Part shown: piece by piece, positions 1 through 49,451 of the stretch
Numbering within the stretch: position 1 is the first letter of the stretch
How the letters are laid out: each line of letters begins with the position of its first letter
Made by a program: the position numbers and the translations under genes
The notes under the pieces: generated by a model
Seen by the model: the letters and a program-made list of their open reading frames with translations, nothing else
Databases searched by the model: none
Told to the model about the DNA's origin: nothing
Assembly: GCA_003166055.1 (NCBI GenBank)
Contig: PMWR01000320.1
Span: 5,548-54,998 of the forward strand
Source of the DNA: Acidobacteriaceae bacterium
GTDB taxonomy: Bacteria > Acidobacteriota > Terriglobia > Terriglobales > Acidobacteriaceae
DNA: 49,451 nucleotides
Direction of reading: 5' to 3'

Positions 1-503
1 TCCTCAATACACAACGACCAGAAGTGGCCAAGGTAGAGAGTTAGCTGCGGAGCCAGCGGCGTTTTGAGCATGCCGTTCGAAGCCAACTGCAACGGGGTCC
101 CGACTGACATGAAATCGGGGGAAACGAAGCGAAGGTAGTTGGCGAAATAGAGCGGCCACGCGAGCCAGTCAAGAGACCAGCGCCAATGAAAGATCGGCTC
201 AAGCAGGAGGATTGCGAAGAAGACACCGTAATAGAGGGGAAAGATGCGCAGCGTGCGGCGGATATAAAAGTTGCGGGCACGGTGAGCATCGTTACGGGAG
301 TCGAAGAGGATGCCGGTAATCAGAAAGCCGGAGAGGACAAAGAAGATGTTTACACCCGTCCAACCCCACGGGATGGAGTAGTAGTGCTGAAAGAACACCA
401 TGAGGAATGCGATGGCGCGGAGACCGTCAAGCGCGGGATAAAAGGCACGATTTTCGGGCATCGTGCGTTCGGTGTTGCCGGTGACGGGCAGGCTGGTGGG
501 CAT
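1..503 (-). CDS. Acyltransferase 3 family membrane protein (partial, 3' end outside window)
   Basis: The reading frame is open from an ATG at 503 to the window edge, giving about 167 N-terminal residues. A second ATG at 461 (MPENRAFYPALDGLRA) is equally possible as the start. The protein shows family hallmarks: LDGLRAIAF at the N terminus, a first membrane segment with a histidine (FFQHYYS), then VNIFFVLSGFLITGILF, a basic RNFYIRRTLRIFPLYY stretch, and WSLCIEE at the truncated end, matching the WSLxxE motif. Proteins of this family (OafA/YrhL type) transfer acyl groups, usually acetyl, onto cell-surface sugars at the inner membrane. It is the last gene of a minus-strand series that runs from the Flp pilins through glycosyltransferases, so its substrate may be a glycan made by those enzymes (inference). 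The family call is firm; the substrate is unknown. Confidence 0.85.
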   Translation of the reverse strand, partial: MPTSLPVTGNTERTMPENRAFYPALDGLRAIAFLMVFFQHYYSIPWGWTGVNIFFVLSGFLITGILFDSRNDAHRARNFYIRRTLRIFPLYYGVFFAILLLEPIFHWRWSLDWLAWPLYFANYLRFVSPDFMSVGTPLQLASNGMLKTPLAPQLTLYLGHFWSLCIE

Positions 504-603
504 CAACGGGACCTTCGCTTTCGACGGCTCGTTCTGTGGGTTCCCCTGCACAGATTGGCTCGAATTCTAACATTCTTGAATGGTGGATCATCCTGAACGC
601 CTG

Positions 604-626
604 GCATGCCGAAGAAGCCGGCATGC
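604..626 (-). terminator. Hairpin between membrane protein gene and acyltransferase gene
   Basis: GCATGCCG at 604-611 pairs with CGGCATGC at 619-626 around a 7-nt loop, just past the stop codon of the 733-aa gene. There is no T-run, so it may be an attenuator or mRNA-stabilising hairpin and not a strong intrinsic terminator. Confidence 0.4.
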
Positions 627-660
627 TCGCGATTACTGGCGTAATACGACGCCATTCCTG

Positions 661-2862
661 TCAGCGGCAATCGAGAGCTCGAAAATCTTTATCAGCAACG
701 ACGGGGTTCAGGGTCCACACCCAGCCGGCTTTATCGTCCCACGCGGGATCGAAGTTGCGGACGACGAGGTACTGGATAGCGTATTTGCGGCATGTTGAGC
801 GTGCCTGATCCGCGGATGCGCCGTGGAAGAGCGCACCGATGTCGGCAGCCATCGCTTTGCAACCGCTGGAATCGCCCCCCAATTCAGAGCCACACCCCAT
901 GCCGTCGTGCAGGATGGCCACCTGATGGTCGACCCCGAGCAAATCCGCAGCGGTCCAGAACGGATCTTCGTGCCTGGGATTGAATTGCACGATGGCATCG
1001 TTGGGAATCAGCGAGTCCAGTTGGGCGTAGCCGAGAGACGAGATGTATGCGTTGTGCGAGAAGCTGCGCTTCTCAGACGTGTGGGCCACGGTCATTTGCC
1101 ACTCGACAAATGGGACACCGAAGCGCAGCATCAGCGCCTGGCAAAATGTGCCCATTGCGCCGATCACCAGCGCGAGAGCGGCTATCGATCGCAACCATTG
1201 CGGGGTGTTGTGAGGCAGGCCGGCCAAGTCAGCAGGCGCACTGGTTTTGCTGTCTGCGATTTTCCAACCCGTGACGACCTCGGACGCCAGAAGGAGCAAG
1301 GGAAACTGCACCAGCAGGGCTCCTCTCCAGCCGAAGTCGTTGGTATTTAGAATCCCTGAGCGGATCAGGGAGATGATGGGGAGCGTGGCGGCGCAGATGA
1401 AGAGAAGCGCGCGATGCGCGGGGCTGAGGGGGGTGCGTCCGCGCCAGGCGGGAACAAGGTAGATGAGGAAGACGGCGAAATAGAATCCCAGTTCGAGGGC
1501 ATAACCCGGCACCAGAAGAATCAGCTTGGCAAGGTTAAGCGCGGCAAGGGAATGGCTCTCGGCAATGTGCTGAAAGAAGGGTGTCGCCAACAGGCCGCCA
1601 GGGGGAATCATTTCGCGAACGGCGAACGAGAACAGCGAACCGGAGCCACCTTCCACCTGCTGCGATGCGGGTTGCATCAGGTCCGCCAAGTAAGGGAGGA
1701 GCAGGACAATGGAGCCCGCGCCGCCGGCCGCGAGCAGCATTACAGGTCGAGGAGTGCGTTCAATGGCGATCTGCCACAGCGCCCAGAACAGCATCACCAG
1801 GAAGAAGGCAAAGGTTACATAAATCGAGAGACCAAAGGCGCTGGCCAGCGAAACGGCAATCAAGAGGATGGTTACGATACGGTTGTGCTCGCCGTCCCTG
1901 CCGCCCATCCAAGCCAGCAGAAATGCGAACATGCAGCACACCATGGCCACGACATGATGCGGGGCCCATAGAAGGGTATGAAGCCAACTGACGATGGCAT
2001 CCTTTGACCATGCTTCGAGATCGCCAGTCGGCGCCCGATGAGAGTAGAAAACTCCCCAGAGTGCGACGCAGAGATCAAGGCCGGTGACCATGAGCAATGC
2101 GATGGCACGGAGAAACTGCTTGCGCAATCGGGCTCCGACCTCGAGGAGGTGTTTCAAGTAGAGGCCGATCAGAGCGGCAAGGACAAACCCCGCCCAGACA
2201 GTGCTGGCTATGAAAACAACACGCACGGAGAGATGCGACCTTTTAGCTACCGCGGCACAGACGACATACCAGAAGTAGTAATTGCGCATGGGGGCGGAAT
2301 GCTTGTAGAAGTATTGCGGATTGACGGGTGGAACGCCGGTTCGCAGGACATCCTGGGTCCAGTTGACGCGATAGCTCTGATCGAGCATGGCGGTGTTCAT
2401 GAATAGCTTGTGGTTGCCTTGAAGATCGACGAGCGAGAGAACCGCAACGACAATCCAGAGGACTGCCAGCACGGACGCCGCGCCGCCCAACGGATTCCAG
2501 CCGATATTCCATTTCCCGCGGGAACGCCGCAGTTGCAGACCTTCCCTGCCGACTACGACCAGCCAGAGCACAGTCGTGGCAACGAAGAATGCGACGACGG
2601 CAGTGAGCGAGAGAAACCTGCCGATCAGCACGGCGGCGATGGTGGAGACGGCCATGGACAGCGGCACACTCCAGAAGACACGCTCCACGATCGAGCGTCG
2701 CCGGAATCCGTGAAGATTGGTAAACCAGGCAGCGAGGTAGCCTGTGCACAGGCTTGCCGGCAGAAAGGCGAGGATGGCCAGGAGGCTGCCGATGATTTGC
2801 TGCGTGGTGATCGAGCCCGCGTTCAGAATCCTGACCTCCCAGAGCGAAACCAGAGTCAACAT
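661..2862 (-). CDS. Large polytopic membrane protein, possible GT-C-type glycosyltransferase
   Basis: The 733-residue protein is dominated by about a dozen or more hydrophobic helices in the first 550 residues. It ends in a roughly 130-residue soluble tail containing several cysteines (GMGCGSELGG, SSGCKAM). The layout of many transmembrane helices followed by a soluble C-terminal domain resembles GT-C glycosyltransferases or other polyprenol-linked sugar enzymes, but no diagnostic catalytic motif was recognised, so function is inferred only from architecture and context. It begins 27 bp after the GT2 gene and is probably co-transcribed with it. The pair recalls systems in which a GT2 enzyme loads a sugar on a lipid carrier and an integral-membrane enzyme uses it. 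The ATG at 2862 has a purine-rich stretch unusually close to it, so the start is uncertain. Confidence 0.6.
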   Translation of the reverse strand: MLTLVSLWEVRILNAGSITTQQIIGSLLAILAFLPASLCTGYLAAWFTNLHGFRRRSIVERVFWSVPLSMAVSTIAAVLIGRFLSLTAVVAFFVATTVLWLVVVGREGLQLRRSRGKWNIGWNPLGGAASVLAVLWIVVAVLSLVDLQGNHKLFMNTAMLDQSYRVNWTQDVLRTGVPPVNPQYFYKHSAPMRNYYFWYVVCAAVAKRSHLSVRVVFIASTVWAGFVLAALIGLYLKHLLEVGARLRKQFLRAIALLMVTGLDLCVALWGVFYSHRAPTGDLEAWSKDAIVSWLHTLLWAPHHVVAMVCCMFAFLLAWMGGRDGEHNRIVTILLIAVSLASAFGLSIYVTFAFFLVMLFWALWQIAIERTPRPVMLLAAGGAGSIVLLLPYLADLMQPASQQVEGGSGSLFSFAVREMIPPGGLLATPFFQHIAESHSLAALNLAKLILLVPGYALELGFYFAVFLIYLVPAWRGRTPLSPAHRALLFICAATLPIISLIRSGILNTNDFGWRGALLVQFPLLLLASEVVTGWKIADSKTSAPADLAGLPHNTPQWLRSIAALALVIGAMGTFCQALMLRFGVPFVEWQMTVAHTSEKRSFSHNAYISSLGYAQLDSLIPNDAIVQFNPRHEDPFWTAADLLGVDHQVAILHDGMGCGSELGGDSSGCKAMAADIGALFHGASADQARSTCRKYAIQYLVVRNFDPAWDDKAGWVWTLNPVVADKDFRALDCR

Positions 2863-2889
2863 GCCCTTGCTTGATGCAAATCGAATTCC

Positions 2890-3684
2890 TCAGGAACCAT
2901 GCTCGGTTCGGGCGTCAGGCTCCTGAGTTACTTTTCTTCCGCTGGCATGGAATCTTCTTACGTGAATGATTCCCCACTTATGCGCAACAAAGCTGCCTGT
3001 GGTGGCCAGCACTCCTAAACCGTATTCGACACTTCGCTTGAAGTTGATCGACGAGGCTTCTTTAAAGTATTTCGTCGGGCAGGATATCTCTCCGATGTTG
3101 AAGCCGAACATAACGGCCTGGGCGATCATCTGGTTATCGAAGACAAAATCGTCGGAGTTTTCGAGCAGGGGGAGAGTCTTGAGCAACTCGCGCGAGAAGG
3201 CGCGAAACCCGGTGTGATACTCCGACAGCTTCACTCCCAGAAACAGGTTCTGAAATGCGGTGAGGAAGCGGTTGGCGATGTACTTATAGAGGGGCATGCC
3301 GCCTCTGAGCGCGCCTCTTCCGAGAATGCGGGAGCCGAGGACCATGTCATAAACGCCGCTGGCCACCATGCCGGCCATAGCCGGAACCAGCAATGGCGTG
3401 TATTGGTAGTCAGGATGCACCATCACGACGATGTCGGCACCGGCGGCCAGGGCCTCGCGATAGCAGGTCTGCTGATTGCGCCCATAACCGTAATTGGCGT
3501 CGTGGACAAAGGTCAATACGCCAAGTTTTCTTGAGAGGGTCGCGGTCTGATCCTTGCTCGAATCGTCGACGAGGATTTTGATGTCGACGACGTCGGACAA
3601 CTCCTGAACGGTCATTTCCAGAGTCTTTTCGGCGTTGTAGGCGGGCATCACAACCGCAATTCGTTTTCCGTTAATCATGAACAC
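2890..3684 (-). CDS. Glycosyltransferase family 2 (dolichyl/polyprenyl-phosphate sugar synthase-like)
   Basis: The protein has 264 residues, or 262 if translation begins at the ATG at 3678. It opens with a GT-A Rossmann strand ([15 protein letters not shown]) and continues with DDSSKDQT, which binds the nucleotide. HPDYQY stands where the DXD-like metal site lies, followed by [19 protein letters not shown], typical of DPM1-like enzymes. Such enzymes move a sugar from a nucleotide donor to a polyprenyl phosphate on the cytoplasmic face of the membrane. There is no C-terminal pair of transmembrane helices, so it is the short soluble form. It lies between a GT87 gene (68 bp upstream) and a large membrane protein gene (27 bp downstream), suggesting that it makes the lipid-linked sugar donor used by the GT87-type enzymes (inference). 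The family call is strong; the sugar is not determined. Confidence 0.85.
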
Positions 3685-3752
3685 GCCTTCCGAGTGCGTT
3701 TGGTTCGATAGCTGGCTTGCAGATCAATCACTGCGAGGCGGAGGGTGAAGGT

Positions 3753-5132
3753 TCAGGCTGGGCGCAGCGGTAAGGAATTGCTCGTTGCCGGTCCGGCTGT
3801 TTCAACCATGGCATCGGGTTCTCGATAACATCTCAGCGTGTCCGGCCCGGGAAACCGCAGATACGCCCACAGATAGAAGATAGCCATTGCAAACAATGCG
3901 ATCGGGGCGGGCCGCAAGATTGACACAGTCAGAATCTTTCCGAAGACACCGTCTGTTCCCACATGCAGTTTAGCAGCGAGCACGACCAGAATCGCCAATG
4001 GAATATCCGCAGTCAATAGAATCGCCGCGGTCGTCACCAGGAGCGCAATACGCGCGATCCGGCCACCCGCGCTCCACAACATTGCACAGGCGGGGATGGT
4101 GAGAAGGAGAAGTTTCGCGTCGTATGCACGATGATAGGTGACAAGAATGGTAAGAGGAATGACAGCCGCCAACGCGAGCAGTGCTCCCTGGTGCGAGAAG
4201 CGCGCTCTGAACGAGCGAACGGCCCACAGGAGAAGGAGCGCTCCACAGACCAGATAGCTGACCGGATTGTAGAGGCGCGGATCGTCTTTGAAGACGCTCA
4301 CAGCTGCCTGGAGATCGACGATCATGTCGGGAGATCGGCTGGTCAGGGAATGAGGGCCGGGTTGATTGATGCCGCCCGGCGCCGAAATGGCAGAGAGATT
4401 GGAACGCCAGTCCTCAATCCAATGCGGCGCGACATGAGAGACCCACAGAAAGGCTGCCAGGCCGAAAAAAACGGGAATCAGAAGGGATTGAAGAGCACGC
4501 TTGCGAAGCATTTCACCCGCGAGAAGGAAATAGAGCCAAACGAGGCCCACGTCATGGGGCTTGATGGCGAGGCCGATTCCCAGGCAAAGAATGCCCGCCG
4601 GCACAAACCTGTTCTTGAGGAGGCACCACGCGGCTACCACGCAGAGGCTCACAACAATGCCCGCGGTATTGCCGCTGCTGAAGATGATTTCCGCGTTGGC
4701 AACCAGGATACAAACGAGAAAGAGGGAAACGCGTGGCGCATAGCCAGCTCCAAGATTCCAAGCCAGAAAAGCGGCGAGGGTAAAGAGCGCGGCGAGCAGA
4801 ATCATCCAAAGCGCATGCGCGGCGCCATAGGGCAAAAGCGCGAAAGGGAGCAGGAAGATAAATGTGGTGGGCAGATTGACATACAAGGTCACCGACTCGT
4901 GGACAGCGTGTGACTGGGATGAATACGCCCCGCCTTCCGCGCGGTAAACCTTCTCCAATTCGGTTTGCTTGTATGGGTTCTGACTTTGCAGGAGGCATCG
5001 CGTCCCGTAATAGACGGCTTGAAAGCCGGACGACCCGTCAGCGGCGCGCGTAGAGAGCGCCAAACCCCACCAAATAGATATCCCGCAACAAAAGAGGAAC
5101 AGAGCCAGACTAGTCCTGCGAGGGGTTGTCAT
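3753..5132 (-). CDS. GT87 (DUF2029) family integral-membrane glycosyltransferase
   Basis: The frame extends to 5261, but the ATG at 5132 (MTTPRRTSLALFL) is preferred because it places a membrane helix directly at the N terminus, as in the family and in the paralogues at 9168 and 10471. The 459-aa product has about ten hydrophobic helices. It shares with the paralogues the segments YYGTRCLLQSQNPY, AWCLLKNRFVPAG, KPHDVGLVWLYFLLAGE, VAPHWIEDWRSNL and YDAKLLLLTIPACAMLW. GT87 enzymes are polyprenol-phosphate-mannose-dependent mannosyltransferases acting on the outer face of the membrane. The gene starts 189 bp after the second Flp pilin on the same strand and is followed by the GT2 gene, suggesting one transcription unit. 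Acceptor and sugar are unknown. Confidence 0.8.
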   Translation of the reverse strand: MTTPRRTSLALFLFCCGISIWWGLALSTRAADGSSGFQAVYYGTRCLLQSQNPYKQTELEKVYRAEGGAYSSQSHAVHESVTLYVNLPTTFIFLLPFALLPYGAAHALWMILLAALFTLAAFLAWNLGAGYAPRVSLFLVCILVANAEIIFSSGNTAGIVVSLCVVAAWCLLKNRFVPAGILCLGIGLAIKPHDVGLVWLYFLLAGEMLRKRALQSLLIPVFFGLAAFLWVSHVAPHWIEDWRSNLSAISAPGGINQPGPHSLTSRSPDMIVDLQAAVSVFKDDPRLYNPVSYLVCGALLLLWAVRSFRARFSHQGALLALAAVIPLTILVTYHRAYDAKLLLLTIPACAMLWSAGGRIARIALLVTTAAILLTADIPLAILVVLAAKLHVGTDGVFGKILTVSILRPAPIALFAMAIFYLWAYLRFPGPDTLRCYREPDAMVETAGPATSNSLPLRPA

Positions 5133-5321
5133 GCTCTGCTTCACTCTCAAACCTTGATTTCCCGGAACACAAGCCAGTGCCGAGGGGAAAACATGGACGG
5201 CAATTATATGCGGGTCTAAAGGAAGGGGAGAGCTTGCGTCGGCAATTGGCTTGCCCAGCATAGCTCTCCCGCGAGAAACGATGGTGAAGAGTTTGACAAC
5301 GAAGGCCTGCCTTGCCAGGGT

Positions 5322-5519
5322 TTAGATCGCGTTGTTATGAAGCTCGACGCTCAACGTGTCGAACGCGGTGCTAATACCGGTGGCTAAGGCTTTCATGCTG
5401 GCGGTCGCAGCGAATGCGATCAAAGCGACAACCAGTGCGTATTCGACCAGATCTTGCCCGTGGTCGAGTGTAATCAGGCGGCGCAGGCAAAGGAGAAGTC
5501 TCAGGTATTCAGGCCGCAT
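5322..5519 (-). CDS. flp: Flp/Fap-type pilin (second copy)
   Basis: A 65-residue prepilin. After a basic leader (MRPEYLRLLLCLRRLITLDH) comes GQDLVEYALVVALIAF, the Flp signature in which the TadV peptidase cuts after the glycine and the glutamate at +5 and tyrosine at +6 are invariant. The mature part, about 42 residues, is mostly one hydrophobic helix followed by a short polar tail. GAGG lies about 8 nt before the ATG. It follows the better-expressed-looking pilin at 5659 by 139 bp on the same strand and is identical to it over the first 12 residues of the processed region. The leader and C terminus differ, so it may be a minor or alternative pilin. No separate strong promoter was seen upstream of it. 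Confidence 0.88.
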   Translation of the reverse strand: MRPEYLRLLLCLRRLITLDHGQDLVEYALVVALIAFAATASMKALATGISTAFDTLSVELHNNAI

Positions 5520-5636
5520 CGGGCTGCCTCAACAAATCTATTGCTGGGAGTCGACCCTTGCTGGGGAGAGTACGTCCCGATGCTGGGGTGGACGTCGAGC
5601 TCTCCCACAAGGCGCGAAGTTAGGGGACATAGTTCG

Positions 5637-5656
5637 CTTGCCGGTCACCCGGCAAG
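5637..5656 (-). terminator. Hairpin immediately after the first pilin stop codon
   Basis: CTTGCCGG (5637-5644) and CCGGCAAG (5649-5656) form a perfect 8-bp stem with a 4-nt loop, 2 nt downstream of the stop codon of the first pilin. No T-run follows, so partial termination or protection of the 3' end of an abundant pilin mRNA is more likely than complete termination. Read-through to the second pilin would remain possible. Confidence 0.55.
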
Positions 5657-5658
5657 GA

Positions 5659-5853
5659 CTAGACCGAGGTGGACAGCGTGGTGCTGATGGTGTTGAAGGC
5701 GGTGTTGAGGCCCTTGGCCAGAGCGTTCATGCCGGCAACTGCGCCGAAAGCGATGAGAGCAACGACCAACGCATATTCCACGAGATCCTGACCTTCTTCA
5801 CGGCTCGCCAGGTCCTGGAACTTAACATACATCTTCAGAAGCAGATTGTTCAT
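5659..5853 (-). CDS. flp: Flp/Fap-type major pilin
   Basis: The ATG at 5853 is preferred over the longer frame (to 5940) because GGGAGA lies 5-6 nt upstream of it and the product (64 aa, starting MNNLLLKMYVKFQDL) has the usual Flp prepilin length. The leader ends in EEG, followed by QDLVEYALVVALIAFGAVAGM. The conserved G-X4-E-Y motif directs cleavage and N-terminal processing by TadV. The mature pilin, about 44 residues, polymerises into the type IVc (Tad) pilus used for surface adhesion. A near-perfect sigma-54 promoter lies about 55-70 bp upstream and a hairpin sits in the 5' leader. These suggest strong, activator-controlled expression, and that this is the major subunit (inference). Confidence 0.92.
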   Translation of the reverse strand: MNNLLLKMYVKFQDLASREEGQDLVEYALVVALIAFGAVAGMNALAKGLNTAFNTISTTLSTSV

Positions 5854-5876
5854 TTGAATCTCCCTAGGTTGATTTT

Positions 5877-5895
5877 TTCCGGCTATAGACCGGAA
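5877..5895 (-). promoter_or_regulatory. 5' leader hairpin of the major pilin mRNA
   Basis: TTCCGG (5877-5882) and CCGGAA (5890-5895) are perfect inverted repeats with a 7-nt loop. They would sit within a few nucleotides of the transcript start predicted from the -12 element, a position typical of stem-loops that protect mRNA 5' ends. Role inferred. Confidence 0.45.
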
Positions 5896-5907
5896 CACCC
5901 TCAATAC

Positions 5908-5923
5908 AGCAAGTGGTGTGCCA
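5908..5923 (-). promoter_or_regulatory. Sigma-54 (-24/-12) promoter of the pilin genes
   Basis: Read on the minus strand the site is TGGCACACCACTTGCT. It matches the consensus TGGCACG-N4-TTGCW except at one weakly conserved base, and keeps the obligatory GG-N10-GC spacing. The predicted start is near 5897, about 44 nt before the pilin ATG. Such promoters need RpoN and an AAA+ activator; one is encoded at 27240. Confidence 0.82.
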
Positions 5924-5998
5924 ATCTGGAAGCTGGACATTTCTTCTTATAACTCAATAACTTGGCGGAATCAACAATAAAGTGCGGCCGAGTGGGGT

Positions 5999-6015
5999 GT
6001 AAACATTTGTATACA
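5999..6015 (+). promoter_or_regulatory. Candidate activator-binding site upstream of the pilin promoter
   Basis: GTAAACATTTGTATACA is a direct repeat of GTAWACA with a 10-bp period, one helical turn. It lies about 110 bp upstream of the predicted pilin transcript start. It shares 14 of 17 bases with a site at 26304-26320 upstream of tadV. A lone GTATACA follows at 6040-6046. Binding by the adjacent-locus sigma-54 activator is inferred. Confidence 0.5.
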
Positions 6016-6229
6016 GCATGCGGTGGGAAGACCGGGCTCGTATACATGACCGAAAAGTGTATTACCGTGGCGCAAAAGTGGGATGGCGGGATAGCGGAAT
6101 CTCTGCAGCCGGTTCGGATCGACACCGGTTGATTTGGCAGTTAGTAAGTCCATTTGCTTTGACGTATAAGTGGAGTTGAAGGCTGCAAGCAACTTGAGGT
6201 TTATTTTCAATGGTTCCATGCGGCAAATC

Positions 6230-6257
6230 TTGACGCAGTCAGTTGTTCATGTATTGT
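6230..6257 (+). promoter_or_regulatory. Possible sigma-70-type promoter for the plus-strand GT87 genes
   Basis: TTGACG at 6230-6235 and TATTGT at 6252-6257 are separated by 16 bp. Transcription would start about 70 nt before the preferred ATG at 6337. The -10 match is only 4 of 6. Confidence 0.35.
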
Positions 6258-6336
6258 GTACCTAGACAAGTTTCCTTCAACTCAGCATATTGAATCGGGA
6301 GCCCGATCAGCGGATGGCCGCGATCGAGGAGATGGC

Positions 6337-7668
6337 ATGGACAGCGGGAATCGACCGGCTGAGGCGGGACGCGGGAGTAAGTCATTTTCGGTATGGTTCG
6401 GCAAAATCCTCGGTCCGATGCCTGGGCTGAAGGAGATCAACCTGGCCTGCTGGGTTTTGGCAGGAGCCATATTCCTTACGCGATTTTGCATTCCAGTCTG
6501 GATTCAGTTCAAAGCCGGAATAATTTCAATCCCCCTGCAGCCGAATGACTTCGTCTATTTCTATGGAATCGGTCATATTGTGAAGGACTATCCAGCCGCA
6601 AGTCTCTACGATTACGGCCTGCAACAAAAGACATTCAACGCGATTTACTCCGCTCCCAGCTATGTTTACGGGCCCAGCCCATATCCGCCATTCGTGGGCC
6701 TGTTCTTCAGTCTCTTTGCGCGGGTTTCATTTCGCGTGGCTTTCTTCCTTTGGACTGCCTGCTCGTTGATTCTCTACATGGTGGGGATTACCGCCGCTGC
6801 GAGAGGCGCCTGGTCCGGAGATAGGATTAAAGTCTCGTTGATCCTCTGCCTGTCTTTGGCGTTCTATCCGTTTTTCTGGGGCATCTTCGTGAATGGTCAA
6901 CTGAGCGCCATCGCAGTTTGTTCGGTGGGGATTGCCATTTATCTGGAGAGGCATTCCAGACTGATGCTGAGCGGTTTGGCGCTCTCAATGCTGGCGTATA
7001 AGCCGACACTGCTGCTGCTGTTTGTTCCCATGCTGCTGCTGACGCGCAGATTTCGCACGCTGGCCGGGTTCATGACCGGCATCGCGGCCCTCGCATTGGT
7101 GTCAACGGGTTTCGGTGGAATCCAGATCTGGCAAGTCTACTCGCGGTTCCTCGCCTTGTTCGGCCGAGTGGCCGGCCTTGAGGGCCAAAGGACTGTTCAA
7201 CTCTGGAAGTTCATCGACATCGGCTCATGCCTGCAGGCGGTTGACGGCGGCCGGTCCGGGTTGGGTGTGGCCTTGATGATCCCCGTAGTCACGATCATTG
7301 CGGGAGGGCTTGCCGTGCTGCTGTGGAAGTCTGCCAGAGGCGGCGGACCCCAACAAACTCTGGCCTGGGCTGCAACACTTACCTGGACCCTGCTCTTGAA
7401 TGTCTATGTCCCGATGTATGACTCCATCCTGGTTGCGGTCGCCGTGGTACTGACTCTCGGCGCGGTGAAGGAAATGCATTGGAGCGCTGGCACGCGCTGG
7501 ACAGCGTTCATGTCCTTCTTGATTTTTGCGGCATCGTGGGTGACTCTTCCGATCGCGATGAAGCATGGAATTCAATTGCTGTCGCTCGCGCTGGCGGTTC
7601 TTGGATTTGCGCAGCTCTATCTTCTGTATCGAATGAACCGAGCACCAGCGATGTTGGAGGCTCGGTGA
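6337..7668 (+). CDS. GT87 (DUF2029)-type membrane glycosyltransferase
   Basis: The frame is open from a GTG at 6256, but the ATG at 6337 has AGGAG 6 nt upstream and is chosen as start, giving 443 aa. After a soluble N-terminal stretch of about 40 residues, the first helix begins near NLACWVLAGAIFLTRF, followed by an extracytoplasmic loop with the acidic/aromatic motif NDFVYFYGIG and about ten further hydrophobic helices. The plan (N-terminal helix, large periplasmic loop, multiple helices) fits GT87 polyprenol-phosphate-sugar-dependent transferases. It is more distant from the paralogous trio at 3753, 9168 and 10471. It is the first gene of a plus-strand run of four such enzymes, with 75 bp to the next. 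Donor and acceptor are unknown. Confidence 0.7.
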   Translation: MDSGNRPAEAGRGSKSFSVWFGKILGPMPGLKEINLACWVLAGAIFLTRFCIPVWIQFKAGIISIPLQPNDFVYFYGIGHIVKDYPAASLYDYGLQQKTFNAIYSAPSYVYGPSPYPPFVGLFFSLFARVSFRVAFFLWTACSLILYMVGITAAARGAWSGDRIKVSLILCLSLAFYPFFWGIFVNGQLSAIAVCSVGIAIYLERHSRLMLSGLALSMLAYKPTLLLLFVPMLLLTRRFRTLAGFMTGIAALALVSTGFGGIQIWQVYSRFLALFGRVAGLEGQRTVQLWKFIDIGSCLQAVDGGRSGLGVALMIPVVTIIAGGLAVLLWKSARGGGPQQTLAWAATLTWTLLLNVYVPMYDSILVAVAVVLTLGAVKEMHWSAGTRWTAFMSFLIFAASWVTLPIAMKHGIQLLSLALAVLGFAQLYLLYRMNRAPAMLEAR

Positions 7669-7743
7669 CAGGTAGCGGAGCGAACTCCGCGCCGCGCTTG
7701 AGCATGGAGAAGAAACGCACCAGTGTCCATACAGCAGGGTAGA

Positions 7744-8967
7744 ATGTCGTTCATGGCAAGCGGAGCGGGGATTCCCGCAGCGAAGGCAAACCCCGATATT
7801 GTTGAAATGGCGATCGCCCTGGTAAGCGGGCTGGCGCTTGCGTTGGTCTCGATATTTATTTGCGCTGCGCCGCTGACAAACCACATTTCAGGGGCGCGCG
7901 ATTTTGTTGTGTATTGGGCGACCGGCCAGCAGCTTGTTCATCACGCCAATCCCTTTGACGCAGAGGCCATGACGCGGATCGAGCATGGCGCGGGGCTTCC
8001 CGATGCATACACAGTGGGCTTCATGCGCAACCCGCCGTGGAGCCTGCCACTCGCCATGCCGTTGGGGTTCCTGCCGCTGCGCCTGGCGACGCTGCTTTGG
8101 TCCCTCGTTCTGCTCGGCTGCCTGCTGTACTCGGTGCATTTGCTCTGGATTATGCATGGACGGCCCGCAAACCAGTTGCACTGGCTTGGGCTTTCGTTCG
8201 GACCGGCGCTTCTGTGCCTGATGATGGGCCAGACTTCCCTTTTTCCCCTCCTGGGGTTCGTGCTGTTTCTGCGACTGCATCGCGCGCGTCCCTTTCTGGC
8301 CGGCGCCTCGCTTTGGCTGTGCATGCTGAAGCCTCACCTGTTTCTGCCCTTCGGCGTTGTCCTGCTGGCGTGGATCGTTGTGACCAGGAGCTACAAGCTG
8401 CTGGCAGGTACCGTCGTTGCCATGGCCGCGAGTTGCGCGCTCGTCTATTGCATTGACCCAATGGCATTCAGCCAATACATGCATATGATCCGCACGGTGG
8501 GAGTCGAGGCGGAATTCATTCCCTGCCTCAGTATTGTGCTGCGGTTCTGGATCAGCGAGAAGACGATGTGGATTCAGTACGTGGCGCCGGCTTTGGCCTG
8601 CTCGTGGGCGCTGATCTATTACTGGCGCCGCCGCCACCGCTGGGACTGGTTGAATGAGGGCGGGATGCTGATGGTGGTTTCGATCTTCGCGGCGCCGTAT
8701 TGTTTTCTTTACGACCAGGGGCTGGTCATACCCGGCTTGCTCGATGGCGCATATCGTACACGGTCCCGCACGCTGCTGGTGATTCTCGCGCTTTCCAGTA
8801 TCGTGGTGGAGGCTGAATTGATCTGCGGCGTCAAGATACACTCGGCCCAGTTTCTTTGGACCGCGGCAGCCTGGCTGGCGTGGTATCTGCTCGCAATCGG
8901 ATTCAAGAAAACAAGCGCGGAGGAGCCTGAAAAGCACGCGGCAGTTACTGCCCCGGTGCTTCCATAG
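7744..8967 (+). CDS. GT87 (DUF2029)-type membrane glycosyltransferase
   Basis: The frame begins at a GTG at 7723. The ATG at 7744 (MSFMASGAGIPAAK) follows AGGG at a suitable distance and is preferred; another ATG is at 7753. The product is about 407 aa with an N-terminal helix (IVEMAIALVSGLALALVSIFI) and an extracytoplasmic loop bearing ARDFVVYWATGQQLVHHANPFD. The sequence YW-tG-ql--h-NPyD recurs in GT87 enzymes. About nine more helices follow, and CMLKPHLFLPFG resembles the KPH segment of its neighbours. It ends in a short polar tail. It is part of the glycosyltransferase cluster around the pilins and may build a surface or pilus glycan (inference). Family assignment is by topology and loop motif. 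Confidence 0.7.
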   Translation: MSFMASGAGIPAAKANPDIVEMAIALVSGLALALVSIFICAAPLTNHISGARDFVVYWATGQQLVHHANPFDAEAMTRIEHGAGLPDAYTVGFMRNPPWSLPLAMPLGFLPLRLATLLWSLVLLGCLLYSVHLLWIMHGRPANQLHWLGLSFGPALLCLMMGQTSLFPLLGFVLFLRLHRARPFLAGASLWLCMLKPHLFLPFGVVLLAWIVVTRSYKLLAGTVVAMAASCALVYCIDPMAFSQYMHMIRTVGVEAEFIPCLSIVLRFWISEKTMWIQYVAPALACSWALIYYWRRRHRWDWLNEGGMLMVVSIFAAPYCFLYDQGLVIPGLLDGAYRTRSRTLLVILALSSIVVEAELICGVKIHSAQFLWTAAAWLAWYLLAIGFKKTSAEEPEKHAAVTAPVLP

Positions 8968-9167
8968 CAGCCGGCCGCCTGCCCGCATTGGACCATCCCG
9001 CGACCTTCGTCTAGAGTGTTAGAAATGCATAACTCCCGCAGCGGAATCAGCTCGCTTATCCGGTTGGATTCTATACGGGCCAAACGACCGGAGCAGCCTT
9101 CTCGCGTGCGAGCCGGCGGCCGATTGAACAGCCGCAGCGGCATCGGAAGAAAGCAGAGAGGATCGTG

Positions 9168-10490
9168 ATGACAAAAGCGCGGCTCGACGGTCTTTATCTG
9201 CTGCTTTTGGGAGGCATGATTTTTCTCATGCTTGGCGCCATTCTTGAAAGGGGTAACCCGGCGCCGATGTCGGATTTCAAGGCAATCTATTACGGGGCGC
9301 GCTGCGTTCTTCAACATAGCAATCCTTACCAGGATGGAGAAATCCTCCGCATGTATGAGGCCGACGGAGGGCAATTCCCATCGGACCCGATCCTTGCCCG
9401 ATCGGCGCGCAGGGCAATCGTCGTCTGTATCAATCTGCCGACTGCGCTTTTCCTTGTTGCTCCCCTTGCCATTCTGTCGTGGGGCCACGCCTATGTGGTG
9501 TGGATGATCCTCATGGCTGGAAGCCTGATGTTTGCCGCGTTCCTGATGTGGGACCTCGGGGCCGACTATGCGCCGGCGGTCGCAGGCGTCTTGATCGCGT
9601 TTGTTCTGGCCAACAGCGAAGTGCTGGTGATTATCGGCAACGCGGCGGGAATTGTGATCAGCCTTTGCCTGATTGCCGTCTGGTGCTTCATCAAGAATCG
9701 TTTTGTTGCGGTCGGCGTGGTGTGCCTCGCAATCAGCCTGGCCTTCAAGCCTCATGACGGGGGACTCGTCTGGCTTTATTTCCTGCTGGCTGGAGGCGCA
9801 TACCGAAAGAGTGCGCTCAAATCTCTCGGACTCGCCGCGGTCCTGAGCCTGCTGGCCGTTCTGTGGGTGTCGCAGGTAGCGCCGCATTGGATGCAGGAAC
9901 TGCACTCCAATCTGGCTGCAACCTCGGCGCGCGGCGATTTGAACGACCCTGGACCCTCATCGATGGGCGCTCATACCCTTGGCATGGTGATCAGCCTGCA
10001 AACGGTCGTCAGCCTTTTCAGAGACGATGCGAGCTTCTACAACCCAGTGTCTTACCTGATCGGCGGAGCGCCGATCCTGGTTTGGATTGTGGTCACGCTG
10101 CGGTCGCGCTTCTCGCCGGAGAGAGCCTGGCTGGCGCTCGCGGCAATCGCAGCGATCTCCATGCTGCCTGTCTATCATCGGATTTACGATTCCAAGCTTC
10201 TGCTGCTCACGGTTCCCGCTTGCGCCATGCTGTGGTCTGAAGGCCGCATGCTTGGGCGGCTCGCGCTCCTGGTGAATGCCGCGGCATTCGTGCTTACCGG
10301 AGATCTTCCCTGGGCGCTTGTCTTCGGCGTGATCAGCCACCTGCGCCCGACCACGCCGTGGCTGTCAGGGTGGGTGCTGACGGCCATCGTGGTGTTCCCT
10401 GCCCCAACCATACTGCTGATCATGAGTGCTTTCTATCTGTGGGTTTATGCATCGCGCAGGGAGGCTAAAGATGAAAAAGGCCAGGCTTGA
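9168..10490 (+). CDS. GT87 (DUF2029) family glycosyltransferase, paralogue 1 of an overlapping pair
   Basis: The product has 440 aa from the ATG at 9168 (a GTG lies directly before it at 9165), with GAGAGG upstream. Starting MTKARLDGLYLLLLG, it has an N-terminal helix, a periplasmic loop with FKAIYYGARCVLQHSNPYQDGE, and about ten helices including AWCFIKNRF-type and FKPHDGGLVWLYFLLAGG segments. VAPHWMQELHSNL and YDSKLLLLTVPACAMLW are shared with the genes at 3753 and 10471. The 3' end overlaps the start of the next gene by 20 bp, so the two are translationally coupled and probably expressed together. These three enzymes derive from gene duplications on both sides of the pilin genes. Activity is probably polyprenol-phosphate-sugar-dependent glycosyl transfer at the periplasmic face. 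Confidence 0.82.
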   Translation: MTKARLDGLYLLLLGGMIFLMLGAILERGNPAPMSDFKAIYYGARCVLQHSNPYQDGEILRMYEADGGQFPSDPILARSARRAIVVCINLPTALFLVAPLAILSWGHAYVVWMILMAGSLMFAAFLMWDLGADYAPAVAGVLIAFVLANSEVLVIIGNAAGIVISLCLIAVWCFIKNRFVAVGVVCLAISLAFKPHDGGLVWLYFLLAGGAYRKSALKSLGLAAVLSLLAVLWVSQVAPHWMQELHSNLAATSARGDLNDPGPSSMGAHTLGMVISLQTVVSLFRDDASFYNPVSYLIGGAPILVWIVVTLRSRFSPERAWLALAAIAAISMLPVYHRIYDSKLLLLTVPACAMLWSEGRMLGRLALLVNAAAFVLTGDLPWALVFGVISHLRPTTPWLSGWVLTAIVVFPAPTILLIMSAFYLWVYASRREAKDEKGQA

Positions 10491-11796
10491 CGGTCTGTAT
10501 CTTTTCTTGCTGGGAAGCCTGGTGCTTGTATTGCTGGGCTCTGTGCTATCGAATGGCTCCTCCGTCGCAATGGTCGATTTCAGAGTCGTCTACTATCCCG
10601 CGCGGTGCCTCATTCAACATTGCGATCCGTATAACGAAAGCGCGGTCCTTCAGGTAGCTGGCGCAGAGGGGGGAACGCGACCGGGAGATGTAACTCACGC
10701 TAACCACTTCGCACGTTATCTGTATTTGCCGACCGCATTCTTTCTCACGGTTCCCTTCGCGATGCTGCCATGGGGTCTGGCACACACGTTGTGGATGGGA
10801 CTCATCGCGGGCGGACTGATTCTTGCCGCTTTTCTCATGTGGGATCTCGGGGCTGACTCGTCGCCGGTGGTCTGTGGGGCACTTATTGGTTTTTTTCTCG
10901 CCAACTGCGAGTTACTGATTGTTCTTGGCAATATGGCCGGCGTTGCGATCGGTCTTTGCGTTGTTGCCGTCTGGTGCTTTCTTCGAGAGCGATATGTGGC
11001 GGCCGGCATATTCTGCCTTGCGATCAGCCTGGCAATCAAGCCGCACGATTCGGGCCTGGTCTGGCTTTACTTCTTATTGGCAGGCGGAATCTACCGGAGA
11101 CGCGCACTGCAAACCCTCATGGTGACAGTCGCCCTGAGTCTGCCCGGGTTACTGTGGACATGGGTGATATCGCCCCATTGGATCGAGGAGCTTCACTCCA
11201 ATATCCTGGCATTTGCGGAACGCGGCGGACTCACCGACCCCGGACAAGCTTCAGCGGGCTGGCACGGCCTGGGCATGATGATTAATCTGCAAACGGTGGT
11301 GAGCGCCTTCTGGAACGACCCAGGCATCTACAATCCAGTCACCTACCTGATCTGTGCACCGCCCATCCTGGTATGGGCATTCGTCACTCTGAAAACTCGA
11401 TCGTCGCAGGCACGGGCGGCGCTGGCGCTCGCGTCCATTGCAGCTCTCTCCATGCTGCCTATCTATCATCATCAATATGACGCCAAGCTCTTGCTTCTCA
11501 CGGTTCCCGCCTGCGCCCTGCTGTGGGCTGAACGAGGCATTGCCGGCTGGCTCGCACTTCTTCTGAACGCAGCGGCATTCGTTTTGATCGGGGATATTTC
11601 GTGGTTAGCGATTCTCGGCGCCATCAACAAGTTGTTTCCGCCGGGGAATGGATTTGGCGGGCAGATACTGATCAATGTGCAGATCTTCTCTGCCCCACTG
11701 ATCCTTTTGATCATGGGAGTTTTCTATCTGTGGGTCTATGTGTCACGGAGTTTCGCTTCCGATTCACCGCCAGAGCGGAGCCAAGCGACGAGCTAG
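10471..11796 (+). CDS. GT87 (DUF2029) family glycosyltransferase, paralogue 2 of an overlapping pair
   Basis: The start is the ATG at 10471 (MKKARLDGLYLFLLG), which has AGGGAGG 7 nt upstream inside the 3' end of the preceding gene and aligns with that gene's own N terminus. The longer frame from 10426 is rejected. The 441-aa product shares with its neighbour the first ten residues almost exactly, the VYYPARCLIQHCDPYNES loop, FLMWDLGAD, AIKPHDSGLVWLYFLLAGG, ISPHWIEELHSNI and YDAKLLLLTVPACALLW. It is a polytopic membrane enzyme like the other GT87 members. It is the last gene of the plus-strand glycosyltransferase run and converges on the DUF192 gene at 11825. Confidence 0.82.
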   Translation: MKKARLDGLYLFLLGSLVLVLLGSVLSNGSSVAMVDFRVVYYPARCLIQHCDPYNESAVLQVAGAEGGTRPGDVTHANHFARYLYLPTAFFLTVPFAMLPWGLAHTLWMGLIAGGLILAAFLMWDLGADSSPVVCGALIGFFLANCELLIVLGNMAGVAIGLCVVAVWCFLRERYVAAGIFCLAISLAIKPHDSGLVWLYFLLAGGIYRRRALQTLMVTVALSLPGLLWTWVISPHWIEELHSNILAFAERGGLTDPGQASAGWHGLGMMINLQTVVSAFWNDPGIYNPVTYLICAPPILVWAFVTLKTRSSQARAALALASIAALSMLPIYHHQYDAKLLLLTVPACALLWAERGIAGWLALLLNAAAFVLIGDISWLAILGAINKLFPPGNGFGGQILINVQIFSAPLILLIMGVFYLWVYVSRSFASDSPPERSQATS

Positions 11797-11824
11797 GGCC
11801 GGATGATCAATCGGTCTTCACAAT

Positions 11825-12292
11825 CTATTCGGCTCGAGTCTCCATGCCCGCTGAGCCCTCATTCGGCAACGGGACAGGCGAGAACTCAAGTGCATCGCCG
11901 CATTCGGTGTGAGTATTGCGGATGGTGCCGGCGGGAAGCTCCAGGATGGAGTGCGCGGACAGGCAGGCAGAGAGCCGCCAGGCGGGCACGGCGCTCCTGA
12001 GCTTCCTGATTTGCTTCTTGCGGTCCAGATAGACAAGGTCGATGGGAAACCGCATGAAGAAAGTGTGCACGGACTCGCACGGGATGATCCACAGACCCTC
12101 TCCGGGAGCGAGATGCTTGCGCCCCAGCAGGCCCTTGTTGCGTTTTTCGCCGCTATCGGCCACCTCCATGCATGTAGCAAGAATAGTGTGGCGCGTGAGA
12201 TTGGAAACCCGCAGGCGAACTTCCGGGGGAATGTTGCGGCGCCGAGAAAGGCGATCACGCACTGCCGTTCTTATCCTGGTAAGCGGATTCAT
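11825..12292 (-). CDS. DUF192 family protein at the distal end of the Tad locus
   Basis: A 155-aa protein from the ATG at 12292 (MNPLTRIRTAVRDRL); the longer frame to 12394 runs into a palindrome and is rejected. It shows the whole DUF192 core: SNLTRHTILAT, NKGLLGRKHLAPGEGLWII, PCESVHTFFMRFPIDLVYLD, then AHSILELPAGTI and CGDALEF. The biochemical role of DUF192 is not established; stand-alone members are often secreted, but no signal peptide is visible here. The gene follows the secretin gene rcpA on the same strand, separated by 177 bp that contain a strong palindrome. A degenerate copy of this domain is fused to PilZ at 19411 in the same locus, which argues for a role connected with the pilus. 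Confidence 0.85.
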   Translation of the reverse strand: MNPLTRIRTAVRDRLSRRRNIPPEVRLRVSNLTRHTILATCMEVADSGEKRNKGLLGRKHLAPGEGLWIIPCESVHTFFMRFPIDLVYLDRKKQIRKLRSAVPAWRLSACLSAHSILELPAGTIRNTHTECGDALEFSPVPLPNEGSAGMETRAE

Positions 12293-12365
12293 CCGGTTGC
12301 CTCGAAACCTCTCGCCTGTCTCGAACGGAAATCTCAGGCGGGTATCATTTCTAGCTTGAGACACT

Positions 12366-12394
12366 TTGAAGGGCGCAGACAACGCGCCCTTCAA
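12366..12394 (-). terminator. Palindrome between rcpA and the DUF192 gene
   Basis: TTGAAGGGCGC and GCGCCCTTCAA form a perfect 11-bp stem with a 7-nt loop downstream of the secretin gene. A U-run is lacking on either strand. It probably terminates or attenuates the cpaB-rcpA transcript before the DUF192 gene. Confidence 0.55.
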
Positions 12395-12469
12395 GAGATA
12401 GCCGAGAATTCCAGGTTTTTGCCTGTACAGCAGCCCTGCTGCCTGTTAAGACAGCCGGAATGCTTATGC

Positions 12470-14035
12470 CTACTGCGGCGGAGCGCTCGACGCGGCACTG
12501 GCCCCGCTGCCCGATGAGGCGCCAAAGGTTCCAGAACCACTTTCAATGATCAACGGCCTCTCGGGTCTCATGCTGTCAATCAGCTTCTCGACGGGAAGGG
12601 ATGGCGGTGCGGGCGCCGGGGTGTTAGCGGCGGTCTTTGCGTCAGGATTGTTCATTGGGATGCCGGAGTTAGGCGGCAGGAACTTTCCTGGGTACTTTGG
12701 CTCGGGCAGGGTTGCCCCGGCTTCAATGGGCGTCACGATCTCCGGCGTCACAATCACGATCAGCTCAGTGCTGACCTTGGTTTTCTGCATCGATTGGAAA
12801 AACTTGCCCAGGATCGGAATATCTCCCAGGAAAGGGATTTTCATGAAGGTTTCGTTGTCGGTGTCGTCCAGCAGTCCGCCGATAGCAAAACTTTGACCAT
12901 CTGCCAATTCGACCTCGGTGTTCACCCTCCGGGTGTCTATGCCGGGCACATCGAATCCCGATATCTCGATGCCATTGGTGAAGTCAAGTGTGCTGACTTC
13001 CGGGGCTACCTGAAGCCGGATGGTTCCGCGGGGAGTAATGGTCGGAATGAAATTGAGCCGAACGCCATACTCCTTGAACTGGATGGTAACTGCTCCGCCG
13101 ACCGCGGAAGAAGAGCCCTGAACCTGCGGATACGGATACTCTCCGCCGGCCAGGAAGCTGGCTTCCTTGCCGTTCGCGGCAATGATATTGGGCTGCGCAA
13201 GAACTTCAGCCAACTGTCTCTGCTCAAGGGCCTGCAAGGTCGCGCCGAGATTCAGGCCGGGCAAGAACGCAAACAGATTCAACTGATTCGAAATGGTCGG
13301 CGCCACCGCCGAAGTACCTCCTGTGGGAAGGTTAAGCCCTGGCGGCGAGAATTGGCCGGTGGTGACTGCGCCGATCGTGTTTCCGAACCCGCTGCTGAAC
13401 AGGTTGATGCCCAATTGAGTCTCTTTGGTGCGGTCGACGCTTTCAAAGCGAACCTTGAGCAGGATTTGCGGGTCTGCCGGTGGCACATCGACGTTGAGCA
13501 GGTTGACAACTTTTCCGCCCGTGGAGGCAATCTTTTCCGCGCGCGCGGAGTTATTGAGATTCTTGACCGTGCCGCGCAGGAAGATGATGCCGTTGTCGGA
13601 GGTGACCTTGAGAGCTTGTCCGGGGAGCTCGGCTCTAAGTTCGCGGCGAATGCCTTCGAGGCTGTCGTCCAATCCAGTCGTACTCGCCCGCACCGTCACA
13701 TTGAAGAACTGACGGCCACCCTTGACATCCCAGATAATGAGGCTGGTTTCTCCAGCAGTCTTGCCGGTTACCATGACCTCGGTCGGGTTGAGCGCTTGAA
13801 CTTCGGCCACCTCAGCCAGCCCAAGTGCTACGCGGGCGATCGGCTGAGCGGTATCCACCAGTACCATTTTTCCAACGGCAACTGAAAGCTCATTCGCCGA
13901 GTCCTGAAGGGAAGCTCCTGCCTGAGCCGCCGGCGCCAGTGCCGGAGAAGTTTGAGCCTGCAGGCCCGACACAGCGCAGAGGAAAACACACAATGCGCTG
14001 AGAGAAGCGATGTTGATTCCAGCTTTCGATCTCAC
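12470..14035 (-). CDS. rcpA: Tad pilus outer-membrane secretin (RcpA/CpaC)
   Basis: A 521-aa protein with a signal peptide ending at LQAQ. Next comes a pilus-secretin N-terminal domain (VGKMVLVDTAQPIARVALG, NPTEVMVTGKTAGETSLIIWD) and a BON-like segment around residues 125-185 (DDSLEGIRRELRAELPG, RGTVKNLNNSARAEKIA). The secretin core follows from about 190, with KVRFESVDRTKETQLGINL, LAQPNIIAANGKEASFLAGGEYP and TVELADGQSFAIGGLL-type features, and PFLGDIPILGKFF near the end. It forms the outer-membrane channel through which the Flp pilus emerges. The C-terminal extension of about 90 residues is rich in Pro, Ala, Gly and Ser. Its ATG overlaps the stop of cpaB by 3-4 bp, so the two genes are translationally coupled. 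Confidence 0.93.
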   Translation of the reverse strand: MRSKAGINIASLSALCVFLCAVSGLQAQTSPALAPAAQAGASLQDSANELSVAVGKMVLVDTAQPIARVALGLAEVAEVQALNPTEVMVTGKTAGETSLIIWDVKGGRQFFNVTVRASTTGLDDSLEGIRRELRAELPGQALKVTSDNGIIFLRGTVKNLNNSARAEKIASTGGKVVNLLNVDVPPADPQILLKVRFESVDRTKETQLGINLFSSGFGNTIGAVTTGQFSPPGLNLPTGGTSAVAPTISNQLNLFAFLPGLNLGATLQALEQRQLAEVLAQPNIIAANGKEASFLAGGEYPYPQVQGSSSAVGGAVTIQFKEYGVRLNFIPTITPRGTIRLQVAPEVSTLDFTNGIEISGFDVPGIDTRRVNTEVELADGQSFAIGGLLDDTDNETFMKIPFLGDIPILGKFFQSMQKTKVSTELIVIVTPEIVTPIEAGATLPEPKYPGKFLPPNSGIPMNNPDAKTAANTPAPAPPSLPVEKLIDSMRPERPLIIESGSGTFGASSGSGASAASSAPPQ

Positions 14036-14883
14036 TGCGTTCCCCCGGGAGTACCGAATTTTGCTTCACTCCGTTTGTTACCGTTAATGACTTCGATTGA
14101 AAAGGCCGGGGGGGCTTTCACGACCTTTGGCTTTGCCGCGACTTTCACGACCTTGGGCGGCGCCTGGCCCGCAAAGAGGTTGACCATGGCGGTACCGGGA
14201 ACCTGGTTGATCGTGGTATCGAGCGGGTTCCGCAACACAAGCTGGATTTTTGTCTGGTTGCTCGCCAGGCTCAGCGTTTCGGCCTGCTCCGGCGTCACGA
14301 GCAGGTTAACGACTTGAACCGGATGCGGTTTGCCCTCGGCGTCCTTTTGAATATCCTGACCGGCCGACAAAACCTGAATGTTTTGCAGCAGCGTCTGGGT
14401 CAATGTGCCGGTTTCCAGGTTGCGAGCCTGATCTCCCGGGGGATTGCCCGAGATGAGAACGTCCACGCGCATTCCCGGAGTGACGAAGCCGGCCACGCCC
14501 ACGACATCGTCGACCTTGACTGCGGTCGCTCGCATCCCCTGAGGAATGGTGGCTGCCAATCCACCGCCTGAACCAACCGCGGCAAGGCGGTTTTCGTTAA
14601 TCGGCTCGCCCGCATAGATGTCGGAGATCACGCCCCGGCCAATCGCATTTTCCGGCCGAAGCAGAACGCCCTTGGGCAGCGCTCCGTTGATCTCGATGGT
14701 GGACAGGTTAGCCGCAGTGAGAACCGCTCCGAGTTTGATGTCGGTGGCAGCCGCAACCACTTTCGTGGAGGGCACCGGTTTGGCCTGGTTCAATTGCTTG
14801 CCCACGAGCCGCCATACGAGGAAGCCGCATGCCGAGGCAATCACGAAAGCCAGGAGGAGAATCGTAAGTAGTCTTCGGTTCAT
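14032..14883 (-). CDS. cpaB: Flp pilus assembly protein CpaB/RcpC
   Basis: The 283-aa product has an N-terminal membrane anchor (LLTILLLAFVIASACGFLVW). A SAF domain spans about residues 40-110 (VVAAATDIKLGAVLTAANL, GRGVISDIYAGEPINENRL). A RcpC-like periplasmic domain follows (MRATAVKVDDVVGVAGFVTPGMRVDVLI, LLQNIQVLSAGQDI, VNLLVTPEQAETLSLAS). CpaB proteins sit in the periplasm and support the secretin, possibly binding peptidoglycan or glycan through the SAF fold. The C-terminal stretch of about 45 residues has repeated Lys-Val-Val motifs (PPKVVKVAAKPKVVKAP). It is the first gene of the short cpaB-rcpA unit. Confidence 0.9.
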   Translation of the reverse strand: MNRRLLTILLLAFVIASACGFLVWRLVGKQLNQAKPVPSTKVVAAATDIKLGAVLTAANLSTIEINGALPKGVLLRPENAIGRGVISDIYAGEPINENRLAAVGSGGGLAATIPQGMRATAVKVDDVVGVAGFVTPGMRVDVLISGNPPGDQARNLETGTLTQTLLQNIQVLSAGQDIQKDAEGKPHPVQVVNLLVTPEQAETLSLASNQTKIQLVLRNPLDTTINQVPGTAMVNLFAGQAPPKVVKVAAKPKVVKAPPAFSIEVINGNKRSEAKFGTPGGTQ

Positions 14884-15259
14884 AGAAAGCCTGTTTGAAC
14901 TGGTAACCTGGCCAGTTCATCCTTGCTGGCCCTTGGGTCGATTGCAAGACCCATGAGTCGAGTTTAGGTTCCGCGCTGGACCCTGAGGGTAGCGTAAACA
15001 GAGAGTCAAGCAAGGGCTAGCGTGTGACCAGTGTACACTTTTTTCCTTACTGTCCACACAAATAAGTCACGAAGGCTGAATCAAATGCAAGAGGTATCAA
15101 GAGAGCTATGAGCACCCAGACCTAACGAGCGCAAAACAAGATTACTTATTGATTACTAACGGGGGATGGAGCTTCATTCATGCCGTCTTTGCAGAGTGTG
15201 TATAGAATGGGATCACTATCCATTTTCCAGACGATTCCGCATAGGGAGTTCAGCCGATC
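14884..15259. other. Divergent intergenic region between cpaB and the TonB-like gene
   Basis: These 376 bp hold no gene. The only notable element is the perfect palindrome GTGTACAC at 15031-15038, 148 bp upstream of cpaB. It resembles the GTATACA-type sites near the pilin and tadV promoters. No convincing -24/-12 promoter was found for cpaB. TATAGA near 15202 could be a -10 for the plus-strand gene, but no clear -35 accompanies it. Confidence 0.4.
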
Positions 15260-16738
15260 ATGAGGTCTTCCCAAACGATCACGCTGTTTTCGGAACGACC
15301 CGAGCTGGGCCGGAAGTCGCCTTCGTTTGCTGTATCGATTCTGGTGCACGGAGCGGTTATCGCTCTGGTAGCGTATGGCCTCCTGCACCCGCCGCCATTG
15401 AGGAATCGCATACTCGACGAGCGATTGACCGTACGCAACCTGGAGCTGCATTTGCCCGAGCCGGCGAGGCAGCATCCAGCCAGCGGCTCAGACTCTCCCA
15501 GCCCTTATCCCAACGCGAAGAAGATTCCCGAGGGTGTGAGTTCCGCCCAACAGGAAGCAGTGCTGCGGCAGGCCACGGAAGCACCGGTTGCACACCAGAC
15601 ATTACTGCAGCCGAAACTCAAGAACCTTCTGAAACTCCCGCAGGATATTCCGCTTCCGACCGTCGTCCTCTGGTCGCCCGAGCAATTACCGGTAAAGAGC
15701 ATCATTCCGCCCCCACCGGTAAAGCTAACTGCCGCTCAGGTTCTTGCTTCACCCGTACTACCCAATCGAGAGGCGAGGCTGGCTGACGTTCGTATCTCGG
15801 CCACCGATCTGTCTCAGCAGAAGATTCCCATTCTACCCAGCACAACATCTCCGGTGGTTGTGAAGGGACCGGAGCTTCCGCAAGCGGTGCCAACCACCAG
15901 CTCGGTGTCATCGGCGCAACCGACTCCTACCGCGGTGGTATCTATCTCCGATGTGCGCATGACGGAAGGGAAAGTTATCCTTCCACCGGCGAACGCAAGC
16001 TCCTCCGATTCCGCTCCTGGAATGCTGATGCAGGGACAGGGAAATGCCTCCGCGCGCACTAACATCAGCACCAGCCCGAACGGCAGCGGTGGAACAATGA
16101 CAGTGGGGACGGGGACAGGCAATGCGAAAGGCGCGACAGCTCCCGCCGGAGCCGCAGCCAATGGAACGGGCGCAAAGATCTGGCCAACTCCCGGCAACGG
16201 AACTGGAAACGGGAACGACACGGGGACCGCGAAGGAGTCAGATACGGATGAAGGCCCGGCAGCGCGGCCCGCAACTACGCATATTACTCTGCCCAGGACC
16301 GGCCAGTTTAGTTCGGTGGTAGTGGGAGTTTCGCTGGAGGATAAGTATCCCGAGACTGCGAGGTTATGGGGCGGCAGGATGGCCTACACGGTTTACCTGC
16401 ATGTAGGTCTTGCCAAGAGCTGGATCTTCCAGTACTCGCTTCCCCGCTCCGACGATGCGGCATCGGGGGGTAACACGGCGCACCTGGAGGCGCCGTGGGC
16501 CTATAACATTGTGCGGCCTAACATTGCTTCGGAAGACTTGAATGCCGATGCACTTATCATTCATGGCTTTGTGAATACGGACGGCCGTTTCGAGCAACTT
16601 AAAATCGTCTTCCCGCCGGAGTTTCCCCAGTCTAGATTCGTGCTGGATTCGCTGGCTCAGTGGGAGTTTCGGGCCGCGCTACAAGGTGGCCAGCCGAAGC
16701 GGGTAGAAGTGATGCTGATTATTCCTGACATCGAGTAA
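15260..16738 (+). CDS. TonB-like energy transducer family protein
   Basis: A 492-aa protein with one N-terminal helix (residues about 24-42, FAVSILVHGAVIALVAYGLL). A long, low-complexity periplasmic linker rich in Pro, Thr, Ser and Gly follows (roughly 60-340). The C-terminal domain of about 140 residues begins near SVVVGVSLEDKYPETARLW and includes GFVNTDGRFEQLKIVFPPEF and ALQGGQPKRVEVMLIIP. The arrangement is that of TonB proteins; the 'GFVNTDGR-Q-LKIV' stretch echoes the TonB C-terminal 'V-v--dG-v-d--v' pattern. It lies on the plus strand inside the otherwise minus-strand Tad locus, between cpaB and tadG. No ExbB/ExbD genes are present in the window. It could energise the TonB-dependent receptors at 32236 and 48547 or serve the pilus; the sequence does not decide. 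Confidence 0.6.
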   Translation: MRSSQTITLFSERPELGRKSPSFAVSILVHGAVIALVAYGLLHPPPLRNRILDERLTVRNLELHLPEPARQHPASGSDSPSPYPNAKKIPEGVSSAQQEAVLRQATEAPVAHQTLLQPKLKNLLKLPQDIPLPTVVLWSPEQLPVKSIIPPPPVKLTAAQVLASPVLPNREARLADVRISATDLSQQKIPILPSTTSPVVVKGPELPQAVPTTSSVSSAQPTPTAVVSISDVRMTEGKVILPPANASSSDSAPGMLMQGQGNASARTNISTSPNGSGGTMTVGTGTGNAKGATAPAGAAANGTGAKIWPTPGNGTGNGNDTGTAKESDTDEGPAARPATTHITLPRTGQFSSVVVGVSLEDKYPETARLWGGRMAYTVYLHVGLAKSWIFQYSLPRSDDAASGGNTAHLEAPWAYNIVRPNIASEDLNADALIIHGFVNTDGRFEQLKIVFPPEFPQSRFVLDSLAQWEFRAALQGGQPKRVEVMLIIPDIE

Positions 16739-16740
16739 CA

Positions 16741-16777
16741 AAAAAACCGGCGGGCTCGATGAACAAGCCCGCCGGTT
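16741..16777 (-). terminator. Intrinsic terminator of the tadE-tadG transcript, shared convergent hairpin
   Basis: AACCGGCGGGCT (16745-16756) pairs perfectly with AGCCCGCCGGTT (16766-16777). On the minus strand the stem is followed by a run of T (the A-run at 16741-16746 and just before), a classic terminator for tadG. For the plus-strand TonB-like gene the stem lacks a U-run and would be weaker. Confidence 0.85.
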
Positions 16778-16802
16778 GCGATGCCTTGAGTTATGCCGGA
16801 GT

Positions 16803-18644
16803 CTACGTGGCAGTGTTGGGAATCAACCGCGGCTTGGTAAAGCTGGCCGCGATTGCCGAGAAGATGTCGGCTATCTGAGTTTCCGGATTCGACGCCGACT
16901 GGCAACTGGTACTGACTCCGGAACCGCTTTGAAGATAGTCGGAGTAGAAAGTGCTCGAGCCGGTGGCAATAGAGGAGGCAATATTCTCCATCGTGATGCA
17001 CGGCGTAAGCGCCGAAGCCGACGAGAAAGATGCGTTCAGAGGCACAAGGAGGTTAGACCCGGTGGCCGTCATCGTGACATCGGTAAAGTCGTCGGCGTGG
17101 CTTCCGGAGCCGCATCCCGACTGCTCCGAGCCATAGGCGACCGCGTAGACCGTGGTTCCCGCCTTTGTGGCGGCCTGGGCAGCCAGAATTGCCTGCTGGC
17201 ATTCATCGAAGAAGTCAGGATACAGACCGGAGACCGACCCGGTGGCTTCCGAGGTTGGGGTCGTGTAATGGGCAGCTACATATGCGCTCGTGTTCGGAGT
17301 GCTTTTCAACGTGTCGTACCCGGTTGGATATCCCGTGCCGGTCACAATTGTGGACTTCGTGGAAGTGTTGGCCGACGGCGTCTGCGAGAGAGAACCCTGC
17401 GGAAAATAAATCCACTGGGTGTTCGCCTGTCCGTCGCTGAGCAGGATGATCGCGTTCTGCGAGTTCGTATTGCCGGGCACGGCTTGCTCGGCGAGCAATG
17501 CCGACTGCGCCGCATAGAGTACGGCCGCGTAGTAGGTGATGCCCTCGCCGACGTTCACGGTGTTGACGATGGAGTTGGAAGTGCCGGTACCCGTAGCGCC
17601 GTTCAGAGCAATACCGTTTGGGGAGACGGGCAAGCAGCCGACCGTTCCTCCGTTGCCGCCATTTCCCACCGCCTTCACGATGGAGGAACTGGGATTCAGA
17701 TTCCCCGTGGATGGGGAGTTGGCTTGGTAGTAGTCGCTCACAAAGCCATTGGCGTCCGCATCGCTCGCTCCGTATGTGACCTCATAGCTCGCAGACCATT
17801 TGGTCCCGTTTGGATAGGCGTATGTGAGCGGCGTGTAGCCCGTGACTCCGGGAGTTGGAAGGGTCAGCACCTGATACGGCAAAGGCTCAATATAGGTTGT
17901 GCCGCTGCAAGCGTTGGCCACCGGGAGATCCGTCGTGATGATGTTGGGGAATGTCCAAAGGCTGACGTGGAAGTTTGCGTCCGCGTTGGTGCAGGTGGTC
18001 TGGCCAAATTGGCACGGGTTGATGGATCCCAGCAGCGTCTGAATTCCCTGCAGCGCGCACTGGAATTCCGTGGGGCTGCCGGTACAGTTGGAGTCGGTGG
18101 TGGACATCGACCCCGAAGCATCTTCAATGATGGCTACATTCCAATTATTCGCAACGCTATTCATCGTCGCCGTCGCCTCGGCTTTGACTGTCAGCGTAGG
18201 AACGCCGAAGAACCTCATGAAGAATGTGTTGATGGTGTTCGTCTGGTAGGCGTGGACAGCGTTTTTGGGCGAACTGGTTCCGCAGGTTTCACCATTCGGC
18301 TCGAGCAGGTTCAGGCAAACCGGCGTGATGACGGTCGCGACAGTGCCCGTTTCCCGCAGCGTGCTGCTGGAGTTCGTTTCTCCGGCCGAGGCACTATACT
18401 GGTTTCCGTAAGCGGTTGCGTCGCCGCTTCCTGAAGACAAGTACACCTCGCCAGCCGCGGCCAGGGCCGCCGCATTGGCGGTGTTCTGAAGGTTTGCGTT
18501 ATCGGCATAGGCCAAGCCGCCGTCAATAACGAGGCCGGCCATGGCAACCAAAGAGAGAAATCCCAAAACGACCCAGATAAGCACCTGCCCGCTCTGGTTA
18601 TTGAGGAACTTTTCGGTAAAGGACGACTTAGAAATCATTTTCAT
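16803..18644 (-). CDS. tadG: TadG-like pilus assembly protein with von Willebrand A domain
   Basis: The 613-aa protein starts with a TadG N terminus: a short basic leader, NNQSGQVLIWVVLGFLSLVAMAGLVIDGG (one helix), then the typical YADNANLQNTANAAALAAAGE. A von Willebrand A domain follows from about residue 168 (NWNVAIIEDASGSMS). The MIDAS motif D175-x-S-x-S179 is intact, so metal-dependent adhesion is possible. Later segments include NAIILLSDGQANT and TTVYAVAYGSEQSGCG, with several cysteines. TadG is a minor, pseudopilin-like part of the Tad system; VWA-bearing forms may sit at the pilus tip as adhesins (family knowledge plus inference). GAGG lies 8 nt before the ATG. It follows tadE by 43 bp and ends at a strong terminator. 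Confidence 0.88.
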   Translation of the reverse strand: MKMISKSSFTEKFLNNQSGQVLIWVVLGFLSLVAMAGLVIDGGLAYADNANLQNTANAAALAAAGEVYLSSGSGDATAYGNQYSASAGETNSSSTLRETGTVATVITPVCLNLLEPNGETCGTSSPKNAVHAYQTNTINTFFMRFFGVPTLTVKAEATATMNSVANNWNVAIIEDASGSMSTTDSNCTGSPTEFQCALQGIQTLLGSINPCQFGQTTCTNADANFHVSLWTFPNIITTDLPVANACSGTTYIEPLPYQVLTLPTPGVTGYTPLTYAYPNGTKWSASYEVTYGASDADANGFVSDYYQANSPSTGNLNPSSSIVKAVGNGGNGGTVGCLPVSPNGIALNGATGTGTSNSIVNTVNVGEGITYYAAVLYAAQSALLAEQAVPGNTNSQNAIILLSDGQANTQWIYFPQGSLSQTPSANTSTKSTIVTGTGYPTGYDTLKSTPNTSAYVAAHYTTPTSEATGSVSGLYPDFFDECQQAILAAQAATKAGTTVYAVAYGSEQSGCGSGSHADDFTDVTMTATGSNLLVPLNASFSSASALTPCITMENIASSIATGSSTFYSDYLQSGSGVSTSCQSASNPETQIADIFSAIAASFTKPRLIPNTAT

Positions 18645-18670
18645 TGCGTTGACCTCGATGGTTTTGCGTT

Positions 18671-18706
18671 AGTACTCAAACTCCGATTCAGTACTCCAAC
18701 TCCGAT
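18671..18706. repeat. Tandem 17-bp repeat across the tadE stop codon
   Basis: Two copies (18671-18687 and 18690-18706) of AGTACTCMAACTCCGAT differ at one base and flank the TGA stop. On the minus strand both encode SE(L/F)EY followed by a stop, suggesting a recent small duplication at the 3' end of tadE. Confidence 0.75.
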
Positions 18707-19260
18707 ACTGTTGCCGCAAGCTGGCAGGTTGGTGCAAAGTTTCTTCCGTAAACACCGATAGTGCAAGGATAGGTCGCGGAAACCGAGACGGATTTCCCCG
18801 AGCTCGCACCATACGTGGTCCCCAAGTCTGTGGCGCAGGCGGTTTCTCCTTTTGTAGAAGCTGTCCCATTGACCGTGACCGTCAGGCCGGCGCCCAAGTT
18901 TGTTGCGTTGAAGTTCGGCGCCGCTTCCTTCAGCGCCCCATACGCTGTGGCACAAGGATCTGTACTGGACCCGCGGCTGACCGCGACCAACTGCGCCGCC
19001 GACCCCACGGCACTTTGCAGTGTCATTTCATTGATGTACGCGATTCCGAATGTGAAAATGCCCGTGAGCAGAATCAGCAACAACGGGAGCGCAATGGCGA
19101 TCTCAACCAGTGCCTGCCCCTCGTTGCGGGAGCGAAGGAAAGCGCCGACCCTGGCCACTCGCGACCGGGTCTGGACACGCACACCTTTGGAGTCCGCGGG
19201 AGGCTTACCCCCTTGAGCGGAGATCCTGGCTTGTCGCCCAAAACCATTTCGTGCAGACAT
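18688..19260 (-). CDS. tadE: TadE-like minor pilin/pseudopilin
   Basis: The product is 190 aa when started at the ATG at 19260 (MSARNG), which has AAGGGG 6-7 nt upstream. The ATG at 19275 lacks a ribosome site. A basic N-terminal region of about 45 residues precedes EGQALVEIAIALPLLLILLTGIFTFG, the TadE signature with the Glu that marks prepilin-like processing. A periplasmic part of about 120 residues with four cysteines follows. TadE and TadG are processed by the prepilin peptidase and help initiate or tip the pilus. The coding sequence ends in codons for SELEY, and a 17-bp copy of these terminal codons is repeated straight after the stop. Confidence 0.9.
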   Translation of the reverse strand: MSARNGFGRQARISAQGGKPPADSKGVRVQTRSRVARVGAFLRSRNEGQALVEIAIALPLLLILLTGIFTFGIAYINEMTLQSAVGSAAQLVAVSRGSSTDPCATAYGALKEAAPNFNATNLGAGLTVTVNGTASTKGETACATDLGTTYGASSGKSVSVSATYPCTIGVYGRNFAPTCQLAATVSELEY

Positions 19261-19410
19261 ATTGTTCCCCTTCATCTACTGTTCACTGAATAGTCCGACT
19301 CCACAATCCCTCGTTAGCGTCAAATTGACCCGCCAATCGTAATGACACCATATTACCATAGATTGATATTGTGGTTACTTTTGGTACAAACTCTCGAGAA
19401 TGTGGGAGAT

Positions 19411-20379
19411 TCAGCCCTTTTTCAGAAGTCTCAGGAACCTTTCCAGCTCTTTTCTGTTGACCCCGTCAACGAGAGCGTTTCTTCCCTGCTCGGGGGTCAG
19501 GGAGCTTTTCATCACGAATTGGAGGCCTACGCCGTCATTTCCCCAGCGGACGGCGCGGGAATGCACGGAGATGGAGCGCTCGGCGGATTCATCTCCGAGG
19601 TCTGTCCGTTGCAGGGTCATGAGGACCAGGGTGCCGGGGTACCAGCGCTCTTCGGTGACCACATAGAGGCCGGTGGAACTGATGTCCTTGATGTTGCGCG
19701 CCTGGGGAGCGGCGCCGGTCCAATAATATGCAGCCAGGCCGGAGGCCGGTATCCGAGGCGCCTTCCTGGGATCGGGAGACCACCAGCGTTCCAGCCAGTG
19801 CTTGGGCGGCTTGACGTCGGTCATACCCGGTTCGATCAGCTCCATTTCATGCGGCTTTTCGGGATTCAGGTCGATCTCGACTTCGTCGGAGCGGGGCTTT
19901 AGCTGCAAGACTCCCGGGCCACCGCTCCACAGCGGTTTTTCTCTCAGGAGCACCGCGCCTTGCACGGCTCCGGTGATGCTGGAACTGGAGAATCCTTCGA
20001 GGCGGCGCTCCATTTCATCGGCGGGGCAGAGCATGAGCTGATCGCCGGTCTGGGTCTGGGACGAATAGATCGAGTGGGTGGGCAGCGCCAGGACGCTGGC
20101 GGGCTGGGGGCTCAATGGGGTGATGCGAAATGTCGGGAACGACTCGACCAGGTCGGTAACCCGGCAATCCTCGTCCAGATAGATGAGATCGAGCGGGGCG
20201 CTGACGCCTGAATCCGGGATGCCCCGGAACGGATTCATCCAGAGGCCCTCGCCGGACTGCAATGCAAGCGTCAACAGCATGTCTTTGAGGCTCGCGTAGG
20301 GAACGTCGGCCGCGGTGACCTCCAGGCCGAGAAAGCACTCGCGAGTTTGGTTGTACGCGCAAACCTTTTGTGAATCCAT
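19411..20379 (-). CDS. DUF192-like domain fused to a PilZ domain
   Basis: A 322-aa soluble protein. Residues about 1-120 resemble DUF192: SGEGLWMNP, then APLDLIYLDEDCRV, then HSIYSSQTQTGDQL. This matches the stand-alone DUF192 protein at 11825 in order and spacing, although the NxTR and FMRFP parts are degenerate. Residues about 205-290 form a PilZ domain with R205-KAP-R209 and D232-ISST-G237, the two motifs that bind cyclic di-GMP, and a closing SRAVRWGNDGVGLQFV. PilZ proteins couple cyclic di-GMP to pili, adhesion or motility; here it lies in the Tad operon between the twin small proteins and tadE. GGGAGG lies 4-5 nt before the ATG. The binding prediction follows from motif conservation; the role of the N-terminal domain is unknown. 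Confidence 0.8.
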   Translation of the reverse strand: MDSQKVCAYNQTRECFLGLEVTAADVPYASLKDMLLTLALQSGEGLWMNPFRGIPDSGVSAPLDLIYLDEDCRVTDLVESFPTFRITPLSPQPASVLALPTHSIYSSQTQTGDQLMLCPADEMERRLEGFSSSSITGAVQGAVLLREKPLWSGGPGVLQLKPRSDEVEIDLNPEKPHEMELIEPGMTDVKPPKHWLERWWSPDPRKAPRIPASGLAAYYWTGAAPQARNIKDISSTGLYVVTEERWYPGTLVLMTLQRTDLGDESAERSISVHSRAVRWGNDGVGLQFVMKSSLTPEQGRNALVDGVNRKELERFLRLLKKG

Positions 20380-20709
20380 AAAGCCTCCCGCCCGCGGCGG
20401 TTACCCGGCAACCGGGTGTTGTGAGGGCATCCCAGTTGTCAATTCGACATCGGTGCAGCCGGTGAAAGCTACGAACCAGCATCTCAGACGGCGATCGCCG
20501 GGTTTAAAAATGCATACCCAATGCAGGCCGCGGTGCGGTGCCCAGTTGGGCCGCGCAAGGGCGTACGCCACCTACTTCCCCTGCCGAGAGCATCTCCCAG
20601 AGACAATCAATGCCAGTGGGCAGCCATTTTGGGCAGATGGGACTATCGAATCTGGCCGAGGGCAACCGCGCACCTGCGCGGCTCCTCCGGCGCTTTTGCA
20701 AATCCCGTA
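20380..20709. other. Gap between small protein 2 and the PilZ gene
   Basis: No ORF here looks genuine. A hairpin ACCCGG-CAA-CCGGGT (20403-20417) lies about 24 nt upstream of the PilZ start. A GC-rich inverted stretch (CCGCC/GGCGG) then abuts its ribosome site and could modulate translation. No promoter was recognised. Confidence 0.4.
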
Positions 20710-20805
20710 CTACTTGACCCTGGTTCGGCGGCGCTGAATCAGAATGATCAGTACGATGACAAACAACACTCCGGCGACGATTTGGATAATCGTAGTGCTA
20801 TCCAT
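20710..20805 (-). CDS. 31-aa single-helix membrane protein, copy 2
   Basis: The ORF is too short for routine gene calling but well supported: it encodes MDSTTIIQIVAGVLFVIVLI followed by ILIQRRRTRVK and a TAG stop. GGGGAG lies 7 nt before the ATG. The protein is a short polar N terminus, one hydrophobic helix of about 18 residues and a strongly basic cytoplasmic tail (QRRRTRVK). It differs from its neighbour at 20980 at two positions only (I17/V, I21/V), while the codons differ more often. That pattern, mostly synonymous change, means selection on the protein. It lies on the tad strand between tadC and the PilZ gene. Function is unknown; the context suggests a small component or regulator of the inner-membrane pilus platform. 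Confidence 0.85.
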   Translation of the reverse strand: MDSTTIIQIVAGVLFVIVLIILIQRRRTRVK

Positions 20806-20979
20806 GGAAAACTCCCCTTTCGGTGAACAAGCTGCTATTTCCGCTTCCGAGTCATGACAGAACGCGAGCGACACGCGCCGGGCAAAGCGGCGGTGTTCCC
20901 GATTCTGTTCAACGCGGCACTTGTCAGCGGAATCCCTGGCCTTTGCAAGGCGCCGCTGAAAACTTCTCCGCCAGACCCG

Positions 20980-21075
20980 CTATTTAACGCGGGTGCGACG
21001 GCGCTGAATCAGAACGATCAACACGACGACAAATAAGACGCCGGCGACAATCTGAATAATGGTAGTACTGTCCAT
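20980..21075 (-). CDS. 31-aa single-helix membrane protein, copy 1
   Basis: This encodes MDSTTIIQIVAGVLFVVVLI followed by VLIQRRRTRVK and TAG. AAAGGAG lies 8 nt before the ATG and only 14 bp separate it from tadC, so it is almost certainly translated from the tad mRNA. Predicted topology: N-out, one helix (about residues 6-23), and a cytoplasmic tail with five basic residues. It is the near-identical twin of the gene at 20710, with 174 bp between them. No family was recognised. Both would be missed by automated annotation with the usual length cut-off. Confidence 0.87.
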   Translation of the reverse strand: MDSTTIIQIVAGVLFVVVLIVLIQRRRTRVK

Positions 21076-21089
21076 TCTGCCAACTCCTT

Positions 21090-22004
21090 TCACTTAGCCC
21101 CGAACGTGGATGAGAACGAATCGACCATGATAATGATCGCAGGCCCCAGAGTAACCAGGAAGAGCGAGGGAAAGATGAAAAAGACAAGCGGAAAGATCAA
21201 TTTAATGGTGGTCTTTGCCGCCGCTTCTTCAACCTGCTGCACGCGCTGGGTTCTCAGGGTATCGGAATGAACGCGCAATGTCTTGGCGATGCTGGTTCCA
21301 AACTGTTCCGACTGAACCAGCATGTTGACCAGGCTTCGAATGCTGTCCTCGCCGGTGCGCTCCGCGAGGTTTTTCCAGGCTTCAGAACGGGCGCGCCCGG
21401 CGCGCTGCTCCAGGACGACGATATTCAATTCGTCGCACAACTCGGGCTGCGCCAGAGCCAATTCAACTGAAGTGCGCGCGGTCGCCTGGTCCAGGCTGAG
21501 TCCGGCCTCAACGCAGATGATCAGCAGATCGAGGACGTCCGGCAGCCCTCGCCGCATCCGTTTCTGGCGGCCCTTGATCCGCGCGCCCAGCCAGAAGTCC
21601 GGGATCAGGAACCCGAGGCCAAGGCACAGCAAATAGATGAAGGGGCCGATGAGGTGCGCCAGTCCGCTGACTAAGGCGAGGATGCAAAGAATCACGGGAA
21701 CCACTACCTTGGCGCCGTAGAAGACCTTGACCGCGGACTCATTGCGGAGGCCGCCTCGGGTGAGGCGCTTCATGGCGACTCCGACCTCGGCCTGGCTCTT
21801 GGGGAGGACATTTTCGAAGTGCTCCACCACGCCGCCAATCGAAAAGCCCGTTTGTTGAATGGTGCTCAACAGGGTTTTCGGCTTAGCCTGCGGGTTGATC
21901 ACCTCGGAAATCCGCTGGAGCATGGCTTCGCGATAGAACAGCAGCAGCCCCCCGCTCGCGATCAGCAGGAACATGATGAAGAACGAAATCACCGCAAAGC
22001 CCAT
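21090..22004 (-). CDS. tadC: Tad inner-membrane platform protein TadC (GspF family)
   Basis: A 304-aa protein with an N-terminal helix (VISFFIMFLLIASGGLLLFY), a central pair of helices around residues 95-130, and a cytoplasmic GspF/T2SSF domain. The domain carries MRRGLPDVLDLLIICVEAGLSLDQA and LVQSEQFGTSIAKTLRVHSDTLRTQR, the TadB/TadC signature. A C-terminal helix (LIFPLVFFIFPSLFLVTLGPAIII) follows. With TadB it forms the inner-membrane platform on which the TadA ATPase acts. It starts 9 bp after tadB and is followed 14 bp later by the small membrane protein gene. Confidence 0.93.
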   Translation of the reverse strand: MGFAVISFFIMFLLIASGGLLLFYREAMLQRISEVINPQAKPKTLLSTIQQTGFSIGGVVEHFENVLPKSQAEVGVAMKRLTRGGLRNESAVKVFYGAKVVVPVILCILALVSGLAHLIGPFIYLLCLGLGFLIPDFWLGARIKGRQKRMRRGLPDVLDLLIICVEAGLSLDQATARTSVELALAQPELCDELNIVVLEQRAGRARSEAWKNLAERTGEDSIRSLVNMLVQSEQFGTSIAKTLRVHSDTLRTQRVQQVEEAAAKTTIKLIFPLVFFIFPSLFLVTLGPAIIIMVDSFSSTFGAK

Positions 22005-22013
22005 AAGCCCTCT

Positions 22014-22982
22014 TCAGACCTCCATATTGACAATGTGCCGGATGATCAAGCCGCCGATCACGATCATGATGCTGGCCACCCAAAGCAGCTTGATGCCGAT
22101 CGGTCGCGTCCACAGGATGCTCATCAATGTCGGGTTCACGAAATACAAAGCGATTCCCAGGATAATGGGAAGAAGAGTCAGGACGATCCCGGTCATGCGG
22201 CCCTGCGCGGTGTGCGTCGCCACCTGCCGCTTGAGACGGAACCGTTCCCGGATCACCCAGGAGGTCTTGTCGAGCACCTCGGCAAGATTGCCGCCGGTCT
22301 CCTTTTGGATCATGATCGCAGTCGCAACGATTCTAAGATCCTGCATGGGAATGCGGTTGAGCAGGTTGTCGATGGCGGTTTTCATTTCAAGGCCGTAGTT
22401 TTGCTCTTCGAAACATATCCTGAACTCGGTCCCGATGGGATCGGGACTTTCGCGAGCCACCAGGCCCATCGCGGCGATGAGGCTGTGTCCGGCGCGGAGG
22501 GCGCTGACCATCATATCGAGAGCTTCCGGGAGCCCCTTCTCGAACTTGCCGAAGCGTTTACTGCGTTTGAACATCGCAATGGCGATCGGCATGAAGCCCA
22601 GGAACGCTCCGACCAGAAGGGCCAGCGGCACGGAGCCCGTGCGCCAATAGAGCACGTAGGCCGGAACAACAAAACAGAGGAGGCACATCGAGAGCATGCC
22701 GCCCACTGTCCACTTGAGATCGGCCTGTGCGAGCAGGCCGCGCAGCAGCGGTCCGATCTGGAGTTTGAGCAGCCGATGATTGAGCCAGGGAATGGTGCTG
22801 AGCTTGTCGCTCTTGCGAAGATTGAGAATCTCGTTGCGCGCTTCCACGCTTTCGGTGGCCAGAGCCGAGTCGAGGGTGGCGATGACCTGCTTTGCCTGCC
22901 GGTCTCCGCCCATGGAGGCGCTCACCACCAATGCAACAACCAAAAACACTCCGACAAATACAAGAACAAGAATCAACATCAT
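22014..22982 (-). CDS. tadB: Tad inner-membrane platform protein TadB (GspF family)
   Basis: A 322-aa protein. It has an N-terminal helix (MLILVLVFVGVFLVVALVVSAS), two central helices (GMLSMCLLCFVVPAYVLYWRTG and LALLVGAFLGFMPIAIAMF), and a GspF domain. The domain carries KFEKGLPEALDMMVSALRAGHSLIAAMG and MIQKETGGNLAEVLDKTSWVIRERFRLKRQ. Two C-terminal helices complete it. It is the partner of TadC. It begins 21 bp after tadA and is co-transcribed with it. Confidence 0.93.
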   Translation of the reverse strand: MMLILVLVFVGVFLVVALVVSASMGGDRQAKQVIATLDSALATESVEARNEILNLRKSDKLSTIPWLNHRLLKLQIGPLLRGLLAQADLKWTVGGMLSMCLLCFVVPAYVLYWRTGSVPLALLVGAFLGFMPIAIAMFKRSKRFGKFEKGLPEALDMMVSALRAGHSLIAAMGLVARESPDPIGTEFRICFEEQNYGLEMKTAIDNLLNRIPMQDLRIVATAIMIQKETGGNLAEVLDKTSWVIRERFRLKRQVATHTAQGRMTGIVLTLLPIILGIALYFVNPTLMSILWTRPIGIKLLWVASIMIVIGGLIIRHIVNMEV

Positions 22983-23003
22983 AACGATCGACCTCCTCTC
23001 TTT

Positions 23004-24284
23004 TTAGTTGACCAGCGTTTCGCGCTCGAACAGGCTTGGGGGCAGGATAATGCCCGCGACGCGGAGCTTGTCGAGGAAGCGGGGACGGATATGTGTCGGC
23101 TGGAAGGCGCCAATGACCTTGCCGTCGGGCCCAATTCCTTTTTTGTTGAAGGCAAATATCTCCTGCATGCTGATCACGTTTTCTTCCATGCCGGTAATTT
23201 CGGAGACGCTGGTAACCTTGCGCGAGCCGTCGCTCATGCGCGAGGCCTGAATGACGATGGTGATGGCTGAGGCAATCTGCTGGCGCACGGATTTCTCCGG
23301 CATATTCATATTGCCCATGGCCACCATGGACTCCAGGCGGGAGATCGCGTCACGCGGCGTATTGGCGTGAATCGTGGTCATCGAGCCTTCGTGGCCGGTA
23401 TTCATGGCCTGCAACATGTCAAAGGCTTCCTCGCCGCGGATCTCGCCCATGATGATGCGGTCGGGACGCATGCGGAGGCAGTTGATCAGCAACTGGCGCT
23501 GACGGATGGCGCCCTGTCCTTCAATGTTGGGCGGCCGGGTTTCGAGGCGCACGATGTTTTCCTGGGCCAGCCGGAGTTCAGCGGCGTCCTCAATGGTGAC
23601 CAGGCGCTCGCTGTTGGGAATGTACTGGGAAAGAATGTTCAGGAGCGTGGTTTTACCGGAGCCGGTGCCGCCGGAGATGACGATGCTGATGCGGGCTTTC
23701 ACCGCGGAGGCAAGCACCTCCATCATCTCCGCCGAAATGCTCTTGAGGACCACCAGCTGATTGGCGGCGATGGGGCCGGTGCCGAAGCGGCGGATGGACA
23801 GGGAGGGGCCGTCGAGCGCCAGAGGGGGGATGATGGCGTTCACACGCGAGCCGTCGGGCAGGCGGGCATCGACCATGGGCGAGGACTCGTCCACTCTGCG
23901 GCCGACGCGCGAAACGATGCGGTCGATGATCTGGAGCAGATGGCGATCGTCGCGAAAGGTGGTGTTGACCTTCATAAGAAGTCCACCCTTTTCAACGAAA
24001 ACGTGATCCTTGTCGTTGACCAGGATGTCGGAAATCTTCGGGTCCCTGAGCAGCGGCTCAAGCGGACCGAGGCCAAAGACTTCGTCCAGCAGGTCGGCCT
24101 GGATCTTTTCCTGTTCGTCGAAGTTCAGGGGAACCCGCTGGTCGGCGATGATCTCTTTGACAATGCCTGATACTGCCTGCCGGGCCTGGCTGGTGTTGAC
24201 CCGCGACAGTTTCTCCAGATCCAGCTTGGAGATCAGGGTCCGATGTATTTCCGCTTTGTATTTTTCCAGATTCAGCAGTTCCAA
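23004..24284 (-). CDS. tadA: Tad pilus assembly/secretion ATPase TadA (CpaF)
   Basis: A 426-aa cytoplasmic ATPase of the type II/IV secretion family. Features seen: an N-terminal helical domain (residues 1-90), [18 protein letters not shown], the Walker A motif GGTGSGKT at 205-212, the Asp box [29 protein letters not shown] (Walker B) and the His box [17 protein letters not shown]. It powers assembly, and perhaps retraction, of Flp pili. Length and motif set are those of CpaF. It lies 42 bp downstream of tadZ and upstream of tadB in the main tad operon. Confidence 0.95.
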
Positions 24285-24326
24285 GGTTGACCTTCCGTCG
24301 AGCGCAAGATGGCGTTCAGTAAGACA

Positions 24327-25619
24327 TCATCCAAACAGACTAAAACCTTTTTTCTTTGCCGGAGCCTCCTGCTGCCCGGTAACGGATCGCGCCATTTCCT
24401 TGATCTGCCGGGAAATGGGCGAATCTTCGAGCACCAGCGGGGTGGCCGTGTTCTGCATGCGCCGCACCGCCGCGAAATCATTGGGAATCTTCCACTGCGC
24501 GGGCCTGGTCAGGGCCTTCGTAACATGCTCATCGCCGACCCCCAGCGCGCGAGGCTGATAGCGGTTGATCACGATCTCCACTTTAGGGCCGCCCGAGGGG
24601 AAGAACTGGCTGATCAGGCGATTGGAATTGCGGAGTTCGGGAATTCCGGCCTGGGTCACTAGATAGATCGTACTCGCATCTCTGAACAGGGCGGTTCCCG
24701 CCAGATCAAGCCTGGATCCCACATCGACCACCACGTTGTCGAAGTCCTGACGCGCAACCGAAATCAACTTGTCGATGGACTCGTTGGATGCCGTGAAGTT
24801 GGGGAACTTGCCCGGAGCGGCAAGCACGGACAGCCCCGAGCTGTGCTTGATCAGGAGCTTGTTAAGAAAACTGGCATCCAGACGGCCGGAATCCTGAAGA
24901 GCGTTAATCGTCGAGAAGTCGGCGACCAGCCCAAGGTTGAGCGCGGCGTCTCCCAGCGGGAGGTCGAGATCGATCAGCAGGGTGCTCTGGGAAGTGTCCT
25001 GAGCCAGGGCCACCGCAAAATTGCAGGATATCGTGGTGACGCCGGTGCCACCCTTTGCGCCGAAGAATACCAACAGCCTGCCGCCGACTTTTCGCGACGG
25101 ACGGTGGGCGGGGCGCCTCGCAGCGGCGCGAACCAACGCCTCGGCCATGATGGTGTGGGAGAAAGGAAGCGTCAGATACTCGCGGGCGCCGGCCCGCATG
25201 CAACGTACCAGCAGGTCCGGGTCGGTCTTTGACGAATAGACCATCACCGTCACCGCGCCGTTTGCGCAGATGCTCTCCACAAGCTCAAGGGCGTATTCAG
25301 GGTTGCTGTCGAGGTCGATGATAATCACGTCGTAGCGCTGTTCGAGCAACCTTGGCAAATCGTCCAGGCCGGGGGGATAAGCGGAGAACTCGCGAACTTC
25401 CGCTCCCTGGCATTCCGCGAGCGCGCTTGCTGCCGCCTTTCGGCGCTCTTCGTCCGGGCCAACCAACGCGATCGACAAGGGATCCGAGCCGAAGGAATCG
25501 GGGGAATGAGAGTCGATATACGGGAAAGAGTCTGAACTCACTGAATTACTGCTCCATTTTGCGTGATTCTTCACTTCCGAATTAACTTCCCCTTGATCGA
25601 ACCTCGGCGCGTTGGGCAT
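24327..25619 (-). CDS. tadZ: Tad pilus localisation protein TadZ (CpaE), receiver-like plus ParA/MinD-like ATPase
   Basis: The product is 430 aa from the ATG at 25619 (MPNAPRFDQG), preceded by AAAGGA; an upstream ATG at 25640 overlaps tadV and has no better site. After a Ser/Asp-rich N terminus comes an atypical receiver domain (about 46-165) with D102 at the phospho-acceptor place but Leu in place of the conserved Lys (YLTLPFS). A MinD/ParA-type ATPase then carries the deviant Walker A GAKGGTGVTT at 187-196. Key later segments are LLIDLDLPLGDAALNLGL and NVVVDVGSRLDLAG. TadZ positions the pilus machine at a cell pole. Confidence 0.92.
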   Translation of the reverse strand: MPNAPRFDQGEVNSEVKNHAKWSSNSVSSDSFPYIDSHSPDSFGSDPLSIALVGPDEERRKAAASALAECQGAEVREFSAYPPGLDDLPRLLEQRYDVIIIDLDSNPEYALELVESICANGAVTVMVYSSKTDPDLLVRCMRAGAREYLTLPFSHTIMAEALVRAAARRPAHRPSRKVGGRLLVFFGAKGGTGVTTISCNFAVALAQDTSQSTLLIDLDLPLGDAALNLGLVADFSTINALQDSGRLDASFLNKLLIKHSSGLSVLAAPGKFPNFTASNESIDKLISVARQDFDNVVVDVGSRLDLAGTALFRDASTIYLVTQAGIPELRNSNRLISQFFPSGGPKVEIVINRYQPRALGVGDEHVTKALTRPAQWKIPNDFAAVRRMQNTATPLVLEDSPISRQIKEMARSVTGQQEAPAKKKGFSLFG

Positions 25620-25636
25620 GATGTTCCTTTCCCTAC

Positions 25637-26176
25637 TCAACGTGCAAAGAACGAAATCAGCGTCCCAACTGCGATGGCCGGAGCGTAAGGCATCTTGCGC
25701 TTCAGCAGACCAGGGAGAACCGGTTCCGGATCGCCTCGCAATTCACCCTCTTTCGAATCGGAGAAGTGAATGCGTATTCGTTTGAACTGGGCAACTGCAA
25801 ACGCGCCTGCCGCCCAGCACAAAATGATGATTCCTCCTGCCATGGCTGTGATCACCAGCGCAAAAATCATTTGGGCCGGGCCAATCCACGCGCCAATTGC
25901 GGCGCACAGCTTGACGTCCCCCGCTCCCATTCCGCCGACAAAAAAAAGTATGCCGTAAATCAACAAGCCAAGACCAAGACCTTCAAAACATTGGCCGACC
26001 CCATGCCAGCCAAATCCATGGCTGCTCCCGTGCCAGTCCTGGCGCCAGGGTGAGACAAGTATCCCCGCCACCAGGAAGGGAAACACCAGCCAATTCGGGA
26101 TGCGGCGGCTGCGCAAGTCAGTGAAGGTCGCCACAGTGAGAACAATCAACGTCGGCCACCAGGCGAACGAGTGCAT
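25637..26176 (-). CDS. tadV: Prepilin peptidase TadV (CpaA), A24 family
   Basis: A 179-aa polytopic aspartic peptidase. The first catalytic Asp lies in TDLRSRRIPN after helix 1, and the second in the GxGD motif (GGMGAGDVKLC). At least four helices are visible. The enzyme removes leaders from the Flp pilins at the G|QDLVEY site and from the TadE and TadG pseudopilins. GGAG lies 9 nt before the ATG. It is the first gene of the main minus-strand tad operon, just downstream of a putative sigma-54 promoter. The C-terminal half has an extended loop (FSDSKEGELRGDPEPVLPG). Confidence 0.92.
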   Translation of the reverse strand: MHSFAWWPTLIVLTVATFTDLRSRRIPNWLVFPFLVAGILVSPWRQDWHGSSHGFGWHGVGQCFEGLGLGLLIYGILFFVGGMGAGDVKLCAAIGAWIGPAQMIFALVITAMAGGIIILCWAAGAFAVAQFKRIRIHFSDSKEGELRGDPEPVLPGLLKRKMPYAPAIAVGTLISFFAR

Positions 26177-26226
26177 GCCCCGGCTCCTTCTCCGCCCCCC
26201 ATATTATCAAGAGAACACTATTGTAA

Positions 26227-26242
26227 TGCAATTGTCCAACCA
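26227..26242 (-). promoter_or_regulatory. Putative sigma-54 promoter of the main tad operon
   Basis: On the minus strand the site is TGGTTGGACAATTGCA: GG and GC are 10 bp apart, TTGCA is intact and TGG is intact, but the inner -24 bases deviate from consensus at two positions. The predicted start lies about 38 nt before the tadV ATG. Confidence 0.6.
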
Positions 26243-26303
26243 AATCGCTGGAAAGCGAAACAGCTTGAATTCATGAAGATAACGGAACTCTATGCCCGTC
26301 CGG

Positions 26304-26320
26304 TGTACACGGATGTTTAC
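26304..26320 (-). promoter_or_regulatory. Candidate activator-binding site upstream of tadV
   Basis: On the minus strand this reads GTAAACATCCGTGTACA, 14 of 17 identical to the site upstream of the pilin promoter. It is again a direct repeat with a 10-bp period, about 97 bp upstream of the predicted tadV start. A single GTATACA is 36 bp further upstream (26348-26354), mirroring the arrangement at the pilin genes. Confidence 0.5.
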
Positions 26321-27099
26321 GAAGGGTTTCACGTGGTGAAGCAGGACGTATACACAGGCCGCGCCGGCAGGAAGCAGCGCGTGCGAAGAATAAGGCCACG
26401 CCAGCGGATCGTCGCCCGGACAGGCTGTGCGGGTGCACTCGAGCATCAAAACGCCCGGTCGTCCGGCGAATTCTCCGGAATCGCCAGCGTACGTCGACTC
26501 AAATGCCGATGGACACAGCTTTGCGGGCAGCGGCGCAAGCCACGAGGGGAATTTCGGCCCTTCTCGAATTCGACATGCTCATTGCGTGCAATTGACGTGC
26601 CACTTGTCAATGTAAACAACATAAAAAGTAGTAACCCGCCAGGATAACCAAAAAACGTAGGTACTCGATAAAACGTTACCCTTGTCGGCGGCGAGTACCG
26701 CAAGTGGGATATGGACAATATCTCCGATTTCGTGCTCAAGATGTGCCCCGGTTCGATGTAATGCCCGGGGATGATCAATTCAAAGTGTTTTAAATGAATA
26801 ATTTATGTGCGCAACACCAGGGCATGCCGAAGAAGAAACCTCATTACCGCCATCGTTTCGTCGCCCTCCGTGCCAGGCGTTCACACCCGCGGTGGGAACA
26901 TGATTCGTTACCAATGTGGCATTGACCGGCCCAGGAACGGTATCTACGATGGTTGGAATGGAACAACAGGCATCGATCAGCTGGAGTTTTTTAAGCGCCT
27001 TAAGGCTTGTTTCCAGCCGGAGTGTGTCCTCGCGTGAAGGGCGCAGGCGGCCAATGTGAGTGAACACGCGGATCCGACGAACGGTTTTTGAACGCAACC

Positions 27100-27115
27100 T
27101 GGTACCAACATTGCA
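27100..27115 (+). promoter_or_regulatory. Putative sigma-54 promoter of the activator gene
   Basis: TGGTACCAACATTGCA matches the -24 (TGGYAC) and -12 (TTGCA) elements with GG-N10-GC spacing. A start near 27126 would leave a leader of about 114 nt. It suggests positive autoregulation of the activator. Confidence 0.62.
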
Positions 27116-27239
27116 CTTCCCTTGCACTAACACTAAACAGCCATTGTCTTTCTTGCCTTGGATTCCGGATGATGGAGACAAACCTTCCGCTTCCTCCTGA
27201 GGCGGCACAGTCGTAGACGATGATGGAGATCGCTCATTC

Positions 27240-28652
27240 ATGATCAGGATCGGACTGTACTCGGAAGATCGCACGCTGCACCCGCTTCTTTCCTCTGTCC
27301 TCGGGAAGGATTTCCAGGTTCTGCTCGAATCGGATGAGGAAGGCATGAATCACCTGATCTCGAACGGTGATTGCGATGTCATGATTCTGGACCTGAATTC
27401 GAATCATGGTTCGTTGCAGGAGCGCATCGGTTTTTCGCGGGAGTTAATCGCATCCAATCTTCCCTCAGTGGTGATGGCGGACGATGGCCTGCGGTCTACG
27501 GCATTCGAACTGGTGCGGAGCGGAGCCTTCGGCTACTGTCGCAGACCGCCCTCGATTCGCGATCTGAAGACCATGCTCAGCCGGGCATACGAAAACTCCT
27601 CGCTGAAGCAGCAATTGCAAACCGCGCAGCATCGGCTGGAAAAGCCAGCCGGTTGCGACCGGCTGATCGGATCGAGCACGCATATGCAGCGCGTGTATCA
27701 GTTGGTGCGGCGGGTCACCAATCTCAACGCCTCGGTGCTTATAACCGGCGAAAGTGGAACCGGCAAGGAATTGATTGCTCGCGCCATTCACAACCTGGGA
27801 TCTCGCGCCAGCCGCCCCTTTGTGGCCGTATCGTGCGGCGCGATCCCTGAAACCCTGATCGAAGCCGAGTTGTTCGGACATGAGAAGGGCGCATTTACCG
27901 GCACGGTTGGGGCGCGCGAGGGCTACTTCGAGCAGGCTGGTGACGGAACGCTCTTTCTGGATGAAATCGGAGATCTGAGCCTGTTTACGCAGGTGAAACT
28001 CCTGCGCGTGCTGCAGCAGATGGAGTTCAACCGCCTGGGCAGCAACCGGCTCATCCCATTGCGTGCACGGCTGATCTTCGCCACGCATCAGGATTTGGGG
28101 AAGTTAGTGGCCGAAGGTAAATTCCGCCAGGATCTTTACTACCGCATCAACGTCATGCGCATTGAATCGCCGGCACTGCAGGAGCACCCTGAGGACATCC
28201 CGCAGATTGCCATGCACTTTCTTGACCACTATTCGAAGGTCTTTCAGAAGCCAATGGAGGATATTGATCCGGACGCACTGTCCCTGCTGCAGAATTACTC
28301 CTGGCCTGGAAATGTGCGCGAACTGGAAAATGCGATGCAACGGGCCATCATCCTTTCCGCCGGGCCCACGGTTCGCGCGGAGGATATTACGCTTCACAGC
28401 CAGGACGACGATATTGTGGACATCGGCGATGTTGTCGACATTGGCGATTACAATCCCGCAGGCTCCTTTGAGCGGCAGCTTCGCGACTATAAGATCAAAC
28501 TGGCCGTCTCGGCGGTACGCGAGCACAACGGGAACAAGACGCTGGCTGCACGCAGCCTGTGTATCTCGCGAGCCTATCTTCATCGCCTGATCAGGCTGGC
28601 CGAACCGGAGCCACTCTTCGAGAACGATCTTCGCCAGTCGATCACTGCCTGA
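27240..28652 (+). CDS. Sigma-54-dependent transcriptional activator (NtrC/PilR family) with degenerate receiver
   Basis: A 470-aa protein of three parts. Residues 1-120 are receiver-like: E9-D10 and D51 are present, but the switch Thr is Ala (VVMADDG) and the conserved Lys is replaced by Arg (YCRRPPS). Residues about 142-380 are the AAA+ sigma-54 interaction domain, with Walker A GESGTGKE at 170-177, GAFTGT at 217-222 (usually GAFTGA) and Walker B GTLFLDEIGD at 236-245. A Fis-type helix-turn-helix sits at the C terminus (NGNKTLAARSLCISRAYLHRLI). It activates RpoN promoters by ATP hydrolysis. It lies divergently next to the tad operon, and sigma-54 sites precede the pilin, tadV and itself, so it is the probable Tad activator. 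No histidine kinase lies nearby. Confidence 0.9.
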   Translation: MIRIGLYSEDRTLHPLLSSVLGKDFQVLLESDEEGMNHLISNGDCDVMILDLNSNHGSLQERIGFSRELIASNLPSVVMADDGLRSTAFELVRSGAFGYCRRPPSIRDLKTMLSRAYENSSLKQQLQTAQHRLEKPAGCDRLIGSSTHMQRVYQLVRRVTNLNASVLITGESGTGKELIARAIHNLGSRASRPFVAVSCGAIPETLIEAELFGHEKGAFTGTVGAREGYFEQAGDGTLFLDEIGDLSLFTQVKLLRVLQQMEFNRLGSNRLIPLRARLIFATHQDLGKLVAEGKFRQDLYYRINVMRIESPALQEHPEDIPQIAMHFLDHYSKVFQKPMEDIDPDALSLLQNYSWPGNVRELENAMQRAIILSAGPTVRAEDITLHSQDDDIVDIGDVVDIGDYNPAGSFERQLRDYKIKLAVSAVREHNGNKTLAARSLCISRAYLHRLIRLAEPEPLFENDLRQSITA

Positions 28653-28738
28653 GTTTCTTCCTGAAGAACGCACCTTCCCAATTGCAAGCTCGTCCACTAA
28701 CTTGCCTCTCGCGAGTTTGGGCGGCTTATAACACTGGA

Positions 28739-29647
28739 CTAAGTGTGCAAGTTATACCCAGTCGGTCCGGCGATGACTAAGCCGCTCTTTTGCCGTCCAT
28801 GAATGTACCAGCAGCACCAGCTTGTTTCGTGCATCTGCTGGTCGGCGGGGGCAATTAAATTCCTGTAGACGATCCTTCCATAGAGAAAGATCTTCTCATC
28901 CCAGTTTTCCACGTGCTTGAACCGCTCCTCCGAATCACAAACTCCCCGCGCCTCTTCCCTGCGGAACGGTTTGATGCCAGAGGATTCACCGGGCAGCAGA
29001 ATGATAGGAACCAGCGGAGCAGACGGCTCCTCCTTGTCGTATACAGGAGAACTGGGAAGATGCGACTCATCGATTGCAATCCTTACCTGCTCCGAGGTGG
29101 CTACGATCGATGCGGGGGTACGGCCGCGGTTTGTGACCATAACGATAAAGCTGTTTTCCGCTCCCAGGGTTGGTTCGACCGATACCAATAGCCAGGGTCT
29201 TTCCGAATCGATGATGGCCTGCGCATTGAGCAACGCAGCCTGGGCGCTGACGGCAGCGGCGGCGGCGGCGGCTTCAGAGGAACGTGTCTGGCGTTCAATC
29301 TTTTTTAATACAGACAGTGCAACCATGATGCCGATGTAAGCAAAAAGGGCGAGCAGCAGATTTGCTCCCCACGTGATGCGCTCGCGCATCAGCCAGGGAG
29401 CCGGAGCAGGAGCAGGAATGTTGACCACAACCGGGCGGTGCTGCTGATCGTCACACGGGAAGCCATCGCAATCGGCTTTGGGGGCTGGGCTGGACTCACC
29501 TTGTGAAGTTGGAGCCGACTGAGCGGAATCCGTCGAAGGCGGGGCGGCGGCGGGTTGGGTGGTTTTGGGTCTGGAGACTTGTGCTGTCGCCGGCGCCTGC
29601 GGAAGCGCCAGCAGCACCGCGCATATCACCAGAGCTTTGAATATCAT
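28739..29647 (-). CDS. Membrane protein of unknown function
   Basis: The product is 302 aa from the ATG at 29647, which begins a clear signal sequence (MIFKALVICAVLLALPQAPATAQ); the longer frame to 29755 is rejected. A Pro/Ala/Ser-rich segment with the cysteine pair CDGFPCDD follows. Next comes one membrane helix (NLLLALFAYIGIMVALSVL), a short Ala-rich coiled segment (RSSEAAAAAAAVSAQAALLNAQ), and a globular C-terminal domain of about 160 residues starting SERPWLLVSVEP and ending near the stop. The 'ERPWLLV' beginning after a helix recurs in uncharacterised proteobacterial and acidobacterial membrane proteins. No function can be assigned. It converges on the activator gene, 86 bp away. Confidence 0.6.
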   Translation of the reverse strand: MIFKALVICAVLLALPQAPATAQVSRPKTTQPAAAPPSTDSAQSAPTSQGESSPAPKADCDGFPCDDQQHRPVVVNIPAPAPAPWLMRERITWGANLLLALFAYIGIMVALSVLKKIERQTRSSEAAAAAAAVSAQAALLNAQAIIDSERPWLLVSVEPTLGAENSFIVMVTNRGRTPASIVATSEQVRIAIDESHLPSSPVYDKEEPSAPLVPIILLPGESSGIKPFRREEARGVCDSEERFKHVENWDEKIFLYGRIVYRNLIAPADQQMHETSWCCWYIHGRQKSGLVIAGPTGYNLHT

Positions 29648-29784
29648 GGCGCCAATGTACCACACGGGCTCCCGACGACGCAGTGCCCTTTCTTGAGGAT
29701 GCGCTCCAACGCGTAATTCACGTTGGATACAGCAGCGGCCGAAGAGTCGGATCACGCCTTGGCGCGGGCATTCTCTTGAATTTC

Positions 29785-31950
29785 TCAGCGCTCGTCCAGG
29801 TTCACACTGTAAAGGTTGACGGTTGAAGTGCGGGCGCTGACGATGGGCAGATCGCCGGGCGCAAAACCGATCAGACGGTAGTCCGTCGCGGCAATCGGGC
29901 GCAGGTTATCGATGGTGGCTACCGGCTCGATGTTTCCCGCGGGAACGGCCATGCGGTAGATTGGCTTGCCCGCCTCAAGGAAATCCTGAAAATAGAGCCA
30001 ATGTCCGTCGTGCGACCAGGCCGGGTCGCCAGCGCCGTGGGTGGTCAGCGTGGTCCACCGTTCCTGTGTCCGGTCGAACAGCAACAGCGCTTTCTGATCC
30101 AGGCGCATCGCAGCGATGTAACGGCCGTCGGGTGAAAGCCGCGGACTGAAGAGCCCGGTGGAACCAGGGATTTCAGTAACCTTGTGGGTCTGGATGTCGA
30201 TCAGGTAAATGGCTTTTGGTTGCCGCGAGTCCATTCTGTCGGGCAGGCGGCCAAACACGATCGACTGGCCATCGGCGGACCAGTCCGGATCGGCTTCGTT
30301 GCGGTCTTCATTGAGCAGGGGAACAGGCTTTCCGCCCTCCGCGTCGATCAGATAAATTTTCCAGGGCACGCCTGGTTCCTCAGCCATAAGGGCCAGACGC
30401 TTGTCGTCCGGCGACCACTTCATGGTGAAGATGTGGAGGGGCGGAGTCGCCAGTTCGATGCGGTCGCGGCCATCGGCGCGGCTCCGCCACAGCGAACCAT
30501 CCGAGCCATTGAGCCATGCAACCCACTGGCCGTCAGGGGAGTATTCGGCCAGGCCCGCAGTGCTCAGTTCCTGATCCAACGGCGTAAAGACTGAGGATTT
30601 CGGGAGCGCGTGGAGCAACTCAATCTGCGAGTTGACACCAATAAAGTAGATGCGATCGCTCAGCGGCGACGTGGTGGGCGCCTCATAGTCGAGCGGGCCG
30701 TTGGTAATTTGTCTCGGCTCACGCTCCCTGAGGAACCAGGGTCGCTCGCGCAGGGCCCAGATATCGCTATGCCGGTCACCGTTGTGCCAGGACTGAAAGA
30801 CGAAGTCCTTACCATCGTAGGTCCAACTACCACAGCACTCCGAGGCCGGCTGGCTCCAGTCCGGCAGCAGAGGATGCGGATCGCTGCCGTCCGCCGCCAC
30901 TTCCCACAACTCGGTGGTCTGGCGCTTCGGGTCGCGCAGAGTGAAACGCAAACGCTTTGCATCCGGGGACCAGCGCAGCCAAAAGGCCATGCCGGGCGTG
31001 CTGATCAGTTTCCGGGGATCGCTTCCGTCCGATCCCACAATTGTCAGTTCATTGCCGTTGGCGATGAGCAGGCGGCGCCCGTCGGGCATCCAGGTCGCGT
31101 CGTGAGCCAGCACGTTGGGCACGCGGCGAACATCGCCGCCGAGCGTGGGCACAATCCACAACGGCTGCTCGGGTTCCGCCTGTAAGTGACTGTGAACAAT
31201 CAGCTTCGATCCGTCCGGAGCCAACGATCCAATTAACGGAGCGCCAATCTCAGAAGGCAGGTTGAAGTGGCTGATCTCGCCATTGGCAGCCAATGCAACC
31301 GCAAGCACGGGGTTGCCATTGTCCATGTGAGAGAAGTAGAGGCGCATGCCGTCGCTGACGGAACTGGAAAAGCTCTCCACATCCAGATCGTCGAGATTAT
31401 TGGTAAGAACATGTCCGGAGTGGGTGACCTGCACCACGCGATAGGGACGGTGGGAAGGCGAGCGCAGCATAAAAAGCCCCAGCGCCAGGCAAATGCAGGC
31501 CAGCGCAGCCGCAATCCAGCCCCAGCGGAGGATGCCCAAGTTGCGCCGGAAGGAAGCGGGCGAGGCCACGTGAGTTTCAGCGGACGGCGCGGAAGGTTCC
31601 GGATCGATTGTCTTGACCGGTGCGATGAAGCGGTAACCCCGTTTGGCCAGGGTTTCGACAAAACGAGGGTTCTCGGCGTGGTCGCCCAGGGCTTCGCGGA
31701 GCTTATTCACGGCGATTCCCAGGCTGTGGTCGAAATCAACGGTCGTGTCCGCGCCCCAAAGCCGCTGTTGCAGAGCCTCGCGGGAAACTACCTGGCCTGG
31801 CTCCTCCAGCAGGGCCGCCAGCAGCTTGAAGGGTTGGCTTTGCAGGCGGACTAGTATTCCGGAGCGGCGCAACTCTCCTGTCATCAGGTCGGCCTCAAAG
31901 AGACCGAACCGCACCCGCCTGACGCCGTTGCTGTTTTGCTGCGCTGCCAT
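29785..31950 (-). CDS. Winged-helix regulator with membrane anchor and TolB-like beta-propeller
   Basis: The product is 721 aa from the ATG at 31950 (MAAQQNSNG). Residues about 12-105 are an OmpR/CadC-type winged helix (VRFGLFEADLMTGELRRSG, PFKLLAALLEEPGQVVSREALQQRLW, LGIAVNKLREALGD, FVETLAKRGYRF). One transmembrane helix follows (WGWIAAALACICLALGLFML). The C-terminal 550 residues are WD40-like/TolB repeats (for example PDGSKLIV, WSPDAKRLRFTLRD, YSPDGQWVAWLNG, WSADGQSIVFG, LSPDGRYIAAM). It is a one-component, CadC-like transmembrane regulator type common in acidobacteria. The propeller presumably senses a periplasmic ligand. Its promoter faces the TonB-dependent receptor at 32236, a plausible target (inference). 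Confidence 0.85.
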   Translation of the reverse strand: MAAQQNSNGVRRVRFGLFEADLMTGELRRSGILVRLQSQPFKLLAALLEEPGQVVSREALQQRLWGADTTVDFDHSLGIAVNKLREALGDHAENPRFVETLAKRGYRFIAPVKTIDPEPSAPSAETHVASPASFRRNLGILRWGWIAAALACICLALGLFMLRSPSHRPYRVVQVTHSGHVLTNNLDDLDVESFSSSVSDGMRLYFSHMDNGNPVLAVALAANGEISHFNLPSEIGAPLIGSLAPDGSKLIVHSHLQAEPEQPLWIVPTLGGDVRRVPNVLAHDATWMPDGRRLLIANGNELTIVGSDGSDPRKLISTPGMAFWLRWSPDAKRLRFTLRDPKRQTTELWEVAADGSDPHPLLPDWSQPASECCGSWTYDGKDFVFQSWHNGDRHSDIWALRERPWFLREREPRQITNGPLDYEAPTTSPLSDRIYFIGVNSQIELLHALPKSSVFTPLDQELSTAGLAEYSPDGQWVAWLNGSDGSLWRSRADGRDRIELATPPLHIFTMKWSPDDKRLALMAEEPGVPWKIYLIDAEGGKPVPLLNEDRNEADPDWSADGQSIVFGRLPDRMDSRQPKAIYLIDIQTHKVTEIPGSTGLFSPRLSPDGRYIAAMRLDQKALLLFDRTQERWTTLTTHGAGDPAWSHDGHWLYFQDFLEAGKPIYRMAVPAGNIEPVATIDNLRPIAATDYRLIGFAPGDLPIVSARTSTVNLYSVNLDER

Positions 31951-32235
31951 AAGATCCGGCAAAATCCCGCCCCTCAGTATAGCGGAAGGGGGCAAGAAGG
32001 CTCCATTTGAGCTTCGACAGCCGGAGCAACTGCCAAAATCCGAGGAGATGTATACCTCTTAATATTTGAAAACAAGCGCCTTATCCGGAGAAGATCAAAT
32101 GACGTCGAATTGGCTCTGCGTGGATTGACCATCGTTAGCTCAAAGGCGTGATGTCATGCGTGGCTACAAGGAGAGGCATTGGATTTGCCGAATTCGCGGG
32201 CCATAGCTTGCATGGGTACTTTGGAGGACTTTGTA

Positions 32236-35200
32236 ATGTTCAAGAGAGCCAGCTTACTATCCAACAGTCAGAATCGCCTGCGCATGTCGTTCGTGGCGCT
32301 AGCGATCCTGCTGACTTGCCTGATGGTGCCTCGTTTGTTCGCGCAGACCGACACCGGAACCATCACGGGAACGGCGACGGATTCGACCGGCGCGGTCATC
32401 CAGGGTGCAACCGTTTCTGCGACGAATACGGAAAACGGACTCAAGCTCACTGCCGTATCGAATGGCGCCGGCGAGTTCACGATTCTTGCGGTGCCCCGCG
32501 GCGACTACACGGTCCTGATCTCAGCACCGGGGTTTCAGTCGGAGTCCGCGGTGGTAACCGTGACCGTAACCAACACGCAAACCGTGGTCTTCCAGCTCAA
32601 GGCCGCCGGGGGAGCGGTTACCGTAGAGGTTAGCGGCGCAGCTCCGATGGTGAACACCTCGGACGCTACCATTGGAGCGACGATCCAGGGCGAGCAGGTC
32701 ACGGACCTTCCCTTGGACGGCCGCAACTTCACCCAGCTTGCCCTGCTGACTCCGGGCGTGACCCGCGGCAACTATGGCGATATTGCGAGCGGCGGCGGCA
32801 GCTCCAATATGGCCGAGACCATCCGCGACAACGAGAGCGGCAACGCCGCCCTCTCCATCAATGGACTCCGCCCCCAGGCCAACAACTACATCCTCGACGG
32901 CGTGGACAACAACGACGGCCTGATCAACGGAATTCTCTTTTTCCCCAACGTCGATGCTACGCAGGAGTTCAAGGTCAGCACCAGCGTTGCCCCGGCCGAG
33001 TATGGCCGCGCCGGTGGCGCAATCGTCGTCAGCTCCCTCAAGTCGGGCACCAACCAGTATCACGGTTCGGCCTTCTGGTTCTATCGCGATAAGAACTTCG
33101 ATTCCAATCCCAACTACCAATTCAACGGCGCACCGCCATCCGCTGCGGGCGGTTTTCTGCGCCAGCAACCGGGCTTCGCCATCGGTGGACCGGTCCTGCC
33201 CCAGCTGAAGAATAAGCTCTTTATCTTCGGCGATTACCAGGCGCTGCGCGAGACCCTTGCGGTTCCCAACCATTACCTCTCGGTTCCCACCACTCTGATG
33301 CGCACAGGAAACTTTTCCGAGTTGCAGAATGCTAGCCAGGTGGCACTGAGCGGTAACCTCACCCAGTTTCCGCAGTGCATGGTTGGCACCGACCCTGTCA
33401 CGGGCAACCCATTTGCCGGCAACTCCACCGACGGGGCGTATGCCGGCGACATCTTCGATCCCACGACCTGCAAACCCTTCGCGAACAATATGATCCCGAC
33501 CGGCCGTTTGAATCCGGCCGCTGTGAACTACCTGAATGCTTTCCCTACACCCTCGCGGACCGATCGCTACCACAACAATTACCTCGACAGCCAGTCTGAA
33601 ACCAACAAATACAACACCTTCGACGTTCGCATGGACTGGAATGCCAGTTCCAAGGACAGGGCGTTCGCCCGTTTCAGTTACGACAACTCGATCAATGCCA
33701 AGACTTCCGAGTTCACCATGCTTCCCGCTGGCGGCGGCACTGGCACCAATCCCACCCATGCGCGCGGCTGGGACTTTGGCTACACACACATCTTCTCGAA
33801 CACCGTGGTCAATGAGGCCCATCTGGCCTATAACCGCGACAACTACGGCTACGCCCCGCCGATGTATGGCGACTATGTCTCCAAGAACCTCGGCATCGTG
33901 AATGCCAACATCAACCAGGAAACCAGCGGCGGCGCGCTCATCGGCGGCTGGAAGGGCGATCTGGAATACACCGGCGATTACGGTCTCTATTCCGTGCCCC
34001 AAAACACCTATGAATTGACGGATTCGCTGAGCTGGGAAAAAGGCAAGCACTCCTTCAAATACGGCGGCACGTTCATGCGCCGTCAGGTCGAGTACTTCAA
34101 CCCGCAAGAGGGCAAAGGCTACTTCTGGATCGACGAAAACGTCGTCTCCTTTACCGGTTTTGAAACCTCCGAGCTGCTGGCTGGCGGCATGTATGACTAT
34201 GAGCTCGGTTCCCAGGCCGGGTACTTTGCCAATATCGGCCAGGAAGACGGCCTCTTTGCACAGGACGACTGGCGCGTCAGCCATAGGCTGACCGTCAACC
34301 TGGGCCTTCGCTGGGATCTTCTCACTCGTCCCTATGAAGCGCACAACCAGCAGGCAGCTTTCAACGTTACCAACGGGACCGTCATGGAAGCCGGGAAAAA
34401 CGGCATATCCGACAGCATCGTCAATCAGGACTATCACGCCATTGGCCCGCGCGCGGGCTTTGCCTACGACCTGTCAGGGAACGGAAAAACCGTACTCCGT
34501 GGCGGCTATGGGCTCTTTTACTTCCTCGACTACGGCGGCATCGGCAACCAACTCGGCGAGCAACTGCCCTTCGCCGGCCACTCCGACTATTACGGTTCGA
34601 ATGGCTATTGCGTCACCTTCACCGGCCAGCTCTCCAGTGTGACGCCAAACCCCGCCGCCCACGGCTACAACTGCAGCGGCTACACCACCCCGGCCACGGT
34701 AACCACGGCCCTGCCTAGCCGGCAGGTTGTTCCCCTCAATCCCCTCAGCCCGCCGGCTGGCCTGAGCATGATCGCCGTCAACCCCAAGAACGAGGACAGC
34801 CAGGTGCAGGAGTGGAACCTGCAGTTGGAACGGCAGATCGGTAGCCACGACGTGGTCACAATTTCCTACGTGGGCACCAAGGGAGGCCACCTCTCCTCCT
34901 ACTACCCCTACAACAACCAGGTATTCCAGACAGGAGCGCAGCCCTTCCCCACCCTGGGCAGCCTCAACTACAACAACTACGACGGCAAGTCCAACTACGC
35001 CGGTTTGCAGGCGCATGCGGAACACCGTCAGGGCCAAAACCTTGTAACCACCGTCTCCTATGCCTGGGGACACGCGCTGGACGATTCTACCGGCGCCTTC
35101 CAGGGACAGACCGTAGCGCTCTACTACGACCCGATGTTGGATTGGGGCAACTCCAACGAGGACCAGCGTCAGATCTTCAGCACCTCGATCCTCTACAAGC

Positions 35201-35742
35201 TGCCCTTCGGACGCGGCCAGCAGTTTGGCGGCAACATTTCGCGGCCGGTGGACTGGCTGGTCGGCGGATGGCAGACCAACCTGATTGCTTTGCTACAGAC
35301 GGGAACTCCGGTCGATCTTTCCGATGGGAATGCATCACCGACAAATCGCCCCGACGTAATTGGTCCTATCACCTACCCCAAGGGCACGAGCGGAAGCGCT
35401 GGATCGTACTGGTTCAATCGTTCCGCCTTTGCTGATCCGCCTGAAACCCCCGGGGGAGGAGTGGACTGCGGCGGCTGCACGATATTCGCTCGTTTGGGAA
35501 CCCTGCACCGCAATCAGATCCATGGACCCGGATTCCGCGAAGTCAACTTCAGCCTGCAGAAGAACATCCATCTGAACGACAAGTACACGATGGAACTGCA
35601 CGGCGACGCCTTCAACCTCTTCAACACGCCGGAATTCACCAACCCGGATGGCGGTCTTCACGACGGAAACTTCGCGCAAATTGGTGGAACCCAGCTCTAT
35701 ACCAACCGCCAGATTCAGTTGGCAGCTCGATTCACCTTCTGA
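32236..35742 (+). CDS. TonB-dependent receptor with N-terminal carboxypeptidase-regulatory-like domain
   Basis: The product is 1168 aa from the ATG at 32236, with GGAGG upstream. Signal peptide ends at LFAQ. Residues about 25-110 form a carboxypeptidase-regulatory-like Ig fold (GTITGTATDSTGAVIQGATVSATN, GEFTILAVPRGDYTVLISAPGFQ). The plug domain follows (QVTDLPLDGRNFTQLALLTPGV, NYILDGVDNNDGL) and then a large beta-barrel ending in the aromatic RQIQLAARFTF. This Oar-like architecture is the usual acidobacterial form; it moves large substrates across the outer membrane with TonB energy. No plug-side TonB box was identified with confidence. The secreted GH13 enzyme is 131 bp downstream, so a glucan or maltodextrin is the likely cargo (inference). 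Confidence 0.9.
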   Translation: MFKRASLLSNSQNRLRMSFVALAILLTCLMVPRLFAQTDTGTITGTATDSTGAVIQGATVSATNTENGLKLTAVSNGAGEFTILAVPRGDYTVLISAPGFQSESAVVTVTVTNTQTVVFQLKAAGGAVTVEVSGAAPMVNTSDATIGATIQGEQVTDLPLDGRNFTQLALLTPGVTRGNYGDIASGGGSSNMAETIRDNESGNAALSINGLRPQANNYILDGVDNNDGLINGILFFPNVDATQEFKVSTSVAPAEYGRAGGAIVVSSLKSGTNQYHGSAFWFYRDKNFDSNPNYQFNGAPPSAAGGFLRQQPGFAIGGPVLPQLKNKLFIFGDYQALRETLAVPNHYLSVPTTLMRTGNFSELQNASQVALSGNLTQFPQCMVGTDPVTGNPFAGNSTDGAYAGDIFDPTTCKPFANNMIPTGRLNPAAVNYLNAFPTPSRTDRYHNNYLDSQSETNKYNTFDVRMDWNASSKDRAFARFSYDNSINAKTSEFTMLPAGGGTGTNPTHARGWDFGYTHIFSNTVVNEAHLAYNRDNYGYAPPMYGDYVSKNLGIVNANINQETSGGALIGGWKGDLEYTGDYGLYSVPQNTYELTDSLSWEKGKHSFKYGGTFMRRQVEYFNPQEGKGYFWIDENVVSFTGFETSELLAGGMYDYELGSQAGYFANIGQEDGLFAQDDWRVSHRLTVNLGLRWDLLTRPYEAHNQQAAFNVTNGTVMEAGKNGISDSIVNQDYHAIGPRAGFAYDLSGNGKTVLRGGYGLFYFLDYGGIGNQLGEQLPFAGHSDYYGSNGYCVTFTGQLSSVTPNPAAHGYNCSGYTTPATVTTALPSRQVVPLNPLSPPAGLSMIAVNPKNEDSQVQEWNLQLERQIGSHDVVTISYVGTKGGHLSSYYPYNNQVFQTGAQPFPTLGSLNYNNYDGKSNYAGLQAHAEHRQGQNLVTTVSYAWGHALDDSTGAFQGQTVALYYDPMLDWGNSNEDQRQIFSTSILYKLPFGRGQQFGGNISRPVDWLVGGWQTNLIALLQTGTPVDLSDGNASPTNRPDVIGPITYPKGTSGSAGSYWFNRSAFADPPETPGGGVDCGGCTIFARLGTLHRNQIHGPGFREVNFSLQKNIHLNDKYTMELHGDAFNLFNTPEFTNPDGGLHDGNFAQIGGTQLYTNRQIQLAARFTF

Positions 35743-35754
35743 TCTCGTCTTTGC

Positions 35755-35800
35755 TCTCTCCGCGCCGCGGCGGCTTTCCAGATGCCGCGGCGCGGAGAGA
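35755..35800 (+). terminator. Strong hairpin after the TonB-dependent receptor gene
   Basis: TCTCTCCGCGCCGCGGC (35755-35771) pairs with GCCGCGGCGCGGAGAGA (35784-35800) over 17 bp with a 12-nt loop. The sequence then continues TCCTTT. It lies 12 bp past the stop codon and would separate or attenuate receptor and amylase transcription. Confidence 0.82.
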
Positions 35801-35873
35801 TCCTTTCACGACCCCGGACACAAGTGCCAGAGCGCACATCCGGTATCTCTATGCCTAAACGAAAGGTGATGCA

Positions 35874-37790
35874 ATGACGCTGTCCAGGCGCCTGCTCGTG
35901 ATCGCTGTCTTCATATTCGCCTGCGGTGCTTTGTCTTCGTTGCAAGCTCAGTCAACCTGCCCGTCGCCCAATGGCGCGAGCGCTCCCTGCATTGACAAGA
36001 TCGATCCGCCAGGATGGTGGGCCGGTATGCCCGACCCTATGTTGCTGGTGAATGGCCGGAACCTCGACCACGCGCAATTCTCCGTCGATGGCGCGGATGT
36101 AAAACTGATCCGTACCCAGTTTTCCGAGAATGGCCACTGGGCTTTTCTCTGGCTTGATACCGCGCGCGCCGGTCCGCAGACATTGTGGATTACGGCCAGC
36201 GGCAATCAAGGGAAGGTTCGTGCGCCTTTTCAACTGGCTGCACGTTCCGACGATGCCGATGCGCACAGCGGGTTCTCTTCCTCCGATGTCCTTTACCTCA
36301 TCATGACCGACCGCTTCGCCGATGGAAATCCTGCGAACGACCAGCCCAGCTACGATCGGGCCGGCTATGATCGCGCAGCACCTCGCGGCTGGCATGGCGG
36401 CGACCTGGCTGGCATTACGCAGCACCTGGATTACCTGCACGATCTTGGCGTGACGGCGCTGTGGACTACGCCGGTCGCAAGCAATGGCGCGATGCCCAAT
36501 GCCTATCATGGCTATGCGGCCACCGATCTCTATCAAGTCGACGCACACTTCGGCACACTGGGCGATTATCGCCATCTCTCCGACGCGCTGCACGCACGAG
36601 GGATGAAGCTGGTCATCGACCTGGTGCCCAATCATATCGGCATTCAGCATCCCTGGGTGCTCGATCCTCCCGCGCCCGAGTGGTTTCACGGGACGTTGCA
36701 GCACCATATCCAAACGCAGAGCGACTTTCAAGAGCTTGTCGACCCGCATGCTCCCCGGCAAGCATGGAACGCCGTCATCAAGGGCTGGTTTACCGACGCA
36801 ATGCCGGATTTGAATCAGGAGAATCCTCTCGTCTCGCGCTACCTCATCCAGAACGCATTATGGTGGGTTGAGACGGCCAACCTAGATGGAATTCGCCTGG
36901 ATACGTTCCCCTACGTGGATCGTGCCTTCTGGCATGATTTCCATGCAGTGCTGCATAGTGTCTATCCGCATCTGACCACCGTCGGCGAAGTCTTCAATCG
37001 CGATCCGGAGATTACCTCGTTCTTTGCCGGAGGCGTGACCCACCGCGGCATCGATACCGGCCTCGACACACCGTTCGACTTTCCGGTCTACTTCACTCTC
37101 TGCGACGTGCTCGCACATGGGAAGCCGATGACGGATCTGGCCAAAGTCCTGAGCCAGGACGCGCTCTATCCGCATCCCGAGCGGCTGGTGCCGTTCCTTG
37201 GCAATCACGATACAGTGCGCTTTCTCACTGAGGTCCATGACTCGGTGCCGGCGCTCAAACTGGGGCTTGGCCTGGTGGCCACGCTGCGCGGCATCCCGCA
37301 GATTTATTCCGGAGACGAAATCGGGATGACGGGCGGCGGCGATCCCGACGACCGTCATGATTTCCCGGGCGGCTTTTCGGGTGACGCGAACAACGCCTTT
37401 ATCAAGGCTGACCGTACCGCAACCGAAGAGGAAGTCCATTCCTGGACCTCCGGCTTGCTGGCGCTGCGCCACACGCATCCGGCGCTCGAAACCGGGTTTG
37501 AGCAAAACCTCTTCGCCGATGAAAATGTTTTCGCCTTTCTTCGCACACCGAGCGAGGCGGGTTGCTCACCCGATCATGCGTCCGGTATCGGAAATGAGCG
37601 GTTCCTGATCGTGGTGAACAAAGGGATGCAAAGAGCGACCTTCGACTTGCCGACGGAACAGACTGCCCTGGCGGGGTGTACGGAGTTTCAAGGCGCGGCC
37701 CCGGCATTGGGAACCGCTCCAGCCTTGCACGGTCAGACGCTGCATATCGAAGAGCCCGCACAATCGCTGACAGTGTATGAAGTGCGGTAG
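35874..37790 (+). CDS. Secreted GH13 alpha-amylase family glucanase (cyclomaltodextrinase/neopullulanase-like)
   Basis: A 638-aa protein with signal peptide ([18 protein letters not shown]). An N-terminal beta-domain (about 30-125, [23 protein letters not shown]) is of the kind found in cyclomaltodextrinases and SusA. The TIM barrel starts at [15 protein letters not shown]. Catalytic residues are visible: nucleophile D343 in DGIRLDTF, acid/base E372 in VGEVFN, and D446 in [20 protein letters not shown] is the first conserved region. It hydrolyses alpha-1,4 (possibly also alpha-1,6) glucans in the periplasm or outside. It follows the TonB-dependent receptor, as in Sus-like loci. AAAGGTGA lies just before the ATG. 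Exact substrate preference is not determinable. Confidence 0.9.
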
Positions 37791-37971
37791 GGTCGACAAG
37801 CTTTCATGCGGCGAGCCCATCGGTAAACATCGCAGGAGAAACTGGACGGCCGCACCGGATACAATTCCCTTCTCGGGGACCAATTCTCTCTCGACATCAG
37901 GCTGTGCCCTGACTGTCTGGGGTCGAGATAGAATTGCATGTGCGCAACGCCCGCGAGAGAGAACCTCCCCA

Positions 37972-38703
37972 ATGGCCGAACCTCAAAGCGAGAATCGATC
38001 TTCCCTGACAAAGCTCTATCCCGACGGACGAGCCGCACTCGATGGCATTGTGCGGGATGGCATGCTGTTGGCAATCGGCGGCTTCGGCCTGTGCGGCATC
38101 CCGGAGGCCTTAATCGTGGCGTTGCGGGACACCGGCGTACGCGAACTCACCATTGCAAGCAATAACGCGGGCGTCGATGATTGGGGACTTGGTTTGCTGC
38201 TGCGGACACGGCAGGTCAAGAAAATGATTTCCAGCTATGTGGGCGAAAACGGCGAGTTTGAACGACAGTTCTTATCCGGCGAGCTTGAGGTTGAATTCTG
38301 TCCGCAGGGCACGCTCGCCGAACGGATGAGAGCTGGCGGCGCAGGGATTCCAGGTTTCTATACGCGCACCGGTGTCGGTACTTTGGTTGCCGAGGGCAAG
38401 GAGCACAAGGAATTCGACGGACACACCTTCATCCTGGAGCGCGGGATTCAGGCCGACCTGGCGCTGGTGAAGGCCTGGAAAGCCGATCTGCACGGGAACC
38501 TGATTTATCGGCGGACGGCGCGCAACTTCAATCCCAATGCAGCCACATGCGGCAAGATCACGGTCGCCGAAGCGGAGATCGTTGTCGAGCCGGGGGAACT
38601 CGATCCGGACGAGATTCATACGCCGGGCATTTTTGTTCATCGGCTCATCCACAACCCCAATCCTGAAAAGCGGATTGAGAAGAAAACCACGCGAGAGGGA
38701 TAA
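37972..38703 (+). CDS. scoA: 3-oxoacid CoA-transferase subunit A
   Basis: The product is 243 aa from the ATG at 37972; the open frame begins earlier (37777), but the extra residues lie in the preceding intergenic region. The family signature [15 protein letters not shown] is present near residue 35, with [69 protein letters not shown] and [14 protein letters not shown] segments (here [14 protein letters not shown]). With subunit B it exchanges CoA between succinyl-CoA and acetoacetate, making acetoacetyl-CoA. It overlaps none of its neighbours and is followed 4 bp later by scoB. The context with HMG-CoA lyase suggests it consumes acetoacetate from leucine degradation. Confidence 0.9.
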
Positions 38704-38707
38704 ACCA

Positions 38708-39349
38708 GTGGCCTGGACTCGTCAACAGATGGCTGCTCGCGCCGCCAAAGAGCTGCAGGATGGCTTCTATGTGAACCTCGGAATCGGCATCCCCACGCTT
38801 GTAGCCAGTTACATTCCAGAGGGAATCAATGTCACGTTGCAGTCGGAAAACGGACTGCTGGGCCTCGGTCCATTTCCGGGCGAAAGCGAAGTGGATGCCG
38901 ACCTGATCAACGCGGGAAAAGAGACTGTGACCTTCCTGCCCGGCGCGGCGACCTTTTCGAGCGCGGACTCATTTGCGATGATTCGCGGCGGGCATATCAA
39001 CCTTGCAATCCTCGGAGCGATGCAAGTGTCAGAGCGGGGCGACCTGGCCAACTGGATGATTCCCGGCAAGCGGGTCAAAGGGATGGGCGGCGCGATGGAT
39101 CTTGTGTCGGGCGTTCAGCGCGTCATTGTCCTGATGGAGCACACGGCACAGGGCAGCCCCAAGCTTCTGCGACATTGCACCTTGCCGCTTACCGGCGCCG
39201 GCGTGGTGAACCGCGTGATCACAGATTTGTGCGTGCTCGATGTGACGCCGTCGGGATTCGAAGTGATTGAGCTGGCAACCGGTGTTACACGGGAGCAAGT
39301 GGTGCAGCAGACTGAAGCTGAGGTGCGCTTCAGCGATGCGATCACGTAG
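38708..39349 (+). CDS. scoB: 3-oxoacid CoA-transferase subunit B
   Basis: The product is 213 aa from a GTG at 38708 ([16 protein letters not shown]), preceded by GAGAGGG; the longer ATG frame at 38537 overlaps scoA heavily and encodes unrelated sequence. The catalytic Glu lies in [14 protein letters not shown]. Further family segments: [53 protein letters not shown] and [20 protein letters not shown]. It forms the A2B2 enzyme with ScoA, separated from it by 4 bp. It converges on the crotonase gene with only 12 bp between the stop codons. Confidence 0.9.
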
Positions 39350-39361
39350 CTGCGGACCAGC

Positions 39362-40141
39362 TCACTTCGTCCAGACAGGCTTGCGTTTTTCCAGGAAAGA
39401 AGCAACGCCCTCGCGAAAATCCGCTGTTTCGCGGGAAACCGCATTCGCATCCATTGCGTGCTCAATCGCCGCATCGAGCCAGACTTTATTCTGTGCGGCC
39501 AGGAGCTGCTTGGTGGCTTTCATTGATTCAGGACTATTGGCAGCAAGCGTCTGCGCCAATGAGTGCACGCGGTCATTCAGCGATTCCGGCGACACGACCT
39601 CATTCACAAGTCCAAGCCGGTATGCTTCCGCTGCATCGAAGAGTCGCGCGGACAGCAGCAGATCGCGAGCCCGCTTGTCTCCAATTTGAAGAGCAAGGTA
39701 CGCCGACACAAGTGCCGGCACAAATCCGATGCGCGCCTCTGTGTATCCAAACCTAGCCGACGGAACAGCGAGAGTGAAATCGCAGATAGTCGCGAGTCCC
39801 GTTCCTCCGGCGATAGCCGCTCCTTGCACTGCCGCAATAGTAGGCTTGGGTAACTCGTACAATGTCTGGAACAGCTTTGCGATGCGCTCCGCGTCGGCTC
39901 GATGCTCTGCCGCGCCTTTCTCGTTCATCGCTTGCAGCGACGTCAAATCCAGGCCTGCGCAAAACGCCTCGCCGGCACCTCTGAAAACAACAACGCGGCA
40001 ACTCCCTGCAGCCGTATCTTCCATCGCCGCGATCAACTCCGTCTGCATCTCTGGAGTCATCGCGTTGCGGCGCTCGGGACGATTCAGAGTTATCGTCCGA
40101 ACATCGCCTTCTTCCACCACCAATATCGTCTGATAACTCAA
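39362..40141 (-). CDS. Enoyl-CoA hydratase/isomerase family (probable methylglutaconyl-CoA hydratase)
   Basis: The frame opens at an ATG at 40207, but the TTG at 40141 (LSYQTILVVEEG) has GGGGAG 6 nt upstream, removes the overlap with the HMG-CoA lyase gene, and gives the usual 259 aa. Start choice is moderately sure. Crotonase motifs: NRPERRNAMTPEM, oxyanion hole AFCAGLDL and AAVQGAAIAGGTGLATICDF, and the catalytic Glu in GYTEARIGFVPA. These favour a LiuC-like methylglutaconyl-CoA hydratase, and the gene lies beside HMG-CoA lyase, acyl-CoA dehydrogenase and the carboxyltransferase. A general enoyl-CoA hydratase is the alternative. Confidence 0.82.
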   Translation of the reverse strand: MSYQTILVVEEGDVRTITLNRPERRNAMTPEMQTELIAAMEDTAAGSCRVVVFRGAGEAFCAGLDLTSLQAMNEKGAAEHRADAERIAKLFQTLYELPKPTIAAVQGAAIAGGTGLATICDFTLAVPSARFGYTEARIGFVPALVSAYLALQIGDKRARDLLLSARLFDAAEAYRLGLVNEVVSPESLNDRVHSLAQTLAANSPESMKATKQLLAAQNKVWLDAAIEHAMDANAVSRETADFREGVASFLEKRKPVWTK

Positions 40142-40187
40142 ATCAATCTCCCCATGCTTGCGCCGATCCTTCTGCGAAAGCCGTCGA

Positions 40188-41060
40188 TCACTGCACTGTG
40201 GCGCCAAACCGCCGAGCTATCTCAGCGCTGGCTTGAATCAGATCATCCAGCCGCCGCAGCTTTGGCGTCTGGGCTCCCAATGCCTTCAACTCCGCAAGCA
40301 ATGTCTCCGTCGGAATGTTTCCCACCAGCGCATCCTGCGCGAACGGACACCCACCTAATCCGCCGATGGCCGCATCGAATCGCCGGCACCCCGCCTCGTA
40401 CGCCGCGCGAATCCTCGCCGGCGCATCGTCGAGCCGCGCATGCAAATGCACGCCAATCTCAATTCCCTCATACAGCGAAAGGACATGAGCCAATGTATCT
40501 GTGATTTGCCCGGGTGTCGCAAGACCGACTGTATCGGCCAGCGAAATCTGTTGCACGCCGAAACCAGCCAGCAGATCGCAAGCGCCCGCCACTTCTTCGA
40601 TGTTCCAAGCATCGCCATACGGATTGCCGAAGGCCATCGAGACATACGCCACCAGATCCAACCCTGCCTTGTAGGCCAGCGCGCCGATCGCCTCCAGCAT
40701 GTCCAGCGACTCCTCGGGCGTTTGCCGCTGATTGCGCGCCAGAAACTGCGGTGAGATGGAATAAGGAAACCCCAGAGTCTGCACAGCGCCGGTCGCGATG
40801 GCCCGCTCCGCTCCTTTCACGTTCACCACGATCCCGACGATCTCCACCTCTTCCGGAGGGTTGAGATAGGCCAGCACGCGTTCCGAGTCCGCCATCTGCG
40901 GCACAGCCGCATGCGAAACAAAGCTCACCGCATCGATGTGCCTGAAGCCCGCCGTTACCAGCTTGCGCAGATAGTCCGCCTTCGCTTCGGCCGGAATCTG
41001 CGACGGCAGACCCTGCCACGCATCGCGCGGACACTCAACGATCTTGACCAGGTCACCCAT
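40188..41060 (-). CDS. mvaB: Hydroxymethylglutaryl-CoA lyase
   Basis: The 290-aa TIM-barrel protein splits HMG-CoA to acetyl-CoA and acetoacetate, the last step of leucine degradation. It has VECPRDAWQGLPSQIPAEAK, a variant of the usual EVGPRDGLQNE; the catalytic Arg and Asp are kept. The metal-binding pair is seen in VHLHARLDD, and the catalytic Cys in GLGGCPFAQDALVGNIPTE, the lyase signature. The altered first motif is characteristic of a divergent subgroup. It lies 28 bp downstream of the acyl-CoA dehydrogenase gene on the same strand. Confidence 0.9.
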   Translation of the reverse strand: MGDLVKIVECPRDAWQGLPSQIPAEAKADYLRKLVTAGFRHIDAVSFVSHAAVPQMADSERVLAYLNPPEEVEIVGIVVNVKGAERAIATGAVQTLGFPYSISPQFLARNQRQTPEESLDMLEAIGALAYKAGLDLVAYVSMAFGNPYGDAWNIEEVAGACDLLAGFGVQQISLADTVGLATPGQITDTLAHVLSLYEGIEIGVHLHARLDDAPARIRAAYEAGCRRFDAAIGGLGGCPFAQDALVGNIPTETLLAELKALGAQTPKLRRLDDLIQASAEIARRFGATVQ

Positions 41061-41088
41061 GCATCTTCACCAAATCGCGGCTTGTAAC

Positions 41089-42279
41089 TCACCCACGCGA
41101 AGGATGTACCTTGAGAATCTCTCTTGCGATAACCATTCGCTGAATCTCGCTTGTGCCTTCGCCAATGGTGCATAGCTTCACGTCGCGATAGTACTTCTCC
41201 GCAGGATAATCCTTGATGAAGCCATAGCCACCGAACAATTGCACTGCTTCATCGCAGATCCGTACCGCAACTTCGCTCGCGAACAACTTGGCCATCGCAG
41301 ATTCGCGCGTCACCTTCCGCCCGGCATCCTTAAGAACCGCCGCACGCTGCGTCAGCAGCCGAGCCGCATCCAACTCTGTCGCCATGTCCGCAAGCTTCCA
41401 CTGAATTCCCTGAAACTCGGCAATTGCTTTTCCAAACTGGCGACGTTCCTTCACGTACTTTAGCGCGGCATCAAGCGCGCCGCGACCAATTCCCAATGCC
41501 AGGGCGGCAATCGAAATCCTGCCGCCATCGAGAACCCGCATGGCATCGACAAATCCTTCGCCTTCCGCACCCAGCAGGTTTTCCGCTGGAATCTCGCAGT
41601 CCTCAAAGATCAGCTCGCTGGTATCGCTGGCGCGCAGTCCGAGCTTGTTCTCTTTTTTGCCCGGACGGAATCCCGGCGTGCCCTTCTCGACAATGAACGC
41701 CGACAGCCCGTGCGTGCCTTTGGTCTTGTCGGTGACAGCGATGACCACCGCGACGTCGGCATAACGACCATTGGTGATGAATGTCTTGTTTCCGTTCAGA
41801 ATATAGCGATCACCTTTCTTCGCTGCTGTCGTGCGTGCCGCGCTGGCGTCCGATCCAGAACCAGGCTCCGTCAGACCCCACGCAGCGAGGCTTTCGCCGC
41901 TCGCGAGCCGCGGCACGTACTTCTTTTTCTGCGCCTCGTTGCCGGCGAGGAAGATATGATTCGTGCCCAGCGAGTTATGCGCGGCAACCGTGATCCCGAT
42001 CGATCCGTCAACCGCGGAGAGTTCCTCGATGGCCAGCACGTAGTCCACATATCCGAGCCCCGAGCCGCCATACTCGGGGGGGAAGATCACGCCCAGCAAT
42101 CCCATCGTGCCGAGCTTTTTCATCACCGCCATCGGGAACTCGCTGGCTTCGTCCCAGGTCATGATGTTGGGCGCAATCTCCCGCGCGGCAAACTCGCGAA
42201 TCTCACGACGGAGATGCTCCTGATCTTCCGTGAGGACAAATGGATACAGACCCGCTGCCGATTCAACCGCAAGACTCAT
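41089..42279 (-). CDS. Acyl-CoA dehydrogenase (short/branched-chain type)
   Basis: The product is 396 aa from the ATG at 42279, preceded by GAGGGAG; a longer frame reaches 42366. N-terminal helices ([23 protein letters not shown]), FAD-binding [17 protein letters not shown], the central beta domain with [33 protein letters not shown], and [22 protein letters not shown] are seen. The catalytic Glu lies in [14 protein letters not shown], the position used by short and medium-chain enzymes but not by isovaleryl-CoA dehydrogenase, where the base is elsewhere. It oxidises an acyl-CoA with FAD and electron-transfer flavoprotein. In this operon the substrate may be isovaleryl-CoA or another branched acyl-CoA; the Glu position makes exact specificity uncertain. 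Confidence 0.88.
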
Positions 42280-42367
42280 GATCGCGCTCCCTCTCTGATT
42301 CCGCTTCGATGCATTGCCGCTCTTATGTTGTTGAGATGCCGTCCAAAGTCTTCGAGGCATGCTCAAT

Positions 42368-44107
42368 TCAGGTCTGCAGTACCCCAGGATTGAATCGTGG
42401 CACGTCTGGATTCAAAGCGCAGGCCTCGAGCGCCGCGATCAACACTTCTCGCGTCTTTGCCGGATCGATGATCGCGTCAATCCAAAGCCGCGCAGCACCA
42501 TAGCGCGGATCGGCCTGGGCATCGTACGCATCCTTGATCTCGTCATAAAGAGCTTTCTTCTCCGCATCCGACAGGGTCTTTCCGCCGCGCTCCATTTGTT
42601 TGGCACGCACCTCGGCCAGCGTATTCGCCGCCGATGCGCCGCTCATGACCGCGTAGCGCGCCGTAGGCCAGGCAAACACGAAGCGCGGATCGTAAGCCTT
42701 GCCGCACATGGCGTAATGGCCGGCGCCAAAGCTGCCGCCAACGATGACCGATATCTTGGGCACAACACTTGTGCTCACTGCCGAAACCATCTTGGCCCCG
42801 GCGCGAATGATGCCCGACCACTCCGCATCCTTGCCCACCATGAACCCATTCACATCGTGGAGAAACACCAGCGGGACGAGGTTCTGATTGCAATCCATGA
42901 TGAAACGCGCTGCTTTTTGCGCGCCTTCCGTATAAATCACGCCGCCTACTTCGATTCGTTTCATCCCCGCGGATGGCCCCATGGCGACGATCTGAGTCTG
43001 GTTGGTTTTCTGATTGGCGACAATCCCGACTGCCCTGCCGCCGATCCGCGCATAGCCGCAAAGGACCGTCCTGCCGAACTCCGCTTTGTATTCATCGAAC
43101 TCGCTGCGATCGACGATGCGGGCAATGACCTCGCGCATGTCGTACACGTTGCTCGATCCCGGTGCGGGATTCAAAAATCCGTACAACTCCTCTGCCGCAA
43201 ACTTCGGCGCATCAACCGCCGCGTCAAACGCGATTCTGCTAAAGGTTTCCTTTCCGGTTGCGGTGGACCCACCATGCCGTTCACCGATCTTCCCAACCAG
43301 GGACCGCAGGCGCGCCAGGCAGAGATGATCGTTGGGCTCCTTGAAGTCCACTGTGCCGGAGATCTCAGCGTGCATCGCCGCTCCACCTAACTCCTCCGGC
43401 TCCGTCTTCTGACCAATGGCAGCTTGCACCAGCGATGGCCCGGCCAGAAACAATCCCGAACCCTCGGTCATCAGGACAGTGTCCGTCATGACCGGCAGAT
43501 ACGCGCCTCCCGCGACGCACATGCCCATGATCGCCGTGATCTGCGGAATCCCCAGCGAGCTCATCACCGCATTGTTGCGAAAGACTCTTCCAAAATCGTC
43601 GGTATCCGGAAATACATCCTCTTGCAAGGGCAGAAATACGCCGGACGAATCCACCAGGTAGAGCGTCGGAATCCGGTTGTCGAGAGCAATGGTCTGCGCG
43701 CGCAGAACCTTCTTTGCCGTCATGGGAAAGAATGCGCCTGCTTTCACGGTGGCGTCATTGGCGATGATCATGCACAACCGCCCGCAGACTCGTCCCAACC
43801 CCGTGACGACTCCCGCACCCGGAGCGCCCCCATATTCGCCGTACATTCCATGCGCGGCCCAGAGCCCGAGCTCCAGAAACTCCGTCCCGTCATCGAGCAG
43901 CAATTTCAGACGCTCCCTAACAGGAAGACGCCCCTTGGCCCGCTGGGACTCTACCGCCTTGGCGCCACCGCCCAGGCGTATCGAATCCTCCTCCGCGCGC
44001 ACGGCCGTCATCAAAGCCAGGAGCGCCTCCCGGTTTGCCCTGAACCGCGGGGCATCCAAATCCGGTTTCGACCCAAGGTCGTTGTCAAGCTTCAAATCGC
44101 CCTTCAT
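42368..44107 (-). CDS. Acyl-CoA carboxylase carboxyltransferase subunit (methylcrotonyl-CoA carboxylase beta-like)
   Basis: A 579-aa protein with the crotonase-fold carboxyltransferase N half ([92 protein letters not shown]) and C half ([66 protein letters not shown]). [24 protein letters not shown] is typical of methylcrotonyl-CoA carboxylase beta. It carboxylates 3-methylcrotonyl-CoA with biotin-bound CO2. The alpha (biotin carboxylase/carrier) subunit, usually adjacent, is absent from this window. The gene heads the minus-strand leucine-degradation operon. Confidence 0.9.
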
Positions 44108-44261
44108 CGCGCCTCACACCAAAACTCGAAGACTATACCACGGCTGCGCATGCACGGGCTATGGGGCTTACTCGATCTTGCCGGCTCGATCCCGCCGGCC
44201 CGCTTCACGGGCAAATCCATCGCATGCCTCGGATTTGATCCTGCAAAAGTCGTCAGTCGTT

Positions 44262-44307
44262 TTCGACACAGCCGGAATCCTCATCTGTGTTATAGGATTG
44301 TGTCGAA
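44262..44307. promoter_or_regulatory. Inverted repeat, possible operator upstream of the GH44 gene
   Basis: TTCGACACA (44262-44270) and TGTGTCGAA (44299-44307) are perfect inverted repeats, with an extra CTGTGT between them (44285-44290) pairing with ACACAG. A -10-like TATAGG (44291) lies inside. The element sits between the divergent carboxylase and GH44 genes and resembles a repressor operator. Confidence 0.5.
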
Positions 44308-44392
44308 TTAAATCGATTCCGCTGGAGTATCTCCGTACTTGCAAAGGCAACCTTGCAGAGGCCCCACGATCGAGAGAATCAGGAGCATCGTG

Positions 44393-47300
44393 ATGAGGAA
44401 TTTGCAATGGAACGCAGCGGCCTTCGCAGCCATCGGGATAAGCCTTTTCTTGACCGCCTGCGGGGGCAGCGGCTCGCCACCGCCTCCGCCTCCAACGACC
44501 TATGTGGTCACTGTGGATTCGGCCAACCCGGCTACCGGCGTATCCATCGGTGTAACTCCGCAGGACAACAACGGCGCAACATCTGGAACGACAAGTTTCG
44601 CCCGCACATATGACTCCGGCGCCTCGGTCACGCTCACCGCTCCTAACACGGCTGGCAGCAATCCATTCAGTTCATGGACCGGATGCACGTCCGCCAGCAC
44701 CGTCACCTGTACAGTAACTTTGAATGCCAACACAACGGTCACGGCCAACTATGCCGTGATCGTCACACCGACGGTGACAGCTACATTGTCTTCCTCAAGC
44801 ATTACAACCGCGCAGGCACTGACGGTGACGGTGGCCGTCAACGGAGGAAGCGGCAATCCAACACCCACCGGCACGGTAACTTTGACCAGCGGGAGTTACA
44901 CCTCCGCCGCGGCAACGCTGAGCGGGGGCGGAGCAACCTTTATTGTTGCCGCCGGAACACTGCCGGTCGGCACCGATACGCTGACCGTGACCTATACGCC
45001 GGATGCAACGAGCTCCTCCATTTACACCGGCGCTTCGGGAACTGCTTCGGTCACGGTAGCAAAGAGTACTCCGACGGTAACGGTCACGCCGTCTCCGGCG
45101 AGCATCACGCCGGCGCAAGCGCTCTCGGTGACCGTTGCTGTCAGTGGCGGAAGCGGCAACCCGACGCCTACCGGCGCGGTTACACTGAGCAGCGGCAGCT
45201 ATACATCGGCGACAGCCACGCTGATCGGCGGCACGGCGACAATCAGTGTCGCCGCCGGCTCGCTGGCAACGGGGACCGACACGCTCACCGTCACCTACAC
45301 GCCAGATGCGGCAAGTTCACCGACCTATAACAGTACTTCGGGAACGAGTCCGGTAACTGTTACTCCGGTGTATGTGCTCACTGTGAATTCGATCAACCCT
45401 GCCAGCGGGGTCCAGATCCAGGTCGACTACCCTCCCCCCATCGATCCCTTCGTGGGGACCACGAGCTTTACGCAAACCGCGGCGGCCGGCACGCAACTGG
45501 TATTGACGGCGCCGGCAAATTCAAGCGGCAACGCGTTTTTGTCGTGGACCGGTTGCACCTCGTCAAGCACCGTCACCTGCAACGTAACGTTGAACGGCAA
45601 TATGACCGTGACAGCCAACTATGCGGCGCCGGCAACTTACTCTCTCACCATTGACTCGGCTAGTCCCGCAAGCGGCGTAGAAATCCAGGCGTCCCCCTCG
45701 GATGTGAATGGGAACGGCTCCGGCACGACCCCGCTCACGCGCACCTACAAGTCGGGAACCTCCGTTACGCTCACCGCGGTCAGCCCATCGGACGGTTATA
45801 GCTTTGTTGTGTGGAATGGATGCGCCAGCAGCAGCACCGTCACCTGCGACGTGACGATGAACGCCAATACGACCGTTACGGCCATGTACAGCGAGCCGAA
45901 CATCTCATCGATCACGGTTACGCCCAATACCGCGACGATTGGAGACACGGTCCAAATGGTGGCCACGGTAAACGGCACCGGCAATTTCAGCAGCGCAGTG
46001 AGTTGGGCACTCACGTGCCCTTCGTGCGGAAGCCTGAGCCCAGGCACGCTGAGTTCCAGCGGCTTATATACAACGCCCTATCCGGCTCCGGCAACCGTTA
46101 CCGTTAAGGCCACCAGCACCGAGACCGGATTCACGAACATCAGCGGCAGCACAACCGTAACTCTCAATTCCCCGGCCACGGCCACCGGGCCGGCGCTGAC
46201 CGTAAATGTGGCCAGCCCCGGCAATCCCATCAGCCCCGAAATCTACGGCATGGACGCGTATCTTCTCGATGCCACTTCGGCTGATACCGCAGCGGTCGCA
46301 AAAGCCAACATCACCATCGATCGCTGGGGAGGCGATTCCACCGAGCGCTACAACTATCAGGTGGATGTGACCAGTTCCATCGCCGACTGGTACTTTGAAA
46401 ACTCTACCGGCAATGGCGGGGATGGTTGGCCCGCAGTAAGCGGAACAAAAGCATTCGACTACCTTGTCGAGACCAACAACAGCGACGGGATCAAGACTCT
46501 GGGCACAGTGCCTGTGCTGGGCTATGTGGCAAAGGACAGCACCTCATGCAGCTTCCTGAAGTCGACATACCCAGGCCAGGTAAGCTACAACGGCAATTGC
46601 GGTGTCGGCGAATACCCCGACGGAACCGCGGGCTGTACCGACTCCGGTGGGTGCGACATCTATGGCAACAGCACGATAGCCGCTCTCACCAGCATCTCCG
46701 AGCCTCCTCCAACACCACCCGCCGCCTCCGCGGTAACCACCGCATGGGCAGACGCCACATGGACCGGCGGCTGGGTAAACTACCTGGTCAACAAGTTCGG
46801 CCCAGGGAATCCCGCTTCCGGAGCAAGCACCGGCGTGGCGATCTACGATCTGGACAACGAGCCTACCTGGTGGGACGCGGAAGATCGCGACGTTCATCCG
46901 CTTCCCTTTACATATGACGAGGTCACCAACGGCGGGATCGGCACTGCCCTGGCCATCAAGACCGTCGATCCAACCGCGCAGGTGAGCGGACCGGTGATCG
47001 ACTACTGGTGGGCCTACTTCTATTCCAAGAAAGATATCGAGTCCGGATGGAGCTCAGGCTCTTGCTATGAGCCTTGGAGCAATCCGGTCGATCGCAAAGC
47101 GCACGGCGGAGTTCCGCTCATCGAGTACTATCTGCAGCAATTTGCGGCAGCGCAGGCTACGTACGGTATACGCCTTCTTGATTACGTGGATCTGCACACG
47201 TATTTCGCACCCAATTATCCCTTTGTCAACGGCGCCGGCCTCGGTCTGGCCCCGGCTGGAGACACCGGCGCGCAGCAGGCGCGGCTCAATGCAACGCGTG

Positions 47301-48007
47301 CCTTCTGGGATCCGACCTATACCGATCCCAGTGATAATTACCCGCAGCCGAACTACATCACTGACCCCAACCACACCACAAGCTGCTCACCTCCACAGCA
47401 GGCGCCGCAACTGATTCCGATGATGAAGACCTGGGTTACGAAAGATTATCCCGGCACCAAAACAGCCATCGACGAATATAACTTCGGCGGAATGGAGGCC
47501 ATCAACGGTGCACTGACGGAGGCCGACATTCTGGGCATCTTTGGCCGCCAGGGTCTCGACCTGGGCACCATGTGGCCCACAACCGATCCGTCGGAGCAGA
47601 TCCCGGGTATGATGGCCTTCGCTATTTATCGCAACTACGACGGGAACAAATCCACGTTTGGCGACACGGTACTTCCCTCCGCAAGCACCAATTCGTCCAA
47701 TGCCGATGCCGAGGGGCAACTCGCGGTCTATGGGGCGATTCACACCGCCGGCGCCGCCACCGGCACGGTGACTGTGGTGGTCATCAACAAAACTTACGGG
47801 GCACTCACCAGCACGCTCTCGCTCACCGGCTTGTCGGCCAGCGCAACCACGGCGCAAGCCTATCTTTACAGCAACGCCAATCTGAATGCGATTGCCGCGC
47901 AACCGGCAGTAACCGTAACACCGCCGGCTGGGGGAAGCTCGACCGGCACGATCGCCAACTACACGTTCCCTGCGCAGTCGATCACCCTCTTCGTGATCCC
48001 GCAGTAG
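44393..48007 (+). CDS. Multidomain lipoprotein GH44 endoglucanase/xyloglucanase
   Basis: The product is 1204 aa from the ATG at 44393, which has AGGAG 8 nt before it (an in-frame GTG sits at 44390). A lipobox LTAC near residue 23 predicts a lipid-anchored surface or periplasmic protein, followed by a Gly/Pro-rich linker. Next comes a string of beta-sandwich modules: an InlB B-repeat-like copy, two Big_3-type Ig repeats (GSGNPTPTG), two further InlB-like repeats and one Big_2-type domain (SITVTPNTATIGDTVQM). Each InlB-like copy ends in a WTGC...STVTC pair of cysteines. The GH44 catalytic domain runs from about 615: IDRWGGDSTERYNY, acid/base E823 in DLDNEP and nucleophile E1028 in IDEYNFGG. It probably cleaves beta-1,4-glucans. 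Confidence 0.82.
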   Translation: MRNLQWNAAAFAAIGISLFLTACGGSGSPPPPPPTTYVVTVDSANPATGVSIGVTPQDNNGATSGTTSFARTYDSGASVTLTAPNTAGSNPFSSWTGCTSASTVTCTVTLNANTTVTANYAVIVTPTVTATLSSSSITTAQALTVTVAVNGGSGNPTPTGTVTLTSGSYTSAAATLSGGGATFIVAAGTLPVGTDTLTVTYTPDATSSSIYTGASGTASVTVAKSTPTVTVTPSPASITPAQALSVTVAVSGGSGNPTPTGAVTLSSGSYTSATATLIGGTATISVAAGSLATGTDTLTVTYTPDAASSPTYNSTSGTSPVTVTPVYVLTVNSINPASGVQIQVDYPPPIDPFVGTTSFTQTAAAGTQLVLTAPANSSGNAFLSWTGCTSSSTVTCNVTLNGNMTVTANYAAPATYSLTIDSASPASGVEIQASPSDVNGNGSGTTPLTRTYKSGTSVTLTAVSPSDGYSFVVWNGCASSSTVTCDVTMNANTTVTAMYSEPNISSITVTPNTATIGDTVQMVATVNGTGNFSSAVSWALTCPSCGSLSPGTLSSSGLYTTPYPAPATVTVKATSTETGFTNISGSTTVTLNSPATATGPALTVNVASPGNPISPEIYGMDAYLLDATSADTAAVAKANITIDRWGGDSTERYNYQVDVTSSIADWYFENSTGNGGDGWPAVSGTKAFDYLVETNNSDGIKTLGTVPVLGYVAKDSTSCSFLKSTYPGQVSYNGNCGVGEYPDGTAGCTDSGGCDIYGNSTIAALTSISEPPPTPPAASAVTTAWADATWTGGWVNYLVNKFGPGNPASGASTGVAIYDLDNEPTWWDAEDRDVHPLPFTYDEVTNGGIGTALAIKTVDPTAQVSGPVIDYWWAYFYSKKDIESGWSSGSCYEPWSNPVDRKAHGGVPLIEYYLQQFAAAQATYGIRLLDYVDLHTYFAPNYPFVNGAGLGLAPAGDTGAQQARLNATRAFWDPTYTDPSDNYPQPNYITDPNHTTSCSPPQQAPQLIPMMKTWVTKDYPGTKTAIDEYNFGGMEAINGALTEADILGIFGRQGLDLGTMWPTTDPSEQIPGMMAFAIYRNYDGNKSTFGDTVLPSASTNSSNADAEGQLAVYGAIHTAGAATGTVTVVVINKTYGALTSTLSLTGLSASATTAQAYLYSNANLNAIAAQPAVTVTPPAGGSSTGTIANYTFPAQSITLFVIPQ

Positions 48008-48546
48008 CCGGCGGCCGGCTTCCGCAGTTGCGCGCAATCAGGCAGCGGGTTTCTGAGATCTCGCGGCCTGATTGACAGTCGTTTCAGACTCCGCAGAACC
48101 ATGGAATTCAGACTGTTGGAATGCTCGGCCGGAGCTTGTCTCTAAACCCTGTGCATGACTCGAATGCGATCATGAATTGAATTCCCGAGAAGCGGTTGTC
48201 GTATTCGCGCGCGGCGGCAGCGCGCGCATCCCGCAATTCCCTTCCGTCCCAGCGCAAGTGACTCCAGTTACCCCACTTATCGGAAGCGGAGCCTGATTCC
48301 TGCCGCTTCGCCGCGTGCGACACGAAGATCGCAGGAACTTCCCGCAAGGTAGCGTTACCAAAGGTTGATTAAATCGCTTTATGCAGTTCTTGACAATGTT
48401 GAATCATGTCGAGTAGCGTATATCCGATTCACAAAGTGAGCGTAGGTCGGAATTATGTGGCGCGCACGAATTTCGCTGGGGCGAACCGTTTAGCGCCACA
48501 CGAACTCCCGATCTCGCAAAGAATTGTGCAGCCAAGGGGGTATTAC
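48008..48546. other. Intergenic region between GH44 and the second TonB-dependent receptor gene
   Basis: These 539 bp hold no credible gene (the short frames are low-complexity and lack ribosome sites). They contain the GH44 3' hairpin at 48035-48074 and a possible sigma-70 promoter at 48390 (TTGACA with a weak -10) for the receptor gene. Confidence 0.45.
48035..48074 (+). terminator. Hairpin after the GH44 gene
   Basis: CAATCAGGC (48035-48043) pairs with GCCTGATTG (48066-48074), extended by GCG/CGC after one mismatch. It lies 27 bp past the stop. No U-run follows, so it is a weak terminator or a 3' stabilising structure. Confidence 0.45.
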
Positions 48547-49451
48547 ATGACGTTTTTACCTGGGTTCAGGCCGGCATCCGCATTTTTGGGGCTTATCGTC
48601 GCGGTGCTGCTGTTATGGCAATCGCCCGCTTTGGCGCAGGACACCACAGGCACCGTGACCGGCGTAGTGCAGGACCAAACTGGCGCTGTGATTCCGAACG
48701 CTACCGTGGTAGTGACGAATCTCGACAACAGATCCGAGCGCAGGACAGTCAGCAACGGTGTAGGAGAGTTTGCGCTCACGGCGGTCACGGCGGGGCTGCG
48801 ATACCAGCTTCGGGTGACGGCGCCGGGCTTTGAAACGTGGCAGTCGCGGCCCTTTGCGCTGCGGCCCGGCGATCAAATTCCTTTCGCCGATATCAAGATG
48901 CACATCGCCCAGGCGGCCGCGGATGTCACAGTGGAAGCGGAGGCCAACCAAGCCCTTAAGCCATTGGATACGGCCGAGCGCAGCGATGTAATCACGGCGA
49001 AAGATCTGGAGACGCTGCCCCTTGAGGGCCGCGACGCAACGGAACTGATCGAGATGTTGCCGGGAATGGCGATGATCAGCCCGGGCGTCAACAACCAGGC
49101 GCCGAACACAGCCGTAGTGGGCATGAGCGGCGCCACCGGATCCTATTCCGCGAACGGCGCCGGCCCAACCGGGCTGGCCTCGATCATCGATGGCGTCTCG
49201 ATCCAGGATATCGATACAAATGCCGGAACCGTGCAGACGGTGAACTCCGACATGATCCAGGAGATCAAGGCAACGACATCGACCTTCAGCGCCGAGTATG
49301 CGAAGGGCCCTGCTGTACTGAATGCCACGACCAAGGCCGGCGGGGTTGCGTACCACGGTAATGCATACATGTATGTCCGCGATACGCTGCTCAACGCCAA
49401 TGACTGGTACAACAACTATCTTCAGCAGACCCGGCCTCCGGGACGTTATCT
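48547..49451 (+). CDS. TonB-dependent receptor with carboxypeptidase-regulatory-like domain (partial, 3' end outside window)
   Basis: The frame is open from the ATG at 48547, with AAGGGGG 7 nt upstream, to the window edge, about 301 codons. Signal peptide: SAFLGLIVAVLLLWQSPALAQ. Then the regulatory-like Ig domain (GTVTGVVQDQTGAVIPNATVVVTN, GEFALTAVTAGLRYQLRVTAPGF) and the plug (DVITAKDLETLPLEGRDATELIEMLPGM, GSYSANGAGPTGLASIIDGVSIQD, VNSDMIQEIKATTSTFSAEYAKGP). The start of the beta-barrel follows (YHGNAYMYVRDTLLNANDWYNN). It is the same architecture as the gene at 32236 but a different paralogue. It follows the GH44 gene, so a beta-glucan or derived oligosaccharide is a candidate substrate (inference). 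Confidence 0.9.
   Translation, partial: MTFLPGFRPASAFLGLIVAVLLLWQSPALAQDTTGTVTGVVQDQTGAVIPNATVVVTNLDNRSERRTVSNGVGEFALTAVTAGLRYQLRVTAPGFETWQSRPFALRPGDQIPFADIKMHIAQAAADVTVEAEANQALKPLDTAERSDVITAKDLETLPLEGRDATELIEMLPGMAMISPGVNNQAPNTAVVGMSGATGSYSANGAGPTGLASIIDGVSIQDIDTNAGTVQTVNSDMIQEIKATTSTFSAEYAKGPAVLNATTKAGGVAYHGNAYMYVRDTLLNANDWYNNYLQQTRPPGRY

What the first reader, a model, noticed from the sequence alone, without database searches (positions are those of the whole stretch)
20710..21075. Twin 31-aa membrane proteins inside the tad operon
Two tandem genes encode near-identical small proteins (MDSTTIIQIVAGVLF..., one helix, basic tail QRRRTRVK). Each has a strong ribosome site, and most differences between the copies are synonymous. 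They are below the usual gene-calling threshold and I recognise no described family. Position directly after tadC suggests a small inner-membrane component or modulator of the Tad platform. This is the best candidate for an undescribed component in the window.
Basis: partly seen in the sequence, partly recalled or inferred. Interest (0 to 1): 0.78.

Follow-up and report, generated by a model that had tools for sequence, protein, structure and literature searches.

The report
Tiny membrane proteins beside Tad pilus genes
Soil Acidobacteriota carry one to three copies of a conserved 31-residue membrane protein directly behind the pilus-platform gene tadC; it looks like an undescribed small helper part of the Tad pilus machine, though what it does has not been tested.

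Summary
Two 31-codon genes lie on the minus strand at 20980-21075 and 20710-20805 in a tad operon, 14 and 284 nt behind the tadC stop; of 19 nucleotide differences, 16 count as synonymous. All 22 close relatives found with TadC alone carry 1-3 copies right behind tadC. In a location-blind profile search of 396 genomes of the phylum, 33 of 35 matches lie on the same strand directly behind a TadC gene. In more divergent acidobacterial tad loci, 12 of 52 flanks without a profile hit also encode a 29-51-residue, hydrophobic, basic-tailed protein there; the same scan gives 0 of 60 on the other strand. Against exclusivity: one 55-residue relative lies behind a terminase-like gene with no tad gene within 19.5 kb, 40 of 58 lower-scoring TadC flanks lack it, and 14 of 14 plasmid tad loci outside the phylum lack it. 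No Pfam, NCBIfam, PADLOC or PHROG match passes a cut-off or is better than E 0.047. Best reading: an undescribed accessory transmembrane helix of the TadB/TadC platform. Coding status and Tad linkage are well supported; the molecular role is inferred.

The parts
20980..21075 (-). copy A of the 31-residue membrane protein (coordinates include the TAG stop)
   Evidence: 14 nt behind the tadC stop; ribosome site AAGGAG 21084-21089
20710..20805 (-). copy B of the 31-residue protein (includes the TAG stop)
   Evidence: ribosome site GGGGAG 20812-20817; AlphaFold2 model one helix, residues 3-30, mean pLDDT 93.8
20915..20962 (-). putative RNA hairpin 3' of copy A (weak; this stretch was in the training set of the model)
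   Evidence: RNAalifold found no pairs on the cruder alignment
20647..20693 (-). putative RNA hairpin 3' of copy B (weak; this stretch was in the training set of the model)
   Evidence: same caution
21090..22004 (-). tadC, platform protein (T2SSF domain)
   Evidence: Pfam PF00482
22014..22982 (-). tadB, platform protein (T2SSF domain)
   Evidence: Pfam PF00482
23004..24284 (-). tadA, CpaF-type motor ATPase
   Evidence: Pfam PF00437
24327..25640 (-). tadZ/CpaE-like (AAA_31; receiver-like part just under its cut-off)
   Evidence: Pfam
25637..26176 (-). tadV-like prepilin peptidase
   Evidence: Pfam PF01478
19411..20379 (-). degenerate DUF192 fused to a PilZ domain; next gene behind the twins
   Evidence: PilZ residues 205-290 (23.8 bits, cut-off 22.5); DUF192 residues 39-115 (17.4 bits, below its cut-off of 27)
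18688..19275 (-). TadE-like
16803..18644 (-). TadG-like
26588..26602 (-). sigma-54 type promoter sequence (TGGCAC-N5-TTGC) upstream of the tad operon
   Evidence: 2 matches in the window, mean 0.23 in shuffles (2 of 100 shuffles reach 2)

Best explanation
The twins are two functional copies of an undescribed small membrane-protein family that belongs to the Tad pilus machine of Acidobacteriota. Shown: they are under protein-level selection and are kept directly behind tadC across Acidobacteriaceae-type tad loci. Predicted: each is a single helix across the inner membrane, N-end in the periplasm and the QRRRTRVK tail in the cytoplasm (positive-inside rule, established knowledge). Inferred: translated from the tad mRNA right behind TadC, one or more copies pack sideways, perhaps through a face made of R8, A/S11, F15, V18, L19 and L22, against the TadB/TadC platform. 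There they stabilise it, or occupy or gate the openings between TadB/TadC pairs through which pilins are thought to enter; the Arg-Arg next to the membrane would touch lipid head groups or the TadA motor. In role it would resemble CydX, KdpF or AcrZ beside their larger membrane partners.
For: Starting from TadC alone, 22 of 22 relatives (54-77% identical TadC) carry it behind tadC, 40 copies: 6 loci with one, 14 with two, 2 with three. Location-blind, 33 of 35 profile matches in 29 of 396 genomes lie on the same contig and strand directly 3' of a TadC match, the first copy within 200 nt of the match end (in most genomes only the 20 best candidates of the first look were scored). All 22 genomes whose TadC scores at least 380 bits have it (11 of them supplied rows to the TadC profile, 11 did not). 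In divergent loci 12 of 52 flanks have a protein of the same build, against 0 of 60 antisense and 0, 0, 0, 1, 0 of 60 at five offsets. In G255 about 1.6 kb lies between tadC and the small gene, which is still the genome's only profile match. Labels cluster on the TadC tree: 10 changes against 28.6 shuffled. tadC in front is constant while the gene behind varies. pN/pS is 0.326 between first copies (171 pairs, synonymous sites near saturation) and 0.07 between the twins. Model: one helix, residues 3-30. Openings between CpaG/CpaH pairs in a predicted model: passages of PMC12019362.
Against: No physical or genetic evidence exists. 40 of the 58 lower-scoring TadC flanks examined lack it at that place, and 14 of 14 plasmid tad loci outside the phylum lack it, so a Tad system can work without it. 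A profile search of 27 of the genomes lacking it behind TadC found a convincing copy elsewhere in only 2. The conserved helix face is only suggestive (permutation p = 0.057). In G255 the gene stays with a DUF192 gene, not with tadC, so the partner could be that gene. The divergent short proteins may be look-alikes rather than relatives; as a label of their own they cluster weakly (8 changes against 11.3, 4 of 500 shuffles as low).
Confidence: 0.52

Rival explanations
1. It is part of the Tad operon but not of the platform: a regulator, membrane adaptor or assembly helper acting on another component (the DUF192(-PilZ) protein, TadE/TadG or the secretin), for example linking c-di-GMP sensing to the motor.
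For: In 17 of 20 loci of the location-blind search a relative of the window's DUF192-PilZ gene follows on the same strand (L023, L024 and L030 repeat loci already held). In 7 of the 20 small-gene flanks among the 60 fetched, the next gene is DUF192 by Pfam. In G255 the small gene stays with a DUF192 gene about 1.6 kb from tadC.
Against: The other 13 of those 20 flanks show no DUF192-like ORF next to the small gene (by eye; not profile-tested). Eight of eight tested genes directly behind tadC in loci without the small gene match DUF192 (six above the cut-off, two below), so DUF192 does not need it.
Confidence: 0.28
2. Type I toxin-like or other membrane-active peptide that happens to sit in the operon; tandem copies and hairpins would be the usual layout of such modules.
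For: Small hydrophobic helix with a basic tail, one to three tandem copies, putative hairpin behind copies in one clade; a long-form relative beside a terminase-like gene. The resemblance to toxins is recalled, not tested.
Against: Fixed place behind tadC, protein-level constraint, presence set by TadC clade. No PADLOC match; the only PHROG match, a holin family, is weak (E 0.082 and 0.29).
Confidence: 0.07
3. A minor pilin or pilin-like filament subunit.
For: Short hydrophobic helix, encoded in a pilus operon with a prepilin peptidase gene.
Against: No leader and no G/XXXXE processing site; the charge pattern predicts the reverse topology. Flp-like pilins are encoded elsewhere in the window at 5659-5853 and 5322-5519.
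Confidence: 0.04
4. Not a functional protein: a translated leader or coupling device that sets expression of the next gene.
For: Tight spacing, strong ribosome sites, long spacers with possible hairpins.
Against: Most differences between copies are synonymous while residues such as 7, 14, 19 and 22 are kept in 90% or more of weighted sequences; the gene is kept where the following gene differs.
Confidence: 0.04

Closest known systems
Small accessory subunits of membrane complexes (CydX of cytochrome bd, KdpF, AcrZ)
   Same: About 30-50 residues, one membrane helix, beside a larger membrane partner (listing and abstract starts of PMC4325964, PMC6005532, PMC7267776; the rest recalled)
   Different: No sequence relation shown; the partner here would be a type IV filament platform, and tandem copies are common. 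Function untested.
Tad/Flp pilus machine (TadA, TadB, TadC; CpaF, CpaG, CpaH in Caulobacter)
   Same: The gene is an operon member directly behind tadC
   Different: The passages I saw of PMC11300603, PMC13170226 and PMC12019362 name no such small protein; 14 of 14 plasmid tad loci outside the phylum lack it
Flp/Fap pilins (PF04964)
   Same: Short hydrophobic proteins of tad systems
   Different: No leader peptide, no processing site, no Pfam match
LPXTG-type and PVV-CTERM C-terminal anchors (TIGR01167, NF051874)
   Same: Membrane helix followed by a basic cluster
   Different: Below the curated cut-offs (14.3-14.4 bits against 15.9; 12.4-13.4 against 27); here the helix is the whole protein

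Membership tests
Tad pilus machine component | Encoded with tad genes in related genomes | tested here: met
   22 of 22 TadC-found loci; 33 of 35 location-blind matches; one exception in G007
Tad pilus machine component | Needed for, or part of, pilus assembly | not testable with these tools
   needs genetics or biochemistry
Tad pilus machine component | Present in Tad systems generally | tested here: not met
   0 of 14 plasmid tad loci (13 Pseudomonadota, 1 Chloroflexota; 14 of 268 records with a TadC match examined); 40 of 58 lower-scoring acidobacterial TadC flanks without it at that place
Flp/Fap pilin (PF04964) | Pfam match | tested here: not met
   of two Flp-like ORFs elsewhere in the window one is above the cut-off (33.7 bits against 32.2), one below (22.7)
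Flp/Fap pilin (PF04964) | Leader with prepilin peptidase site | tested here: not met
   sequence starts MDSTTII; no G/XXXXE (the motif is recalled)
Small accessory membrane subunit (CydX-like in role) | Single membrane helix, gene beside that of a larger membrane partner | tested here: met
Small accessory membrane subunit (CydX-like in role) | Physical association with the partner complex | not testable with these tools
   no complex prediction or binding assay was available
Type I toxin | Antisense RNA antitoxin and toxicity | not tested
   no transcript data

The most novel reading that the evidence does not exclude
The 31-residue protein is a previously unseen subunit of a distinct acidobacterial Tad motor: a lateral-gate helix that seats between TadB/TadC pairs and switches the platform between pilin insertion and removal, with gene copies tuning its dose.
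Probability: 0.15. Interest if true: 0.85.

Novelty: new variant of a known kind. Interest (0 to 1): 0.6.

Why it matters
How Tad platforms let pilins in and out, and what sets the direction of the single motor ATPase, is open; one recent study speaks of a possible unidentified regulatory element (passage of PMC12019362). A 31-residue partner kept behind tadC across part of a large soil phylum would give that question a simple genetic handle. It also shows a conserved family that public annotation leaves as hypothetical or misnames.

Tried and rejected
Pfam, NCBIfam, PADLOC and PHROGs with the small protein: nothing at a cut-off, best E 0.047. Solved structures: no match to the TadC profile at E <= 0.01; three weak matches (E 0.18-0.84) to the small-protein profile. 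Rfam on the window: none at gathering scores. Whole genome of the window: not held. Idea that the twins are the pilins: rejected. Idea that the 3' hairpin is a genome-wide repeat: not supported; in 4 genomes the best match (E 0.27) is the G001 locus itself and the others are weaker (only 150 of 3,731-5,173 candidates per genome were scored), but the model also failed to recover the loci of G002, G005 and G006. The hairpin is weak altogether: RNAalifold gave no pairs on A4; on a helix I chose after looking at A5, 10 cells changed on both sides and 0 of 500 shuffles reached that; 3 of 19 spacers fold with z below -2 against mononucleotide shuffles. A single-chain model of TadC with the small protein was considered and not run, since the tool returns no contacts. 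Rows left out: A1 uses 37 of 42 copies; L022 is missing from the TadC profile; of 78 TadC matches under 380 bits, 58 flanks were fetched and 20 were not; L048, L059 and L082 end early at contig or chosen ends, so far offsets have fewer than 60 usable flanks; the sequences were filtered for a basic cluster, so its figures for residues 25-27 are by construction (A2, shows R25 and R26 invariant without that filter). Paper searches for an earlier description; among the listed titles and abstract starts I saw none that describes it, but the library lacks most subscription journals and the bioRxiv collection.

Full report
What is there. On the minus strand the window holds a tad operon: prepilin peptidase (25637-26176), TadZ-like (24327-25640), TadA (23004-24284), TadB (22014-22982), TadC (21090-22004), then the twins, then a DUF192-PilZ gene (19411-20379), TadE (18688-19275), TadG (16803-18644), CpaB/RcpC (14032-14883) and a secretin (12470-14035). 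The twins are ORFs of 31 codons at 20980-21075 and 20710-20805. Copy A starts 14 nt behind the TadC stop, with AAGGAG in the gap. Copy B follows after a 174-nt spacer with its own GGGGAG. The proteins differ at two residues; one search counts 16.0 synonymous and 3.0 non-synonymous changes (path-averaged).

Are they genes? Starting from TadC alone, a scan of species genomes gave 22 loci (118 stretches matched a pattern, 22 encode a TadC relative, 54-77% identical; the method reaches close relatives only). All 22 encode the small protein on the same strand just behind tadC, 40 copies in all: six loci with one, fourteen with two, two with three. The nearest is a Terracidiphilus MAG (77%). In 28 of 38 loci measured, the small start lies 18-23 nt behind the last sense codon of tadC (stop codon included), in ten 29-119 nt. 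A1 holds 37 of the 42 copies (window included): 31 columns, M1 (start codon, sometimes GTG or TTG), L22 and R25-R27 invariant. pN/pS between first copies is 0.326 over 171 pairs, with pS 0.59 close to saturation. The large protein database gives 167 matches at E <= 10 with the 54-codon ORF as query; of the 120 listed most are 31 residues long and none has a Pfam domain. So gene callers do find it, contrary to the finding.

Is it tied to Tad? A profile search of whole genomes, blind to location, found matches at E <= 0.001 in 29 of 396 genomes drawn evenly from the phylum, 35 matches in all (in most genomes 20 candidates of a first look were scored). A TadC profile in the same 396 genomes matched 89 at E <= 1e-30. 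Comparing coordinates, 33 of the 35 matches lie on the same contig and strand directly 3' of a TadC match, the first copy never more than 200 nt from the end of the match. The exceptions are G264:C317, in a contig with a tadA fragment and a DUF192 gene but no TadC match, and G166:C71, a 14-position match inside a 192-codon frame, probably chance. All 22 genomes with TadC of at least 380 bits have the protein. A caution: the TadC profile was built from 16 TadC rows of loci with the small protein, and 11 of those 22 genomes supplied rows; the other 11 did not.

A counter-example. In the seven genomes, ten matches below E 1e-11 are the tad copies, and one more (G007:C44, E 4.7e-6) is a 55-residue long form like that of L095-L098. 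It lies behind a terminase-like gene (PF03237), and no window Tad protein matches within 19.5 kb around it. Divergent members of the family can therefore live away from Tad.

How far does it go? I fetched 60 flanks behind TadC: 58 of the 78 TadC matches under 380 bits, plus two from the top group. Eight of the 60 had profile hits already (six of the 58). A mechanical scan (ATG/GTG/TTG start, ribosome site, 24-60 residues, a hydrophobic stretch, two adjacent basic residues near the end, start within 250 nt of the stop) is positive in 18 of 60: those eight and ten new ones. The same scan gives 0 of 60 on the other strand and 0, 0, 0, 1, 0 of 60 at offsets of 500 to 1700 nt; on L001-L022 it is positive in 22 of 22. 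Two more (L063, L070) show with other limits, so 12 of 52 flanks without a profile hit carry such a protein; 40 do not, among them L054 with a 27-residue hydrophobic ORF without the basic cluster. The one positive at an offset, in G255, is that genome's only profile match (E 2.6e-4). It lies about 1.6 kb behind tadC and in front of a DUF192 gene, as if something had come between. In its sister on the tree, G358, the scan finds nothing in 19 kb. A profile search of 27 genomes that lack the gene behind TadC gave five matches at E <= 0.05, of which G264 and G255 are convincing and the other three lie in long or unlikely frames. On a tree of TadC C-termini (73 rows, 100 columns, flagged as too few columns) the three labels need 10 changes against a shuffled mean of 28.6, 0 of 200 shuffles as low. 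Whether the divergent proteins are true relatives or look-alikes in the same slot cannot be settled at this length. Outside the phylum, 14 plasmid tad loci (13 Pseudomonadota, 1 Chloroflexota; of 268 records with a TadC match) have none within 600 nt of tadC; chromosomes of other phyla were not sampled.

What could it do? The model is one helix, residues 3-30, mean pLDDT 93.8, pTM 0.51; a lone helix is an easy target, so this says little beyond 'helix'. Positive-inside reasoning gives N-out, C-in. Over 147 distinct sequences (effective number 25, filtered for a basic cluster) the best kept positions before the tail are I7, R8, G12, L14, L19 and L22; the conserved side of the helix is 8, 11, 15, 18, 19, 22, with p = 0.057, so suggestive only. 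What stays constant across clades is tadC in front. What follows varies: relatives of the window's DUF192-PilZ gene in 17 of 20 location-blind loci, DUF192 in 7 of the 20 small-gene flanks of the 60, other ORFs in the rest (by eye). Conversely DUF192 stands directly behind tadC without the small gene in eight loci tested. Together with published models in which CpaG/CpaH (TadB/TadC) form a trimer of pairs separated by openings in the membrane through which pilins may pass (passages of PMC12019362; trimer models also in passages of PMC11300603 and PMC13170226), the most economical reading is an accessory helix of the platform. The steps from 'kept behind tadC' to 'binds TadB/TadC' and to 'stabilises or gates' are inference.

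Evolution of the copies. Some duplications are old: first and second copies of L007/L009 and of L013/L015 each match their counterpart in the other genome best. Others are recent or homogenised (L017 99% and L019 98% identical within the genome). In the Terracidiphilus-like clade a short GC-rich hairpin may follow copies; the support is modest and post hoc.

Verdict. A real, conserved, undescribed small membrane-protein family tied to tadC in Acidobacteriota, with at least one member elsewhere. Not a pilin, unlikely to be a toxin. The platform-subunit role is the best guess, at about 0.52 (0.55 before the G007 counter-example was followed up).

Noticed in passing
19411-20379 (-): The gene behind the twins is a degenerate DUF192 domain fused to a PilZ domain; in other acidobacterial tad loci a plain DUF192 gene stands behind tadC or behind the small gene. 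DUF192 next to Tad genes looks like a recurrent, unexplained partner.
   Followed up: partly
26588-26602 (-) and 5909-5923 (-): The only two exact TGGCAC-N5-TTGC (sigma-54 type) sites of the window lie upstream of the tad operon and 55 nt upstream of an Flp pilin ORF; mean 0.23 in shuffles. A sigma-54 activator gene lies divergently at 27240-28652. The exact pattern matches in only 4 of 116 fetched loci, and there inside or near tadC rather than upstream of the operon.
   Followed up: partly
5659-5853 (-) and 5322-5519 (-): Two tandem Flp-like pilin ORFs far from the assembly genes; the second is below the Pfam cut-off.
   Followed up: partly
20647-20693 and 20915-20962 (-): Possible RNA hairpin about 20 nt behind each small gene, also seen in close relatives; weak, post hoc.
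   Followed up: partly
L095-L098 (first small ORF behind tadC) and L123 (minus strand, around 2100-2300): A long form of 51-55 residues with an extra N-terminal stretch; four copies stand behind tadC, one in G007 stands behind a terminase-like gene without tad genes.
   Followed up: partly
L033: Copy of the small gene in a contig with a tadA fragment, a DUF192 gene on the other strand, and ORFs that look like FHA and serine/threonine kinase proteins (by eye), without TadC next to it.
   Followed up: partly
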